Shown here: positions 1-56,554 of the stretch, in pieces
How positions within the stretch are numbered: position 1 is the first letter of the stretch
Layout of the letters: every line of letters begins with the position of its first letter
From: Chitinophagales bacterium
GTDB taxonomy: Bacteria > Bacteroidota > Bacteroidia > Chitinophagales > UBA10324
Reading direction: 5' to 3'
Length of the DNA: 56,554 nt
Assembly: GCA_013816805.1 (NCBI GenBank)
Contig: JACDDS010000020.1
Span: 1-56,554, forward strand
Position numbers and translations under genes: made by a program
Notes under the pieces: model-generated
The model's input: only the letters and a program-made list of their open reading frames with translations
The model's database searches: none
What the model was told of the DNA's origin: nothing

Positions 1-1
1 C

Positions 2-109
2 GTACTCAATGCAGTCAAAAACAAATTACTGGCGCGCGTTCTTGCTGTGGTTAAACGCGGAGAACCTTATGAAAAAAATTACTCATTAAAATGTTTGGCC
101 GTGTCATAG
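2..109 (+). CDS. C-terminal fragment of an IS110-like transposase (runs off the left edge)
   Basis: An open frame runs from the window edge to a TAG at 107-109 and encodes 35 residues. The pattern NAVKNKLLARV followed by AVVKRGEPY resembles the basic, helical C-terminal end of IS110/IS116/IS902 transposases, DEDD-type enzymes that move insertion sequences without terminal inverted repeats. The N-terminal catalytic part lies outside the window. The element end must lie just downstream, where a T9SS cargo gene starts without a proper N-terminus, so the insertion probably removed or displaced the 5' part of that gene. The family call rests on 35 residues only and could be wrong. Confidence 0.5.
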   Translation, partial: VLNAVKNKLLARVLAVVKRGEPYEKNYSLKCLAVS

Positions 110-133
110 AAATCAACGGCCAAAAATTGTTAC

Positions 134-1352
134 ATGTATTTAACGGAAATGCAAATCTCATTACATTCGGAAAAAAATATTTCGCTGGAATTTATATTAT
201 TTAAGCAATTTCTTCTTAGTACTACGGATGGGTATATTTTTACAGGAGCAACACAATCAACTGATGGAGATATAACAGGGAATAAAGGTGGGCAGGATGT
301 CTGGGTTGTTAAGGTCAATTTTAACGGAAATATAGAATGGCTAAAATGCTATGGTGGTACCTATAATGAGGTTGCTTACGCAATACATGCCGCCATTAAA
401 AATGGCTATTTCATCTCCGGAATAACTACATCACTGGATGGAGATGTTACTGATCACCATAACAGCGAAAATAATGAAGCGGATGAATGGGTAATTAGAA
501 TAGATACTTCAGGAAATTTACTGTGGGAAAATGCATTAGGAGGTGCAAACTATGACATTGCTTATGATGCAGAGGCAACCTCTGATGGCGGATGTATAGT
601 ATCAGGTGTTAGCTCTTCTTTGAGTGGCGATATTAGATTTAATAAAGGGGGCGAGGATGCCCTGCTGATTAAACTGGATAGTGCTGGAATGTACAATGGA
701 GTAAAAACCTGGGAGGATCTAAAGATGATGTAGGGAATCCAGTTAAGCAAGTTCGCGATGGTGGATATATCGTAGCTATAACCACTGAAAGCAATGATGG
801 CGAAGTGATTAATGCTCATGGAATGAGCGATATCTGGGTGGTGAAGCTCAACAAGCGCGGGAACATAGAGCAAAGCCTTACATTAGGAGGTAGTGACTAT
901 GATGAGGCAAACTGCATCCAGCAAACTTATGATGGAGGATTTGTGGTATGCGGTGGAACGTCTTCAACAGATGGAGATATTAAAAAAAACAGGGGCCTGC
1001 ATGATTTTTGGATAGTGCGCCTTGAGCCTTCAGTAATTGATTCTGCTGATTCAGCAGATAATAAAATAATTTTTCGTGCGAGGAAAGCTGAAAGCATTAC
1101 AGAAAATTTGCTCTCAATATTTCCTTCAATTACAACAGGCACATTTGAAATCAATCTGCAAACCTCTAACACCATTCACCAAGTAAACATCGAAATCTTC
1201 AATGCTTTCGGTCAATTAGTTCAAAGCCAACTAACAACTTTAACAAGTGGTATCATTCAGACCGAAATCACCCTCGATGCCGCTTTACCGAGAGGTCTAT
1301 ATTTCGTGAAAACGAGGTGTGCGATGCGGTTGGTAAAATAGTGCTGCAGTGA
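134..1352 (+). pseudogene. Truncated, frameshifted T9SS-secreted repeat protein
   Basis: The protein consists of roughly 55-residue repeats (TDGGY.. GxTSS.DGD, then DxWVVKL, GNIEW, GG..YD.A), a layout common in secreted Bacteroidota proteins, followed by a type A T9SS sorting domain. The frame from 134 ends at a TAG at 731-733. Adding one A near 688-690 restores the repeat (GNVQWSKNLGGSKDD) in the frame that continues to 1341. A second lost A in the run near 1311 would restore the usual tail, ending GKIVLQ at a TGA at 1350-1352. There is no signal peptide, and recognisable homology begins near 206, so the 5' end was lost, probably to the adjacent insertion sequence. Both lesions are missing A residues, so sequencing error must be excluded. 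Confidence 0.75.
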
Positions 1353-1447
1353 AAGTTCAGAATTCGAAATAGCACGTAACCAAAGCAGAAATGAATTTTT
1401 GCCATTGATTTCTATGACACTTCAAAGCATTTTGGTGAAAATTTACT

Positions 1448-1500
1448 CCCAAACCGTGTCTCCACCAGATTGCCTTTGCGGGTATGCGTGGGACACGGCG
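1448..1500 (+). repeat. REP-like hairpin repeat, left copy
   Basis: This imperfect palindrome has CCGTGTC at 1454-1460 and GACACGG at 1492-1498, with internal partial pairing (CTCCACC against GCGTGGG). It occurs again in opposite orientation at 1843-1894, on the other side of the broken Y1 transposase. The two copies match over roughly 50 bp as reverse complements. REP-type hairpins flanking a Y1 transposase are the signature of REP-associated tyrosine transposase (RAYT) units. Confidence 0.65.
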
Positions 1501-1560
1501 ATGTTGAACATCGTATCTTTCATTAATGTCTGTAAAAACAAGACATAATTTCAGGGGGAA

Positions 1561-1842
1561 ATGTATTTCTGCACTTTCACCTGTTATAATTGAATAAACC
1601 TTTTTGAGATCACCCGGTCGCATGGCGAGGTGTATAAGTGGTTCAGTATTGCTCAGAGCAAGAGGTATAAGATTATCGCATATTTCATCATGCCTAATCA
1701 TTTGCACTTTATAATAGCTGCTCCACAGACTAGTGCAAACCTCATACGCTGATGAGCAATGGAAAGCGTTTTATCGCTTATGAAATAGTAAGCAGGTTGA
1801 AGAAGAGTCACTGCCACGAAATCATTGCTAACTTCTTACAAC
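1561..1842 (+). pseudogene. Degraded Y1 (REP-associated, IS200-like) transposase
   Basis: Conceptual translation from the ATG at 1561 gives MYFCTFTCYN, a TGA where Trp is usual, then INLFEITRSH and GEVYKWFSIAQS. The hallmark HUH segment YFIMPNHLHFII follows near 1680-1716. After a one-base shift near 1750 the usual LMSNGKRFIAYEIV..L continues. These are the conserved N-terminal motifs of Y1_Tnp single-strand transposases. The catalytic Tyr helix region is only partly preserved and the C-terminal half is absent, since the right hairpin repeat starts at once. At least one nonsense codon and one frameshift make it inactive. The repeats on either side indicate a decayed RAYT unit. Confidence 0.75.
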
Positions 1843-1894
1843 CGCCGTGTCCTACGCTCACCCGCCAAATCTTCGAGTGGAGACACGGCTGGGG
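1843..1894 (-). repeat. REP-like hairpin repeat, right copy (inverted)
   Basis: This is the reverse-complement counterpart of the repeat at 1448-1500, with CCGTGTC at 1845-1851 and GACACGG at 1882-1888. The inverted pair brackets the Y1 transposase remnant, a BIME-like arrangement. A run of seven G residues follows the repeat. Confidence 0.65.
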
Positions 1895-2117
1895 GGGAAG
1901 AAAGTAAAAATAGATAATGATAAAGAATGAAGAATAAAAATTTTATAGCAATTAACAGTAATTATGAGGTCACAACCAGCAGCTATCAGTAACTGACGTT
2001 GACTGTTATATTTTTTAATTGCTGACTACTGATCTCTGAAAACTGATAGCTTTTGATTATCTGATAATATTCAATTTTGATAAAAGCTGCTAAAGCCTGA
2101 CCGCTGATAGCTTGTAG
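1895..2117. repeat. Intergenic region with short inverted repeats (AGCTATCAGT family)
   Basis: There is no credible gene here. The stretch carries several copies of a short word in both orientations, AGCTATCAGT near 1990 and ACTGATAGCT near 2041 and 2104, interspersed with variants of GCTGACTACTGATC. It can fold into hairpins just downstream of the efflux operon and might act as a 3' stabiliser or weak terminator. That role is inference. Confidence 0.4.
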
Positions 2118-3440
2118 CTATTGTACTAACGACCCATTCAGCATCTGCAAATTTGTTTCAGCAGATTTTACTGCGTATAAAGAGGTTATATATGCAGCAC
2201 TTACATCATCATACGATCTGTGTGCCTGCTGCAATTCGATTTGAGTAATCGCATACAACTTAAATTCTTCCAGGGCAATGCGCAGGTTTTCCTCAGCCAA
2301 TTGAAGGTTTTGCTTAAGCACCATCATCTGTTGTAATGCCGTTTTATATTTATGATAAGCAATACTCACAGATGCCTCGGTATTGCTTACCGCCTGTTCA
2401 TAGTTAATCCGGGCATTTTCTATATTTATTTTGGAAACCTCAACAAGGTTACGGGTTCTGAAGCCATCAAAGAGGTTCCAGCCAAGTGTAACTCCTGCAT
2501 TCCAGCCGAGATTTTGATTGAGTAAAAAAAAGCTTGCTGAAGAAGAAGAATTGTTGAAGCCATAACCCCCTATAACACTTAGCTGCGGAAAATAAAGTGA
2601 TTTGTTTTGCTGCAAAATCGCCGTTTGAATATTTACATTTCTGCTTGCTTCCAGCAAAAAGGGATTATGCTCTGTTAGAAATTGGCGGGTAGTATCTGCA
2701 GTCCCTGAAGTAACCGGGATACTGTCACCTACCTCAAAATCTAAATCCGGGCTGCGTTGTAAAAGATGGTTAAGGTTTGTCTTTGCATCGAGCAAGGAAT
2801 TTAGCTGGGCATAATATTGAGCTTCTTCTGTATTACGATCAATCTGCGATTGAAATATTTGCTGCTGGGTTCCTTTACCATGCAACTTCAGATTCTGCGA
2901 TGTAATTAATTGAACATCATAATACTTCAGGCTGCTGTCTATCTGTACCAGTAACTGCTTTTGCTGAACTACATTATAATAAGCATTTATAATGGTTGCC
3001 ATTAAATTTTGAATATCGTCCTTGCTGATCAGGCGGGACTGATCTTCCTGCAATCTTAAAAGTTTTGCCGTTGCAAACATTCTTCCGCCATCAAACAAAG
3101 TCCATGAAACCGCGGCGCTTATATTCCGCGTATTTGTAGTAGCATTATTGTGATTTAGCTCTGTTCCGTTCGAGTACTGCTGCTTAATCGTTTGGTCGCT
3201 GTACAGTATGTTGCTGTTGACATTGAGCTGTGGAAGAAAACCTGCATTGCCCGGAGAATTGCGGATGGACGAAGCTTCAACATTATTGCTGTCAATAATA
3301 AGCTGAAAATTTTGCCGCAGTCCGATAACAATAGCGTCATCAACAGACAAATAAGGTATCGTTTGAGCATTTACACCTGACCAGATAAAACACACCAACA
3401 GATACACAAATAATTTATGCTTCAACAGGTTCTTCAACAT
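2118..3440 (-). CDS. TolC-family outer membrane efflux channel
   Basis: This 440-residue protein has a cleavable signal peptide (hydrophobic segment ending GVNA at residue 25, then QTIPYL). It has the two-fold repeated helical layout of outer membrane efflux proteins, including the typical LGWNAGVTLGWNLFDGFRTRNLV segment in the second half and FDGGRMFATAKLL in the first. TolC-like trimers form the outer-membrane exit duct of tripartite pumps. It is the last gene of the marR-adaptor-pump-channel operon, and its start overlaps the end of the pump gene by 26 bases, which suggests translational coupling. The substrate cannot be deduced. Confidence 0.9.
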   Translation of the reverse strand: MLKNLLKHKLFVYLLVCFIWSGVNAQTIPYLSVDDAIVIGLRQNFQLIIDSNNVEASSIRNSPGNAGFLPQLNVNSNILYSDQTIKQQYSNGTELNHNNATTNTRNISAAVSWTLFDGGRMFATAKLLRLQEDQSRLISKDDIQNLMATIINAYYNVVQQKQLLVQIDSSLKYYDVQLITSQNLKLHGKGTQQQIFQSQIDRNTEEAQYYAQLNSLLDAKTNLNHLLQRSPDLDFEVGDSIPVTSGTADTTRQFLTEHNPFLLEASRNVNIQTAILQQNKSLYFPQLSVIGGYGFNNSSSSASFFLLNQNLGWNAGVTLGWNLFDGFRTRNLVEVSKINIENARINYEQAVSNTEASVSIAYHKYKTALQQMMVLKQNLQLAEENLRIALEEFKLYAITQIELQQAHRSYDDVSAAYITSLYAVKSAETNLQMLNGSLVQ

Positions 3441-6400
3441 GTTTTACTGTAGCCGGAGCGACCACTTTTTTTGTTCGTGATAAATAACTGTACATAGCCG
3501 GAATAACCAGGAGGGTAAATACCAGTGAAATAAATAAGCCACCCATAACTACAATGCCCATTCCCATCCGGCTGGTAGCTCCGGAACCAAGAGCCGCCGC
3601 TATAGGTAACGCTCCGAATATAGTTGCCAGGGTTGTCATCATGATGGGTCGCAGCCGCATCACTGAAGCCTGGCGTATGGCATTCATCTTGTTTAATCCT
3701 TTCTCTCGTAGCTGATTTGCAAATTCAACAATCAGTATTCCGTTTTTTGTAACCAAACCTATAAGCATGATCATCCCAATTTCACTGAAGATATTCAGCG
3801 TTTGATTAAAGTACCACAAAGATAACAGGGCACCCGCTACGGCAAGAGGTACCGTGAACATAATAATCAGCGGATCGACAAAACTTTCAAACTGAGCTGC
3901 TAATACGAGATACACTAAGATGAGTGCCAGCATAAATGTAAAGGCAAGGTTAGAAGAGCTTTCGGCATAGTCCCTGGCAGGACCTGTAAGAGCTGTTGAA
4001 TAGCTTTTATCCAAAACCTGGGAAGAAATTTTATTCATCTCTTTTATACCATCACCGATCGTTTTACCCGGAATTAATCCAGCAGAAATGGTAGCAGAAA
4101 CATACCTGTTGTAATGATATATAGCGGGCGGGCTACTCTCCTCTTTTACATCCACTACATTATCGAGCTGAATAAGCTGACCATTATTATTTCGTACATA
4201 AAGTGATTTTAGGTCCACCGGCTGATCGCGGTTTTCGCGCGGTACCTGGCCTATTACCTGGTACTGATTATTATTCTTTTCAAAGTATCCGAACAAAAGA
4301 CTGCTGTATGCGAGCTGCATCGTTTGCGCTACATCGCTTACTGCAACGCCAAGGCTGGCAGCCCGGGCGCGGTCTATGGTAATATCCAATTGCGGCTTGT
4401 TGAATTTCAAATTCACATCGGTGCCCTGGAAAATCGGATTGCTTTGCACTGCCTGCAAAAATTTCGGAACAGATTCCTTTAACTTGTCAAAGTTAGGCGC
4501 TTGTATAACAAACTGCACGGGCAATCCCGATGAGCGGCCAACCTGTATCGTTTGCTGCTGCACACTGAATACTTTAGCATTATTCAGCTTGCCAAGCTTT
4601 GACTGTAAGTAATTCGAGATCTGGTCCTGCGTGCGGCTGCGCTGATCAGGGCTTACAAATCCAATCCGGCCTGCTGCACTGTTAACCGCGCTATTCCCTG
4701 TAAAACCTGGCGCTACAATGGTGAGCAATATTTGTTTTTCAGAAACAGAATCATTTATAAACTGCGTAACCTGATCCATATAGTGTTCCATCGATTCATA
4801 AGAAGAGCCTTCCGGTGCCGTAACGCTTAACCGCACGTAGCTGCGATCATCAAGAGGCGCCAGTTCAGAAGGCAGATAATAAAAAAATCCTGCTGCAATA
4901 GCTAAAGCAACGGCTGTAATTACTAAAGCCATCCAACGCATCTTTAAAAAGCTTCTCAATATTCTTTCATAGGTACTGTTCATACTTTCAAAGAAGGGTT
5001 CTGTTTTACGATAAAACCAGGAATGTTTGCGGCTTTTTTTTACCAGGTAAGCATTTAGCATTGGTGTAAGTGAAAGCGAAACGAAAGCCGAGATGACTAC
5101 CGCTCCCGCGAGCACGACACCAAATTCCCGGAATAGCCGCCCTACAAAACCTTCGAGGAAAATTACCGGCATAAAGACCACTACCAATGTAAGAGAGGTG
5201 GAGAGCACGGCAAACAGAATCTCATTGCTTCCTTCGATGGCGGCCTCAATGGGCTTCATGCCTTTTTCAATCCGTTTAAATATATTTTCTGTTACCACAA
5301 TGCCATCGTCTACCACCAGACCGGTTGCGAGCACAATGGCTAAAAGGGTAAGGATATTTATTGAAAAATCCATTACCCACATAATAAAGAACGCACCAAT
5401 AAGTGAAACCGGAATATCAATCAAGGGACGAAATGCTATGATCCATTCGCGGAAGAAAAGAAAGATAATAAGGATCACCAGCACCAATGCAATGGCAATT
5501 GTCTCGCTTACTTCACTTACTGAATTACGTATGAACTGCGTATTATCCAGCGCCACATTCACTTCCAGATCCTTAGGTAACTCCTGCTTTAGCTGACCCA
5601 TGCGCTTATAAAACTCATTGGAGATGTCAATATAGTTGGCGCCCGGCTGAGGGACCAGTGCTAATCCCACCATGGGGATGCCCGATTGTTTCAGGATGGT
5701 TTCTTCATTCTCAGCGCCAAGTTCAGCGTGCCCTACATCTGTAAGCTTAACTGTTTGCGTCCCGTTAGTCTTTAGTATCAGGTTCTCGAAGTCATTTGTG
5801 GAAAGCAGTTGCCCGTGTGTGTTTACATTCAGTTCTGTGTGATACCCTTCTATTTTCCCGCCAGGCAAATCCACATTTTGTTTGTGTAATGCATTTTGTA
5901 CATCCAAAAGTGTTAAGCCGTATGCTGCCAGCTTATTGGGATCTAGCCAGAGACGCATCGCGTACCGCTTTTGTCCCCAGATCTGTATGCTGCTCACACC
6001 GGGTATGGTTTGAAGCCGCTCTGCAATCACATTTTCAGCATAATCGCTTAAATCAAGGATGTTACGGGTGTCACTTTGTACCGTAAGAGTTAAAATGGCA
6101 TCGGCATTGGCATCTGCTTTTGTTACAGATGGTAAGCCATCTATATCTTGGGGCAGTACCCTTACGGTTTGAGAAACTTTATCCCTAACATCATTCGCAG
6201 CTGTTTCCAGGTCAGCACCCAAATTAAATTCTACGTTGATGATGCTGGATCCCTGTGAACTGGTGGAAGAAATGCTCCGGATGCCCTGGATGCCGTTAAT
6301 CGCTTTTTCCAGCGGCTCCGTAATCTGTGATTCTATCACCGCTGCATTTGCTCCTTTATAGTTGGTATTCACCGTAATCATCGGCGGATCAATGGCTGGA

Positions 6401-6510
6401 AATTCCCGCACGCCAAGAGATTTAAATCCTATAATTCCAAAAATGACGATCACCAGCGACATTACTATCGCGAGCACCGGACGATGGATACTTAATGTGG
6501 GTAGGCTCAT
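3415..6510 (-). CDS. RND (HAE1-type) multidrug efflux pump, inner membrane permease
   Basis: The 1031-residue length is that of AcrB/MexB-type proton-driven pumps. The N-terminal start (SLPTLSIHRPVLAIVMSLVIVIFGIIGF) is the first transmembrane helix. The proton-relay Asp pair lies in GLVVDDGIVVTEN of TM4, and the C-terminal half has the repeated membrane bundle (MIMLIGLVTKNGILIVEFANQ). Two large periplasmic loops (PN1/PN2, PC1/PC2) are of normal length. It lies four bases after the adaptor gene and overlaps the tolC-like gene, so the three parts of the pump are co-transcribed. No lesion is seen and the gene looks functional. The drug or metabolite substrate is unknown. Confidence 0.95.
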   Translation of the reverse strand: MSLPTLSIHRPVLAIVMSLVIVIFGIIGFKSLGVREFPAIDPPMITVNTNYKGANAAVIESQITEPLEKAINGIQGIRSISSTSSQGSSIINVEFNLGADLETAANDVRDKVSQTVRVLPQDIDGLPSVTKADANADAILTLTVQSDTRNILDLSDYAENVIAERLQTIPGVSSIQIWGQKRYAMRLWLDPNKLAAYGLTLLDVQNALHKQNVDLPGGKIEGYHTELNVNTHGQLLSTNDFENLILKTNGTQTVKLTDVGHAELGAENEETILKQSGIPMVGLALVPQPGANYIDISNEFYKRMGQLKQELPKDLEVNVALDNTQFIRNSVSEVSETIAIALVLVILIIFLFFREWIIAFRPLIDIPVSLIGAFFIMWVMDFSINILTLLAIVLATGLVVDDGIVVTENIFKRIEKGMKPIEAAIEGSNEILFAVLSTSLTLVVVFMPVIFLEGFVGRLFREFGVVLAGAVVISAFVSLSLTPMLNAYLVKKSRKHSWFYRKTEPFFESMNSTYERILRSFLKMRWMALVITAVALAIAAGFFYYLPSELAPLDDRSYVRLSVTAPEGSSYESMEHYMDQVTQFINDSVSEKQILLTIVAPGFTGNSAVNSAAGRIGFVSPDQRSRTQDQISNYLQSKLGKLNNAKVFSVQQQTIQVGRSSGLPVQFVIQAPNFDKLKESVPKFLQAVQSNPIFQGTDVNLKFNKPQLDITIDRARAASLGVAVSDVAQTMQLAYSSLLFGYFEKNNNQYQVIGQVPRENRDQPVDLKSLYVRNNNGQLIQLDNVVDVKEESSPPAIYHYNRYVSATISAGLIPGKTIGDGIKEMNKISSQVLDKSYSTALTGPARDYAESSSNLAFTFMLALILVYLVLAAQFESFVDPLIIMFTVPLAVAGALLSLWYFNQTLNIFSEIGMIMLIGLVTKNGILIVEFANQLREKGLNKMNAIRQASVMRLRPIMMTTLATIFGALPIAAALGSGATSRMGMGIVVMGGLFISLVFTLLVIPAMYSYLSRTKKVVAPATVKHVEEPVEA

Positions 6511-6513
6511 ACG

Positions 6514-7569
6514 CTACTGCACCTTCTTTAATTTAACTTTCATCTTATTTTTCAAAAATAAGATGCCTGAAGTAATTACGGTATCGCGGGGATGGAGACC
6601 GCTTGTGATTTGTACAGCCGTATCATTTCGTATCCCAATCTGCACCGGCACGCTAAAGGCAGTATCCATTCTTGCCACGTAGACTTGCTGTCCGTTTAAC
6701 ACAGGGATTAATGCCTGTGTTGGAATCAGGATCGCCTCAGGATCCGTTCCAAGGTCAAGCGTTATGTTAGCAAAGCTTCCCGGCATAAGCGAGCCATCAT
6801 TATCACACAATGCACGAACGGTAAGCGTCCGCGTATCGGTATTGATGCCCGGATTTATTACATACACTTTTCCACTATATTGTTTGGTGCTGCCCTGAAT
6901 CGTAAATGTCAGACGGGTACCTACTTTTATTTGCGGGGCAAACTTTTCAGGCAAATCAAACTGCACTTTAATCGGATTAAGCTGGTATAACGTTGCAATC
7001 ACCGTAGTGGTGCTTACAAAAGCGCCGGAGCTTACATAGCGCACTCCTATTACACCGTTAAATGGTGCCCGTATTTCACTGTTATCCAGCTCAGCCTTCG
7101 TGAAATTGATATCTGCCTGTGCAGATTTAACGCTCAAGCTGGTAGCATTGTACTCATCTTCATTTACGGCATTCAGCTTATAAAGCTGTTCTTCACGTGC
7201 AAGGTTGTTTTGAGCTACTTCCAGGGTAGCTTTCTGCTTCTCTAATGTTGCCTGCAGGTTCGCATTGTTCAGCTTTACCAGAAGGTCGCCTTTATGCACT
7301 ATGTCGCCTTCTTTAAAATAGATCCCGGTTATCATACCATTGAGCTGTGGCTGCAGGTTCACCGACTCGTTCGCTTCCAGTGATCCGCTCACTAATGCAA
7401 TATTATTCATTACCTGCGGCCTTACCACAAGCGCATCTACTGCCTGAACCGCGGACTTTTTAGGCCCCGAAGCAGGATCTGTTGTTGTGCTTTTCAGAAA
7501 AAGAACTTTGATAAGGACCAATCCTATAATAATTGCCACTACCCAGATAAGCCCCCGGTATCTTTTCAT
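6514..7569 (-). CDS. Efflux RND transporter periplasmic adaptor (membrane fusion protein)
   Basis: This 351-residue protein has an N-terminal membrane anchor (about residues 5-25). The lipoyl/hairpin region follows, with GMITGIYFKEGDIVHKGDLL and an alpha-hairpin containing LEVAQNNLAREEQLYKLNAV, then a beta-barrel domain (RAPFNGVIGVRYVSSGAFV). This is the HlyD/AcrA family order. The adaptor bridges the RND pump and the TolC channel in the periplasm. It begins five bases after the marR stop and ends four bases before the pump start, so all four genes form one transcription unit. The start codon is ATG at 7567-7569. Confidence 0.93.
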   Translation of the reverse strand: MKRYRGLIWVVAIIIGLVLIKVLFLKSTTTDPASGPKKSAVQAVDALVVRPQVMNNIALVSGSLEANESVNLQPQLNGMITGIYFKEGDIVHKGDLLVKLNNANLQATLEKQKATLEVAQNNLAREEQLYKLNAVNEDEYNATSLSVKSAQADINFTKAELDNSEIRAPFNGVIGVRYVSSGAFVSTTTVIATLYQLNPIKVQFDLPEKFAPQIKVGTRLTFTIQGSTKQYSGKVYVINPGINTDTRTLTVRALCDNDGSLMPGSFANITLDLGTDPEAILIPTQALIPVLNGQQVYVARMDTAFSVPVQIGIRNDTAVQITSGLHPRDTVITSGILFLKNKMKVKLKKVQ

Positions 7570-7574
7570 TTGTG

Positions 7575-8072
7575 TCAGGAATATTGTTTCGAATTAATTT
7601 TAGATACTTTTTTTCGCCTCACATTTATTATCAAATCCCTGGAGGGCAAAGCTTTTAAATTTAAATACATCTGCTGCAGTACGTTCATAAATATACCCCA
7701 GTCACCCTTGCTTACCTGGCTGCTACAATATTCATTTAGTTCTTTTACCGCTCCGTGGATTTCCTTCATTCTGCGGGCTGCCTTTTCTGTTAACCGTATG
7801 CGATGTTTCCTTTTATCATTTTTATCCGATTCTCTTATCACATAGCCGTGGCTGGTAAGATAATTAAGGATGCGCACCATAGCGGCCTTATCTACTCCTA
7901 ACTGGTCTGCAATCTCCTGCTGCGAGCTGCGCGGGTATTCATTCTCAATCATGATCAGGGCGCTGAAGTACCGCTCAATATCCAGTTGATCCAGCTTGCT
8001 GTTTAATGCGCCCAAATAGAGGTGAGCATTTCGCCATAGCAAACGGGCAACAGGTAATTGGTTTGGGGTCAT
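7575..8072 (-). CDS. MarR-family transcriptional regulator of the efflux operon
   Basis: The 165-residue protein has the MarR winged-helix pattern: dimerisation helices, then SSQQEIADQLGVDKAAMVRILNYL as the helix-turn-helix (about residues 48-71), and the wing ESDKNDKRKHRIRLTEKA (about 81-98). MarR proteins normally repress their own operon and release DNA when they bind a phenolic or drug ligand. Being the first gene of the pump operon, it very probably regulates the pump. A TTAGTTG / CAACTAA inverted repeat lies 18-38 bases upstream of its start and is a good operator candidate. The C-terminus is rich in Lys and Arg. Confidence 0.9.
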   Translation of the reverse strand: MTPNQLPVARLLWRNAHLYLGALNSKLDQLDIERYFSALIMIENEYPRSSQQEIADQLGVDKAAMVRILNYLTSHGYVIRESDKNDKRKHRIRLTEKAARRMKEIHGAVKELNEYCSSQVSKGDWGIFMNVLQQMYLNLKALPSRDLIINVRRKKVSKINSKQYS

Positions 8073-8089
8073 TAATTGTTGAAGTTAAA

Positions 8090-8110
8090 TTAGTTGATTG
8101 CAACAACTAA
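8090..8110 (-). promoter_or_regulatory. Candidate MarR operator upstream of the efflux operon
   Basis: A perfect inverted repeat, TTAGTTG at 8090-8096 and CAACTAA at 8104-8110, is separated by seven bases. It lies 18-38 bases upstream of the regulator's ATG, where promoter and operator should be. Size and half-site spacing fit MarR-type dimers. That MarR binds here is inference from position and symmetry. Confidence 0.55.
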
Positions 8111-8176
8111 CAGTAAATGCTTTAAATGGACCTTTTGTTCAAAAAAAGTTGTTTTTTATTTCACCGCTGTGGTGAG

Positions 8177-8959
8177 TTACCTCTTAAAGCGAATATCTTT
8201 TTTAATTTTCTCAATGTCTTTTTTGAGCTGCTGTAAACTGGAAGCAAGACCCTGGTCTTTCGGTTCAAATTCAGCAGTAAAGTAATATTCCATTATAAAA
8301 ATCTCAATAACTTCTTTTACAGATATTTTCTGCGGAGGATAAGCAGCATTATCGTATTCCAGAACAATTTTTTTATCATCACCGGTAAAAGAAATGCGAT
8401 GAATTATAGTATCTTGATTTTTACTTCGAAGCAAAACCACATAGATTTTTTTCTCTACAATCTCTTCTGGTAAAATTTTTCTGCAAATAATCCAGCTATT
8501 CCAATTAAGGGTGGGTTTCATGAAATCATCCGCTACCTGTACCATAACATATTCTCCGCTTCGGTGTATAATTTCTGATATGGTGAAAGAGGGAAAACTT
8601 TTATAGAATTCGTTGTCTTGTTTTGTTAGCCATTGCGATACTGCCTTTGCATTTAGAACATAAATTTGTGATGCAGTTTCATATTTTTCAGAATCTTCCA
8701 GTACTAATTGATCGCTGGTTGTTGGAAAAGATTCGAAAGGTTTCCCCTTACCTGTAAGAAGCCAATTAGCATTTAGGTCTTCAAACCTGTTTGTAAGATC
8801 GGAAATAATTTCAAAGGAGGGATTATTTTTTGGATCACGAATTAATCGCTGGAGTTTCTCTGAATGACTATAGCCCAGCGCTCGTGATAATTCGTGGATA
8901 TTCTTATACCCCTTTTTGCGCATCACCAATAATAATCTTTCCGAAAAACTTATTTTCAA
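8177..8959 (-). CDS. XRE helix-turn-helix regulator with a degenerate S24 (LexA/CI-like) domain
   Basis: The 260-residue protein has an N-terminal helix-turn-helix (about residues 5-60, NIHELSRALGYSHSEKLQRLI) and a C-terminal domain with the S24 peptidase layout (about 130-225). In S24 enzymes the nucleophile sits in GDSM. Here the segment is ADDFMKPTL, so Ser is replaced by Phe146. The catalytic Lys, usually in ..LVKRI, is His187 in TIIHRIS. Self-cleavage is therefore unlikely, and the protein may be a stable repressor or ligand sensor. A Lys-rich coiled-coil tail (about 236-260) follows. The start is TTG at 8957-8959, since no ATG precedes the helix-turn-helix. Two direct repeats TGTTTGTATA lie just upstream. 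It is divergent from the giant Rhs gene. Confidence 0.8.
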   Translation of the reverse strand: MKISFSERLLLVMRKKGYKNIHELSRALGYSHSEKLQRLIRDPKNNPSFEIISDLTNRFEDLNANWLLTGKGKPFESFPTTSDQLVLEDSEKYETASQIYVLNAKAVSQWLTKQDNEFYKSFPSFTISEIIHRSGEYVMVQVADDFMKPTLNWNSWIICRKILPEEIVEKKIYVVLLRSKNQDTIIHRISFTGDDKKIVLEYDNAAYPPQKISVKEVIEIFIMEYYFTAEFEPKDQGLASSLQQLKKDIEKIKKDIRFKR

Positions 8960-8962
8960 ATA

Positions 8963-8991
8963 TGTTTGTATATTAAAAACTTGTTTGTATA
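8963..8991. promoter_or_regulatory. Paired direct repeats TGTTTGTATA upstream of the XRE/S24-like regulator
   Basis: Two identical 10-base words at 8963-8972 and 8982-8991, 19 bases apart start to start (about two helical turns), lie immediately upstream of the regulator's start in the AT-rich divergent region. This is a plausible autoregulatory operator, possibly shared with the Rhs gene at 9194. No experimental support. Confidence 0.45.
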
Positions 8992-9193
8992 ATTGTTCTA
9001 TACTGTTTAGATCATCATAGTTGAGTTTTCCAAATTAAATAAACGTAGTTATTTATTCCTTTAAATTATTTTGTATGAATTGGCTACATAAAATCAATTA
9101 ATGATAAATTATTACTAATAAATATGATTAAATTATGCTTTATTATATATTCGTAACTACTGTATTGAAAATGTATCACTTTAAAACTTTTAT

Positions 9194-12100
9194 ATGAAAA
9201 GATATACTACCCTCGTTTTCATTCTAGTTAATTCTTATTTTTTAAACGGTCAATCCACCGATGGATTCTTTCCCATTAACCAGGACATTATGCCACCAAG
9301 CCCTAATGCGGCTTCTGTGGCAAAGGTTTCCGAAATACCGGTAAGCTTATATACTGGCATACCTGATATTTCTATTCCTTTATATGAAGCTAAAGGTAGA
9401 AGCCTCTCCGTTCCTATTTCTCTATCTTATCATGCAAGCGGACTAAAGGTGGATGAGATAGCAAGCTGGGTAGGTGCAGGGTGGGCACTAAATGCAGGGG
9501 GACAAATTACAAGAGTGATTCACGGTTTTGCGGATGAAAGCACGGGAACATATGCTGGCTTCGAATCTTTGGCATCTTCTATTCCCTTGTTCAATTTTAC
9601 CGATTATCCAACAATGAAATCATATGCAGAAGGGAAATATGACGGTGAGCCCGACGAATATTTTTACAATTTCGGAGGAAAATCTGGCTCCTTTATGATA
9701 GGTAATGATGGAGTCTGGAATACAATGCCCTATGACAATATTAAAATTGAGCGTAAAAGTCTCAGTGGTTCAAAATATTTTGTAATTACTGCCGAAGACG
9801 GCATAGTATATTATTTTGGATATAGAAAAAATTCTACTTCATCGTATATTGATGGTATTGAAAGCAGCACCAATGAAAGCAGTTGCGGAGATTCCAACAA
9901 TCCTACCTGGCCTACAACCTGGAATTTAACACGTATTGAATTACCTACCTCAGCAGAATTTATTGATTTTGAATATGCAGATTACGAAATGGAATACTCC
10001 ACAGGAACTATGGAGACGAAATATTTTTCCATAGATGCGATGGGTGAGTTTGGGGATATTTGCACTAATCAGCAAGATTTAAATTGTACAAACAGGATGT
10101 ACGTATTTGGAAAAAAGGTTTCAAGAATTAATTTTTCAAATGGTTATATTACATTTAATGATAAAAGTAATTTCATAAGAGAAGATTTAACAAATCTTGA
10201 TGCAGGAAATATTGGATACCCTTTGGGGAACATTAAAATATATCTAACCAGTCAATTGGTAAAATCTTATGATCTTGACTATTCATATTATTATAAATCG
10301 AATGTTGCAACAAGATTAAAGCTATTATCCATAACCGAAAAAGGAAAAGATGTAACAGCTATTGGTCAGCCTTATAAATTTGATTATGAAGCAACAACAT
10401 TGCCACCCCCTAATTACAATACGACAGATAACTCCGCTAAAGGTCAAGACCACTGGGGATTTTATAATGGCGTTACAGACAATTCAACTTTAATTCCCCC
10501 GGCATATGAGCCAATTACTCAAACTAGCTTCAGTGGTGCGGATCGTGAACCTCATTGGCCTTACACTCAAGCTGGAATTCTTACTAAAATTACTTATCCA
10601 ACCCTGGGTTATACATCTTTTACTTATGAACCTAACTATTATGGTTATAATGCAAACTTATCGCTTATAAGTAATCCCATAACAGAAAATGTAACTTATA
10701 AAGCAAATGCTAAATACCCCGGGAAAAATAAAGCCGATGTAGTTGAGGACTCGAAATCTTTTACACTGGCAGCAGACACAGATTTAATTGTAACCTATAG
10801 CAGTAGCGCCTGTGATAACTGCCAGGAAATAGAGACTAGTTATAATATCCAAAATGTAAAGACATTAGAATATATAAACTTACCATCATCCGGCGGAATC
10901 ATAAAGTTAAAGAAGGGAGATTATCAGTTATATGCATCAGCATTTTGTACATGTGAATCCGCTAATGCCTGGATCAGCATCGCATACGATTCAATTACTG
11001 GCTACAATAAATCTAAACAAGGTGGAGGATTACGAATTAAAACCATCGTTCAAAGTGATGGGGACGGAGACCATTCAAATGATATAATTAAGAATTATTC
11101 TTATAGTATATCAACCGAATCAGATAGACCAAGTGGTGTAAATTTCTCAACACCTGTTTATTCATATAATTACAATAAAATCAGGCCAATTCCATCCCAT
11201 GGAGTTAATGAGGGTGGTGAAACTCTTTGTCAGTATCTGGTACGAACTCCCTGCAGCCAAACTGTTATGGGAACATCAAAAGGGGGTTATGTGGGTTACC
11301 AAGAAGTAAAAGTCGCCGAGGGTGATCAGACTAACAATAATGGTTGGAGTATTAATAAATATAGTATGGTGGGAGTTAATAACCCCTACTCTTATCCATT
11401 TACTCCTTTAACCAATTTAGAAAATGAAAAAGGTTTATTAATTGAAAATGCAGTATATGGTAATAATGGAAATATTTTAACAAAGCTTAAGAATGAATAT
11501 TACACTGACAGGTCGAATAATCGAACCATAGTTTATGGACTGAAAATAGGTTATGTCAACGAGTGCATAGATAAGGACGGATTAGATTATGATCTTTATA
11601 AGGGGGCAACCTATAATAATATTTCTGAATGGATTTATCTTAACAAATCCACTGAAACCACTTACGATTCAGTAGATTCCACCAAATCTATTTCAAAAGT
11701 AACTCAGTACTACTATGACAATCCTGCTCACCTTCAGCCAACCAGGATTGTAACCACCCGTTCAAATGGCATTACAGAAACGCAGGTAATGAAATATCCA
11801 AAAGATTATAATGTGACCGATAGTTATTCCGGCAGTAATTCCATGTTAAAGGCTATTGCTCAAATGGATGTGCAGCATATGGACAACAACATTATTGAAA
11901 AATATAACACGATCACTAAGAATAATTACTCTGTGTTTCAGGGAGATCCGAATCTTGTCACGAACCAGGCAAATATAATTGGTGGATCTTTCACTTATTC
12001 AGCAAATAATCCGCAACAGAAAGTAATAAATCCTTTTGCAACTGAATCTGTCATCAGCGGTTCCCTCTCAAATTACCGGCTTTTCAAAAATTATGTTGTC

Positions 12101-15100
12101 CGGGATACTGTTTTACTTCTTGACCTGGATGCGCCTCTTTCTACTTCTTTCTTTACTGTTTCCAACTATGATGGTTCTAAATTTATCAGGGATACAAGAT
12201 ATCGGGGAATAATGGTTAATGACTTGTATGACGATTCTATCCAGCTTACCATGTTTCATCGCCCATATGATATACGCAGCTCTGTAGTATATGATTACCC
12301 ATCAGGTAAGGTGGCTGTTATTGCGAAAAACGCTGATCAATCTTTAATAGCATATGCTGGTTTTGAAGGTAATAACCTGGGCGGATGGGACTATCCATCT
12401 TCCGGAGTTTCTCTTGTTGGATTTCAGGGAATCAATACTACTGCTACCGGCACTCATTTTTACCAGCTGAGCTCTTCCCGTACCTTCCAAAAGAAAAATC
12501 TGCCCGCAGGAACATATGTGGTTAGTTACTGGTACAAAGGTGCTCCATCGCTAACAGTTGGAACGATTCAAAAAACCATTACAGGAGAATCTGTTAATGG
12601 CTTTACCTATAAGGAGTATGTAATAAAATTAACTGCAACGACGAATGTAACCATTACTGGTACCACCAATGACTTCATCGATGAAGTACGACTTTATCCT
12701 TCTAATGCAGTTATGACTTCATATGCCTATTTACCGTCCCGAAACCTTTCTGAAAGCTGTGATGAAAACAACTACATAATCCATCATGAATATGACAACT
12801 TTGACCGCTTAAATTATTCTGCCGATCATTACTTGAATGGACTTTCCTATTTGGATTATCACTATAAGGATCCCAACAATTCATCGGATTACAATTTTAT
12901 CCGTAATGAAATAGCTCATTCAGAAGGCCAAAATAAATCAAGTCTTACAGCAGGTAATCTCTCATCAGGCCTTGCTCACCGTCATCTTGAATTCTTTGAC
13001 GGATTAGGAAGATCGATACAATCTGTAGCAGTTAAAGAAAGCCCTAAATCTAAAGATATTGTGATTCCGCGAGTATATGATCAGTATGGCAGAGAAACGA
13101 AAAAATACTCCTCTTATACTACTTCTTCTTATAGTGGCGCCTTTAAACCAACAGCCATAGCCGATCAGGCAAACTTTTACCTTACATCTTCTGATATTGC
13201 TGCTACCTCTTATCCCAATTCAGAGACCTCTTTCGAATCTTCCCCGCTTAACAGGCCTCTTATACAGGCTAACCCGGGAGAAACATGGAAGATGGGAGGT
13301 CGTAACATCACCTATTCCTACCGTTCTAATGGAAACAACGAAATACGGCAATGGATTAATACAAATGGAACCTGGGCTGGAAGTAAATTTTTTGGTTCAG
13401 GTTTATTTTATGTGAATCAAATAACTGATGAGATCGGCAATCAGCATTTCACCTTTAAGGATAAAAATGGCTTGCTTGTTTTAGAAGCTAACCAGAAACC
13501 TAACCCGAATGATATTAACCCGCATAAAGTTATTACTGCCAGCTACATTAATGAAAATGACTTTGCTTTGACCTATTATGTCTACGACGATATGCTTCGG
13601 CTGATTATGGTCATTTCTCCGGCTGCAGTGGATTTTATGGCAGATAAAATGGATTATACTTTAAAAACTGATGTGCTTAATAAATGGGTCTTTCAATATC
13701 AATACAATAAGCGGGGGTTGGTTTCGGCAAAAAAAATTCCAGCTCAGGATTGGACCTACATGGATTACGATCAGCTCGATCGGATAGCCTTAACTCAGGA
13801 TCCAAATCTTCGAACATCAAACAAATGGATTTTCCAGAAATATGATGAATTGGGACATCCAATTATTAATGGACTTGCAACTATTAGTAGCAAATCAAAC
13901 ATTGATTTACAAAATACGATGTGGTCCACAAACGCTGTTTTATACGAATCACGTATCGGCCCTTCCGATTGGTGCACTACAAATGATGGCTATACTCACA
14001 ACGTATATCCGACATCCTGCTCCGAAGATTTATTACTTAACTACTTTAATGATTACGATTTTGACGGTAATGGTTCCGATGATTTTATACCTATCTCATC
14101 GGACATTGCACGATCTAAAAATAAGTTAACAGGTACTTTTGTTGAGGTTCTAAATACGACTCCATCTCAATTTGTGAAGCAAGCCAATTTCTATGATTAC
14201 CGCTACCGCATAATAGAAACAGATGGACTTAATGAAAGGGATAGAAGTGATCAGACATTGAATACTTATGATTTTGCAGGAAACATTTTAACTTCTGTTA
14301 GAAATCTTTCTGTTTCACATCTCATGGGAACTTTATCGATTACTAACAGACAAACATTTGATAATGCAGACCGTCTTATTGATACTTATATGCAGGTAGA
14401 TGCAGCTCCGGAAATCTGGCTCGCTGATTTGGCCTACAATGAAATAGACCAGGTAAAGCAACGCAACCTTGAGAATTACATGGCTGGCATTGATGACCGT
14501 CAGTCGGATACGCACAGGGAGTCTACTCAGTATATTGATTATAAATATAATACCCGCGGATGGCTTACCGATATTAATGATATTACTACGGCTTCTTCCC
14601 TTAACGGTGATTATTTTGCAATGAAATTGCATTACGACGATGGAAACAGTTCGTTAGGTGCATCCTCGCAGTATACAGGAAATATTTCCTGGGCTGAATG
14701 GCGTAACTCCAGCGATTCAGTTAAGCGTCAATACGGATATCAATATGATCAGTTAGACCGGTTGACCAAGGCAAAGTATACTTCTTACAACCCTAAAGAA
14801 ACTAAGGTGGACGATGATTTATTCACGGTCAGCAACCTGAAATATGATGCTAATGGAAATATAAATGCTATGAAAGTAAAAGGAGTGATAAGTAAAGTTA
14901 AAAACGCTTATACATATGGTGTAGCCGATGATCTTACCTATTCTTACGATGGAAATAAGCTAACAAAAGTAGTTGATAAAGGAACGGGTGAATGGAGTAA
15001 TGGCCTGGATTTTCGTGGAACTGGAAATACCTATAACTATGATGCCAATGCGAACATGACCAATGATCCGAACAAGGGTATTTCCGTTACCTACAATTAT

Positions 15101-16942
15101 TTGAATCTTCCTGAATCCATAACCAAAACTTCTACAGGCGATAATTTAAAAGTAAGCTACGATGCCGGAGGAAACAAGTGGCGGGAAGTTACTACAATAG
15201 CCGGCACGAAAGATTCGACACTCTATTTTGGTGGCATTATTTATGAAAAAGGCGTACCTAAGAAAATATTAAACAGTGATGGGTATTTAGTGAAGGACAG
15301 TGCAGGCAACTGGAACTCTTACTATTACATTAAAGACCATCTTGGTAACATCCGTACGGTATTTAAAGGCATAGAGATGGTCTATACCAATGCGCCGCTC
15401 ACCATGGAAACAAACATAGATGAAGAAGGTAATTATCCGAAATATCATAATGTTGCTTCTACACGTAATAACCTTGAGCGATTTCAGGGGATCAGTAGTG
15501 CAGAAATACATAACGCACAAGGTCCATATACAGATGCCCCCATTCATGCACGTGACTCAGTGAAAATCAGTGTATATTATTACTGGCAGAAGAATGCGCA
15601 AAAGCCACAGCAACCACCAAAGAATCCCAATAATTTTTTGCCTCTTATTCAATTGCAGACGCTTCCTGATATTCTTTCACAACAACGTATAGAATCAGGC
15701 AGGCAACACAGCCGGTCCACCTTCGGTATGCAACTTAATATCATTGGATTGTTTAATTATTTACACGATAAGCACCATCAGCAAAGAGATATTGAAGCTC
15801 CTGAATCTGCACCAGATGCTTATGCCTTGCTTCAGTTACAAGACAGTTCTAACAATGTGGTGCAGGAGTGGAAATATAAGAGTGACAGCTCGGATAAATG
15901 GATACACTTAAGCGACTCCATGAAAATTATCGTTCCCGATTCCACTATGAAATATCATCTTCACATGGAGCTGGTGAACAACAGTGATGAAAATGTCTGG
16001 TACGACACCTTGAACCTGCGTATTGGTACGCCAACTACTCCTGTTATTCAGGAGAACAGCTACTACCCTTTTGGAAATATGATCGATAAATTGTGCTGGC
16101 AGACAACCGGGGAGGATACTTCAGCGTATAGATATAACGGTAAGGAGTGGTATAATCCATTTGGATTAGACTGGCTGGATTACGGAGCCCGCTGGTACGA
16201 TCCTCAAGTGGGGAGGTGGTGGAGTGTTGATCCTCTCGCAGAGAAGTTTCTGGGATGGAGCCCGTTTACCTACGGGAATGATAACCCGATTGGAAATATT
16301 GATCCCGATGGAATGGCAGCGGACGGGGATTATTATGGTAAAAATGGAAAATATTTAGGCAGTGATGGAATAAACGATAATAGAGTTTACACAGTGAATA
16401 CTACAACTATCGCAAACTCTAATGTTCCTTCTGTATTTTTACAGTCACAAATCAATTATGTGGGGCAATCAACTGGGTTTGAGTTATCATTCACTGGAAA
16501 TGCAAATGCGGAAAATTCCCAACAGGCCGATGGAACAGTAAATGTATATCAAAACGTAAGTAACGGAAGCCAATTTACCCGCATGAGTTTAGGTGCTGTT
16601 GGAGGCCCTTTTGGAAATGGAGCGCCACCCAATGGGGATTACACTGTAGATGACCCACGTCTAAGAACAGAATCCGGATTTACGAGAGACGATTTTGGTT
16701 TTAGTTTTAATCTGAATCCTCAATTTGAAACCCAACGAACACTCTTACGAATCCATCCAGATGGGAATACTTCGGGAACATTGGGCTGCATAGGATTACA
16801 ATGTACTGGCACTCAAGGAAAATCCTTCTATAATTTATTGAGTAATGAAGTAAATCGAAATGGTGCAATGAACTTAAATATTAATATTACAGACAATCCG
16901 AATAATCAAGGCGGTGAAGATGTTCCAAAAATCAACGAATAA
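9194..16942 (+). CDS. Giant secreted Rhs/YD-repeat protein with a polymorphic, LD-transpeptidase-like C-terminal toxin domain
   Basis: The 2582-residue protein begins with a signal peptide (hydrophobic run, then NGQ at about 18-20). The N-terminal Bacteroidota Rhs start is next (SYHASGLKVDEIASWVGAGW). YD-type repeats (YDQLDRL, YDANGNI, YNYDANANM) form the shell, and the Rhs-associated core ends with LDYGARWYDPQVGRWWSVDP to NIDPDG at 2370-2373. As in other polymorphic toxins, the roughly 209 residues after this are the variable payload. That payload contains PPNGDYTVDD and then RIHPDGNTSGTLGCIGL, with His2521 and Cys2532, the His...Gly-Cys pattern of L,D-transpeptidase / Tlde1-like peptidoglycan enzymes. 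I infer a cell-wall-targeting toxin. No T6SS or T9SS signal is visible, so delivery is unknown. The stop overlaps the next start (TAATG). Confidence 0.85.
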   Translation: MKRYTTLVFILVNSYFLNGQSTDGFFPINQDIMPPSPNAASVAKVSEIPVSLYTGIPDISIPLYEAKGRSLSVPISLSYHASGLKVDEIASWVGAGWALNAGGQITRVIHGFADESTGTYAGFESLASSIPLFNFTDYPTMKSYAEGKYDGEPDEYFYNFGGKSGSFMIGNDGVWNTMPYDNIKIERKSLSGSKYFVITAEDGIVYYFGYRKNSTSSYIDGIESSTNESSCGDSNNPTWPTTWNLTRIELPTSAEFIDFEYADYEMEYSTGTMETKYFSIDAMGEFGDICTNQQDLNCTNRMYVFGKKVSRINFSNGYITFNDKSNFIREDLTNLDAGNIGYPLGNIKIYLTSQLVKSYDLDYSYYYKSNVATRLKLLSITEKGKDVTAIGQPYKFDYEATTLPPPNYNTTDNSAKGQDHWGFYNGVTDNSTLIPPAYEPITQTSFSGADREPHWPYTQAGILTKITYPTLGYTSFTYEPNYYGYNANLSLISNPITENVTYKANAKYPGKNKADVVEDSKSFTLAADTDLIVTYSSSACDNCQEIETSYNIQNVKTLEYINLPSSGGIIKLKKGDYQLYASAFCTCESANAWISIAYDSITGYNKSKQGGGLRIKTIVQSDGDGDHSNDIIKNYSYSISTESDRPSGVNFSTPVYSYNYNKIRPIPSHGVNEGGETLCQYLVRTPCSQTVMGTSKGGYVGYQEVKVAEGDQTNNNGWSINKYSMVGVNNPYSYPFTPLTNLENEKGLLIENAVYGNNGNILTKLKNEYYTDRSNNRTIVYGLKIGYVNECIDKDGLDYDLYKGATYNNISEWIYLNKSTETTYDSVDSTKSISKVTQYYYDNPAHLQPTRIVTTRSNGITETQVMKYPKDYNVTDSYSGSNSMLKAIAQMDVQHMDNNIIEKYNTITKNNYSVFQGDPNLVTNQANIIGGSFTYSANNPQQKVINPFATESVISGSLSNYRLFKNYVVRDTVLLLDLDAPLSTSFFTVSNYDGSKFIRDTRYRGIMVNDLYDDSIQLTMFHRPYDIRSSVVYDYPSGKVAVIAKNADQSLIAYAGFEGNNLGGWDYPSSGVSLVGFQGINTTATGTHFYQLSSSRTFQKKNLPAGTYVVSYWYKGAPSLTVGTIQKTITGESVNGFTYKEYVIKLTATTNVTITGTTNDFIDEVRLYPSNAVMTSYAYLPSRNLSESCDENNYIIHHEYDNFDRLNYSADHYLNGLSYLDYHYKDPNNSSDYNFIRNEIAHSEGQNKSSLTAGNLSSGLAHRHLEFFDGLGRSIQSVAVKESPKSKDIVIPRVYDQYGRETKKYSSYTTSSYSGAFKPTAIADQANFYLTSSDIAATSYPNSETSFESSPLNRPLIQANPGETWKMGGRNITYSYRSNGNNEIRQWINTNGTWAGSKFFGSGLFYVNQITDEIGNQHFTFKDKNGLLVLEANQKPNPNDINPHKVITASYINENDFALTYYVYDDMLRLIMVISPAAVDFMADKMDYTLKTDVLNKWVFQYQYNKRGLVSAKKIPAQDWTYMDYDQLDRIALTQDPNLRTSNKWIFQKYDELGHPIINGLATISSKSNIDLQNTMWSTNAVLYESRIGPSDWCTTNDGYTHNVYPTSCSEDLLLNYFNDYDFDGNGSDDFIPISSDIARSKNKLTGTFVEVLNTTPSQFVKQANFYDYRYRIIETDGLNERDRSDQTLNTYDFAGNILTSVRNLSVSHLMGTLSITNRQTFDNADRLIDTYMQVDAAPEIWLADLAYNEIDQVKQRNLENYMAGIDDRQSDTHRESTQYIDYKYNTRGWLTDINDITTASSLNGDYFAMKLHYDDGNSSLGASSQYTGNISWAEWRNSSDSVKRQYGYQYDQLDRLTKAKYTSYNPKETKVDDDLFTVSNLKYDANGNINAMKVKGVISKVKNAYTYGVADDLTYSYDGNKLTKVVDKGTGEWSNGLDFRGTGNTYNYDANANMTNDPNKGISVTYNYLNLPESITKTSTGDNLKVSYDAGGNKWREVTTIAGTKDSTLYFGGIIYEKGVPKKILNSDGYLVKDSAGNWNSYYYIKDHLGNIRTVFKGIEMVYTNAPLTMETNIDEEGNYPKYHNVASTRNNLERFQGISSAEIHNAQGPYTDAPIHARDSVKISVYYYWQKNAQKPQQPPKNPNNFLPLIQLQTLPDILSQQRIESGRQHSRSTFGMQLNIIGLFNYLHDKHHQQRDIEAPESAPDAYALLQLQDSSNNVVQEWKYKSDSSDKWIHLSDSMKIIVPDSTMKYHLHMELVNNSDENVWYDTLNLRIGTPTTPVIQENSYYPFGNMIDKLCWQTTGEDTSAYRYNGKEWYNPFGLDWLDYGARWYDPQVGRWWSVDPLAEKFLGWSPFTYGNDNPIGNIDPDGMAADGDYYGKNGKYLGSDGINDNRVYTVNTTTIANSNVPSVFLQSQINYVGQSTGFELSFTGNANAENSQQADGTVNVYQNVSNGSQFTRMSLGAVGGPFGNGAPPNGDYTVDDPRLRTESGFTRDDFGFSFNLNPQFETQRTLLRIHPDGNTSGTLGCIGLQCTGTQGKSFYNLLSNEVNRNGAMNLNINITDNPNNQGGEDVPKINE

Positions 16943-17568
16943 TGAAAATAGCAATCCTACTCTTTATACAACTTGCAGGAACTATATTATTCCAAGCATG
17001 TGATAAATCTTTTAAATCGGACAACAGAGTTAATACTGGAATTATATCTATTACTTCTGACATACATTCTTTTATGCCAGATACTTCTATAAACGGATTA
17101 CTCTTTTTAAATAATCCAGCCTCTATTAAAAATGGCTTTGGAGATATTATGTCATTGCTGGAAAAAGAAAAAGACTATCCCGATTTATATCTATTAGACA
17201 GCACAAAGAAAGAATATTTACGAATGGTCTTATTTCCAGGCAGTAGTAGGAACAGCATAAGTCAATTTGAAGTAGGATACTATGCAGACCTGCCAGCAGC
17301 TACTAAAATCACTACCTCTCGTTTTCTTTCCTTTTATACAGAAAGCCAGTTAAAATTAGGAATATCAAAAGAGCAGTCAATTCAGATCAAAGAATCGGAT
17401 TATAAAGAGGAAAAAGGAAAGAATAACCAAATTATTATTAGATATGTTTTGAATGATTTTAATAAGTCTGCTTTTTTAAAAAGATACAATATGCCCGTTT
17501 ATTTTGCGGAATATTGGTTCAAAGAAAATAAGCTTATTAAATATTGGTTTGGCTTTGAATATCCGTGA
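16942..17568 (+). CDS. Lipoprotein, proposed immunity protein of the Rhs toxin
   Basis: This 208-residue protein matches no family I recognise. The N-terminus is a lipoprotein signal with the lipobox FQAC (Cys20, followed by Asp), so it is exported and lipid-anchored. Its ATG overlaps the Rhs stop by one base (TAATG), so it is translationally coupled to the toxin gene. In polymorphic toxin loci the gene directly after the toxin encodes its immunity protein. A periplasm-facing lipoprotein is the right place to block an enzyme attacking peptidoglycan. The rest is a soluble alpha/beta-looking domain with a charged stretch (KESDYKEEKGKNNQ). Function is inference from position and export. Confidence 0.7.
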   Translation: MKIAILLFIQLAGTILFQACDKSFKSDNRVNTGIISITSDIHSFMPDTSINGLLFLNNPASIKNGFGDIMSLLEKEKDYPDLYLLDSTKKEYLRMVLFPGSSRNSISQFEVGYYADLPAATKITTSRFLSFYTESQLKLGISKEQSIQIKESDYKEEKGKNNQIIIRYVLNDFNKSAFLKRYNMPVYFAEYWFKENKLIKYWFGFEYP

Positions 17569-17584
17569 TAACAGAATTTGAGAA

Positions 17585-17603
17585 ACCAGCATCCCCTTTG
17601 CTG
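17585..17603 (+). terminator. Small hairpin after the Rhs-immunity pair
   Basis: CCAGCA at 17585-17590 pairs with TGCTGG at 17598-17603 over a seven-base loop, followed by CCTTTAGGTTT. It lies 17 bases after the lipoprotein stop. It is a weak candidate terminator because the T run is interrupted. It also overlaps the end of the antisense dehydrogenase remnant's open frame. Confidence 0.3.
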
Positions 17604-17614
17604 GCCTTTAGGTT

Positions 17615-17851
17615 TGCAGCCCCATGTAAAATACCGAGGTCGGTTCCGCAAATAGTGGTCTTTACTATTTTGACTACTGCATCAGTAGATTTTATAATGG
17701 TAGGGATAGGTATATTTTTCAATTCAATAATGCCGGGTCCACCATATATAAGTCCTTTCATTCCCGCCCTTGTGATGCCCGGCTTTAATATTTCTTCTAA
17801 TTCAATTTCTATTGGTTCATTAGGAAACAAACCTTGATCTGCGGTGTTCAT
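17615..17851 (-). pseudogene. N-terminal stub of a zinc-dependent alcohol dehydrogenase
   Basis: On the minus strand, residues from Met31 (MKGLIYGGPGIIELKNIPIP) to CGTDLGILHGA match the N-terminal GroES-like domain of zinc-dependent medium-chain alcohol dehydrogenases. The Cys of CGTDL is the catalytic zinc ligand. Homology stops after about 50 residues, and the frame then runs into unrelated sequence at the 3' end of the Rhs immunity gene. The NAD-binding domain is missing. The natural start is probably ATG at 17759-17761; the 30 upstream residues do not resemble the family. The stub marks a deletion or insertion junction next to the toxin locus. Confidence 0.7.
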
Positions 17852-18357
17852 GGATAATTATACGTTTAAATAATGACTAAATGTTCAGATAAGAAATTCA
17901 GTGGAGCAGTCGTAATGAATGGAACAAGTTGGTGAAAGAGATTGAATAATTACAAATGCTTCAAGAGAATACTGTAAGGTAGCCTATTAGATTCAGTTGG
18001 ATATCATTAAGAATGATTAGATGGCTTCAGGAAATTTGAATACTCTTATGAAAGAGATATTTCATAGTGGTTATACTTCTATTAAACCATGGTTCCACGA
18101 CGCGAGCAAAGGCAACTGTAGGGAATGAAGATACAGAATGAATTGTGAGGGTGAAATAGACTGGTTAATTTGCATGATTTCAGTTCAAAAGTGTGGGCAA
18201 GCAAATTGGCAGGACACAATGAAACACGTTAGCCATGAATGGAGTTCTGGAAAAAGCTTCTCTTGCGCTCGGTGCTGAGGCGGATGAAACGAACGTATTA
18301 TCGTAGTCAGTGAACTGACCGCAAGCACGTGGAATTTACATTCTTTTTTATCTCCCC
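17852..18357. other. Gene-free stretch between the dehydrogenase stub and the restriction island
   Basis: I see no credible coding frame, RNA gene or strong hairpin in these 506 bases. The longest open frames are short, of odd composition and without recognisable family patterns. The region separates two broken ends (dehydrogenase stub and terminal-repeat element), so it may be remnant sequence of a past insertion. Confidence 0.4.
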
Positions 18358-18498
18358 GCAGCTTCACTCTGGAGCCCGCAGCGTTTGCAGAGGAAGCTGA
18401 GGAGAGAAAAGATGACAGTAAAAATATTTAAAGATTTTATCAGCCGTTCACCTGCAGCTTCCTCTGCCTGCACTCTGATGCTCTGGGAGTGAAGCTGC
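18358..18498. repeat. Terminal-inverted-repeat element, copy 1 (MITE-like)
   Basis: This 141-base element has perfect 12-base ends, GCAGCTTCACTC at 18358-18369 and GAGTGAAGCTGC at 18487-18498. An inner inverted pair GCAGAGGAAGCT / AGCTTCCTCTGC makes it nearly palindromic. A diverged second copy lies at 22188-22332, and an isolated right end lies at 21445-21456 directly after the restriction gene. It has no coding capacity. The size and ends fit a miniature inverted-repeat element or a large extragenic hairpin. Confidence 0.7.
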
Positions 18499-18557
18499 AC
18501 TGGGAAAAATCATTTTGTTTAATCAATGCTTGCTACACCTCCGACCAGGCAAATTGC

Positions 18558-18565
18558 TATATTTG
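18558..18565 (+). promoter_or_regulatory. Promoter -7 box (TATATTTG) of the restriction-modification gene
   Basis: TATATTTG matches the Bacteroidota sigma-A -7 consensus TAnnTTTG. It lies 15 bases before the ATG at 18581 and outside the terminal-repeat element. No clear TTTG box is seen at -33. Confidence 0.45.
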
Positions 18566-18580
18566 AATTTACATATTTGA

Positions 18581-21436
18581 ATGGCAACAAAAGACACTGC
18601 AAATAATGAAATAGCCAGCCTTGTCGAGCGTTTTGAGGAGCAATTTGATTCCTATAAAAGGGCGGAATATAATGAAACACTTGCAAGACATGACTTCATT
18701 GATCCATTTTTTAAAGCCCTGGGCTGGGACATTAATAATGAAAACGGTTATGCTGAAAGTTATCGTGAGGTAATTCATGAGGACAGAGTAAAAGTTGGAA
18801 AGGCAACCAAAGCCCCGGACTATTCTTTTCGTTTGGTTGGAGGCAAGCGACTTTTCTTTGTAGAAGCAAAGAAGCCGAGTGTGTTTGTCAAAGGAGAAAT
18901 TATACCTGCTTATCAGGTGCGAAGATATGGCTGGAGTGCAAAGCTTCCTATCAGCATCATCACCGACTTTGAGGAATTTGCCGTTTATGATTGCACCAGG
19001 AAACCAAACCCGACAGACAAAGCATCTGTAGCACGAATAAAATATTTAACTTATCAGGATTACCTGAAAGAGTTTGATTTCATTTGGGAAACTTTCAGCA
19101 AAGAGCGGGTACTGAAAGGCAGCTTTGACAAGTTCATAACAAGCAATGCAGGCAAAAGAGGAACGGCAACGGTTGACAAAGAATTTTTGCAATCCCTTGA
19201 TAGTTGGAGAACCTACCTTGCAACTTCAATAAGCTGGAACAACAAAAACCTTGACGAGGAAGAAATAAATTTTGTTGTTCAACAAACCATTGACAGAATT
19301 ATTTTCCTGCGAATTGCAGAGGACAGAGATGTTGAGCAATACGGAAACTTGCAACAAGCAATTAAGCAAGGCAACTTTTATCAAAATCTTTTCTATCAGT
19401 TTCAGCAAGCAGACGACAAATACAATTCGGGTTTATTTGATTTCAGGAAAGACAAAATCAGCAAAACACTTTCGGTTGACAACAAGGTTTTAAAAACCAT
19501 CATCAACGAATTGTATTATCCCGAAAGCCCTTACGAGTTTTCGGTTTTGTCGGTAGAGATTTTAGGAAGTGCATACGAACAGTTTCTCGGAAAGCAAATA
19601 AAAATTGACAAAGCACATCGTGCCCACATTGAAGAAAAACCCGAAGTAAGAAAAGCAGGAGGCGTTTATTACACTCCGCAATATATAGTTGAATACATTG
19701 TAAAAAACACAGTCGGCAAACTCACAGAAAACAAAACACCGAAAGAGATAAGAAAAATAAAAATAGTTGACCCCGCCTGCGGCAGTGGCAGCTTTCTTAT
19801 CGGTGCTTATCAGTATTTGTTGGATTGGCATCGTAATTATTATCACGAACGTCATGCTGAACTCGTTTCAGCATCTCTCAATCAGGGACAGATTCCGAAA
19901 CGGGTTCGGAATGACGACAAGTTGCTTACACCCGAAGGCAACCTGACAACAGCAGAGAAGAAAAGAATTCTGCTCAACAATATTTTCGGAGTTGACATTG
20001 ATGTAAACGCAGTTGAAGTAACCAAGTTGAGTTTGCTTCTCAAATGTTTGGAAGGCGAAACCGAAGCAAGCATTGCCTCACAATTGAAACTGTTTAATGA
20101 AAGAATTTTGCCAACTCTTGATAACAACATCAAAGATGGAAACAGTTTAGTTGATATTGATTTATACAACAGCCAGCTTGATTTCGGTGAAGAGAAAAAA
20201 ATAAAACCGTTCAGTTGGCAGAAAGCATTTGTAGAAGTTTTCAAGCAAGGAGGTTTTGATGTTGTAATTGGAAATCCGCCATATGGAGCAACCCTTACTA
20301 AAGAAGTTGATACTTATTTAAGAAGTAAATATCAAGTAGCAAATTATCAATTGGATACTTACATTCTTTTTATTGAGAGAGGAAAAAGATTGCTAAACAA
20401 AAGCGGCTATTTGGGTTTTATAATTCCATCAGCTTGGGTTGCTTCAACTTATGACAACAAGTTGAGAAAGTATTTAACAGAAGACAACAGAATTGAAAAT
20501 TTTGTAATCACTCCAAAGCAAACATTCAAAGACGCATCCGTTGAAACTTGCATTTTGATTTTGTCCAACAATTTGCAAAGCAAAAGTTTTGAAGTTGAAA
20601 GATGGGATACGAAAGAGAAATCTTCTTACTCACTAAACACAAAAGAAATTCAATTCGAAAATTTTTATGTGTTTCCGGTTTACGCTGATTATAAAACAAA
20701 CAAGGTTGTTCACAAAATCAGAAAACAAAAGAATGTTCTCAATGATTTTGCTGATGTGAGTTGGGGAATAAAAGCGTATCAGAAGGGAAAGGGAAAGCCA
20801 CCCCAAAAGGGTTTTGAATCAGAAAGCAAAATTTATCATTCAGATAAAAGAAAAAATAAAACACATAAACCTTTGCTTGGAGGACGTGAGATAAACAGAT
20901 TTTGCCTAAACTGGAAAGGAGGTTTTATAGATTATGGTGATTGGCTTGCAGAACCGAGAAAGCCTCGTTGGTTTGAGGGAGAAAGAATTTTAGTTAGAGA
21001 AGTAACTGCAAATGGAATTGTCCAAGCAACCTTTGTTGAAGATGATTATGTGTTTTCAAATTCAGTTGACGGAATAAAAATGAGGTCAAAAGATTTGAGC
21101 ATAAAATTTTTGTTAGGACTTATCAATTCAAAACTCATTTCGTTTTATCACAGCAATACTTCTGCGAATGCCTTTAAAGGAGCATTTCCAAAAGTGTTAT
21201 TACAAGATTTGAGGGAGTTGCCAGTTCCAAAGCCAGATACGAAAACACAAAATGAAATAGAAAATTTGGTAAACCAACTTTTACAACTCAATCAGGAAAA
21301 AGCAGAAACAAACCTGCAAACCAAAGTTTCGCAACTTGACGGTAGGATTGAATATTGCGAAAGCAGAATAAACGAAATTGTTTATCAACTTTACGAGTTG
21401 ACACCTGATGAAATAAAAATTGTAGAAGGGAAATAA
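18581..21436 (+). CDS. Type IIG restriction-modification enzyme (single-chain nuclease and N6-adenine methyltransferase)
   Basis: The 951-residue protein combines a nuclease, methyltransferase and specificity domain. The N-terminal PD-(D/E)XK site is visible as Pro79-Asp80 and Glu95-Ala-Lys97 (APDYSF ... VEAKKP). SAM motif I is DPACGSGSF at 397-405, and the catalytic motif IV is NPPY at 565-568, typical of gamma-class adenine methyltransferases. A TaqI/Eco57I-like target recognition region occupies about 720-920. It methylates its own site and cuts unmethylated invading DNA, so no separate partner is needed. Residues about 424-446 (HAELVSASLNQGQIPKRVRN) do not belong to the family; they are encoded by a palindromic insert that kept the frame. 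Terminal-repeat elements on both sides suggest mobility. Confidence 0.88.
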   Translation: MATKDTANNEIASLVERFEEQFDSYKRAEYNETLARHDFIDPFFKALGWDINNENGYAESYREVIHEDRVKVGKATKAPDYSFRLVGGKRLFFVEAKKPSVFVKGEIIPAYQVRRYGWSAKLPISIITDFEEFAVYDCTRKPNPTDKASVARIKYLTYQDYLKEFDFIWETFSKERVLKGSFDKFITSNAGKRGTATVDKEFLQSLDSWRTYLATSISWNNKNLDEEEINFVVQQTIDRIIFLRIAEDRDVEQYGNLQQAIKQGNFYQNLFYQFQQADDKYNSGLFDFRKDKISKTLSVDNKVLKTIINELYYPESPYEFSVLSVEILGSAYEQFLGKQIKIDKAHRAHIEEKPEVRKAGGVYYTPQYIVEYIVKNTVGKLTENKTPKEIRKIKIVDPACGSGSFLIGAYQYLLDWHRNYYHERHAELVSASLNQGQIPKRVRNDDKLLTPEGNLTTAEKKRILLNNIFGVDIDVNAVEVTKLSLLLKCLEGETEASIASQLKLFNERILPTLDNNIKDGNSLVDIDLYNSQLDFGEEKKIKPFSWQKAFVEVFKQGGFDVVIGNPPYGATLTKEVDTYLRSKYQVANYQLDTYILFIERGKRLLNKSGYLGFIIPSAWVASTYDNKLRKYLTEDNRIENFVITPKQTFKDASVETCILILSNNLQSKSFEVERWDTKEKSSYSLNTKEIQFENFYVFPVYADYKTNKVVHKIRKQKNVLNDFADVSWGIKAYQKGKGKPPQKGFESESKIYHSDKRKNKTHKPLLGGREINRFCLNWKGGFIDYGDWLAEPRKPRWFEGERILVREVTANGIVQATFVEDDYVFSNSVDGIKMRSKDLSIKFLLGLINSKLISFYHSNTSANAFKGAFPKVLLQDLRELPVPKPDTKTQNEIENLVNQLLQLNQEKAETNLQTKVSQLDGRIEYCESRINEIVYQLYELTPDEIKIVEGK
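19850..19916. repeat. Palindromic element inserted in frame within the restriction-modification gene
   Basis: The arms at 19850-19874 and 19892-19916 are reverse complements at 20 of 25 positions, beginning CGTCAT and ending ATGACG, with a 17-base centre. It is translated as HAELVSASLNQGQIPKRVRNDD, a peptide commonly seen where extragenic palindromic repeats of this type are read through. It lies between methyltransferase motifs I and IV without breaking the frame, comparable in principle to Rickettsia palindromic elements. Confidence 0.7.
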
Positions 21437-21444
21437 TGGAAGGA

Positions 21445-21470
21445 GAGTGAAGCTGCATTGAGAAAAATTT
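21445..21470. repeat. Isolated right end of the terminal-inverted-repeat element
   Basis: GAGTGAAGCTGC at 21445-21456 is identical to the right terminus of the elements at 18358-18498 and 22188-22332. Similarity continues about 12 bases beyond (ATTGAGAAAAATTT here, against ACTGGGAAAAAT and AATGAGAAAATT). It starts nine bases after the restriction gene stop, so that gene sits between two copies of this end. Confidence 0.6.
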
Positions 21471-21597
21471 GAAACATTACTTGGGCGACAAGTTCAATGC
21501 GTTTTAAAAATAAGGAGTACATTTTTTAAAGAGACTATTACCACAGATATCAGATCGGTGTAGAATATAAAATGGTTAAGATTAAATCAAAATAAAT

Positions 21598-22059
21598 ATG
21601 AAAAAGACACTTTTAATTTTAGTTGCTCCTGTTTGCATTTTCATATCATGTAAAAACAATTCAATACAAACTACTGATGAAGAGAATCCTGAAAAAACAA
21701 TCAGCGATAAAACGAATCAGTGTTATGCATACACTGCAAACAAAGACAGTGTGTTTTTGCATATTTCAATTACAGACACCATCGTTACAGGCGATTTGAC
21801 ATACAAACTGTTTGAAAAAGACCAAAACAAAGGCACACTTCAAGGCATGATGAAAGGAGATACACTTATTGCAGAGTATAAATTTTTGTCAGAAGGAACA
21901 GAATCAATCAGAGAAGTAGCTTTTCTGAAAAGGGGAAATGATTTTGTGGAAGGTTACGGAGATGTGGAAGGAAATAATGGCAAGATGGTATTTAAAAACA
22001 CAAGCACATTAAATTTCAACAACAATATGATTTTAAAAGAAGTTGATTGTGAAAAATAA
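21598..22059 (+). CDS. Small lipoprotein, paralogue of the protein at 23562-24029
   Basis: This 153-residue protein has a lipoprotein signal with Cys18 in FISC. The mature domain has the pattern QCY.YT..KD.VFL, VTGDLTY, KDQNKGTLQG.MKGDTLIA.Y.F.SEGT, VEGYGDVE, NGKMVFKNT. It shares this almost throughout with the 155-residue protein at 23562-24029, so the two arose by duplication. The pattern looks like a beta-sandwich envelope protein. I do not recognise a named family and give no function. It lies between a terminal-repeat end and full copy 2, so it may have travelled with the restriction island. No lesion is seen. Confidence 0.75.
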   Translation: MKKTLLILVAPVCIFISCKNNSIQTTDEENPEKTISDKTNQCYAYTANKDSVFLHISITDTIVTGDLTYKLFEKDQNKGTLQGMMKGDTLIAEYKFLSEGTESIREVAFLKRGNDFVEGYGDVEGNNGKMVFKNTSTLNFNNNMILKEVDCEK

Positions 22060-22187
22060 GAGTACTAAAAATTGAGGTGGATGGAATTCAGCAAGGAGAT
22101 AATTATATTCGCTCATTATTGCAGCTTTTTATTTGCAGGCATAATTGGTTTCACTTTTTTGGCTTCCGTGTAATTACATCTCTCCCA

Positions 22188-22332
22188 GCAGCTTCACTCT
22201 TTTGAACCTAAAGCGTTTGCAGAGGAAGCTGAGGCAAGAAAGATGTCCAGTAAAATATTTTAAAGATCTATCAGCCGTTCACCCTGCAGCTTCCTCTGCT
22301 TGCATTCTGATGCTCGGGAGGAGTGAAGCTGC
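22188..22332. repeat. Terminal-inverted-repeat element, copy 2 (MITE-like)
   Basis: This 145-base element has 12-base ends (22188-22199 and 22321-22332) identical to copy 1, and the same inner inverted pair (GCAGAGGAAGCT, AGCTTCCTCTGC). The rest is moderately diverged from copy 1, including a different left interior (TTTGAACCTAAAG against TGGAGCCCGCAG). Short open frames across it reflect the repeat and are not genes. Confidence 0.7.
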
Positions 22333-22543
22333 AATGAGAAAATTGAACTGTTTCAATCAGCTATCTAATATAAAAAGTGAGATGATAAATGAGAATATAT
22401 TCAATTTCAACGTTTATGTTCACATCTCACAAAAAAATTTATTCTGCAATTGACTAATGCCAGTTATTAAAATTAAGTATTGGATACTTGTTCTAATACA
22501 GTACCTTTAATTTCTTTTCACAATTATAATTAAAAAAACAAAT

Positions 22544-23239
22544 ATGGCAACCCAACTCCTTCAAGGCTGCGCCGAAGAACAAAAAACTGCTTATATCGCA
22601 GCTATTGCTTCCATTGCTACTACTGATAATGTAGCCTCTGAAAATGAAATTAACTACCTGGTAAACCTTGCAGATTATGCTGGCCTAAATGATCAGAGTA
22701 AAAAAACAGTTTTGGCAGCTGCAAAAGATACCTCCCTTAATTCACTTAAGCAATCTCTTGATGTTCTTAAATCAAGTGAGCTACGGTTTTCACTCGTTGC
22801 TGATTTGATTGCATTTGCTGAAGCAGATAGTAATCTTGCAGAAGGTGAAAAAAAACACATCGAAAGCATCTCTAATTACCTTGGAGTAAATAATACACAA
22901 CTCCAGGCACTGAATGATTATGTAAAAGAAGCGGCATCACAACCAGTTGCTCAGCCCGCGACTACAAATACTTCTATGGGATCTCAGGGAATATTAGGCG
23001 GCATTAGCGATAAATTGACAAGCGCCGGTATTGATTTTAGTAGCGTCGCAAAAGGGCTGATGAGCTTCGTTGGTCCAATGATCATGGGAAATATGATCTC
23101 CAAGGGAATGCAGAGTGGTGGTAGAAGTGATATAGCGCAGGGAAATACTGCGCAAGGAGGTATTGGTTCTCTTGTTAGTAGTTTAACAGGAGGAAAAGGA
23201 TTATCAGGGATAGGTGGATTTCTATCTAAACTAATGTGA
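22544..23239 (+). CDS. TerB-like domain protein
   Basis: The 231-residue protein has an all-helical N-terminal half (residues about 1-130), with acidic motifs in two similar helical units (ATTDNVASENEINYLVNLA and AFAEADSNLAEGEKKHIESI). These resemble the TerB/DjlA-type metal-binding helical fold. A Pro/Thr linker and a Gly-rich, weakly hydrophobic tail (MSFVGPMIMGNMISKGMQ, then GGIGSLVSSLTGGKG) follow. No signal peptide is seen. TerB-like domains are associated with tellurite and stress responses and envelope-linked complexes, but the role here is unknown. It stands alone, with about 300 bases of non-coding DNA after it. Confidence 0.65.
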   Translation: MATQLLQGCAEEQKTAYIAAIASIATTDNVASENEINYLVNLADYAGLNDQSKKTVLAAAKDTSLNSLKQSLDVLKSSELRFSLVADLIAFAEADSNLAEGEKKHIESISNYLGVNNTQLQALNDYVKEAASQPVAQPATTNTSMGSQGILGGISDKLTSAGIDFSSVAKGLMSFVGPMIMGNMISKGMQSGGRSDIAQGNTAQGGIGSLVSSLTGGKGLSGIGGFLSKLM

Positions 23240-23561
23240 TAACAAAATAATTCAAGAGATGTATCCTATTTATTGATTAAAGATTGCGGATTAAAACCTT
23301 GCAGAGATGGCTGTATTATTATATAGGATTAGGAGCAGAAAATAATATCAGCCTCATACAAATCCCTGCAGGTTTTATGATAACCATATATTACAGTTAA
23401 AACCCTGCAGCCAATTTCATAATATTCCCCAGTTCTGTAGCTAATCTATCAGTTTATGGATGGAATGACAAGCTTCCTCTGTATACGTTTTCAGACAATA
23501 ATGCATGATGTATATATACTAAAAACAATATTTAAACCAATTAATAAATCTATAGAAAATT
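23240..23561. other. Intergenic region with a long hairpin
   Basis: No gene is seen. CTGCAGGTTTTA at 23366-23377 pairs with TAAAACCCTGCAG at 23398-23410 (one bulged base, 20-base loop). A further AAAACCTTGCAG lies near 23294. The hairpin may protect the upstream mRNA end or end transcription weakly; it lacks a T run. A fragment CAAGCTTCCTCTG near 23470 resembles part of the terminal-repeat element but is too short to call. Confidence 0.4.
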
Positions 23562-24029
23562 ATGAAAATAAATATTTTAGCCGCCGCAGCAATTGCAGGT
23601 TTAGTGGTTTCCTGTAACAGCAATCCAACAAAAACCGCAGATGTCGAAAATACGGATGTTGAAAAAAAAGCCACTGATAATGAAATGCATCAATGCTATG
23701 CTGACACAACCAAAGACAAAGTGTTTTTGAATCTCAACATTAAGGATAACAATGTAACAGGTAGCCTGGATTATCAAATTGCCGGAAAAGATCAAAACAA
23801 AGGTTCACTACAGGGGGAAATGAAAGGAGATACATTAATTGCAGACTATAATTTTATGTCTGAAGGAACCCAGTCTACGAGACAGGTTATATTCTTAAAA
23901 AAAGGCAATACCCTGGTGGAAGGCTATGGTGATGTTGAAGAGAAAAACGGGAAGATGGTATTTAAAAATACAGCGCAAGTAAATTTTGGTAATGGGATAG
24001 TGCTACAAAAAGTTGAGTGCAATGAGTAA
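23562..24029 (+). CDS. Small lipoprotein, paralogue of the protein at 21598-22059
   Basis: This 155-residue protein has a lipoprotein signal (AGLVVSC, Cys18), a short acidic linker and the same mature domain as its paralogue (QCYADTTKDKVFL, VTGSLDYQ, KDQNKGSLQGEMKGDTLIADY, VEGYGDVEEKNGKMVFKNT). The conserved Cys residues near the start and end of the mature part (QCY and KVECNE) could form a disulfide. It lies upstream of a META-domain lipoprotein and a COG3650-like lipoprotein, so this is probably a cluster of envelope-stress or osmolarity-related lipoproteins. Family unknown to me. Confidence 0.75.
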   Translation: MKINILAAAAIAGLVVSCNSNPTKTADVENTDVEKKATDNEMHQCYADTTKDKVFLNLNIKDNNVTGSLDYQIAGKDQNKGSLQGEMKGDTLIADYNFMSEGTQSTRQVIFLKKGNTLVEGYGDVEEKNGKMVFKNTAQVNFGNGIVLQKVECNE

Positions 24030-24087
24030 AACGGTGCAGGCCATTTAAAGATAATAATCTAACTAGGAGCCGGAGCGATCTTTAGTT

Positions 24088-24127
24088 ATTGATAGTGTTT
24101 TTATATAATTGATAGTGTTTTTATATA
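24088..24127 (+). repeat. Exact tandem duplication of a 20-base unit upstream of the META-domain gene
   Basis: The unit ATTGATAGTGTTTTTATATA occurs twice head to tail at 24088-24107 and 24108-24127, ending 26 bases before the ATG at 24154. It occupies the expected promoter position, so copy number could affect expression. Slipped-strand mispairing is the likely origin. Confidence 0.7.
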
Positions 24128-24153
24128 TATACATAATAATCTTTTAATATAAC

Positions 24154-24942
24154 ATGAAAAAAATTAGTGTAGTAATTGCTTCTTTAACAATAATCATTTT
24201 AATAGCAGGCTGTCATATTACAAATCCGCTAGGTGGAAGACCAGGTGGTGGCAGTGAAATGCTTTATAAATATAAATGGTATTTAACCGAATTGCAGGGC
24301 CAGCCCTTTACCTTTATTGGAGAGGACAACTATGCACATCTTTTATTTACTGCCGGGCAGCCAAACAAGGTAACTGGTTCTACCGGGTGCAACAGGCTAA
24401 ATGGTTCTTATGATTTAACCGGTGTAAACTTTATAAAATTTTCACCGTTGGCTACCACTAAGATGGCCTGCCCCGGCAATACAGAAGCGAAGTTTATTGA
24501 AGCATTGGGGCAGGTAAATAACTGGAGCATCGCCAATGAACAATTACTGTTGAGTAACGGAAAAATATTAGTGGCTAAACTAAACGCCGTGTCAATGGAA
24601 ACTGATAAACTAAGCGGTACATGGGAACTGAATTATATTTCCGGGCTAAAGATTGCTTTTGAAGGTTTGTATCCCGATAAAAAACCCTTCATATCATTCA
24701 ACTTTGCCGAAAAAGATCTGATGGGCAATACAACCTGCAATGGTTTCAGTTCCAAATATACTATGAAGGGAAATAATATAAAATTCGCCGACCCTTTAAA
24801 GACAATGATATTTTGTGAAGGTGGTGGAGAAGAAGCATTTTTAAACATGCTGAAAAAAGTAAATAAGTATGCGGTAAGTGATGAAAATACGCTAACGTTT
24901 TTGATAGACGATGTTGCAGTAATGAGATTTGCTAAAAAATAA
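24154..24942 (+). CDS. Lipoprotein with two META (HslJ-like) domains
   Basis: The 262-residue protein has a lipobox LIAGC (Cys20) and two META domains. The first (about 38-148) has YKWYLTELQG, GSTGCNRLNGSYDL and ATTKMACPGN. The second (about 152-262) has LSGTWELNYISG, GNTTCNGFSSKYTM and FCEGGGEEAFLNML. The G.TGCN..NGSY and TxMxC patterns are family hallmarks. META/HslJ proteins are envelope proteins linked to heat shock or novobiocin resistance; their biochemical role is not settled. Nine bases separate it from the next lipoprotein gene, so the two form an operon. A 20-base tandem duplication lies just upstream. Confidence 0.85.
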   Translation: MKKISVVIASLTIIILIAGCHITNPLGGRPGGGSEMLYKYKWYLTELQGQPFTFIGEDNYAHLLFTAGQPNKVTGSTGCNRLNGSYDLTGVNFIKFSPLATTKMACPGNTEAKFIEALGQVNNWSIANEQLLLSNGKILVAKLNAVSMETDKLSGTWELNYISGLKIAFEGLYPDKKPFISFNFAEKDLMGNTTCNGFSSKYTMKGNNIKFADPLKTMIFCEGGGEEAFLNMLKKVNKYAVSDENTLTFLIDDVAVMRFAKK

Positions 24943-24951
24943 ACATCAGAC

Positions 24952-25743
24952 ATGAAAAGTTTTTTGCTTATCATTTTACAAGGGTTGGTACTGCTGAGTT
25001 GTCATGCGCCCCGAAAGGTTGAGCAGAAAGTTTCTATCGCACCTAAAGACAGCGCCGAAATGGAAACAACAAGTTCAGATATATTCAGTGAAAAATTTAA
25101 GCAGGGAATTGATTTTATCGCATCGGGTAATGAGCCGTTCTGGTCTTTGGAAATTGATTTCAGCAAATCCATGCATTTCAAAGCACTGAACGGATTTGAA
25201 ATAACCACTCCCATTCCGGAAGGTGTGAAAGCGATGGATTCCAATGTTACACGTTATTCAGCTAAAACAGAACAGGGTGTATTGACCGTGCAGGTTGCAA
25301 AGCAGGAATGCATCAATGATATGTCTGGCAAAAAATTGGATTACAGCGTTACGGTTGATGTAAAAAATAATATAGATAGAGATTACACCACCTATAAAGG
25401 CTGCGGAGGAAAGATTATATCAGATGAAGACAAACATGACTGCATAGATTCATTGGGAACTGTATGGTCTGTGATTAAAAATAACTGTGTAGATCTTTCT
25501 GCAACTGCCACCCGCCTCAATCCCATTGAAATGAAAGACAAGGATAAGACCCCGGCATTTGTTATTTTTTCTGACAATCAATCACAAGTGGAACTTTATT
25601 TACCTCAAAATAATCACTCTGTTATACTTGAACGAAGGGGAAAAGAAGGAAACCAGTACTGGGAATATCAAGACTTGAAATTAATTCAATGGAAAGGGTA
25701 TGTTTTGAAGAAAGGAAATTTAGCAATTTATGGAGGCATTTAA
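24952..25743 (+). CDS. COG3650-like envelope lipoprotein
   Basis: This 263-residue protein has a lipobox LLSC (Cys17). The segment FIASGNEPFWSLEIDF (about 56-71) is the signature of COG3650-type uncharacterised envelope proteins, often found next to META-domain proteins, as here. It includes Cys residues in KQECINDMSGK, TYKGCGGK and HDCIDS that may form disulfides. The C-terminal part (about 190-263) resembles a small beta domain (VIFSDNQSQVELYLPQNNHSVILERRG) reminiscent of lysozyme-inhibitor MliC folds, but this is weak. It is co-transcribed with the META protein. Its function is unknown. Confidence 0.7.
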   Translation: MKSFLLIILQGLVLLSCHAPRKVEQKVSIAPKDSAEMETTSSDIFSEKFKQGIDFIASGNEPFWSLEIDFSKSMHFKALNGFEITTPIPEGVKAMDSNVTRYSAKTEQGVLTVQVAKQECINDMSGKKLDYSVTVDVKNNIDRDYTTYKGCGGKIISDEDKHDCIDSLGTVWSVIKNNCVDLSATATRLNPIEMKDKDKTPAFVIFSDNQSQVELYLPQNNHSVILERRGKEGNQYWEYQDLKLIQWKGYVLKKGNLAIYGGI

Positions 25744-26147
25744 ACGCAACAATACATCTGATGAAAACCCCGCTCTTCTTAGTGTTTGCGCAGCGCACTA
25801 AGCAGGATTATATGCAGCCAGACTTAGTCTGGAATTAAAAGAACCATTGCTGAAATAAAGAAATGATGCTAACTTGTATTCTTCTGCAAAAGTTATCTAT
25901 TGAGCAATTAACCGCAGCCTATACTGCGGCAGTGAATGCCTGACGAAGTCTGGCTTTTATTATATCATCGGGGGTTGTCTATTCTTATTGCTTATTACCA
26001 TTCTTAAATTTCCATCTTCGTTTGCAAATCCTCTCGTTTAGCTTTGAACTTTTATAATCCATCATCGCGTTCATACCTTTGAAAAAATTTCTTTACCAAA
26101 AAAATCTTAATGTCAAATTGAAGAACTAGGACAAAATTTTTTTAGCT
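25744..26147. other. Intergenic region with two hairpins and an inverted repeat
   Basis: No gene is seen in 404 bases. A perfect small hairpin CCAGACTTAGTCTGG lies at 25818-25832. A second hairpin (GCCTGAC / GTCTGGC around GAA, 25938-25954) is followed by TTTTATTA and could be a terminator. AGCCAGACTT at 25816-25825 and AAGTCTGGCT at 25946-25955 are also perfect inverted repeats of each other. The right part holds the DUF1330 promoter. Confidence 0.45.
26043..26100 (+). promoter_or_regulatory. Promoter region of the DUF1330 gene, duplicated upstream of the AAC(3)-like gene
   Basis: TACCTTTG at 26074-26081 fits the -7 consensus TAnnTTTG. The surrounding 55 bases (AGCTTTGAA..., GTTCATACCTTTG, then AAAAAATTTCTTT) are closely matched at 28741-28795 upstream of the acetyltransferase gene, with spacing preserved to within one base. 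The shared block ends 40-50 bases before each ATG. Confidence 0.5.
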
Positions 26148-26435
26148 ATGGCAGCATACGTAATAGTGGAAGTTTCCATTCATGACTTTAAACAGTATGA
26201 GGAATACAAAAAATTGACACCTGCGGCAATTGCGGCTTTTGATGGCAGGTTTGTTGTCCGTGGCGGACAATCAGAAACATTAGAGGGAAACTGGCAGCCT
26301 GAAAGAATGGTTATTTTGGAATTTCCGACAGTGGAACGTGCTAAAGAATGGTGGAGCTCAGAACTTTACTCTAAGGCAAAGGCGATCAGGCAGCGGTCTG
26401 CAAACACAAAAATGATCGTTGTACCCGGTGCGTAA
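26148..26435 (+). CDS. DUF1330 family protein
   Basis: The 95-residue length and pattern are those of DUF1330, a small ferredoxin-like-fold family (dimeric alpha+beta barrel). The recognisable parts are AAYVIVEVSIHDFKQYEEYKKLTPAAIAAFDGRFVVRGG, the conserved ERMVILEFPTVERAKEWWSSELYSKAKAIRQ and the C-terminal MIVVPG. It is cytoplasmic with no signal. The function of the family is not known. It is a single gene with its own promoter. Confidence 0.9.
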   Translation: MAAYVIVEVSIHDFKQYEEYKKLTPAAIAAFDGRFVVRGGQSETLEGNWQPERMVILEFPTVERAKEWWSSELYSKAKAIRQRSANTKMIVVPGA

Positions 26436-26550
26436 TCGCAGGCAAAAAGATTTCATGCAATGTCTATATTACAGAACTTCGAACCTAAGACAAGGCTCAA
26501 AATACTGAATCGGAATTACTCCTCAACAAAAACGGGAACCGGATTTCCTT

Positions 26551-28596
26551 CTACCAGATATTTATTCTTTTATCTTCAGGCACAAACATTTTATCACCTT
26601 CCTTCACATTGAAGGCGGTATAGAAGGGTGTAAAGTTCATTAACGGGGCGAGCACCCGGTATATGCTGGGCGAATGAGGATCCGTCGCCACCTGCTGTCG
26701 CAATGATGCATCTGTTACTTTTCTTCTCCAGCTTTGGGCAAAAGACAAAAAGAAACGCTGATCGGGAGTAAAGCCATCTATCCTTGACGTATCCTTGCCT
26801 TCCTTCGTCAGCTTAAAGGCATCGTAAGCTATTGCAATACCTCCTAAATCCGCAGTATTTTCTCCCTGGGTTAACCTGCCGTTTACATGTAAAGAATCGA
26901 GTACAGTAAAGCTATCGTAGAGCTTAATTACCTGCTCCCCTTTTGCTTTGAATTTCTCATAATCTTCTTTCATCCACCAGTCTTTCAGGTTTCCATTTTT
27001 ATCATACTGCGCTCCCTGATCATCGAAACCATGCGTCATCTCATGACCGATCACCATTCCTATTCCTCCGTAATTCATTGCATCATCCGCTTCCGCATCA
27101 AACATGGGGAACTGTAATATTCCTGCAGGAAAAACAATTTCGTTCCCGGTAGGATTATAGTATGCATTGTTTGTGGGAGGTGTCATTCCCCATTCAGCAG
27201 GATCTACCGGTTTGCCTATCTTATTCACTTCATAATCGTATTCATTTTTTCCACAGCTCATAAGATCATTAAAATAGTTATGCCGGTCAATAGTAATATT
27301 GCTGTAGTCTCTCCACTTGTCCGGGTATCCTACCTTTTTATGGAAGGTATACAACTTTTCTTTCGCCTTTTTCTTAGTACTGTCACTCATCCAGTCCAGC
27401 TTATCAATTCTCGCTTCAAAAGCTTTCTGCAGATTGTTTACTAATTCCTGGATGCGTTTTTTTGCATCTTCTGAAAAGTATTTATTTACGTAAAGCTGTC
27501 CTAATCCTTCCCCGATATTCGCATCGATAACCCCGTAAACACGCTCCCACCTTTCTTTTATTTTTTTCTGTCCATTCAAAGCCTGATTATAATAGTTGAA
27601 ATCTGCCTGTACAAAGTCATTACTCAGGGAAGAAGAAACATCGTCAAGCAAATGGAAGCGCAGATAAACCTTCCACGAAGCAATTGGGATGGTGTTTAAC
27701 AGTTCGTTAAGCTTAGTATAATATTCTGGCTGAGCAAGATTGAATGAATCGGTTTTAACATGGAGGTCAACTAAAAAATCTTTCCATCCGATAACCGGCA
27801 TTTTTTTGTTAGCATCCGATACTGAAATCTTGTTATAATTTTTTTGCGGATCCCGTAATTCAACGTTGGTCCGGTGACTCGAAGCCATTTGTTTTTCCAG
27901 GCTATAAACCGTATTCATTTTTTTAGCAGACGTAGCGGAATCATCACCAGTAAGAATGAATAACCTGATTATATATGACTGATACGCTTTTACTACTGCC
28001 AGTGTCGCAGGATCATTTTTGAAATAATAATCTCTGTCAGGCAGACCTAAGCCAGACTGATAGTACACAACAAAATTTCTGGTGCTATTCTTATCATCAG
28101 GGGTTACAAATTGTCCGATTATCAGAGGATTGTAATAGGACCATTGGTCCGCCACGAATTTCATTATATCCTCTGCATTTTTTATTGAATCAATATGCTG
28201 AAGAAAAGGCTTCACTGGTTCGTATTCCAAATTTTCAATGGTAGCTGAATCCATTCCTGAAGCATACAGGTCGCCAATCTTCTGCTCTATACTTCCTTTA
28301 GGGTTGTTCGATGAAGACGCTTCTTCCAAAATGCGTTTGATATTTGCTTTTGTTCTGTAGTCCATTTCCAATCTCGCACCTGAGCGGGATTCCGTCGGCA
28401 ATATGGTGGCTGTATCATACCATTTACCGTTAGCATATAAAAAGAAATTATCGCCGGGTTTTACAGAGGAATCAATATTCTGCAACGATAATGTCTTTCG
28501 CGTGTCTGGCTTTTCATTGTTTGAAGAAGTTCTGCATTCCTGTAGCCCAAAAAGTAGGAGTGCAATTATTAAAATCAAAGGAAGCGTCTTTTTCAT
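26551..28596 (-). CDS. M13 family metallopeptidase (neprilysin/PepO-like lipoprotein)
   Basis: The start is ATG at 28594-28596; the open frame extends 11 codons further up, but MKKTLPLILIIALLLFGLQEC is a clean lipoprotein signal. The mature protein has the M13 N-terminal domain (FLYANGKWYDTATILPTESRSGARLEM) and the zinc site GHEMTHGFDD with His518, Glu519, His522 and Glu579 in ENTADLGG. These are the expected residues. The 681-residue length is normal for bacterial PepO. It is an envelope-bound peptidase that degrades small peptides. The C-terminal substrate motif NF.PFY.AF is followed by EGDKMF near the end. It is a single gene. Confidence 0.95.
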   Translation of the reverse strand: MKKTLPLILIIALLLFGLQECRTSSNNEKPDTRKTLSLQNIDSSVKPGDNFFLYANGKWYDTATILPTESRSGARLEMDYRTKANIKRILEEASSSNNPKGSIEQKIGDLYASGMDSATIENLEYEPVKPFLQHIDSIKNAEDIMKFVADQWSYYNPLIIGQFVTPDDKNSTRNFVVYYQSGLGLPDRDYYFKNDPATLAVVKAYQSYIIRLFILTGDDSATSAKKMNTVYSLEKQMASSHRTNVELRDPQKNYNKISVSDANKKMPVIGWKDFLVDLHVKTDSFNLAQPEYYTKLNELLNTIPIASWKVYLRFHLLDDVSSSLSNDFVQADFNYYNQALNGQKKIKERWERVYGVIDANIGEGLGQLYVNKYFSEDAKKRIQELVNNLQKAFEARIDKLDWMSDSTKKKAKEKLYTFHKKVGYPDKWRDYSNITIDRHNYFNDLMSCGKNEYDYEVNKIGKPVDPAEWGMTPPTNNAYYNPTGNEIVFPAGILQFPMFDAEADDAMNYGGIGMVIGHEMTHGFDDQGAQYDKNGNLKDWWMKEDYEKFKAKGEQVIKLYDSFTVLDSLHVNGRLTQGENTADLGGIAIAYDAFKLTKEGKDTSRIDGFTPDQRFFLSFAQSWRRKVTDASLRQQVATDPHSPSIYRVLAPLMNFTPFYTAFNVKEGDKMFVPEDKRINIW

Positions 28597-28743
28597 ACAA
28601 AACGTTTTATTGAATGATGAAAAAAACAACTATAATTTAAGAATAATTTTATTTGTTACCGAGGTTTTCAAAATTCATACTTAACAAATGAAGCAACGGA
28701 TTCAAACCTTACTGTGCAGATTTAAAAACCCTGACCATTTAGC

Positions 28744-28795
28744 TTTGGATATATAATTCGCTCATCAGGTTCATACATTTGAAAAAAATTCTTTT
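28744..28795 (+). promoter_or_regulatory. Promoter region of the AAC(3)-I-like gene
   Basis: TACATTTG at 28774-28781 matches TAnnTTTG. The block from AGCTTTGG to AATTCTTTT closely matches the region at 26041-26095 upstream of DUF1330 (see that entry). The ATG follows at 28821. Confidence 0.5.
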
Positions 28796-28820
28796 GTAAA
28801 ACTCTAAGCAAACTGAAACA

Positions 28821-29264
28821 ATGGACATTGAAATTGAAAAATTGAATGATAATGACATTAACAAATTCATCGAACTGATACGGATTTTTGAGGATGTTTT
28901 TAAAATGAAAAATTTAAATCTACCAGACGAAACTTACCTTCAGCAATTACTGGAAAAAGATGACTTTTTTGTTTTTGTGGCATTGCTGGATAACAAAGTT
29001 GTAGGCGGCCTGACTTCTTATATAATGCATCAGTATTATTCCAAAGCTCCTTTAGTGTATATTTTCGATCTTGCTGTGAAGACTGAATTTCAGCGGCAAG
29101 GAATAGGTAAAATGCTGATCAAAGCCAACAACCATTATTGCAAGACTATTGGAACTGAGGCGGTAATGGTTCAGGCAGATGAAGCAGACGATTACGCCAT
29201 TAAGTTTTATCATTCAACAGGAGCCACAGCAGAAAAAGTGATCCATTTTGAATACCCTTTTTAA
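28821..29264 (+). CDS. AAC(3)-I-like GNAT acetyltransferase
   Basis: The 147-residue protein has the GNAT acetyl-CoA motif FQRQGIGKMLIK (about 94-105). It follows the AAC(3)-I pattern closely: DNKVVGGLTSYIM, VYIFDLAVKTE, VMVQADEADDYAIKFYHSTGA and the terminal EKVIHFEYPF. AAC(3)-I enzymes acetylate the 3-amino group of gentamicin-type aminoglycosides. Chromosomal relatives in environmental bacteria often have other or untested substrates, so resistance cannot be assumed. A broken second copy of its C-terminal part lies 2 kb downstream at 31270-31529. The intact gene has its own promoter. Confidence 0.8.
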   Translation: MDIEIEKLNDNDINKFIELIRIFEDVFKMKNLNLPDETYLQQLLEKDDFFVFVALLDNKVVGGLTSYIMHQYYSKAPLVYIFDLAVKTEFQRQGIGKMLIKANNHYCKTIGTEAVMVQADEADDYAIKFYHSTGATAEKVIHFEYPF

Positions 29265-29603
29265 CCTAAGCAGCTAAGTTTGTAATGGGTTCTGCTTTTA
29301 TTGTACGGTTTAAAAGTCTTTAACCCAAACCAGATAAAGCCAGAGTAACTTAAGAAAATTATCACGATTTTTTGACTAGCATTATATACGGATAAGTTAT
29401 TTCCACAAATGCAATCTATCTGGTTAACCTGAATTGGTTACGATAATAAGTCTGAATCCTATGCAACCCTCAACGATGAGTAAATTGTACAACTGAATAC
29501 TTTAATATAGTAAGCGCCGGTTATTATCCATTCACGATAGTATTATTATCTTTTTACCATTACTATTTATTCTTTCCTATTAGCATTTTTCAGTGTAGAG
29601 CTT
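29265..29603. other. Gene-free stretch between convergent genes
   Basis: The region lies between the 3' ends of the acetyltransferase gene and the beta-helix protein gene. I see no coding frame, strong hairpin or recognisable repeat in these 339 bases. Confidence 0.4.
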
Positions 29604-31154
29604 TCACCTTTCAAGTATCAGTTTTTTGGTGAAAAACAATTTACTGCCTTGTTTTATTTCAAGTATATAAATTCCATCAGGAAACTTTTGCAAACCATTA
29701 AATACATTGTAACTATTCGGCAACGGGGTCTGAAAAATTATTTGTCCTAAAGAATTATAAAATTCCATGATTGAACCTACTAAAGCTAATGGTAGCTCTA
29801 TGATGATGTAATCATAAGCCAGGTTGGGGAAAACGGCTATGCTTTCTGAACAAATTTCAAATCTCGGGTTTATACTTTGATCAACTTCATAAGCTCCCAT
29901 ATCAGGTGCCGTTTTTGAAGGAAGAGGTCTCGTATTTCCCTCAAGATCGACGTTAGGCGCATTTATCAAAGTACCTGCCCCTGCACAGGGGGAAATATCC
30001 TGCAAATGTTTATCACCATCACTCTTTCCTGAGATAAAATCTGGATTTTCATCAATGTTTCCTGTTCCGGGATAACCCATATTTATATCTGAATAAATAA
30101 CAGAAATAGTTCCCGCACCGACACCCCCAATTTCACTTATATACAAATGGTTATTCCAAAATATTGAATTCTGAACCGTGATAGTATGCGCGTCATTATG
30201 CTCATAATAAAGGGAAGTATTGTACGTACCACTTACTGCAGTGCCATTGTTGGCTGTTGTTACCTGGCTTATACAAGCATCGGAATTATTTATATATAGC
30301 ACATTTCCGGTAGGGCTATCATCAACCTCCAGGGCGTGTTTGTTATTTTGAAACAGGCTATTGGTTATATTGATACTCCCACTTATCACGGCAATTATCC
30401 CTTCCGGAGGATGAGAAGCATGTTGTGAGCTTCCGAGACTGTTATTGGTGACCGTGCTTTGGTCTATCGAAATAATAGAACCGGAACCATATATAATCCC
30501 TGAGGGATCATTATTCGGAGGTGAGTTTAAGTTATTATCAATTATTTTACATTTATCAAACGAGACCGTCGAATTGATTGCGCAAACAATGCCGTACCCA
30601 TCAAGATACAATAAGGCATTCGATTTAAACATGCAGTTTTTGAAGATCGGGGATGAATTGGAACAATAAACAGCAGCACCGTAGCCGGTAAGATCAGGAT
30701 GATCTCCTTTTGAAGTGGCAGCAATAGCATTTTTAGTAAAATTGCAATTCGAAAATTTCGGACCTGCATTGTTGAGATAAACAGCCCCTCCTTCTCCTAT
30801 CGGATTATTTTCTGTTAAAGTGATAAAGCCACGAATAATGGTAAATCCTTTGATTTCTGTCGAGACATCAATTAAAGACTTTTTTAACATATCGAACGTA
30901 AGGATCCTTCCTGTTTTACTCCCATCAATAGAAGTGTTTCCCTTATCTCCCGAACTGTATAATTTAATATCTCCCGTTTCCGGCCAAATAATGTGTTCAT
31001 AGTAATTTCCGGGGTCAACTAAAACAGTATCACCTTTAGCACAGTCATTCAACGCGCTTTGAATATTGCTGTATTGAGATGGAACTTGCAGAGTTCTTGC
31101 GTGAAGTGACAGTATGCAACAAATAGACAACACAACTGTAAAACAAACTTTCAT
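29604..31154 (-). CDS. Secreted parallel beta-helix protein with T9SS sorting domain
   Basis: The 516-residue protein has a signal peptide (MKVCFTVVLSICCILSLHA). A right-handed beta-helix region (about 25-400) follows, typical of pectate-lyase-like or polymorphic outer membrane proteins: VPSQYSNIQSALNDCAKGDTVLV, then repeated G.GGAVY..N..P.F.NC.F..N. The motif APDMGAYEVD closes the helix (about 413-422). The last 75 residues are a type A T9SS sorting domain (AVFPNLAYDYIIIELP, GQIIFQTPL, DGIYILEIKQGSKLFFTKKLIL). It is therefore secreted across the outer membrane. Ligand or substrate is unknown. The acetyltransferase gene and its broken copy lie on either side. Confidence 0.88.
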   Translation of the reverse strand: MKVCFTVVLSICCILSLHARTLQVPSQYSNIQSALNDCAKGDTVLVDPGNYYEHIIWPETGDIKLYSSGDKGNTSIDGSKTGRILTFDMLKKSLIDVSTEIKGFTIIRGFITLTENNPIGEGGAVYLNNAGPKFSNCNFTKNAIAATSKGDHPDLTGYGAAVYCSNSSPIFKNCMFKSNALLYLDGYGIVCAINSTVSFDKCKIIDNNLNSPPNNDPSGIIYGSGSIISIDQSTVTNNSLGSSQHASHPPEGIIAVISGSINITNSLFQNNKHALEVDDSPTGNVLYINNSDACISQVTTANNGTAVSGTYNTSLYYEHNDAHTITVQNSIFWNNHLYISEIGGVGAGTISVIYSDINMGYPGTGNIDENPDFISGKSDGDKHLQDISPCAGAGTLINAPNVDLEGNTRPLPSKTAPDMGAYEVDQSINPRFEICSESIAVFPNLAYDYIIIELPLALVGSIMEFYNSLGQIIFQTPLPNSYNVFNGLQKFPDGIYILEIKQGSKLFFTKKLILER

Positions 31155-31269
31155 ATTTTGGTTTTATATCAAGTGGAAATCAGTCTATCTAAAATAGCAA
31201 TATCAACTGACTTAACAATAATTTTAGTATTACCCGAAACCCGGAAGACGTAGAATTGATTGATAAAAA

Positions 31270-31529
31270 TTAGCATGACTTCTTACATAATGCTCCAGTA
31301 TTATTCCAGATCTCCTTTTAGTGTATATTTTCGATCTTGCTGTAAAGACAGAACTTCAGCGGCAAGGAATAGGTAAAAGGCTGATCAAAGCCAACAACCA
31401 TTACTGCAAGACTATTGGAGCTGAGGCGGTAATGGTTCAGGCAGATGAAGCACACGATTACGCCATTAAGTTTTATCATTCAACAGAGCAAGGGCAGAAA
31501 AAGTGATCCATTTTGAATACCTGCCTTGA
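31270..31529 (+). pseudogene. Broken partial duplicate of the AAC(3)-I-like acetyltransferase
   Basis: The sequence from 31274 aligns base by base with about 29010-29265 (for example GTGTATATTTTCGATCTTGC and AAAGCCAACAACCATTA). It lacks the first 60 or so codons of the gene. One extra T in the run at 31316-31319 and one lost G near 31487 shift the frame. The fragment from 31321 reads only YIFDLAVKTELQRQGIG to FYHST. It is the relic of a segmental duplication that now brackets the beta-helix T9SS gene. Confidence 0.85.
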
Positions 31530-31601
31530 CGAGAGCAAAACATGATGAGAAAGTTATGTACCTCTAAATGTAACTACTTAAAAGACAGATTAAGTGCTTA
31601 G

Positions 31602-31617
31602 GAGGTAATTTTACCTC
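31602..31617 (+). promoter_or_regulatory. Perfect palindrome upstream of the CDF-like membrane protein
   Basis: GAGGTAA at 31602-31608, two T bases, then TTACCTC at 31611-31617 make a perfect inverted repeat, 14 bases upstream of the ATG at 31632. Its position fits an operator or an occluded ribosome site. A metal-responsive regulator is conceivable given the gene, but that is inference. Confidence 0.45.
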
Positions 31618-31631
31618 GTAAACAAACAGTA

Positions 31632-32285
31632 ATGGGTGAGCCTTTAATGTTATCGACAACTAAACAAATGCAATACAACCTTGCCTTCTGGCTTGCGGTA
31701 TTGACTATTTTTCTTGCTTTTATGGAGGCAATCGTTTCCACTTACTTTGGGTATCGCGATGAAAGCCTGACCCTTTTTGGTTTCGGTGCGGGCAGCTTCG
31801 TGGAAGTGATTTCAGCAATCGGAGTTGCACACATGATATTCCGGATGAGGCAAAAGCCGGAGAGCAACCGGGATAATTTTGAATCGACTGCCTTACGCAT
31901 AACCGGGTTTGGTTTTTACATTTTGGTTGCAGGACTGATAGCATCTGGTTTTTACAACTCTTACACCGGGCATAAGCCTGAAACCACTTTTTCAGGAATT
32001 ATAATAGCGTTTGCTTCTATAATTTTTATGCTGTCCTTAATTTATGGCAAAATAAAAGTTGGCAGACAATTAAATTCAGACGCGATACTTGCAGACGCAG
32101 AATGCACTAAAGTTTGCATTTATATGTCTCTTGTATTACTTGCAGGGAGTTCCATTTACGCGTGGACAAAATTCACATACATTGACACTGTTGGAACTTT
32201 CGGACTCGCTTATTTCTCTTTTAAAGAGGGAAAAGAATGTTTTGAAAAAGCAAAATCAAATAAGGTGCGCTGCGACCATTGCTGA
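31632..32285 (+). CDS. Multi-spanning membrane protein, cation-diffusion-facilitator-like
   Basis: This 217-residue protein has about five to six hydrophobic segments (about 18-40, 52-70, 90-110, 120-140, 160-180). The pattern FGFGAGSFVEVISAIGVAHM, SDAILADAECTKVCIYMS, DTVGTFGLAYFSFKEGKECFEKA resembles the membrane part of CDF-type cation transporters (the S/D..AD...D arrangement of metal-binding helices). The usual cytoplasmic C-terminal domain is missing. It ends with CDHC, which could bind metal. A perfect palindrome lies just upstream. Transport activity is inference. Confidence 0.65.
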   Translation: MGEPLMLSTTKQMQYNLAFWLAVLTIFLAFMEAIVSTYFGYRDESLTLFGFGAGSFVEVISAIGVAHMIFRMRQKPESNRDNFESTALRITGFGFYILVAGLIASGFYNSYTGHKPETTFSGIIIAFASIIFMLSLIYGKIKVGRQLNSDAILADAECTKVCIYMSLVLLAGSSIYAWTKFTYIDTVGTFGLAYFSFKEGKECFEKAKSNKVRCDHC

Positions 32286-32303
32286 CATTTCAACAATAAC
32301 TTT

Positions 32304-34222
32304 TTAAAATCCCTGCTCCACAAAATACATATCCACTTCACCCTTATTCTTTGCCGGGATTTTGCCGCGGTACGTGCAAATGAATTTGTCTTTGATGAGT
32401 TGATAGGTGCTGCCTGAGATGTTGATCTTTCCGGCTTCGCCGTGCTGCTCCATACGAGCCGCCATGTTCACAGCATCGCCCCAGATGTCGTAAGTAAATT
32501 TCTTTAATCCTACAACGCCTGTAATGACCGGACCTGTATGAATGCCTACACGAAACTCAAATGCAGGAAGGTCCTGGATGGTTTTGGTAATGGCGAATCC
32601 TTTAATGAAGTTCATCATATCAAGAGCTGCTCTTACTGTTTTGATGGCATGATCAACAACGGGCTTGGGTAAGCCACACGCGCATATGTAAGCGTCGCCT
32701 ACGGCTTTAATTTTCTCAAGTTCGTGCTTCCCTACGATGTGATCGAAGGCACGAAAGCATTCATCGAGCTGATTGACCAATTCAGTTGCAGAAAGATGTT
32801 CTGCGATCGAAGAAAAAATCTTTTATATCTGCGAACAGAATAGATACTTCATCATGTTTTCTCGCATACGATTTTCCGAATTGCTTCAGTTCATTTGCAA
32901 TTTCTTCAGGAAGAATATTCAGAAGGAGAGAATCGGATCACTTCTTCTCATCCTTCAGATTAATCAGATCCTGTCTTGCTTTAGTCAGGTCTTTGAATCG
33001 TGAGTAGGCAAGAGAAAAAACGGAAGCTGCGCGCTGTAACAAATCCCAGCTGACTTCTGAAATATCTCCGGAAGCAGTAGCACCTACTGCACCAGTTGAA
33101 AATTTGAAAAAAGATGATAGGTTTTGTCCTGTGCAGTTTTACCGAAGTAGCCGTCAATTCTAGGCGAGAGTGAGTACAGGTATTCAACCCATTCTTTTCG
33201 TTTGGTTCCTTCCTGGCGAAGCGATTGACGCATCTCATCCGATTTGAAAAAGCGGAGCAGCTCTTTCCCGGCCTCTGTTGTATTCAGCTGGACGGTCAGG
33301 TTTTCTGTGATAGATGCTTTGTCGGGAACACGTGTGTCCTTCATTGTGAATCCGAACTGAGCCATTTCTGATTCTTCATCAAAAATGAAAACGGTACCGT
33401 TCTCGATTTCCTGCAAGCCGCCGAGCAATCCCATTTCTTTGCGTAACACCTCGGCCACTTCAATCAACTCCTCGGGCTGCAGCATCGCAAGTGCCCGCCC
33501 TCGCACACGCTCCATGGCGGCTTCCATCCGCGCCTGCTTGCCTGGGCCTCAGCTTTTTGAATATCGAGAAACCAACGGTAAGCAAGCTCGAAAACATTCT
33601 TGAAGCGCTTGAACAACTCAATTTCTCTTTCATTCAGCAACACGTATGTCGACATGCCCAGCGCCACCGGCCCGAGTGAGTACCAGTAATAGCAGAGTGC
33701 TTCAGCTTCTTCAAGAAATGAATCAATGAATACATTGGTGGTTTTCTGGTACCTGATCCATTCCTTTACCTCTTCTCCCTGGAAGCCGTGAATAAAAACC
33801 TCACCACCACCCTTCAGCATTTGATCAGCAAATTCCTGGTGAACCGGATGATTCTTATAGTCCGTTTAAGTAATAATAGTCTTGTTATGCTTAGAGTAAA
33901 GCTCATAGTTGAAGTAAGTGCCTTTTATTTCGTCGAAAATGGCAGTTTGAATATTTCGGATTTCTTTAACGCCGAGTGTTGTAAGCTCATTGGAAATAAC
34001 TGTGCATACCTCAAGCATATCTTCCGGCTTCTTCATACTTAATGCTACTCTCCGTACGCGCTCCAGTGATGCTTCAATTACCAAATCTCTGCCCCTCTTT
34101 TCCAATTCTGCATCAGCTTTCTTTACTGCTTGTGTACCGGTGATTTTTTCATCAGCACTTAAGTCCTCCGATTGTTGTATAAATTTTATATGGTTTGAAG
34201 ATGCTGATTCATTTGTTTTTCA
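32304..34222 (-). pseudogene. Decayed adenylate/guanylate cyclase sensor gene
   Basis: Reading the minus strand with corrections gives a continuous protein. First come helical/GAF-like repeats: LERVRRVALSMKKPEDMLEVC..., then MERVRGRALAMLQPEELIEVAEVL. A linker VSWDLLQRAASVFSLAYSRFKDLTKARQDL follows. The class III cyclase domain is last: EVSILFADIKDF, KIKAVGDAYICACG, GIHTGPVITGVVG, YDIWGDAVNMAARME. Lesions are a TAA at about 33866-33868, frameshifts near 33541 and 33107, a TGA (CGA changed) near 32936 and an extra T near 32815. Five independent lesions make function very unlikely. The N-terminus beyond 34222 is gone. Confidence 0.85.
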
Positions 34223-34506
34223 TCAATACAAAACTACTATTACAGAAACCAACGCAGTAAGAAATTCCACGCTTAAACGAGGAACTTCTTTATTTACACT
34301 GGGAATTCTCTAATGAATAAATATAAAATTTCTGCTTCATCTTTTGCCCTTCGCCTGGATGCCTCCGGTTGTGTTTAGCTTAATTAATCTCTTAACCTGA
34401 ATAAAAAAGAACTATTATGCATGCGGCACAATGATTACCCTTGTTAATTTGATAACTGTTGTTGCTGGAATCCGGTTAATAAACTGTGCTCTGAATAATT
34501 TTTGCT

Positions 34507-35676
34507 ATGAAGGTTTCTTTGAAGTGGGCTTTTATTCTTGGTTTTGTAGGCTTTATCACTTCTTTTGGTGCACATATAGTAGCGGTTAATCTTCCATTTT
34601 ATGCAGAAAAAGTTGGCATTGGGTTAACGATGATCGGTGTGCTGATAGCCGTGTATGATTTTGCTGAAATACTTGCCAAGCCTGTATTTGGCGGATTAGC
34701 AGATAAAAAAGGAATGAAAAAAGCAATGCTTGCAGGTATCCTGCTATTCATACTTGCATCAATAATGTATCCTTTTGTTTCTCCAAAATTATTGATAGTG
34801 GTTCGTTTTTTACAAGGTTTGGGAGCCGCAGCTTTGTCGGCAGTTTCATTGGCAATGGTGGGTACTTTATATAAAGAAAATAAAGGCAAAGCGTTTGGCA
34901 TTTACAATGCTATTAAGGGAGCAGGCTATGTAGTAAGCCCGGTAATTGGCGGAGCTATTGTAATAAAATCAAGCTTTAGCGGAATTTTTTATGCTACGGC
35001 AGGCATTGGTATAATCGGTTTTTTCCTGGCACTTACATTACCCAACGATAAACAAAAGAGTGCCGAAGCATTTGACGATGATGATGACTTTTCAATAAAA
35101 TCTTTATTCAGTGTTTTAAAAAACAAAACTTTAATGCCGTGGTTTTTAATCATTGTTATCAATATGTTTTTTGTAGGCATACTCTTTGGTTTCTTGCCCG
35201 TTCGTATTCATGATTTAGGCTATGATGCATTTCATACAGGCTTATTAGTTTCTGTTACCACTATTTCTTATTTGCTCATTCAACCTGTTGCAGGCTGGCT
35301 TGCAGATAAATTCAATCCGGTTGTTACATTAAGAATAGGAATGCTTTTATCCTGTATCTCTACTGCTGCTATACCATTTGTAATTGGCTTTCCCTTGATT
35401 ATTGTTTGCATTCTTGCAGGTATAGGGATTGGTACGGTATGGACAAACTCTGACGCTTTGGTAAGTAAGTTGGCAACAGAAAATGCAATGGGTGCTACCA
35501 TGGGTGTTGCAGGTTCATTCAAAGAATTAGGTGATATGATTGGCCCTTTATTGATGGGTGTAATATCGCAGGCATTAGGTTTAAAATACGGCTTTATAAT
35601 TTGTGCACTACTAGGCGGGGCAGCGCTTCTGATTACCATCTTGGTTGCAGAAAAAAAACACACTGTGTCGGGATGA
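34507..35676 (+). CDS. MFS transporter
   Basis: The 389-residue protein has 12 predicted membrane helices in two six-helix halves, separated by an acidic loop (EAFDDDDDF at about 191-199). The MFS motif A GGLADKKGMKKAML lies between helices 2 and 3 and is repeated as GWLADKFNPVVTLR in the second half. RFLQGLGAAALSAVSLAMVG resembles motif B/C of drug antiporters. The substrate is unknown; drug efflux of the SetA/AraJ type is likely. It is intact although it lies between two pseudogenes. A TAATTTTTG box lies at the expected promoter position. Confidence 0.9.
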   Translation: MKVSLKWAFILGFVGFITSFGAHIVAVNLPFYAEKVGIGLTMIGVLIAVYDFAEILAKPVFGGLADKKGMKKAMLAGILLFILASIMYPFVSPKLLIVVRFLQGLGAAALSAVSLAMVGTLYKENKGKAFGIYNAIKGAGYVVSPVIGGAIVIKSSFSGIFYATAGIGIIGFFLALTLPNDKQKSAEAFDDDDDFSIKSLFSVLKNKTLMPWFLIIVINMFFVGILFGFLPVRIHDLGYDAFHTGLLVSVTTISYLLIQPVAGWLADKFNPVVTLRIGMLLSCISTAAIPFVIGFPLIIVCILAGIGIGTVWTNSDALVSKLATENAMGATMGVAGSFKELGDMIGPLLMGVISQALGLKYGFIICALLGGAALLITILVAEKKHTVSG

Positions 35677-35836
35677 ATTAAAACAGCGCTTGAAATTTTC
35701 TTTCTTTTACGTTGTAAAAAGTAATGGAACTTTTCGGCTAACTAATGAAATACCACACCAAAACAATTGAGGCATTTAACTTAAAACTTTATATTGTGAT
35801 TCATATTTGACTGCAATAAGTGCAAATAATAATAAA

Positions 35837-36545
35837 ATGATGGAGCTGAAAAAAAACGAAACTGCTATAAAAGAAACCATACGATTAGAAGCATTTACCG
35901 ATGGTGTTTTTGCCATAGCGATTACCTTGTTAGTGTTGGATATTCACGTACCTATTGTAAAGGATGGTGAATCACTACTTCAATCGCTCTTAGCCAATTG
36001 GGTCACCTATTTAGCTTTCCTGATTGGTTTTTTTACTATACTGGTTTGCTGGATAAACATCACTACATGTTTGAAAATATATTCGCAAGATTGATGGTAC
36101 GCTAATATTACTGAACGGATTCAAACTCCTGATAGTCTCATTTACACCTTTTGCAACTGCAGTTCTTTCAAAGTATATTGGAACCACTCATCAGCAAACC
36201 GCCATCAGCCTTTATGGCCTTAATTTTTTCTTAATGGGTTTGGCTATGAGTGGCATATGGTATTATGGATATCAAAAAGGTTTCATGACCTCTGCGTCAC
36301 CTGAATTCTTAAAAGCAATAACCAGACTCTACATTTTTGCCCCTATTCTGTCAGGAGTTATTTTCATTCTCTCCTTCTTCACCATCTGGATTTGCCTAAC
36401 GTTATTCGCTATAATGTTTTTAATTTATGTAATTCCAAAAAATGCCGCGACGCATATAGAGAAAATGGGTCTTACTTTGTCAAATACTTTTCAGGTGCAT
36501 GGCAGAAGGAGGGCACAGCAAGGTATTCGTGAATATAACCACTGA
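35837..36545 (+). pseudogene. Frameshifted TMEM175/DUF1211 family potassium-channel-like membrane protein
   Basis: The first frame gives the DUF1211 signature RLEAFTDGVFAIAITLLVLDIHVP and continues to LVCWIN, then goes out of frame. One added C near 36060 restores HHYMFENIF, and one added base near 36088 restores KIDGTLILLNGFKLLIVSFTPF. That frame continues through LMGLAMSGIWYYGYQKG to the TGA at 36545. TMEM175-like proteins are potassium channels with the RxxxFSDG motif on helix 1 (here RLEAFTDG). Both changes are single-base deletions, so this is a recent pseudogene or a sequencing artefact. The start is the ATG at 35837 or 35840. Confidence 0.85.
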
Positions 36546-36644
36546 GGTGCAACCTAAAGCATTATACGTTTAATTCGACATTTAAATATATTCACGGTTT
36601 TATAAGTTATCCGCTACGGTTGCTTTTCACGGATATCGACCTTT

Positions 36645-37130
36645 TCACTTATCCATGAGCTTTAATTGTCCGAGGTGGTACGCAAGATGATTGGTTCTGT
36701 TGATCAATACATTTAACTTATTGCGGTGAGGTTCTTTGTTAAAATCTTCCTGTGAAACGGACATATGTCTTTCTAACCATTCTGCAGGAGTCATTTTATT
36801 AAATGCATTTTTCAGCCTGCTATTCACATCAGACCAAGATTGTCTCAGTTGCGTAATTGGAGGAAACTCCAATCCCGATTTATCGGGATTCGCGATAAAG
36901 GTATCATCCAATTGAGAATATACCCGTTCTCCCAAACCCAACATAGGCAAAAGCCTGTCGTGTACCGCCGTTAAATGGCCAAGCATATAGATACCCCGGT
37001 TCCTGCCTGGAGCAATTTCCTCCATCAATTGATCATCGGTAAGTTTAGCAAATAAATCGCTGGCTCTTTGAATGTATGTTTGCCATGCATCATAAGCCAT
37101 TTTCACAAATAGTGTTTGCTGGTCTGTCAT
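36645..37130 (-). CDS. DinB family protein
   Basis: The 161-residue protein has the DinB/YfiT-like four-helix pattern. Metal-binding His residues lie in GHLTAVHDRLLPMLGLG (about 51-67) and NHLAYHLGQLKLM (about 147-159). The region after MLGLGER is typical of the DUF1572/DinB_2 subgroup. These cytoplasmic proteins bind a divalent metal with three His; some are thiol transferases (bacillithiol- or mycothiol-type), but most are uncharacterised. It is a single gene with its ATG at 37128-37130. Confidence 0.85.
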   Translation of the reverse strand: MTDQQTLFVKMAYDAWQTYIQRASDLFAKLTDDQLMEEIAPGRNRGIYMLGHLTAVHDRLLPMLGLGERVYSQLDDTFIANPDKSGLEFPPITQLRQSWSDVNSRLKNAFNKMTPAEWLERHMSVSQEDFNKEPHRNKLNVLINRTNHLAYHLGQLKLMDK

Positions 37131-37423
37131 GCTTTTTGTATGAGGTGAAATAAATAGTAAAGGAATGTTTTATTATCGATAATAATTACCAACTATTCTT
37201 TTAATAAAATGAATTTTTAATTCAGTTACCTGGCTAACTATCCGGTTTAGCTCAATTTATTATTTTGAAAACAGTTCAAATAGATTTATTATGTAATATT
37301 TATTGCGGCCACCTGCTATCAATAACCATCAGTAATAAATTTTACGGGATGTAATTTTACGATCAATGCCGTAAAAAGAAGTCAGCAAAAAAATCAACTC
37401 CTGGTGTAGACTATAGCACTCAA

Positions 37424-37912
37424 ATGCAAACCACGTTGTCTTCAGACCGCCTTTTATTAGAGCCCATCACTGCAAAAGACAGTCACTTTATATTTGAATT
37501 AGTTAACACGGAACGATGGCTTAAATATATAGGTAACCGTAATGTAACCACACCGGAAGAGGCCAATACTTATATTGAAGAAAAGCTCAACAGCAGCAGC
37601 GTCAGTTCCTGGATCGTTAAGCTTAAATGCAATTTAGATTCAATTGGTATAATCACTTTTATAAAGCGCGATTACCTGTTGCATTATGATATAGGATTTG
37701 CCTTTTTGCCAAGGGCAGCCAACAATGGATATGCTTATGAAGCTGCTAAGGCAGTTCTTTTGATGTTAACTAATGATCCCGGACACTCACATATACTTGC
37801 GACTACCCTTCCGGAAAATATAAATTCCATTAAGTTGCTTATAAAGCTGGGATTTCATTATGATAGAGAAATCGAAGTTGATGGGGAAAAATTACATATC
37901 TATTCATCCTAA
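37424..37912 (+). CDS. GNAT family N-acetyltransferase (RimJ/RimL-like)
   Basis: This 162-residue protein has the RimJ/RimL layout: TLSSDRLLLEPITAKDSHFIFELVN at the start, TPEEANTYIEEKL, DIGFAFLPRAANNGYAYEAAKAVL (acetyl-CoA region at about 86-108) and NINSIKLLIKLGFHYDREIEVDGEKLHIYSS at the end. These enzymes acetylate protein N-termini or small molecules; the substrate is unknown. It has no relation to the AAC(3)-like protein beyond the shared fold. ATG at 37424. Confidence 0.85.
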   Translation: MQTTLSSDRLLLEPITAKDSHFIFELVNTERWLKYIGNRNVTTPEEANTYIEEKLNSSSVSSWIVKLKCNLDSIGIITFIKRDYLLHYDIGFAFLPRAANNGYAYEAAKAVLLMLTNDPGHSHILATTLPENINSIKLLIKLGFHYDREIEVDGEKLHIYSS

Positions 37913-38122
37913 CCGATGACAGTACAACTTAATATTAGCCAAACTGTGAATTAAATGAAATAAAAAAGTGGGTTATGCCAACTATGTCTTTTTCTACCCG
38001 CTAACTCTCTTAAGTCCTGGCGATATGCGCTTTGTTCTCCCTATTACAATACGTTTTCATCATCCTGAAGTGAGTAAGCTTCTCAAATCATTTCTGCATT
38101 TACGCCTCAGCCTTGCATAAAT

Positions 38123-38893
38123 CTAATTCCCTATACTTCTGATGAAAGAGGCTATATTATCTTTTAAGCTTCCCCCTTTCTCCAACTCCCTGATAAACGC
38201 ACTTCCTATGATGGCACCGCTCGTATATTGACTTGCTTTCAAAAAATCCCTTCGTTCCGAAATTCCGAAACCTATCATCAATGGTTTGCTGAGATTCATT
38301 TTTCGAATGCGATCAAAGTACTTTTCTTTTTCTTCATCGATGCCGGTCCTTGTTCCTGTAGTGCTTGATGATGAAACCATATAAATAAACCCATTCGAAT
38401 GCTGATCAATCAAACGAATTCGATCTGCCGATGTCTGCGGAGTGATCAGAAAAATATTAGCTATTTTATGGTTAACAAATAAATCTTTATAGTTGGATAA
38501 ATATTCATTCAGCGGCAGATCAGGAATAATTACTCCATCGATTCCAATTCGGTTAACTTCTTCACAAAACTTATCCATCCCGTATTGAAGTATGGGATTC
38601 AGGTATCCCATGAGTAGAAGCGGTATATCTACCGATTTTCGAATATCACGCAGTTGTTCAAATAATAATTTTAATGTCATGCCATTTGTCAGTGCTACCT
38701 GGCTGCTGTGCTGAATTACTGCGCCATCAGCAAGCGGATCAGAAAAAGGGATTCCGATCTCTATCATGTCCACACCGCAACTTTGGAGTTGTTCAATGAT
38801 TACCACAGTATCGTTCAATTCAGGAAAGCCGGCTGTGAAATAAATGGAAAGAATACCATTCTTTTTTTTCGCAAATAAGTTTTGAATTCGCAC
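38123..38893 (-). CDS. trpA: Tryptophan synthase alpha chain
   Basis: The 256-residue TIM-barrel protein cleaves indole-3-glycerol phosphate to indole and glyceraldehyde 3-phosphate, and indole is channelled to TrpB. The catalytic Glu and Asp regions are visible in MIEIGIPFSDPLADGAVIQHSSQVAL (about 46-71), and GVIIPDLPLNE and GFGISERRD are typical. It starts two bases after the trpB stop and is the last gene of the operon. The sequence is intact and the length normal. I see no clear terminator in the 200 bases beyond. Confidence 0.96.
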   Translation of the reverse strand: MRIQNLFAKKKNGILSIYFTAGFPELNDTVVIIEQLQSCGVDMIEIGIPFSDPLADGAVIQHSSQVALTNGMTLKLLFEQLRDIRKSVDIPLLLMGYLNPILQYGMDKFCEEVNRIGIDGVIIPDLPLNEYLSNYKDLFVNHKIANIFLITPQTSADRIRLIDQHSNGFIYMVSSSSTTGTRTGIDEEKEKYFDRIRKMNLSKPLMIGFGISERRDFLKASQYTSGAIIGSAFIRELEKGGSLKDNIASFIRSIGN

Positions 38894-38895
38894 GC

Positions 38896-40077
38896 CTATA
38901 AATTTTGCTTATTAGTATAAGTGCTTAAATCCTTGTCACCTCTGCCTGATAAATTCACGACCACAATTTCATGTTCACCAGCATTCAATTTGTCCAGGTA
39001 TGCTAAAGCATGCGCACTTTCCAGGGCAGGAATAATACCTTCGAGTTTGCAAAGCTGAAAAGCAGCCCTCAACGCTTCTGCATCATCTACTGAAACAAAT
39101 TGTGCTCTGCCGGTTTTAAATAAATGAGCATGCAAGGGGCCTACGCCAGGGTAATCTAATCCCGCGGAGATACTATAAGGTTCCGTAATTTGTCCATCCT
39201 CATTCTGCATGAGCATGGTTTTACTTCCGTGAATGATGCCTGGCTTGCCAAGCACCATGGTAGCCGCCGAATAGCCACTGTCATTACCCTTTCCTGCTGC
39301 TTCTACCGCTATGAGCTTCACCTCTTCTTCATCCAGGAAATGATAAAATGCTCCTGCCGCGTTGCTTCCTCCGCCCACACATGCCACCACATAATCCGGA
39401 TTTTCTTTGCCGGTTTTTTCCTTGAGCTGCTTTTTGATTTCTTTGCTAATCACACTTTGAAAACGGGTAACCATGTCCGGATATGGATGCGGGCCCACTA
39501 CGGAACCTATGATGTAGTAAGTGTCGTCAGGATGGTTAATCCAATCACGAATAGCTTCATTGGTTGCATCCTTTAATGTGCGGCTGCCACTGGCCACGGA
39601 AATTACTTTCGCGCCGAGTAGTTTCATGCGTGACACGTTGGGTGCTTGTCGCGCAATATCTACTTCTCCCATGTAAACAATACATTGTAACCCCATCAAT
39701 GCGCATACAGTAGCAGTGGCCACGCCGTGTTGCCCTGCACCAGTTTCTGCAATAATTCTCTTTTTGTTTAGCTTCTTTGCAATCAGAATTTGACCAATGG
39801 TATTATTGATCTTATGCGCACCGGTATGGTTGAGATCTTCGCGCTTTAAATAGATTTGAGTGTTATAAAGACTAGAAAGACGATTGGCGAAGTATAATGG
39901 AGAAGGTCGGCCAACATAATCGTGAAGCAGGCTATTAAATTCTTTTTGAAATGAATCCTGCTGAATGATTTTCAGGTAAGATGTCCGGAGCTCTTCCACA
40001 TTCTGAAAAAGAATTTCAGGGATAAACGCTCCACCGAAATTACCATAATAACCTTCTTTGCTTACTTCGTATTTCAT
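38896..40077 (-). CDS. trpB: Tryptophan synthase beta chain
   Basis: The 393-residue PLP enzyme condenses indole and serine to tryptophan. The PLP lysine lies in [13 protein letters not shown] (about 84-96), the phosphate loop is GGGSNAAG (about 229-236) and the C-terminal GRGDKD is present. Length and motifs fit TrpB1, the form that pairs with TrpA. It follows trpF with a 29-base gap, the only real gap in the operon, and is followed by trpA after two bases. Confidence 0.97.
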
Positions 40078-40106
40078 CTGTTTACTTTTCTATTATAGAT
40101 TTTATT

Positions 40107-40718
40107 TTAGGCATGAATTATTGCCAGAAATTCTTGTAGCAGATCAGTATCCTTTAATCCGGGGTCAGTTTCAAATTTGCTGTTTACATCGATGGCAAAA
40201 GGATGCTGTTGTTTCAGATCTGCAATAGATCCCATCCCTACTCCACCACTCAGGAAATAAGGAATATCCAAATCATATTGGTTCAATATATTCCAATCAA
40301 ATTGTTTTCCGCTTCCTCCAAATGATGAGATTTTAGTATCGAATAAAAAATAACTGCAATGAGGTTTGTACTTTTTAAGGGAATGAAAATCAAAATGAGG
40401 ATGAATGCCAAATGCCTTTATGATTTTTATTTCATAAGAAAGCCTTTCGCAATAAGCTGGTGATTCCATTCCATGAAGCTGAACATAATCGAGATCATTT
40501 CTTTTCACCATAAATCTGATAAATTGTTCCTCTGCATTTACAAACACTCCTACTTTTTTTACTTCTTTTGGAAATGCCTTTATCTTCTTTAAATCAAAAT
40601 GTTCTCCTACATATCTTTTTGAATGAGGATAGAAAATAAATCCCATAAAATCAGGATGCAGGGCAGCCACTTCCATAATGTTTTCGGCATACTTCATTCC
40701 GCACACTTTCAGTTTCAT
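40107..40718 (-). CDS. trpF: Phosphoribosylanthranilate isomerase
   Basis: This 203-residue TIM-barrel enzyme converts phosphoribosylanthranilate to CdRP. The N-terminal KVCGM carries the catalytic Cys, MGFIFYPHSKRYV is the conserved second strand, and FDWNIL...FLSGGV and the catalytic-Asp region AIDVNSKFETDPGLKD follow. The family usually has DVSSGVE there, so DVNSKFE is a mild variant. Its start overlaps the end of trpC by four bases (ATGA). Confidence 0.94.
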   Translation of the reverse strand: MKLKVCGMKYAENIMEVAALHPDFMGFIFYPHSKRYVGEHFDLKKIKAFPKEVKKVGVFVNAEEQFIRFMVKRNDLDYVQLHGMESPAYCERLSYEIKIIKAFGIHPHFDFHSLKKYKPHCSYFLFDTKISSFGGSGKQFDWNILNQYDLDIPYFLSGGVGMGSIADLKQQHPFAIDVNSKFETDPGLKDTDLLQEFLAIIHA

Positions 40719-41530
40719 CTTCCGACGGGCATTTTTTCAGGATGAAATGTTTCAACTCCGTAAATAAAATTTGCGCATGCAAGATCAGGACGTGAGTCCT
40801 TCATAAAATGCTCCCCTATTAGAAAACCTCTATACCCGTAGTTCTTTAATTCATAAACTATTTGGGGAGAATTGATCCCACTTTCAGAAATCTTAATAAA
40901 CCCATCCGGGATAGAAGAAGACAGCTCAAATGATCGTTGTATATCGATTGAAAAATCTTTAAGATCGCGGTTGTTTACACCGACCATATTCACCTCTTCA
41001 TTCAAGACCTTTAATTCCTCCTTATTGTGCACTTCCAACAAGATCTCTAAGCCGATGGAGGAGGCAAGCTTGGAAAAAAGTTTTATTTTCTTCTCGTCAA
41101 GAACATTAGCAAGCAACAGGATTACATCTGCGCCCAATGCCTTTGATTCAATTATTTGATATTCGTCCACAATGAATTCTTTCCGCAGGATGGGTCCATC
41201 TACATGATTGCGAACAGTGTTGAGGTCCTCATCTTTTCCGCCAAAAAATTCCTGATCAGTTAACACAGAGACACCACTGGCACCAGCCATCAAATAGCCG
41301 GCAGCGGTGCGCTCTACAGAAATGAGCCGGTTGATATTCCCTTTTGAAGGAGATTTTCGTTTTATCTCAGCAATGATGCCGATCCGATCTTCGCGCAATA
41401 GACTTTGCTGCAGCGAAATGGTTGGCCTTCGAAAAAAATCCGAATGTTCTAATTGCTGATAGGTAATATTGATTTTTTTTTCCGCAATTTCTTTCTGCTT
41501 ATGACTTATTATTTCTTCCAGAATGTTCAC
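40715..41530 (-). CDS. trpC: Indole-3-glycerol phosphate synthase
   Basis: The 271-residue TIM-barrel enzyme closes the indole ring from CdRP. Recognisable are AEIKRKSPSKGNIN (catalytic Lys region, about 54-67), SVLTDQEFFGGKDEDL, LRKEFIVDEYQI (catalytic Lys), GVNNRDLKDFSID and SESGI. It is separate from TrpF, unlike in enterobacteria where they are fused. Four-base overlaps join it to trpD and trpF. Confidence 0.95.
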   Translation of the reverse strand: MNILEEIISHKQKEIAEKKINITYQQLEHSDFFRRPTISLQQSLLREDRIGIIAEIKRKSPSKGNINRLISVERTAAGYLMAGASGVSVLTDQEFFGGKDEDLNTVRNHVDGPILRKEFIVDEYQIIESKALGADVILLLANVLDEKKIKLFSKLASSIGLEILLEVHNKEELKVLNEEVNMVGVNNRDLKDFSIDIQRSFELSSSIPDGFIKISESGINSPQIVYELKNYGYRGFLIGEHFMKDSRPDLACANFIYGVETFHPEKMPVGR

Positions 41531-42522
41531 AAGGTTGTATTTAAAAGTTTGGAAAAACTGTGAAGCGCCCTTTTAGATTCAAGTGATTCACTGGCTTCGG
41601 CAATGCAATCAGTAATGCTAACCGTCGATTTAACCGTATGAATTGCAAATGCCGCATTGGCAATAGTTACTTCACGCTGTGCCGGTGTGCAATCACCGTT
41701 AAGAACACCCATAAAAATTTTGGCTGCATCTGTTATTGAATCTCCACCGCTGATGTCCTGCGCTAAGTATCTTGTAAATCCATATTGTTCCGGCACGGAT
41801 TGTTCCTCCTTTTCATTCGAAATCATTTTAAAGCTCCCAGTGAGTGAGATCTCATCATAGCCCTGCAGTGAATGCAGGATCAAAAAATTCTTCTGAGACT
41901 GCTGCAGGAGGTATTGATATAACCTTGCAAGGGTAAGATTAAAGACACCTGTGCACTGGTATTTGGGAAAAGATGGATTTACCAGAGGGCCCAGCATATT
42001 AAAAAATGTTTTTACTCCAAGCTCCTTTCTCACTGGTGCTACCATTTTTATGGCGGGATGAAAAAGCGGCGCATGCAGGAAAGTAATTCCAGCTTGCTCG
42101 ATTTGCAATTTCAGCATATCAATCCTGTTAGTAAATGTGAATCCGAAAAATTCCATCATGTCTGATGAACCGCTCACAGATGAGACACCGTAATTTCCAT
42201 GCTTTGCCACTTTAATTCCTGTGCCCGCTACCACAAAACCTGCAAGGGTGGAAATATTGAAGGTATTTTTCCCATCACCGCCAGTGCCGCATACGTCTAC
42301 AGTATCAAATTCACTGAGATCTGCAACCAGGCACAGTTCCAGAAGTGCATCGCGAAAGCCATCAAGCTCCTCAACAGTAACCGATCGCATGATGTACACA
42401 GAAAGAAAAGCAGCAATTTGACTCTTATTGCAATCCCCTTTTGCAATAGATATCAGCACCTCTTTTGCCTGACGCTTAGTAAGCACTTTGTTTTCAAACA
42501 AATGATTTAATATTTCCTTCAT
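41527..42522 (-). CDS. trpD: Anthranilate phosphoribosyltransferase
   Basis: This 331-residue enzyme transfers phosphoribose from PRPP to anthranilate. VDVCGTGGDGKNTFNIST (about 76-93) is the PRPP-binding hallmark, KHGNYGVSSVSGSSD (about 107-121) the second signature, and NMLGPLVNP follows. It is separate from TrpG. Its ATG overlaps the trpG stop by four bases, and its end overlaps the trpC start in the same way. Confidence 0.96.
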   Translation of the reverse strand: MKEILNHLFENKVLTKRQAKEVLISIAKGDCNKSQIAAFLSVYIMRSVTVEELDGFRDALLELCLVADLSEFDTVDVCGTGGDGKNTFNISTLAGFVVAGTGIKVAKHGNYGVSSVSGSSDMMEFFGFTFTNRIDMLKLQIEQAGITFLHAPLFHPAIKMVAPVRKELGVKTFFNMLGPLVNPSFPKYQCTGVFNLTLARLYQYLLQQSQKNFLILHSLQGYDEISLTGSFKMISNEKEEQSVPEQYGFTRYLAQDISGGDSITDAAKIFMGVLNGDCTPAQREVTIANAAFAIHTVKSTVSITDCIAEASESLESKRALHSFSKLLNTTL

Positions 42523-43085
42523 AGAGCAGTCCAGTTTTTAATAATTTGTTCTCCGTAATCGGTTAAAATACTTTCAGGATGAAATTGTACTCCCCGCACG
42601 TCAAACTTTTTATGCCGGAGGGCCATGATGTTCCCTTCATCATCATAAGCGGTTATTTCCAGAGATGGGGGTAATTCATTTCGATTCACTGCCCATGAAT
42701 GGTAACGCCCCACAATAAATCTTTTCGGGACATCATGAAAAAGGTCTTCATCTCCGGAAATTTCAATTGAAGTAGCAATACCATGAAACACGTTATTTAA
42801 ATTAAATAAGGTTCCACCGAATGCCTCTGCAATTGCCTGATGACCGAGGCAGACACCGAGGATACTTTTTTTAGAACAGTACTCTCTGATCACTTCCAGA
42901 AGAATTCCTGCTTCACCAGGAATTCCTGGACCGGGTGATAAAATTATTTTATCAAACCGGCCAATTTCATTAAGGCCAATTTTATCATTGCGATGCACCT
43001 CCAGTTCTACATTCTCTATCTTTTTTAATAGATAGACCAGATTATATGTGAAGCTGTCGTAATTATCGAGAACTAAGATTTTCAT
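42519..43085 (-). CDS. trpG: Anthranilate synthase component II (glutamine amidotransferase)
   Basis: The 188-residue class I amidotransferase delivers ammonia to TrpE. The catalytic triad is visible as Cys in GVCLGHQAIAEAFGG (about 77-91) and His-Pro-Glu in GVQFHPESILT (about 165-175). LSPGPGIPGEAG is the conserved oxyanion-side loop. Two bases separate it from the trpE stop, so they are translated together. In many bacteria the same protein also serves folate synthesis; here the operon context is tryptophan. Confidence 0.95.
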   Translation of the reverse strand: MKILVLDNYDSFTYNLVYLLKKIENVELEVHRNDKIGLNEIGRFDKIILSPGPGIPGEAGILLEVIREYCSKKSILGVCLGHQAIAEAFGGTLFNLNNVFHGIATSIEISGDEDLFHDVPKRFIVGRYHSWAVNRNELPPSLEITAYDDEGNIMALRHKKFDVRGVQFHPESILTDYGEQIIKNWTAL

Positions 43086-43087
43086 AG

Positions 43088-44515
43088 TCAGAGTAGTTGT
43101 GCTAGGTCAATTGCTTTTTTTAATGCCGCGAGCTTGTTATTTACTTCCTGTAATTCCATGTGCTCATTAGAAGAATCAACAATGCCCGCCCCTGCCTGGT
43201 AAAACAATAAATTGTTTTTACTTAAAAAGGATCGAATGATGATGGCGTGATTAAAGGAACCGTTAAATCCCATAAAGCCGATGCAGCCACCATAGAAACC
43301 GCGATTATTTTTTTCATATACATCAATCAGTTGCATGGCACGGTGCTTGGGTGCACCACTTAAGGTACCCGCGGGAAATGTGGCGGCAACTATGTTCAGG
43401 GTTTCACCTGCGTCATTCATTTTGCCGGTGACTTTCGAAACGAGGTGAATAACGTGAGAGTAGTATTGAATTTCGCGAAGCGTTTCCACCTTTACAGCGC
43501 TGCAATTTTTGCTTAAATCATTTCTTGCTAAATCCACCAGCATGATGTGCTCCGCATTCTCTTTGGTATCAGTTTTTAACTTTTTTGCGAGCTCCGCATC
43601 ATTTATTTCGTTCCCTGTTCTGCGGAAAGTGCCGGCAATGGGATGTATGCTGGCCATTCCGTTTTTTACAGTTAACTGTGCTTCAGGGGAAGAGCCTAAA
43701 ATCTTGAAGCTTCCATAATCAAAATAAAAAAGATAAGGTGAAGGATTTACCGTTCGAAGTGCACGATAAACATTAAATTCATCCCCCTGAAATGACTGGG
43801 AAAACTCCCTGGATAATACCACTTGGAATACATCCCCGCGATGGCAGTGTTTCTTACCCTGCTGCACCATATATAAAAATTCTTCATCCGTTAAACTAGA
43901 TTGCTCATCGTGAATAGTTTTGAAGTGATAGGAAGCAAAGTTTTTATTATAGATAAGTGCCTCAATTTCCGGGAGCGCAGAATCTTTTTCATCATCAAAT
44001 AAATTCTCTGTGATCATCATCTCATCATTAAAATGATTAATCACTATTGAATATTGATATATGCTGTAAATAATGTCAGGAATGGATTTGCTTTCCTTTT
44101 TCTGATTCTTAAGATGAATGTCTTCAAAATATTTTACTGCATCATAAGCAATGTAACCAAACATGCCGGAGGTATTGAAGTTGCTGGCTTTACTCCCGTT
44201 TAGAAAAGGAAAATCATTCGTTTCAAATTTATCAGCAAAGTTCCGTAGTGCTTCAGAAGCAGATAGTTGATTTGTAATTGCTGATTTAAGGATTTGCCCA
44301 TCCGGAAATACCGCTGTTGTAATATTATCTTCTACCCTGATAGATGCAATAGGATTAAAACAAATGTAGGAAAAACTGTTCTCGTTGCCATGGTAGTCGG
44401 AACTTTCCATCAAAATACTGTTAGCATATTGATCACGTATTTTCAGGTAAATGCTCACCGGTGTCACAGTATCCGCGAGCAACTTTTTATAATTGATTTT
44501 GAACTTGTATTTCAT
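43088..44515 (-). CDS. trpE: Anthranilate synthase component I
   Basis: The start is ATG at 44513-44515 (MKYKFKINYKKLL). A longer frame beginning TTG at 44560 is rejected because it would start inside the attenuator hairpin. The 475-residue enzyme makes anthranilate from chorismate with ammonia from TrpG. The N-terminal ILMESSDYHGNENSFS is the tryptophan feedback site (LxESS..S). The chorismate-binding domain has IHPIAGTFRRTGNE, DLARNDLS, FPAGTLSGAPKHRAM and YQAGAGIVDSSN. First structural gene of trpEGDCFBA. Control is by feedback (site present) and attenuation (leader upstream). Confidence 0.95.
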   Translation of the reverse strand: MKYKFKINYKKLLADTVTPVSIYLKIRDQYANSILMESSDYHGNENSFSYICFNPIASIRVEDNITTAVFPDGQILKSAITNQLSASEALRNFADKFETNDFPFLNGSKASNFNTSGMFGYIAYDAVKYFEDIHLKNQKKESKSIPDIIYSIYQYSIVINHFNDEMMITENLFDDEKDSALPEIEALIYNKNFASYHFKTIHDEQSSLTDEEFLYMVQQGKKHCHRGDVFQVVLSREFSQSFQGDEFNVYRALRTVNPSPYLFYFDYGSFKILGSSPEAQLTVKNGMASIHPIAGTFRRTGNEINDAELAKKLKTDTKENAEHIMLVDLARNDLSKNCSAVKVETLREIQYYSHVIHLVSKVTGKMNDAGETLNIVAATFPAGTLSGAPKHRAMQLIDVYEKNNRGFYGGCIGFMGFNGSFNHAIIIRSFLSKNNLLFYQAGAGIVDSSNEHMELQEVNNKLAALKKAIDLAQLL

Positions 44516-44524
44516 TTTTTTAAA

Positions 44525-44567
44525 AGTATTAAAAACAAAAAGGGCTTGCGTGAACAGCAAGCCCTTT
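44525..44567 (-). terminator. trp attenuator terminator hairpin
   Basis: On the minus strand AAAGGGCTTGC pairs perfectly with GCAAGCCCTTT (44557-44567 with 44539-44549; 11 base pairs, seven-base loop) and is followed by TTTTTGTTTTTAA. It lies between the leader peptide and the trpE start. A competing antiterminator is possible: CGTGAGCAG of the leader end (44597-44605) can pair with CTGTTCACG (44549-44557), which would disrupt this hairpin. Confidence 0.88.
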
Positions 44568-44592
44568 CAGGATTAGTTATGAGAATCACTCC

Positions 44593-44658
44593 TCAACTGC
44601 TCACGATACCATATCGGGACAGCCACCACCAAAAGTTTAAAGAGTAATTTGTTTTCAT
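44593..44658 (-). CDS. trpL: trp leader peptide with three consecutive Trp codons
   Basis: A 21-residue frame starts at ATG 44656-44658 and ends at a TGA at 44593-44595. Residues 10-12 are Trp-Trp-Trp (NFWWWLSRY), encoded at 44623-44631. When charged tRNA-Trp is scarce, a ribosome stalled there leaves CGTGAGCAG (44597-44605) free to form the antiterminator. When Trp is plentiful, the ribosome reaches the stop, covers that segment, and the terminator forms. A local hairpin CGATA / TATCG (44604-44616) could act as the pause structure. The arrangement is textbook; the sequence evidence is strong although the peptide is too short for family matching. Confidence 0.88.
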   Translation of the reverse strand: MKTNYSLNFWWWLSRYGIVSS

Positions 44659-44673
44659 TTTATGAATTGGCGG

Positions 44674-44704
44674 TAAAAGTATAAACTTATCCGGAAGGAG
44701 CAAA
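44674..44704 (-). promoter_or_regulatory. Candidate trp operon promoter
   Basis: On the minus strand TTTG (44701-44704) is followed after 19 bases by TACTTTTA (44674-44681), one base off the -7 consensus TAnnTTTG. Transcription would start roughly 8 bases before the leader ATG at 44658, giving a very short 5' end. Confidence 0.5.
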
Positions 44705-45160
44705 TAAATTTTAATCAGATACACATTGGGAAGGGAATCATCCTCTTTAGCGCGAATTTAAAAAGCTGACAGTTTTAAAGTTGTCAATCCACTCTGGACA
44801 AATATTCTATAATGCTTCAGAATGCTTGTTTAATAATTTGATGTCCGTTTTTGGTGAAATCAATAATGTTAATCCTCTTGACAGAATTTCATTCACGCAT
44901 TCTAATTTAAAGTTACTCTGCTTACCAATATGTCGTTATTGGTCCCGTAGTCTTATTTATCCGCCCCGAAGGTTAAAATTCACTTTTTTAGATAATTGAA
45001 AGGCAGCGCTTTATAAATTATCTTTATACATTGACCAGGGGTGTAAAATTTGTATTCTAATTAATTTCCTCCGGCAGAATAATTTATAGAAGTCTATAAG
45101 AATCTGTAAGACTATCAGGCAATTGATCTTCACTCAGGGAACGTTTTAGCTCAAATTGTT
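44705..45160. other. Gene-free divergent region between the trp and suf operons
   Basis: Apart from the promoters at its two ends (trp on the left, suf on the right), I see no gene. A 72-codon open frame near 44781-44999 has no recognisable pattern and no promoter box, and it is not called. Confidence 0.45.
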
Positions 45161-45182
45161 ATTTAGAATAAGTCTAAATTTG
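45161..45182 (+). promoter_or_regulatory. suf promoter -7 box overlapped by a palindromic operator candidate
   Basis: The perfect inverted repeat ATTTAGA (45161-45167), five bases, TCTAAAT (45173-45179) overlaps the -7 box TAAATTTG (45175-45182). The ATG of sufB is at 45202. An iron- or Fe-S-responsive repressor (Fur-like or Rrf2/IscR-like) binding here would block RNA polymerase. Which regulator uses it cannot be told. Confidence 0.6.
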
Positions 45183-45201
45183 CATTGATTAAAAGAGCGA
45201 T

Positions 45202-46647
45202 ATGGCAAGTAATGAAAACATTCTGGATCAGTTCACTACCTCGGAATATAAATACGGATTCATATCCGATATCGAGCAGGATATTGCTCCAAAAGGTTTA
45301 AATGAAGAGACAGTTCGGTTTATATCTGCCAAAAAGCAGGAGCCCGGATGGTTGCTTGAATGGAGGCTGAAAGCGTATCGCTATTGGCTGACTATGGAGG
45401 AGCCGCAATGGGCTAATATTTACTATCCGGAAATTGATTACCAGCAATATCATTATTACGCTGCTCCCAAAGTAAAGCCACAACTAGGTTCTATGGATGA
45501 AGTAGACCCTGAGATTCGAAAGACCTTCGACAAGCTCGGTATTTCATTGGTTGAGCAAATGAGGCTGGCCGGCGTTGCTGTTGATGCGGTGCTGGATAGC
45601 GTAAGTGTTGCCACTACCTTTAAGAAAAAGCTGAGTGAACTGGGAATTATTTTTTGTTCTATGAGTGAGGCTGTTCGGGAACACCCGGAACTGGTGCAAA
45701 AGTATATGGGAACGGTAGTTCCTTTAACTGATAATTTTTTTGCTTCCCTGAATTCTGCAGTTTTTAGCGACGGATCTTTTGTATACATACCAAAGGGTGT
45801 TCGTTGCCCAATGGAATTAAGCACCTATTTCAGGATGAATGCAGCGAATACCGGTCAGTTTGAGCGTACCCTGGTTATAGCCGATGAAGGGAGCTATGTC
45901 AGTTACCTGGAAGGTTGCACCGCACCTATGAGAGATACAAACCAGCTCCATGCTGCAGTGGTGGAACTTATTGCGCTTGACAATGCCGAAATTAAATACA
46001 GCACCGTTCAGAATTGGTATCCGGGTGATAAGGAGGGAAAAGGTGGTATTTACAATTTTGTTACAAAGCGCGGTATTTGCTCCGGAATAAATAGTAAGAT
46101 CAGCTGGACTCAGGTGGAAACCGGTTCTTCGATCACCTGGAAGTATCCCGGCGTTATCCTAAAGGGAGATAACTCCATTGGAGAATTTTATTCTGTAGCA
46201 GTTACGAATAATCACCAGCAGGCGGATACAGGAACTAAGATGATTCACATTGGCAAAAACACCCGAAGTCGTATTGTTAGTAAAGGAATTTCTTCAGGAA
46301 GTGGTAATAATTCATACCGTGGATTGGTGAAAATCAATAAGAAAGCAACAAATTCGCGCAATTTTTCACAGTGCGATTCCCTGTTAATGTCTGATCACTG
46401 CGGAGCACATACCTTTCCATATTTTGAGGTAAATAATCCTACTGCCATCGTGGAGCATGAAGCAACCACATCAAAGATTGGTGAGGATATTCTGTTTTAC
46501 TGCAATCAGCGTGGTATTGGAACAGAAGAAGCCATTAACCTTATTGTAAACGGATATTGCAAAGAAGTCTTTAACCAGTTACCTATGGAGTTTGCCGTGG
46601 AAGCCCAGAAGCTACTTGCTGTTTCTTTGGAAGGAAGTGTAGGATAA
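45202..46647 (+). CDS. sufB: Fe-S cluster scaffold protein SufB
   Basis: The 481-residue protein has the full SufB pattern: [45 protein letters not shown] at the N-terminus, [21 protein letters not shown] in the middle, and the beta-helix core with the C-terminal [19 protein letters not shown] (cluster- and SufD-interface Cys and His). SufB2C2D or SufBC2D assembles nascent Fe-S clusters using sulfur from SufS-SufE. First gene of the operon. A 130-base gap containing a perfect 11-base-pair hairpin separates it from sufC. Confidence 0.97.
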
Positions 46648-46690
46648 TCTGTTAAGGTGGACTGCCCGGCATTTAAAAGTGTCTCCCTTT

Positions 46691-46725
46691 AGCATTAAAC
46701 AGTTTTGAGGAGCTTGTTTAATGCT
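46691..46725 (+). other. Hairpin in the sufB-sufC intergenic gap
   Basis: AGCATTAAACA (46691-46701) pairs perfectly with TGTTTAATGCT (46715-46725) over a 13-base loop. No T run follows, so it is not a standard terminator. It may stabilise the sufB end of the message or adjust sufB relative to sufCDSE. Confidence 0.55.
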
Positions 46726-46777
46726 TATCTGAAATTGGATGCCAGCTACCAGGTAACAACTTTTTAAAGTATAATGA

Positions 46778-47551
46778 ATGAACCAAATGCTTGAAATAAA
46801 AAATTTAAGAGCCTCTGTAAATGGAATCGAAATCCTGAGGGGGGTAACCCTCACAGTAAATGAAGGCGAGGTACATGCCATTATGGGACCTAACGGTTCC
46901 GGGAAAAGTACACTGGCTTCCGTTTTATCGGGAAGGGATGATTATGAAGTTACAGAGGGTGAAGTATTATTTGATGGAGTGAATTTACTTGAACTGAATG
47001 TAGAGGACCGTGCACGGCAGGGCATCTTCCTTGCCTTCCAGTACCCGGTAGAAATTCCGGGAGTAAGCAATGCAAATTTTCTGAAAACGGCCGTAAACGA
47101 GACCCGTAAATCAAAGGGCCTGGAACCCATGCAGGCGAAAGAATTTCTTACAATGATGCGCGAAAAGATGAAGCTGCTGGAAATGGACCTGAAGCTTACT
47201 TCACGCTCGGTAAATGAAGGCTTTAGCGGAGGTGAAAAAAAACGCAATGAGATTTTTCAAATGGCGATGCTGAATCCACGGCTGGCCATACTGGATGAAA
47301 CTGACAGTGGACTTGATATAGATGCACTGCGTATTGTTGCAGCGGGAGTGAACCATCTTCACCGCAGTGACAATGCATTTATTGTAATAACCCATTACCA
47401 GCGGCTGCTGGATTACATTGTTCCTGATTTTGTACATGTGCTGGAAGGTGGACGTATTGTAAAGTCAGGGACTAAGGAACTTGCTCTTGAGCTCGAGGAA
47501 AAAGGATACGATTGGATAAAAGAAGAAGCTGCCGAAAGTGTTAAGTCATGA
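46778..47551 (+). CDS. sufC: Fe-S assembly ATPase SufC
   Basis: The 257-residue ABC ATPase has Walker [10 protein letters not shown] (about 33-41), the signature [13 protein letters not shown], Walker [13 protein letters not shown], and the SufC-specific [19 protein letters not shown]. It binds SufB and SufD in the cytoplasm and its ATP-driven conformational change opens the scaffold. The ORF overlaps the sufD start by four bases (ATGA). A second ATG three codons in (MLEIKNLRA) could be the real start. Confidence 0.97.
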
Positions 47552-48939
47552 GAAAGAAAGAGCTGGAAATACCAGGCTTAAATGAAAAATTGCTCGCAGG
47601 AATGCATTTCCTTGAAGCGGGAATGAACGGTAACAGGAATTCCATAGTAAACCGCTTACGCCAGCCGGCGATGGAGAAGTTCCGTCAGTCAGGTTTTCCT
47701 TCACCCAAAAATGAAGAATGGCGCTTCACTCCTATTGAATCGTCATTAAAAAAAATATCAAGACTTTCTTTTGATTCCCGTGTTCTATCTTCTGAAACAG
47801 AGGCATTTATTGCTTCTTTAGAGCCATCAGATGCTTACAAAGTGATCGTGGTTAACTCCAGGCCGGTTTTCTTTTCCACTCCGGATAATGCAGGAGTTGA
47901 ATTAATGAGCATAAGCGATGCACAGAAAAAAATACCCTTAGTAATAGAAAAGCATTATGGGAAATATCTGTCCTTTGAAAATGAAACATTCAGTGCGATT
48001 AATACCGCATTAAGTAAAGATGGAATTGTTCTTCACATAAAGGATAATATTACTCTTGATAAGCCTCTTCATATTATATACGCACACGATAACCATGAAG
48101 AGGGCAATTTTTGTTGCAGCAGAATTTTAGTAGTGCTGGAAGAAGGTGCAAAAGCCAGTATCACTGAAACGCACATTGCTCTTTCAACCCATTTCTCTCT
48201 TTCGAATATCGGAGCCGAGATAAAGGTAAGTGCCAATGCACGGGTAGATTACTATTTGGTTCAGCATCTTGCTGCTGGACGCCATAACTTACAAAACGAA
48301 GAATCACAACAAAGAAGTTTTTCTTTTGGATCCGGAAGCACTGAAGCATCTATAATTGACAATCGCCAGGTTTCGTTAGATAAGGATAGCTATTGCAATT
48401 TTACCACAGTTACCTTGAGCGGACAATTGGTTCGTAATAATCTCAACGTTCAATTTGATGGAACAAATGGAGAAAGTCATCTTTACGGATTATACCTCCC
48501 TTCCGGCAATGAATTGTTTGATAATCATACTCTGGTTGACCATGCAACTCCAAGTTCTTTCAGTAAAGAGTTTTACAAAGGCATCATTTCAGGAAACGGG
48601 AAAGGTGTTTTTAACGGGAAGATTTTAGTGAGAAAAGATGCTCAAAAAACAAATGCCTACCAGAATAATAAAAATCTCCTGCTTTCAGATGAAGCGCACG
48701 TAAATGCGAAACCCCAGCTGGAAATTTTTGCCGACGATGTGAAATGCACACATGGAGCAACTACCGGGCAATTGGACCAGGATGCATTATTCTATTTACA
48801 GGCAAGAGGAATCGGAAAAAATGAAGCAAAAAAAATGCTTACGGTCGCATTCGCAGCTGACATGTTATCTCAAATATTACATGAACCTCTTCACCAACAA
48901 TTAGAAAGATGGATTGAAGAGAAGCTTTCCCAACCATGA
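47548..48939 (+). CDS. sufD: Fe-S cluster assembly protein SufD
   Basis: This 463-residue SufB paralogue has the N-terminal [21 protein letters not shown] (about 50-70), a right-handed beta-helix and the C-terminal SufBD signature [42 protein letters not shown]. It forms the SufBC2D complex and is needed for iron acquisition by the scaffold. It is translationally coupled to sufC. A 185-base gap separates it from sufS. Confidence 0.95.
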
Positions 48940-49110
48940 TAGGGTTGTTCTGAATTCATATATCCATTAAGAAATATTCTCAATAAATTAAGCACAGGCA
49001 CTGGGTGCCATATCTGCTATCGATATTGTAGCATTGTATAATCAAAGCTATATTTAAACTTTTCAGTGTATGGCTTTGTTACATATAAATCATTTTCCTG
49101 TAATCCACTG

Positions 49111-49118
49111 TATCTTTG
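49111..49118 (+). promoter_or_regulatory. Promoter -7 box (TATCTTTG) directly before sufS
   Basis: TATCTTTG is an exact TAnnTTTG match only six bases before the sufS ATG at 49125. If used, the transcript would start at or very near the start codon (leaderless). No TTTG is seen at the right distance upstream. Confidence 0.45.
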
Positions 49119-49124
49119 CCTGTC

Positions 49125-50372
49125 ATGAGTCAAGTCTTACAACATACAGAATCTGCCCTTGATATTGATTCTATTCGCAGTCAGTTTCCGATCCTTAAAC
49201 GGCAGGTAAACGGAGTACCTTTAATCTATCTGGATAATGCGGCTACTTCACAAAAGCCACAAAGCGTTATAGATGCAATCACTAATTATTATAGTGAATT
49301 AAATGCAAATATCCATCGCGGCGTTCATACGCTTAGTCAGCAAGCAACTGATGCATATGAGCAATCCAGGCAAACAATTGCTGCATTTATTAATGCGGAG
49401 CAACATCATGAAATAATTTTTACCCGGGGCACCACAGAGTCCATTAATTTGGTTTCAAATTGCTTTGGGAAAAGATTTATTCAGCCCGGTGATGAGGTTA
49501 TCATAACAGAAATGGAACACCATAGCAATATGGTTCCCTGGCAAATGATGTGTGAGGAACATCAGGCAGTTCTTAAAATAATTCCTGTAGATGCGAATGG
49601 TGATTTGATTTTTGACGAGTTTACCTCTCTCGTTAATAAGAAAACGAAACTGTTGGCTATATCACATGTTTCGAATACGCTTGGAACAATTAATCCTGTT
49701 AAAAAATATATTGAGCATGCACATCAGTTTGGTACAGCTGTTTTAATTGATGGTGCCCAGGCTATATCGCATATGGCAGTAGATGTTCAGGACCTGGACT
49801 GCGATTTCTATTGCTTTAGTGGTCACAAGATGTATGGACCAACAGGTGTTGGCATTTTATATGGAAAAGATAAATGGCTGACTGAATTTCCTCCCTACCA
49901 CGGAGGAGGCGGAATGATTAAAGAAGTAACTCTTCAGAAGACCATTTATGCCGATTTGCCTTTAAAATTTGAAGCGGGAACCCCTAATATTGAAGGCGGT
50001 ATTGCAATAGGGAAAGCGATAGAATGGATACAAAAGATCGGAATACAAAACATAGAACACCATGAGCAGGAGCTGATTCAGTATTCAATGAATGCTCTCA
50101 GTGCTATTCCCGGAATAAAGTTTATTGGTAAATCCCGACATCATGCCTCAGCTGTTTCCTTTATTCTTCATAATATACATCCATATGATACTGGGGTGAT
50201 TCTTGATAAACTGGGAATTGCAGTTCGCACAGGGCACCATTGCAATCAACCACTTATGAAATGCTATAATATCCCCGGAACCGTACGCGCCTCTTTTGCT
50301 GTTTACAACATCATTGAAGAGATTGACGTGTTAGTTAAAGGATTATACAAAGTGATCAAAATGTTTAGTTGA
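49125..50372 (+). CDS. sufS: Cysteine desulfurase SufS
   Basis: The ATG at 49125 is chosen over a TTG at 49116 that lies in the promoter box. The 415-residue class II cysteine desulfurase has IYLDNAATSQKPQSVIDA, NIHRGVHTLSQQAT, the PLP-Lys region CFSGHKMYGPTGVGILYG and the active-site Cys in RTGHHCNQPLM near the end. It takes sulfur from cysteine and passes it as persulfide to SufE. Its TGA overlaps the sufE ATG by one base. Confidence 0.96.
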   Translation: MSQVLQHTESALDIDSIRSQFPILKRQVNGVPLIYLDNAATSQKPQSVIDAITNYYSELNANIHRGVHTLSQQATDAYEQSRQTIAAFINAEQHHEIIFTRGTTESINLVSNCFGKRFIQPGDEVIITEMEHHSNMVPWQMMCEEHQAVLKIIPVDANGDLIFDEFTSLVNKKTKLLAISHVSNTLGTINPVKKYIEHAHQFGTAVLIDGAQAISHMAVDVQDLDCDFYCFSGHKMYGPTGVGILYGKDKWLTEFPPYHGGGGMIKEVTLQKTIYADLPLKFEAGTPNIEGGIAIGKAIEWIQKIGIQNIEHHEQELIQYSMNALSAIPGIKFIGKSRHHASAVSFILHNIHPYDTGVILDKLGIAVRTGHHCNQPLMKCYNIPGTVRASFAVYNIIEEIDVLVKGLYKVIKMFS

Positions 50373-50812
50373 TGGAAGCCGTAAGAGAAATGATCGAGGT
50401 GGAGCAGGAAATAATTGATGAGTTCGAACTATTTGATGACTGGTCTGACCGGTATGAGCATTTGATCAACGAAGGCAAATCATTGCCGTTAATCGATACC
50501 ATTTATAAAGACGAGGATCACCTGGTAAAAGGGTGTCAGAGCCTTGTATGGCTGCATGCGGATCACGGAAATGAAAGAATGCATTATACAGCAGATAGTG
50601 ATGCAATTATTACAAAAGGAATGATCGCTTTGCTATTGCGGGTATTAAATGATCGCACGCCTGATGAAATTATTAATGCAAAGCTTGCTTTTATTGACCG
50701 CATCAATCTTAAAGAACACCTTAGCCCTGGACGCGCAAACGGTTTAGTGAGCATGTTAAGGAAAATAAAAATATACGCCCTCGCTTTTAAAACCACGAAC
50801 CATCAAACATGA
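50372..50812 (+). CDS. sufE: Sulfur acceptor protein SufE
   Basis: The start is ATG at 50372 (TGATG overlap with sufS); a TTG one codon earlier is inside the sufS end. The 146-residue protein has the SufE pattern: LFDDWSDRYEHLINEGKSLP, then VKGCQSLVWLHADHGN with the persulfide-accepting Cys near 51, and DRINLKEHLSPGRANGLVSML. It relays sulfur from SufS to SufB. Its end overlaps the next gene by four bases. Confidence 0.95.
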   Translation: MEAVREMIEVEQEIIDEFELFDDWSDRYEHLINEGKSLPLIDTIYKDEDHLVKGCQSLVWLHADHGNERMHYTADSDAIITKGMIALLLRVLNDRTPDEIINAKLAFIDRINLKEHLSPGRANGLVSMLRKIKIYALAFKTTNHQT

Positions 50813-51156
50813 ACAATGTGCCTGAAATAGTTTCTGAAAAACCCACTGAATTTAAAGAGATTACTCGTGATGAAGTGGTGCAGGCAATAAAGACTTGCTA
50901 TGACCCGGAAATACCTGTCGATATTTGGGAACTTGGACTCATCTATGAGTTAAACGTGGTAATGAATAATATTTATGTTCGCATGACTTTAACCTCACCA
51001 GCTTGCCCGGCTGCACAATCCCTTCCCGCAGATGTAGAACAAAAGCTAAAAAGCATATCCGGAGCTAAAGACGTAAGTGTTGAAGTTGTTTGGGATCCTC
51101 CATATGAATCAAGCATGATGAGCGATGAAGCAAGGCTGGAGTTGGGATTCTCATGA
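50809..51156 (+). CDS. DUF59 (MIP18-like) SUF-associated Fe-S assembly protein
   Basis: The 115-residue protein has the DUF59 pattern DEVVQAIKTCYDPEIPVDIWELGLIYEL (about 21-48) and MTLTSPACPAAQSLPADVEQKL with the conserved Cys, followed by VVWDPPYESSMMSDEAR. In Bacteroidota this short form commonly closes the suf operon. It is thought to help mature or hand over Fe-S clusters. Its start overlaps the sufE stop by four bases, so it is translationally coupled. The longer SufT form has an N-terminal extension that is absent here. Confidence 0.93.
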   Translation: MNNVPEIVSEKPTEFKEITRDEVVQAIKTCYDPEIPVDIWELGLIYELNVVMNNIYVRMTLTSPACPAAQSLPADVEQKLKSISGAKDVSVEVVWDPPYESSMMSDEARLELGFS

Positions 51157-51394
51157 ATATGTAAAAATATTCACACTTACGGACTTGTGCTCTTCCGCTG
51201 TTCATATCTTTTCTACCAGAATTATTTATTTTATTTTTTTCATTATTATAATTACAGTACGGCATAACCTGAATCGTGAGCCGTAGTTTGATTGATCCGC
51301 ACAATGGATTAAATTAATACTTAGATGTTTTTCAGAGATCCCTTTGTATTTTATCGCTATAAAAATCTTTTCTTAATTGCATGAGAAAGAGACC

Positions 51395-51574
51395 ATGTAT
51401 AGTTATAATATTGTGAATGACACCTTCGAAATAGAATGGAGCCATACCCCAACCGTAAAAACTAAATATTATCATTGCTTTTACATCGAAATAAAATGGA
51501 ATCACAATGATGAAAGAAAGCGGGAAAGGTTAAGAAGAGATTTTCTAAGGCTTCTTAACAGATACTATGATTGA
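51395..51574 (+). CDS. Small hypothetical protein
   Basis: A 59-codon frame from ATG 51395 encodes a Tyr- and Trp-rich N-terminal half (MYSYNIVNDTFEIEWSHTP) and a strongly basic helical tail (DERKRERLRRDFLRLLNRYYD). A TTG six codons upstream would extend it. It has no signal peptide and no family I recognise. Composition looks protein-like, and the basic tail suggests nucleic-acid or ribosome contact, but that is speculation. It is preceded by 200 bases without genes after the suf operon. Confidence 0.4.
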   Translation: MYSYNIVNDTFEIEWSHTPTVKTKYYHCFYIEIKWNHNDERKRERLRRDFLRLLNRYYD

Positions 51575-51691
51575 GAACAATTATGATAGTATCGGGTATC
51601 TGAAATTAGCTGCAACTTTAACCACGTTTAGCATCTCCGGTACTTGGAAATAAATACTAAAAAAATAACTTTATAGCTCAAATTTTTAGCC

Positions 51692-52309
51692 ATGAGCATT
51701 AAAGTCCACGAAATTGAAGCTTACATACTAAGATCTAAAGATTTCGCGAAACCCATATTAATCCATTTCAGAAACCTGGTACATCAGGCATGCCCTGAAG
51801 TGGAGGAAAAAATTAAATGGAGCTTTCCTCACTTCGATTACCTTGGTGAAATGATGTGCAGCATGGCAGCTTTTAAAGAACATTGCTCACTCGGTTTCTG
51901 GAAGTATTCATTGTTAAACTCGGCTCCTTCACAACACGGTGATCAGGATAAGGACGGCATGGGAAGCTTCGGTAAAATAAAATCACTAAAGGAAATGCCG
52001 CTGGATAAGGTTCTTACCAGTATGGTTAAAGAAGCAATGAAATTGAATAAGCAGGGTATTAAGCTACCCTCACGATCTAGGCCGGCAGAGAAAAAGGAAT
52101 TAGTTGTTCCGGATTACTTTATTGCTTTCCTGAAAAAAAATAAGAAAGCATATCAGGTTTTTGAAAACTTTCCCTATAGCCATAAAAAAGAATATGTTCA
52201 ATGGATTGAAGAGGCAAAGACAGAACCAACACGGATTAAAAGGATAGAAACAGCAATGGAATGGATAGCAGAAGGACGCGGGAGAAACTGGAAATATGAA
52301 AGTAAATAA
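51692..52309 (+). CDS. DUF1801 / YdeI (OmpD-associated)-like protein
   Basis: The 205-residue cytoplasmic protein has an N-terminal DUF1801 part (PILIHFRNLVHQACPEVEEKIKWSFPHFDYLGEMMCSMAAFKEHCSLGFW, about 22-70). Its C-terminal part has the YdeI/OmdA pattern VVPDYFIAFLKKNKKAYQVFENFPYSHKKEYVQWIEEAKTEPTRIKRIETAMEWIAEGR. These proteins are widespread in Bacteroidota and of unknown function. ATG at 51692. Confidence 0.85.
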   Translation: MSIKVHEIEAYILRSKDFAKPILIHFRNLVHQACPEVEEKIKWSFPHFDYLGEMMCSMAAFKEHCSLGFWKYSLLNSAPSQHGDQDKDGMGSFGKIKSLKEMPLDKVLTSMVKEAMKLNKQGIKLPSRSRPAEKKELVVPDYFIAFLKKNKKAYQVFENFPYSHKKEYVQWIEEAKTEPTRIKRIETAMEWIAEGRGRNWKYESK

Positions 52310-52392
52310 TATAGATCTTTCTAAAAGCAACTACAATAGGGAGAAAAAATAAAGTGCTTGCCCTGCTTTATTGAAAGTGGTTTATGTATTTC

Positions 52393-53190
52393 CTACTTGC
52401 GGTAATAATACAGACGCCTTAACCATTTTGAAAGCCCGTCGAGGCCAGGATAGATAATCCGTTCTGTAATATTCATCTGATCAAGTCTATCTCTGAACTC
52501 CCACTTTAAGTCTCTCGGAATAATAATTTTACGATATAGCTCAGGATGCTTTTCAAGCCACTCACCGGTGATTGTACGGGGATTTCTAGTGGTTGACAAC
52601 AATGCGAATTGATGGACAATGCGTTCATTTATAGAAGGAGGCTCAAAAAATATTAATATATCTTCTCCTTCATAGTTTGTAAGTTTCTCCAAAGTGTCCC
52701 AAAAGCTATCAAGAGTCTTCAACGTAAAGGTGAAGGCTCCATCAGCATCAAACTTTTTCCTGATAGCTGCGGGAAGGGTTTTTTTTAATTCTACCAAATT
52801 CACACTCCATATTGCAGCATCAGCTTTTTCAAAGATGGTATGATCCTCCAAAGCAAAATGAAGCGCAGACAGCATGGAAAAGCTCCAGTCGAGGAGGCGG
52901 GTGGGCAAGCCGTGGTGCTGGCCTAATGTTAACCAGTTCCACATGCTCTCATAAGACACGGAACTTTGAGGGGCATATTTTTTCAGGCTTCTTAAAAGAT
53001 GCCTTTCTACAATATCTATTTTGGGCAGATTGGTTCTTTGCAAACTTGTTTCATTCTTCCATCGTGCATCTGCGGTGCCCCTGTAAGCAAGGTTGCTCCG
53101 GTTCCTTTTAATATCATTTTGAAAGGAAGTATCCGCTTCAAAAATTTCCATCAGTTCCCTCCAAGATGCAATGGTGATAATGTTATTCAT
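52393..53190 (-). CDS. FRG domain protein
   Basis: This 265-residue protein carries the FRG signature: AYRGTADARW (about 34-43), then LTLGQHHGLPTRLLDWSFSMLSALHFALED (about 86-115), with a conserved middle and C-terminal region (VHQFALLSTTRN, IIPRDLKWEFRDRLDQMNITERIIYPGLDGLSKWLRR). The FRG domain is named for conserved Phe/Arg/Gly residues. Its activity is not established, and family members occur in defence islands, toxin-like proteins and prophages. There is no signal peptide, so it is cytoplasmic. It stands alone here. ATG at 53188-53190. Confidence 0.88.
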   Translation of the reverse strand: MNNIITIASWRELMEIFEADTSFQNDIKRNRSNLAYRGTADARWKNETSLQRTNLPKIDIVERHLLRSLKKYAPQSSVSYESMWNWLTLGQHHGLPTRLLDWSFSMLSALHFALEDHTIFEKADAAIWSVNLVELKKTLPAAIRKKFDADGAFTFTLKTLDSFWDTLEKLTNYEGEDILIFFEPPSINERIVHQFALLSTTRNPRTITGEWLEKHPELYRKIIIPRDLKWEFRDRLDQMNITERIIYPGLDGLSKWLRRLYYYRK

Positions 53191-53266
53191 TCATATAATT
53201 TTCTGCGTCGAATATAAGCAGTAGACAAACAAAAATAAATACAGCCGATAATTCCAATCGTTACAC

Positions 53267-54223
53267 TTAATGCAGGTTAATAACGGTTAGCATCTTCCTC
53301 ATTATAACCTTATCTGAAAATATATTGTTTGGCCGGTTTAAACGACTGTTCTGCATTAACTGTTTTTTAGACCATGCGTATTTGAGTGCGTGATAAAAAT
53401 TAGTGTCGTAACACCAGGAAATCAAAAACCTAATCGCTATAGAAATAAAATGCTGGGCGCGAAATATGGGATCATCAAGGTTTTTCCAGGTGTATAAAAA
53501 CTGGTGGCCGCGATAAATTTGTTCCCTTCCCTTATCAGAAGTAGCACGGTATATAGTACTGAATTCATGGCAATGAATCACTTTAGAACGGGGTTCATAA
53601 CATACTTTCCATCCATTCTTCCAGGCCCGGTAAAACAAATCTTCATCTTCTGAAAAAAAGGGAAGAAACAACGGGTCGAAACCACCCATTTTATGGAACT
53701 TATTTACATCTAATAAGGACCAGGCATCTCCAAAGTGATGGAACTGTTTCCCTTTCGCGTCCTCATCCGTCGGTTGGGAAGAAGTATGATAGCGTTTCAA
53801 CCTTCCCCACTTCATCTTTACCGCGCGGCGATAACTTTGAGGATTTCCGTTTTCATATATCAGCCTGGCACTTACCGCAAATATCTCAGGATCACTAAAC
53901 TGCGGCATTAAAAAATTCAGCCAGTCAGATGCAGGTACCATGTCATTACTTATCAGTGCGGCATAGGGATTTCGGCAGGCTGCAAAACCGGCATTGGCAG
54001 CGATGGCAAAACCCCGGTTGGTTATTAAAGAAATCAATTTAATATCTGGAAAACCTGAGCGAATAAAATCACAGCTTTCATCACTGCTACCATCATCAAC
54101 CAAAATCAATTCATCACAAAGCTTGTTGCTTTTGCAAGCCTCCCAAATGCGATTTAGAAACCGTGGTAAATTTCCATTTTTTAATCCATTATAGTTGGTG
54201 AGAACAATGGAGCATAATGGCAT
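53267..54223 (-). CDS. Glycosyltransferase family 2 (GT-A)
   Basis: The 318-residue protein has the GT-A fold N-terminal strand CSIVLTNYNGLKNGN, LILVDDGSSDESCDFI (about 39-54), NRGFAIAANAGFAAC (about 69-83) and ISNDMVPASDWL (metal-binding Asp region). The acceptor domain motif FFSEDEDLFYRAWKNGWKVCYEP (about 189-211) gives the ED..L..R pattern of inverting GT2 enzymes of the rhamnosyltransferase type. It probably adds a sugar to an exopolysaccharide or lipid. No other glycan genes are nearby. Confidence 0.88.
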   Translation of the reverse strand: MPLCSIVLTNYNGLKNGNLPRFLNRIWEACKSNKLCDELILVDDGSSDESCDFIRSGFPDIKLISLITNRGFAIAANAGFAACRNPYAALISNDMVPASDWLNFLMPQFSDPEIFAVSARLIYENGNPQSYRRAVKMKWGRLKRYHTSSQPTDEDAKGKQFHHFGDAWSLLDVNKFHKMGGFDPLFLPFFSEDEDLFYRAWKNGWKVCYEPRSKVIHCHEFSTIYRATSDKGREQIYRGHQFLYTWKNLDDPIFRAQHFISIAIRFLISWCYDTNFYHALKYAWSKKQLMQNSRLNRPNNIFSDKVIMRKMLTVINLH

Positions 54224-54408
54224 AGCACAACAATATAAAATTATTTCCGGCGATGGATTTATTATCTATACAAATCATTATGTATTTTCTGAACTATTTT
54301 TATCTGCAGCACGACTTGACAAAGTACAATAATGTATAAACAATTGCTACAGCCCTCCTGTAAATTAAGATTATCTTCTATTCAATTAAAAGTTAAATCA
54401 AAAAAAAT

Positions 54409-56280
54409 ATGAAAAAATCTTTTTTACTATATGTCCTTATAATTAATTGGTCATTGACCGAGGCTCAAATACTTTACATGCCGAGAAATATTAAAGAAGC
54501 AATTCAAAAAGGAACTCGTTCGCCTGATGGCAAACCGGGTAAAAATTATTGGCAAAATTTTGCGAGATACAATATCCGGCTGACCATTAATCCACCTGAC
54601 CGGGTGATAAACGGCACAGAAGATATAGTCTATATTAATAACAGCCCTGACACACTTAGTAGTCTGGTATTTAAATTAATCCTGAACTGTCACCTTGCCG
54701 GAGCTATAAGACAATTTCCTGCCGATTCAGCTTATCTTTCATCCGGAATAAATATTGACAGGTATATAGAAAACAATGTTGTAAAAAAATGGGAAGTTGG
54801 GAATGGTACTTTTCAGGAGGTCAATTTCGATTTACCACTATTACCGCATGATTCAGTGAAACTGTCAATGGACTGGCATTACGATATCACACCCAAAGGA
54901 AATCGGGAAGGCCTGATAGATTCGACAACCTTTTTCCTCGCTTATTTTTACCCCCGTCTAGCTGTCTTTGACGATTATAACGGGTGGGACAATACAAATT
55001 TTACGGAAGCACAGGAATTCTATAACGATTTTAATGATTATTTGTTAACTATAGAAGTGCCTGAAAATTATTGTGTATGGGCAACGGGTGATTTACTGAA
55101 TCCGGAGGAAGTGCTTCGACCTGTTCAAGTGAAACGATTGAAAGAGTCGATGACGTCTGATTCAACTATTCATGTTGCGAGTCTTCATGATTTGATTTCA
55201 AAAAATGTTACCGCACAAAAAGTAAGGAATACCTGGAAGTGGAGAGCCGATTATGTTTCGGATATGGCTGTTGTTATCAGCGATCATTTTGCATGGGATG
55301 CGTCGAGTGTGATAGTGGATGATGCCACGCACAGGCGTGCAAGTGTCCAGGCCGTCTATAATGATACTGCAAAAGATTTTCATCACATGGTTGAATATGG
55401 AAGGCAAGCCCTTGACTGGCTTTCCCATAAGTGGCCCGGCATGCCATATCCGTATCAGAAAATTACAGTTGTCCAGGGATATTACGATATGGAATATCCG
55501 ATGTTGGTGAACGATAACTCCTTTGAAGATTTAACTTTTGCCCGGTTTGTTGCTGAACATGAAATTGCACATACCTGGTTTCCTTTTTATACAGGTATCA
55601 ATGAAACCCGTTATGGCTTTATGGATGAAGGATGGGCCACTACCTTTGAATACCTCATTTCGGTAGATATTTTAGGCGGAAGCGCCGCAGCTAATTTTTT
55701 TAAAAAATTTAGAATTGGCCCCTGGATTAAAAATACCTTAGCAGAAACAGATTTGCCGGTTATTACCCCAGGAAATGTATTGAGTGGTATGCCCTTATCC
55801 ATCAACGAATATGGGAAAGCTGCATTGGGATATCTTGCTATCAAAGACTTTCTGGGGGACACAGTATTTAAAAAATGCCTCATTGAATTTATTGATCGCT
55901 GGCATGGCAAACATCCAACCCCCTGGGATATGTTTTATACTTTTAATAATATTTCCGGTAAAAATTTAAACTGGTTCTGGAGCAATTGGTTTTTTAGCAA
56001 TAATTTCCTCGATCTTTCAATACAAAGCGTTAAGGTGTCTTCAGGAAAAATTGCTGTTTCAATTAAAAATATAGGAGGTTTTGTTTCCCCTGTGGATATC
56101 ATAGTATCTTATTCTGATGGAACCGCCCATTCATTTCATGAAACTCCGGATATGTGGATGCACCACCCGGAAGCAGCATTAGTCAAAATTTCAGCTAAAA
56201 AACAAGTTCAATCCGTACGGTTGGACGGGGGAATTTTTATGGATGCCGATGAAACAAATAATACTTGGAAAGTAAAATGA
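54409..56280 (+). CDS. M1 family metallopeptidase (aminopeptidase N-like)
   Basis: The 623-residue protein has a signal peptide (MKKSFLLYVLIINWSLTEA) and a beta-saddle N-terminal domain (NIRLTINPPDRVINGTEDIVYINNSPDTLSSLVFKL). The zinc site is HEIAH with His384, Glu385 and His388, and Glu407 in MDEGWATTFEYL, the HExxHx18E spacing of the M1 family. A C-terminal region with DFLGDTVFKKCLIEF and WFWSNWFFSNNFLDLSI follows. It is periplasmic or surface-exposed; no T9SS domain is seen. A hairpin follows 9 bases after the stop. Confidence 0.93.
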   Translation: MKKSFLLYVLIINWSLTEAQILYMPRNIKEAIQKGTRSPDGKPGKNYWQNFARYNIRLTINPPDRVINGTEDIVYINNSPDTLSSLVFKLILNCHLAGAIRQFPADSAYLSSGINIDRYIENNVVKKWEVGNGTFQEVNFDLPLLPHDSVKLSMDWHYDITPKGNREGLIDSTTFFLAYFYPRLAVFDDYNGWDNTNFTEAQEFYNDFNDYLLTIEVPENYCVWATGDLLNPEEVLRPVQVKRLKESMTSDSTIHVASLHDLISKNVTAQKVRNTWKWRADYVSDMAVVISDHFAWDASSVIVDDATHRRASVQAVYNDTAKDFHHMVEYGRQALDWLSHKWPGMPYPYQKITVVQGYYDMEYPMLVNDNSFEDLTFARFVAEHEIAHTWFPFYTGINETRYGFMDEGWATTFEYLISVDILGGSAAANFFKKFRIGPWIKNTLAETDLPVITPGNVLSGMPLSINEYGKAALGYLAIKDFLGDTVFKKCLIEFIDRWHGKHPTPWDMFYTFNNISGKNLNWFWSNWFFSNNFLDLSIQSVKVSSGKIAVSIKNIGGFVSPVDIIVSYSDGTAHSFHETPDMWMHHPEAALVKISAKKQVQSVRLDGGIFMDADETNNTWKVK

Positions 56281-56288
56281 CAACTTCA

Positions 56289-56315
56289 AACCGGGCATAA
56301 ATTTCCTGCCCGGTT
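56289..56315 (+). terminator. Hairpin terminator after the M1 peptidase gene
   Basis: AACCGGGC at 56289-56296 pairs perfectly with GCCCGGTT at 56308-56315 over an 11-base loop. The following AATCGTATAATTTTATC is only partly T-rich. Position right after the stop at 56280 supports termination. Confidence 0.6.
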
Positions 56316-56496
56316 AATCGTATAATTTTATCATAACTCATCTAACTTTCGACTTTCGAAATAGAGCCAACAGTATCAGGTCTTTTGAGATGCTGTAAAA
56401 AATAATTCCAATGATCTCTTTTTTATCTAGGGTCAACCTGAAAACTCAAAAGGCTTATCTATGAAGGATTTCACAATGGGATGTGGAAAATGAAAA

Positions 56497-56531
56497 GCCC
56501 CAAAACGCAGATAAGCATGCAATTTTGGGGC
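56497..56531. terminator. Strong inverted repeat near the right edge, terminator candidate
   Basis: GCCCCAAAA at 56497-56505 pairs with TTTTGGGGC at 56523-56531. Read on the minus strand the hairpin is followed by TTTTCATTTTCC, a good terminator for a gene coming from the right of the window. Read on the plus strand it could also serve the M1 gene. Confidence 0.55.
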
Positions 56532-56554
56532 AGATCAATTTGCACTTCAAATGT

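What the first reader, a model, noticed from the sequence alone, without database searches (positions are those of the whole stretch)
16304..17568. Rhs protein with an LD-transpeptidase-like toxin tip and a coupled lipoprotein immunity candidate
After the Rhs core boundary (NIDPDG at residues 2370-2373) the 209-residue tip contains PPNGDYTV and RIHPDGNTSGTLGCIGL, with His2521 and Cys2532 in the His...Gly-Cys spacing of L,D-transpeptidase/Tlde1-type peptidoglycan enzymes. The next gene overlaps the stop (TAATG), encodes a lipoprotein (Cys20 after FQAC) and matches no family I know. A periplasmic lipoprotein is what a cell-wall-attacking toxin would need as immunity. The polymorphic-toxin gene order is established knowledge. 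The enzyme class and the pair's function are inference, and how the Sec-exported Rhs shell reaches a target cell is unexplained.
Basis: partly seen in the sequence, partly recalled or inferred. Interest (0 to 1): 0.78.

Follow-up and report, generated by a model that had tools for sequence, protein, structure and literature searches.

The report
Rhs cell-wall enzyme toxin with immunity
A very large secreted bacterial protein ends in a small enzyme domain that looks built to tamper with rival bacteria's cell walls, and the next gene makes an exported partner that probably protects the producer; this type of weapon was predicted before, and its activity is still untested here.

Summary
In detail: coordinates, motifs, tip length and the TAATG overlap are as described. 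The tip's predicted structure (mean pLDDT 77; residues 61-200 have block means of 84-97) matches the L,D-transpeptidase fold: of 50 entries listed, the 25 with Z 7.0-12.1 are all of that class (Pgp2 12.1, Csd6 11.6, Tlde1a 9.1); the next scores 2.7. The window tip is below Pfam's cut-offs. A genome scan gave 24 related loci. In 18 of 24 the next gene is a homologue of the window's lipoprotein; 3 have a second exported family, 2 have other proteins, 1 (L029) has neither family. Toxin and partner diverge together (Mantel r 0.78). Of four phage relatives, two lie in proteins with a baseplate-injector domain (one just under cut-off) and one is fused to a lysozyme, pointing to peptidoglycan. Rhs-borne 'Tox-LD-peptidase' toxins with secreted immunities were predicted in 2012 (PMC3482391), so the kind is known; this subfamily, its partner family and the phage link are the additions. 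Activity, immunity and export route are untested.

The parts
9194..16942 (+). Rhs protein, 2582 aa, with an N-terminal Sec-type signal sequence (MKRYTTLVFILVNSYFLNGQ), DUF6443 and Rhs core
   Evidence: the signal sequence is read by eye, plus a hydrophobicity score without control
12947..13324 (+). DUF6443 (residues 1252-1377)
   Evidence: Pfam PF20041, E 1.7e-35
16061..16315 (+). End of the Rhs-associated core, residues 2290-2374, with NIDPDG at 2368-2373; recalled as the usual auto-cleavage boundary of Rhs proteins
   Evidence: TIGR03696 E 1.2e-14; cleavage not tested
16313..16942 (+). Toxin tip, 209 aa after DPDG; residues 2374-2419 poorly modelled linker, about 2426-2566 the L,D-transpeptidase-fold domain, then an Asn-rich tail shared by many relatives
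16736..16789 (+). Catalytic motif R2515-x5-H2521-x7-T2529-x-G2531-C2532 (RTLLRIHPDGNTSGTLGC)
   Evidence: residue roles by analogy with Tlde1a R115/H121/S128/G130/C131 (PMC9638812, passages)
16942..17568 (+). Immunity candidate: exported lipoprotein of 208 aa (Cys20), ATG overlapping the toxin stop codon

Best explanation
An Rhs polymorphic toxin and its immunity gene. The Sec-exported Rhs protein ends, after the DPDG boundary, in a cysteine enzyme of the L,D-transpeptidase fold (R2515, H2521, T2529, G2531, C2532). Inferred: once in the periplasm of a neighbouring cell it attacks tetrapeptide stems of peptidoglycan through Cys2532, either trimming D-Ala4 (L,D-carboxypeptidase) or exchanging/crosslinking (L,D-transpeptidase), and so upsets wall homeostasis as Tlde1a does. 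The co-encoded, exported lipoprotein sits in the producer's periplasm and binds the domain to protect it. Shown here: gene anatomy, predicted fold, conserved motif, co-occurrence and co-divergence of the pair. Inferred: substrate, reaction, toxicity, immunity, direct binding. Unexplained: how the Rhs protein crosses the producer's outer membrane and enters a target.
For: Fold: of 50 entries listed, the 25 with Z 7.0 or more (7.0-12.1) are all of the L,D-transpeptidase class, next entry 2.7 (model; for Pgp2, Bd1075 and DpaA the class is recalled, not in the PDB title). Sequence: over 25 family members, Tlde1_dom (best E 9e-5), YkuD (3.3e-4) and DUF5675 (8.6e-4) are each hit by 7 members at E<=1. 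Motif: 25 of 25, with R at H-6, S/T at C-3 and G at C-1 as in Tlde1a. Pairing: 18 of 24 scanned loci carry the partner family; each of the 19 rows, window included, is recovered by a leave-one-out profile of mature parts at E 6.6e-23 or better, best of 200 shuffles 0.047; three of the loci (L019, L020, L021) are near-identical. 3 of 3 strong partner hits in 395 genomes adjoin the toxin. Co-divergence r 0.78, n 16; 0.75, n 14 after leaving out two close duplicates (L019, L033); p 0.0001 each with 9,999 permutations. Location: a hydrophobic N-terminus in 23 of 23 partners of both families, for starts chosen by me where several were possible (no control run). Peptidoglycan: of four phage relatives, L087 (over cut-off) and L089 (just under) have Phage_base_V, L088 is fused to Phage_lysozyme, E 2.4e-45, and L089 has an endolysin-type PHROG stretch (E 6e-11).
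Against: The window tip passes no Pfam cut-off (14.6 bits vs 30.1 for Tlde1_dom; no hit at E<=1 as 212 or 140 aa). Plain Foldseek gave no match at E<=0.001; the fold match rests on the second aligner. The canonical second His of (S/T)HGC is absent (T-L-G-C). The alignments behind the models are shallow (22 and 19 rows). 6 of 24 toxin loci do not carry this partner family. One of 19 partners matches Ntox23 at E 6.9e-4, which was not followed up. No toxicity, binding or activity data. No T6SS sheath (VipB) or phage-type sheath was found in the genome, so the injector route known for Tlde1 appears to be lacking here.
Confidence: 0.78

Rival explanations
1. The tip is an L,D-transpeptidase-fold domain that does not attack rivals but anchors or crosslinks the huge Rhs surface protein to the producer's own peptidoglycan; the lipoprotein is a chaperone or anchor.
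For: The Rhs proteins whose start is seen carry a Sec-type signal by eye (L019, L021, L024 and the window); the fold also serves in housekeeping enzymes (names, roles recalled).
Against: The partner changes family with the toxin clade and is more diverged than the enzyme in 117 of 120 pairs; the tip follows Rhs core ends in genomes of different phyla, in six loci with two or more Rhs ends in a row: the pattern of toxin and immunity rather than of a structural pair.
Confidence: 0.09
2. The tip has the fold but does not act on peptidoglycan: without the SHGC histidine it may act on another substrate, for example as an amidotransferase or acyltransferase on envelope proteins or lipids.
For: T-x-G-C (S-x-G-C in L028, L030) instead of (S/T)HGC in the family; H-P-D-G loop not seen in the nine YkuD proteins of related genomes, against which HHalign is weak (prob 2.2 percent).
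Against: Catalytic H, S/T and C are kept; phage relatives occur in injector-type proteins, one fused to a lysozyme; the best structural matches, Pgp2 and Csd6, are wall-trimming enzymes (role of Pgp2 recalled).
Confidence: 0.1
3. Decayed or inactive tip: a remnant kept by linkage.
For: Only one such locus was found in the genome.
Against: Open frame through 2582 codons, intact motif, intact overlapping partner gene.
Confidence: 0.03

Closest known systems
Tox-LD-peptidase polymorphic toxins (Zhang et al. 2012, PMC3482391; passages seen)
   Same: L,D-peptidase-fold domain in toxins with RHS repeats, with linked immunity genes, a subset secreted or membrane proteins; listed for Bacteroidetes among others
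   Different: The paper pairs them with Imm16 and Imm57; the window's partner matched no Pfam family at E<=1. Whether this HPDG subfamily was among the 2012 sequences could not be checked. The paper says Imm65 (with Tox-JAB-1) was the only lipoprotein immunity in its collection.
Tlde1a / Tldi1a, T6SS effector pair (PMC9638812; passages seen)
   Same: L,D-transpeptidase fold (7uma, Z 9.1, rmsd 3.0, 112 aligned); R at H-6, S/T at C-3, G-C; partner with a Sec signal
   Different: No T6SS sheath gene found in this genome; carried by a Sec-exported Rhs protein; T-L-G-C instead of (S/T)HGC; below the Tlde1_dom cut-off
Pgp2, Csd6, Bd1075 (PDB 6xj7, 4xzz, 7o21)
   Same: Best structural matches, Z 12.1, 11.6, 11.2 over 119-120 residues
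   Different: 13-18 percent identity; housekeeping wall-shape enzymes (Csd6 is called an LD-carboxypeptidase in PMC9638812; the others' roles are recalled)
DUF5675 (PF18925)
   Same: HHalign prob 77 percent, 54 columns from the P-x-G-x-Y to the H...GC region, against 11 Bacteroidota members
   Different: Members of the present family hit it only weakly (best E 8.6e-4); unknown function; open frames of 133-207 aa in the 11 places found, not Rhs-sized
TANFOR polymorphic toxins of Bacteroidota (PMC7073777; outline, passages and section 9)
   Same: Mostly signal-peptide toxins in T9SS-bearing Bacteroidota with immunity genes downstream
   Different: NCBIfam listed only Rhs_assc_core for the window protein at E<=1; an Rhs/DUF6443 shell instead

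Membership tests
Rhs polymorphic toxin | Rhs-associated core followed by a tip unrelated to the core | tested here: met
   TIGR03696 at 2290-2374, tip after 2373; related tips in the same open frame as an Rhs core end in 13 of 24 loci, by eye
Rhs polymorphic toxin | Immunity-type gene directly downstream | tested here: met
   Position and family co-occurrence: 18 of 24 loci
Rhs polymorphic toxin | The downstream gene protects against the tip | not testable with these tools
   Needs expression and binding experiments
L,D-transpeptidase fold | Predicted structure superposes on solved L,D-transpeptidases | tested here: met
   Z 7.0-12.1 for 25 entries, next 2.7
L,D-transpeptidase fold | Catalytic His and Cys close in space | tested here: inconclusive
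   No coordinates delivered; strand layout compatible
YkuD (PF03734) | Above the curated cut-off | tested here: not met
   Window tip has no YkuD hit at E<=1; 7 of 25 members hit at E<=1, best 3.3e-4
Canonical LDT motif (S/T)HGC | His two residues before Cys | tested here: not met
   L in the window; L, Q, K, E or A in the 25 tips
Tlde1 (PF10908) | Above the curated cut-off | tested here: not met
   14.6 vs 30.1 bits for the 131-aa tip
Tlde1 | Encoded with and delivered by a T6SS | tested here: not met
   No VipB match in the own genome (one profile, 3.57 Mb in 31 contigs)
Tox-LD-peptidase (2012) | LD-peptidase fold with H, S, C in an RHS toxin, plus a linked immunity-type gene | tested here: met
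   H2521, T2529 (S in L028, L030), C2532. Identity with the 2012 sequences not tested.
Tox-LD-peptidase (2012) | Immunity of family Imm16 or Imm57 | tested here: inconclusive
   Pfam scans gave neither for the window partner or for L031, L032, L034; those profiles were not searched by name
BLIP/BamE-like periplasmic inhibitor fold (partner protein) | Structural match | tested here: inconclusive
   Best 4ygt DUF4309 Z 8.6 (rmsd 4.4, 123 aligned), 4h0a 8.2, 9j9w 7.6; BLIP 4.9, BtiO 4.3, BamE 3.6; Foldseek none at E<=0.001
TANFOR toxin | N-terminal TANFOR domain | tested here: inconclusive
   Only TIGR03696 listed at E<=1; the TANFOR model was not searched by name

The most novel reading that the evidence does not exclude
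One peptidoglycan-attacking L,D-transpeptidase-fold module ([TS]xGC type) serves two kinds of weapon: the tip of Sec-exported Rhs toxins, guarded by swappable exported immunity families, and the cell-puncturing proteins of phages; in Bacteroidota without T6SS the Rhs form would reach rivals by a Sec-plus-outer-membrane route (T9SS or other) not yet shown for Rhs proteins.
Probability: 0.25. Interest if true: 0.68.

Novelty: new variant of a known kind. Interest (0 to 1): 0.48.

Why it matters
It turns an unannotated tip and an unannotated lipoprotein into a testable cell-wall toxin and immunity pair found in Bacteroidota, Pseudomonadota and a few MAGs of other phyla, gives a motif and profile by which such tips can be recognised, and names a partner family that Pfam does not hold as far as scanned. 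No T6SS sheath gene was found in the genome, but the T9SS protein SprA was, so it is a clean case in which to ask how Sec-exported Rhs toxins leave and reach their targets.

Tried and rejected
Single-sequence genome-contig scan with the 212-aa tip: 55 pattern matches, none confirmed; the later profile scan succeeded. Tip in 395 genomes by single sequence: 10 of 395 with a match at E<=0.01, of which own, L002, L003 and L004 cover the enzyme; the other six cover only the first 80 residues or fewer. Partner in 16 genomes of the family: own only. PDB sequence searches: the tip alone gave only a designed protein at E 0.24; the profiles gave designed beta-trefoils down to E 9.5e-6, which share only R-I-N-P-D-G-x-x-x-G-T repeats ending before the Cys; rejected as a repeat artefact. 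No PDB sequence match for the partner or for the whole Rhs protein at E<=0.001. No match of the tip in phage or plasmid records, of the partner in plasmid records, or of the L087 domain in phage records. NCBIfam over 25 members: one irrelevant hit at 0.13. PHROGs: phrog_14093, no function, 4 of 4 members, best E 0.037. Plain Foldseek was uninformative for both models. Tlde1_dom in 198 Bacteroidota genomes: one weak hit, none over the cut-off. YkuD in 20 genomes: none in the own genome, 12 of 20 with a match. HHalign sets: the third set (yk2, prob 10 percent) held one row, L085, translated out of frame with stops, so it is not used. Partner of L004 is not of the window's family but of the second family. 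Pfam on partners gave, for one member each of 19, Ntox23 (6.9e-4), CAP_assoc_N, TssO, BamE, BLIP and others; not followed up. L015's partner has a weak SH3_3 hit, 0.019.

Profile searches of 395 genomes: partner, 10 of 395 genomes at E<=0.01, three strong (E 5.7e-67 or better), the rest 3.4e-4 to 0.0078, counted as chance or signal-sequence matches without inspection. Toxin, 8 of 395, four strong (own, G012, G021, G255); of the four weak ones L051 (G023, 2e-4) does look like a distant relative when read (H...TSQGC after PGGEY), the other three show no such motif in an open frame. So 'three of three' and 'four' are counts of strong hits only.

Rows dropped before counts: L017 (partner cut short), L027 (toxin frame cut short) and L020 (not in A4) before the Mantel test; L027 and L029 before the tree. 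The tree has 7 starred of 23 inner branches and long branches for L035 and L088; only the split of phage and Rhs forms (95/99) and the second-immunity clade (96/97) are used.
Full report
Observation. Rhs identity is fixed by DUF6443 (E 1.7e-35) and Rhs_assc_core (E 1.2e-14, residues 2290-2374). Neither the 212-aa tip nor the lipoprotein matched Pfam or NCBIfam at E<=1.

Relatives. A search of 395 Bacteroidota genomes, own included, gave three relatives of the enzyme part besides itself (L002, L003, L004). A profile of these (A3) scanned against one genome for each of 84,980 species gave 24 loci, mostly Bacteroidota, also Psychrobacter, Rhizobacter, Roseateles, a gammaproteobacterial MAG, an Akkermansiaceae MAG, and MAGs labelled Rokubacteria and Armatimonadota (labels as in the records; binning not checked). 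L021 and L023 lie on contigs of the same length and at the same places as L003 and L002 and are taken as the same loci. In 13 of 24 the tip follows, in the same open frame, an Rhs core end of the type NPxxxxDPxG (L013, L016-L021, L023-L025, L031, L032, L034; by eye); in L027 it lies in another frame. Six loci (L013, L017, L018, L020, L025, L027) hold two or more such ends, as arrays of displaced Rhs tips do.

Enzyme. All 25 aligned tips share R-x5-H-x7/8-[TS]-x-G-C. The His part was a search pattern, so its conservation is partly by selection; T/S, G and C were not. Offsets agree with Tlde1a R115, H121, S128, G130, C131 (numbers from PMC9638812, passages), with one residue more between His and Ser/Thr. 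The histidine of the canonical (S/T)HGC is replaced by L, Q, K, E or A. Member by member, Pfam gives Tlde1_dom, YkuD and DUF5675 to 7 of 25 each at E<=1, best E 9e-5, 3.3e-4 and 8.6e-4. The AlphaFold2 model from 22 rows has block-mean pLDDT 84-97 over residues 61-200 and low values before 50 and after 200. VIA-align 2 on it lists 25 entries of the L,D-transpeptidase class with Z 7.0-12.1 and then drops to 2.7: Pgp2 12.1 (rmsd 2.3, 120 aligned), Csd6 11.6 (2.3, 119), Bd1075 11.2 (2.5, 120), LdtMt2 10.2 (2.8, 112), Tlde1a 9.1 (3.0, 112). Plain Foldseek had nothing at E<=0.001. I take the fold as established at model level. That Pgp2, Csd6 and Bd1075 head the list is a mild hint, no more, towards D-Ala4 trimming.

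Substrate. Independent support comes from phages. Four predicted viral contigs carry a relative, three of them found by all three scans, the fourth by the last. L087 and L089 have the baseplate-injector OB domain in the same protein (Phage_base_V, 25.9 and 23.0 bits, cut-off 23.8); in L088 the domain precedes a Phage_lysozyme domain (E 2.4e-45) next to a PAAR gene; L089 also has an endolysin-type PHROG stretch (phrog_873, E 6e-11); in L092 the domain is inside a 1115-aa protein with no Pfam hit. A domain carried on such proteins beside a lysozyme most likely works on peptidoglycan. This is inference from context.

Partner. In 18 of the 24 loci the next gene is a homologue of the window's lipoprotein; three of these (L019, L020, L021) are near-identical. 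Leave-one-out profiles of the mature parts recover each of the 19 rows at E 6.6e-23 or better, against 0.047 for the best of 200 shuffles; the second family and the partners of L015 and L035 do not match it (best E 23). The second family (L031, L032, L034, and L004) goes with one toxin clade (96/97). L015 and L035 have other proteins with signal sequences by eye. L029's toxin is cut at the contig start, and no frame of its 3,503 bases matches either family. In the 395 genomes the three strong partner hits (own, G012, G021) each adjoin the toxin and no strong orphan appeared (at most 8 or 10 candidates per genome are scored). Toxin and partner distances correlate (r 0.78, n 16; 0.75, n 14; p 0.0001 each), and the partner is the more diverged in 117 of 120 pairs. 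All 23 partners of both families have a hydrophobic N-terminus (no control run); 9 of 19 in the first family match a PS00013-like lipobox (pattern recalled), counting three with Cys at 14 that the script's own tally of 6 left out. So export is the rule and the lipid anchor is common but not needed. The partner's model (mean pLDDT 86) resembles DUF4309 (4ygt Z 8.6), the first part of a secreted cysteine-rich protein (4h0a 8.2) and an antifungal effector (9j9w 7.6), with BLIP, the T6SS immunity protein BtiO, OsmE and BamE lower (4.9-3.6); weak BamE and BLIP Pfam hits, one member each, point the same way, while another member hits Ntox23 at 6.9e-4. A BLIP/BamE-like inhibitor is a lead only.

Delivery. 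The Rhs protein has a Sec-type signal sequence by eye, as have the relatives whose start is seen (L019, L021, L024). The genome has SprA of the T9SS (2498.6 bits) but no VipB and no phage-type sheath match. One DUF6443 protein was found in the genome. T9SS export has been proposed, not shown, for TANFOR toxins (PMC7073777, section 9). The word DUF6443 occurs in no paper of the library, and a search for Rhs with T9SS, Flavobacterium and vesicles gave listings only, none opened.

What is known. Zhang et al. 2012 (PMC3482391; passages) predicted RHS-bearing Tox-LD-peptidase toxins, with H, S, C, in Bacteroidetes among others, immunity Imm16 and Imm57, a subset of immunities secreted or membrane proteins, acting by hydrolysing wall crosslinks. 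Tlde1 (PMC9638812, passages) is the tested T6SS counterpart. So the kind is known. New, as far as the keyword searches in the open-licence library show, are this HPDG/TxGC subfamily as such, its partner family, and the phage link; subscription papers and supplements were not searched.

Verdict.

Noticed in passing
L087:2452-3552, L088:1464-3464, L089:1882-3966, L092:1942-5289: Phage relatives of the toxin domain in injector-type or large proteins; in L088 before a Phage_lysozyme domain and beside a PAAR gene. L087 has a paralogous injector gene in tandem in which I see no such domain.
   Followed up: partly
L051 (G023): A distant relative without HPDG (LRIH...TSQGC after PGGEYTV), E 2e-4, read; its context was not studied.
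   Followed up: no
window 17537-17851 (-): Short ORF whose translation looks, by eye, like the N-terminal end of a zinc-type alcohol dehydrogenase (recalled); no Pfam match at E<=0.01. Possibly a decayed gene just behind the immunity gene.
   Followed up: partly
window 18581-21436 (+): Single 951-aa protein with HSDR_N, Eco57I/N6-methylase and TaqI_C specificity domains: probably a restriction-modification enzyme in one chain, next to the toxin locus.
   Followed up: no
window 3415-8959 (-): RND efflux pump (ACR_tran, HlyD) with a MarR regulator, then an S24 peptidase gene lying divergently in front of the Rhs gene.
   Followed up: no
own genome G000: No YkuD match in the own genome although 12 of 20 genomes in the set have one: the producer may lack a standard L,D-transpeptidase of its own.
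   Followed up: no
L031, L032, L034, L004 downstream genes: A second exported partner family with a (E/Q)NSA(D/S)E motif; may correspond to Imm57 of the 2012 survey (D, SE, C; beta- and gamma-proteobacteria), but no Pfam match to it.
   Followed up: partly
window 16890-16942 and relatives: Asn-rich tail after the enzyme domain (NPNNxG...NE) shared by many relatives, weakly modelled (pLDDT about 57), ending where the partner gene starts; may reflect the overlapping start signal or a functional tail.
   Followed up: no
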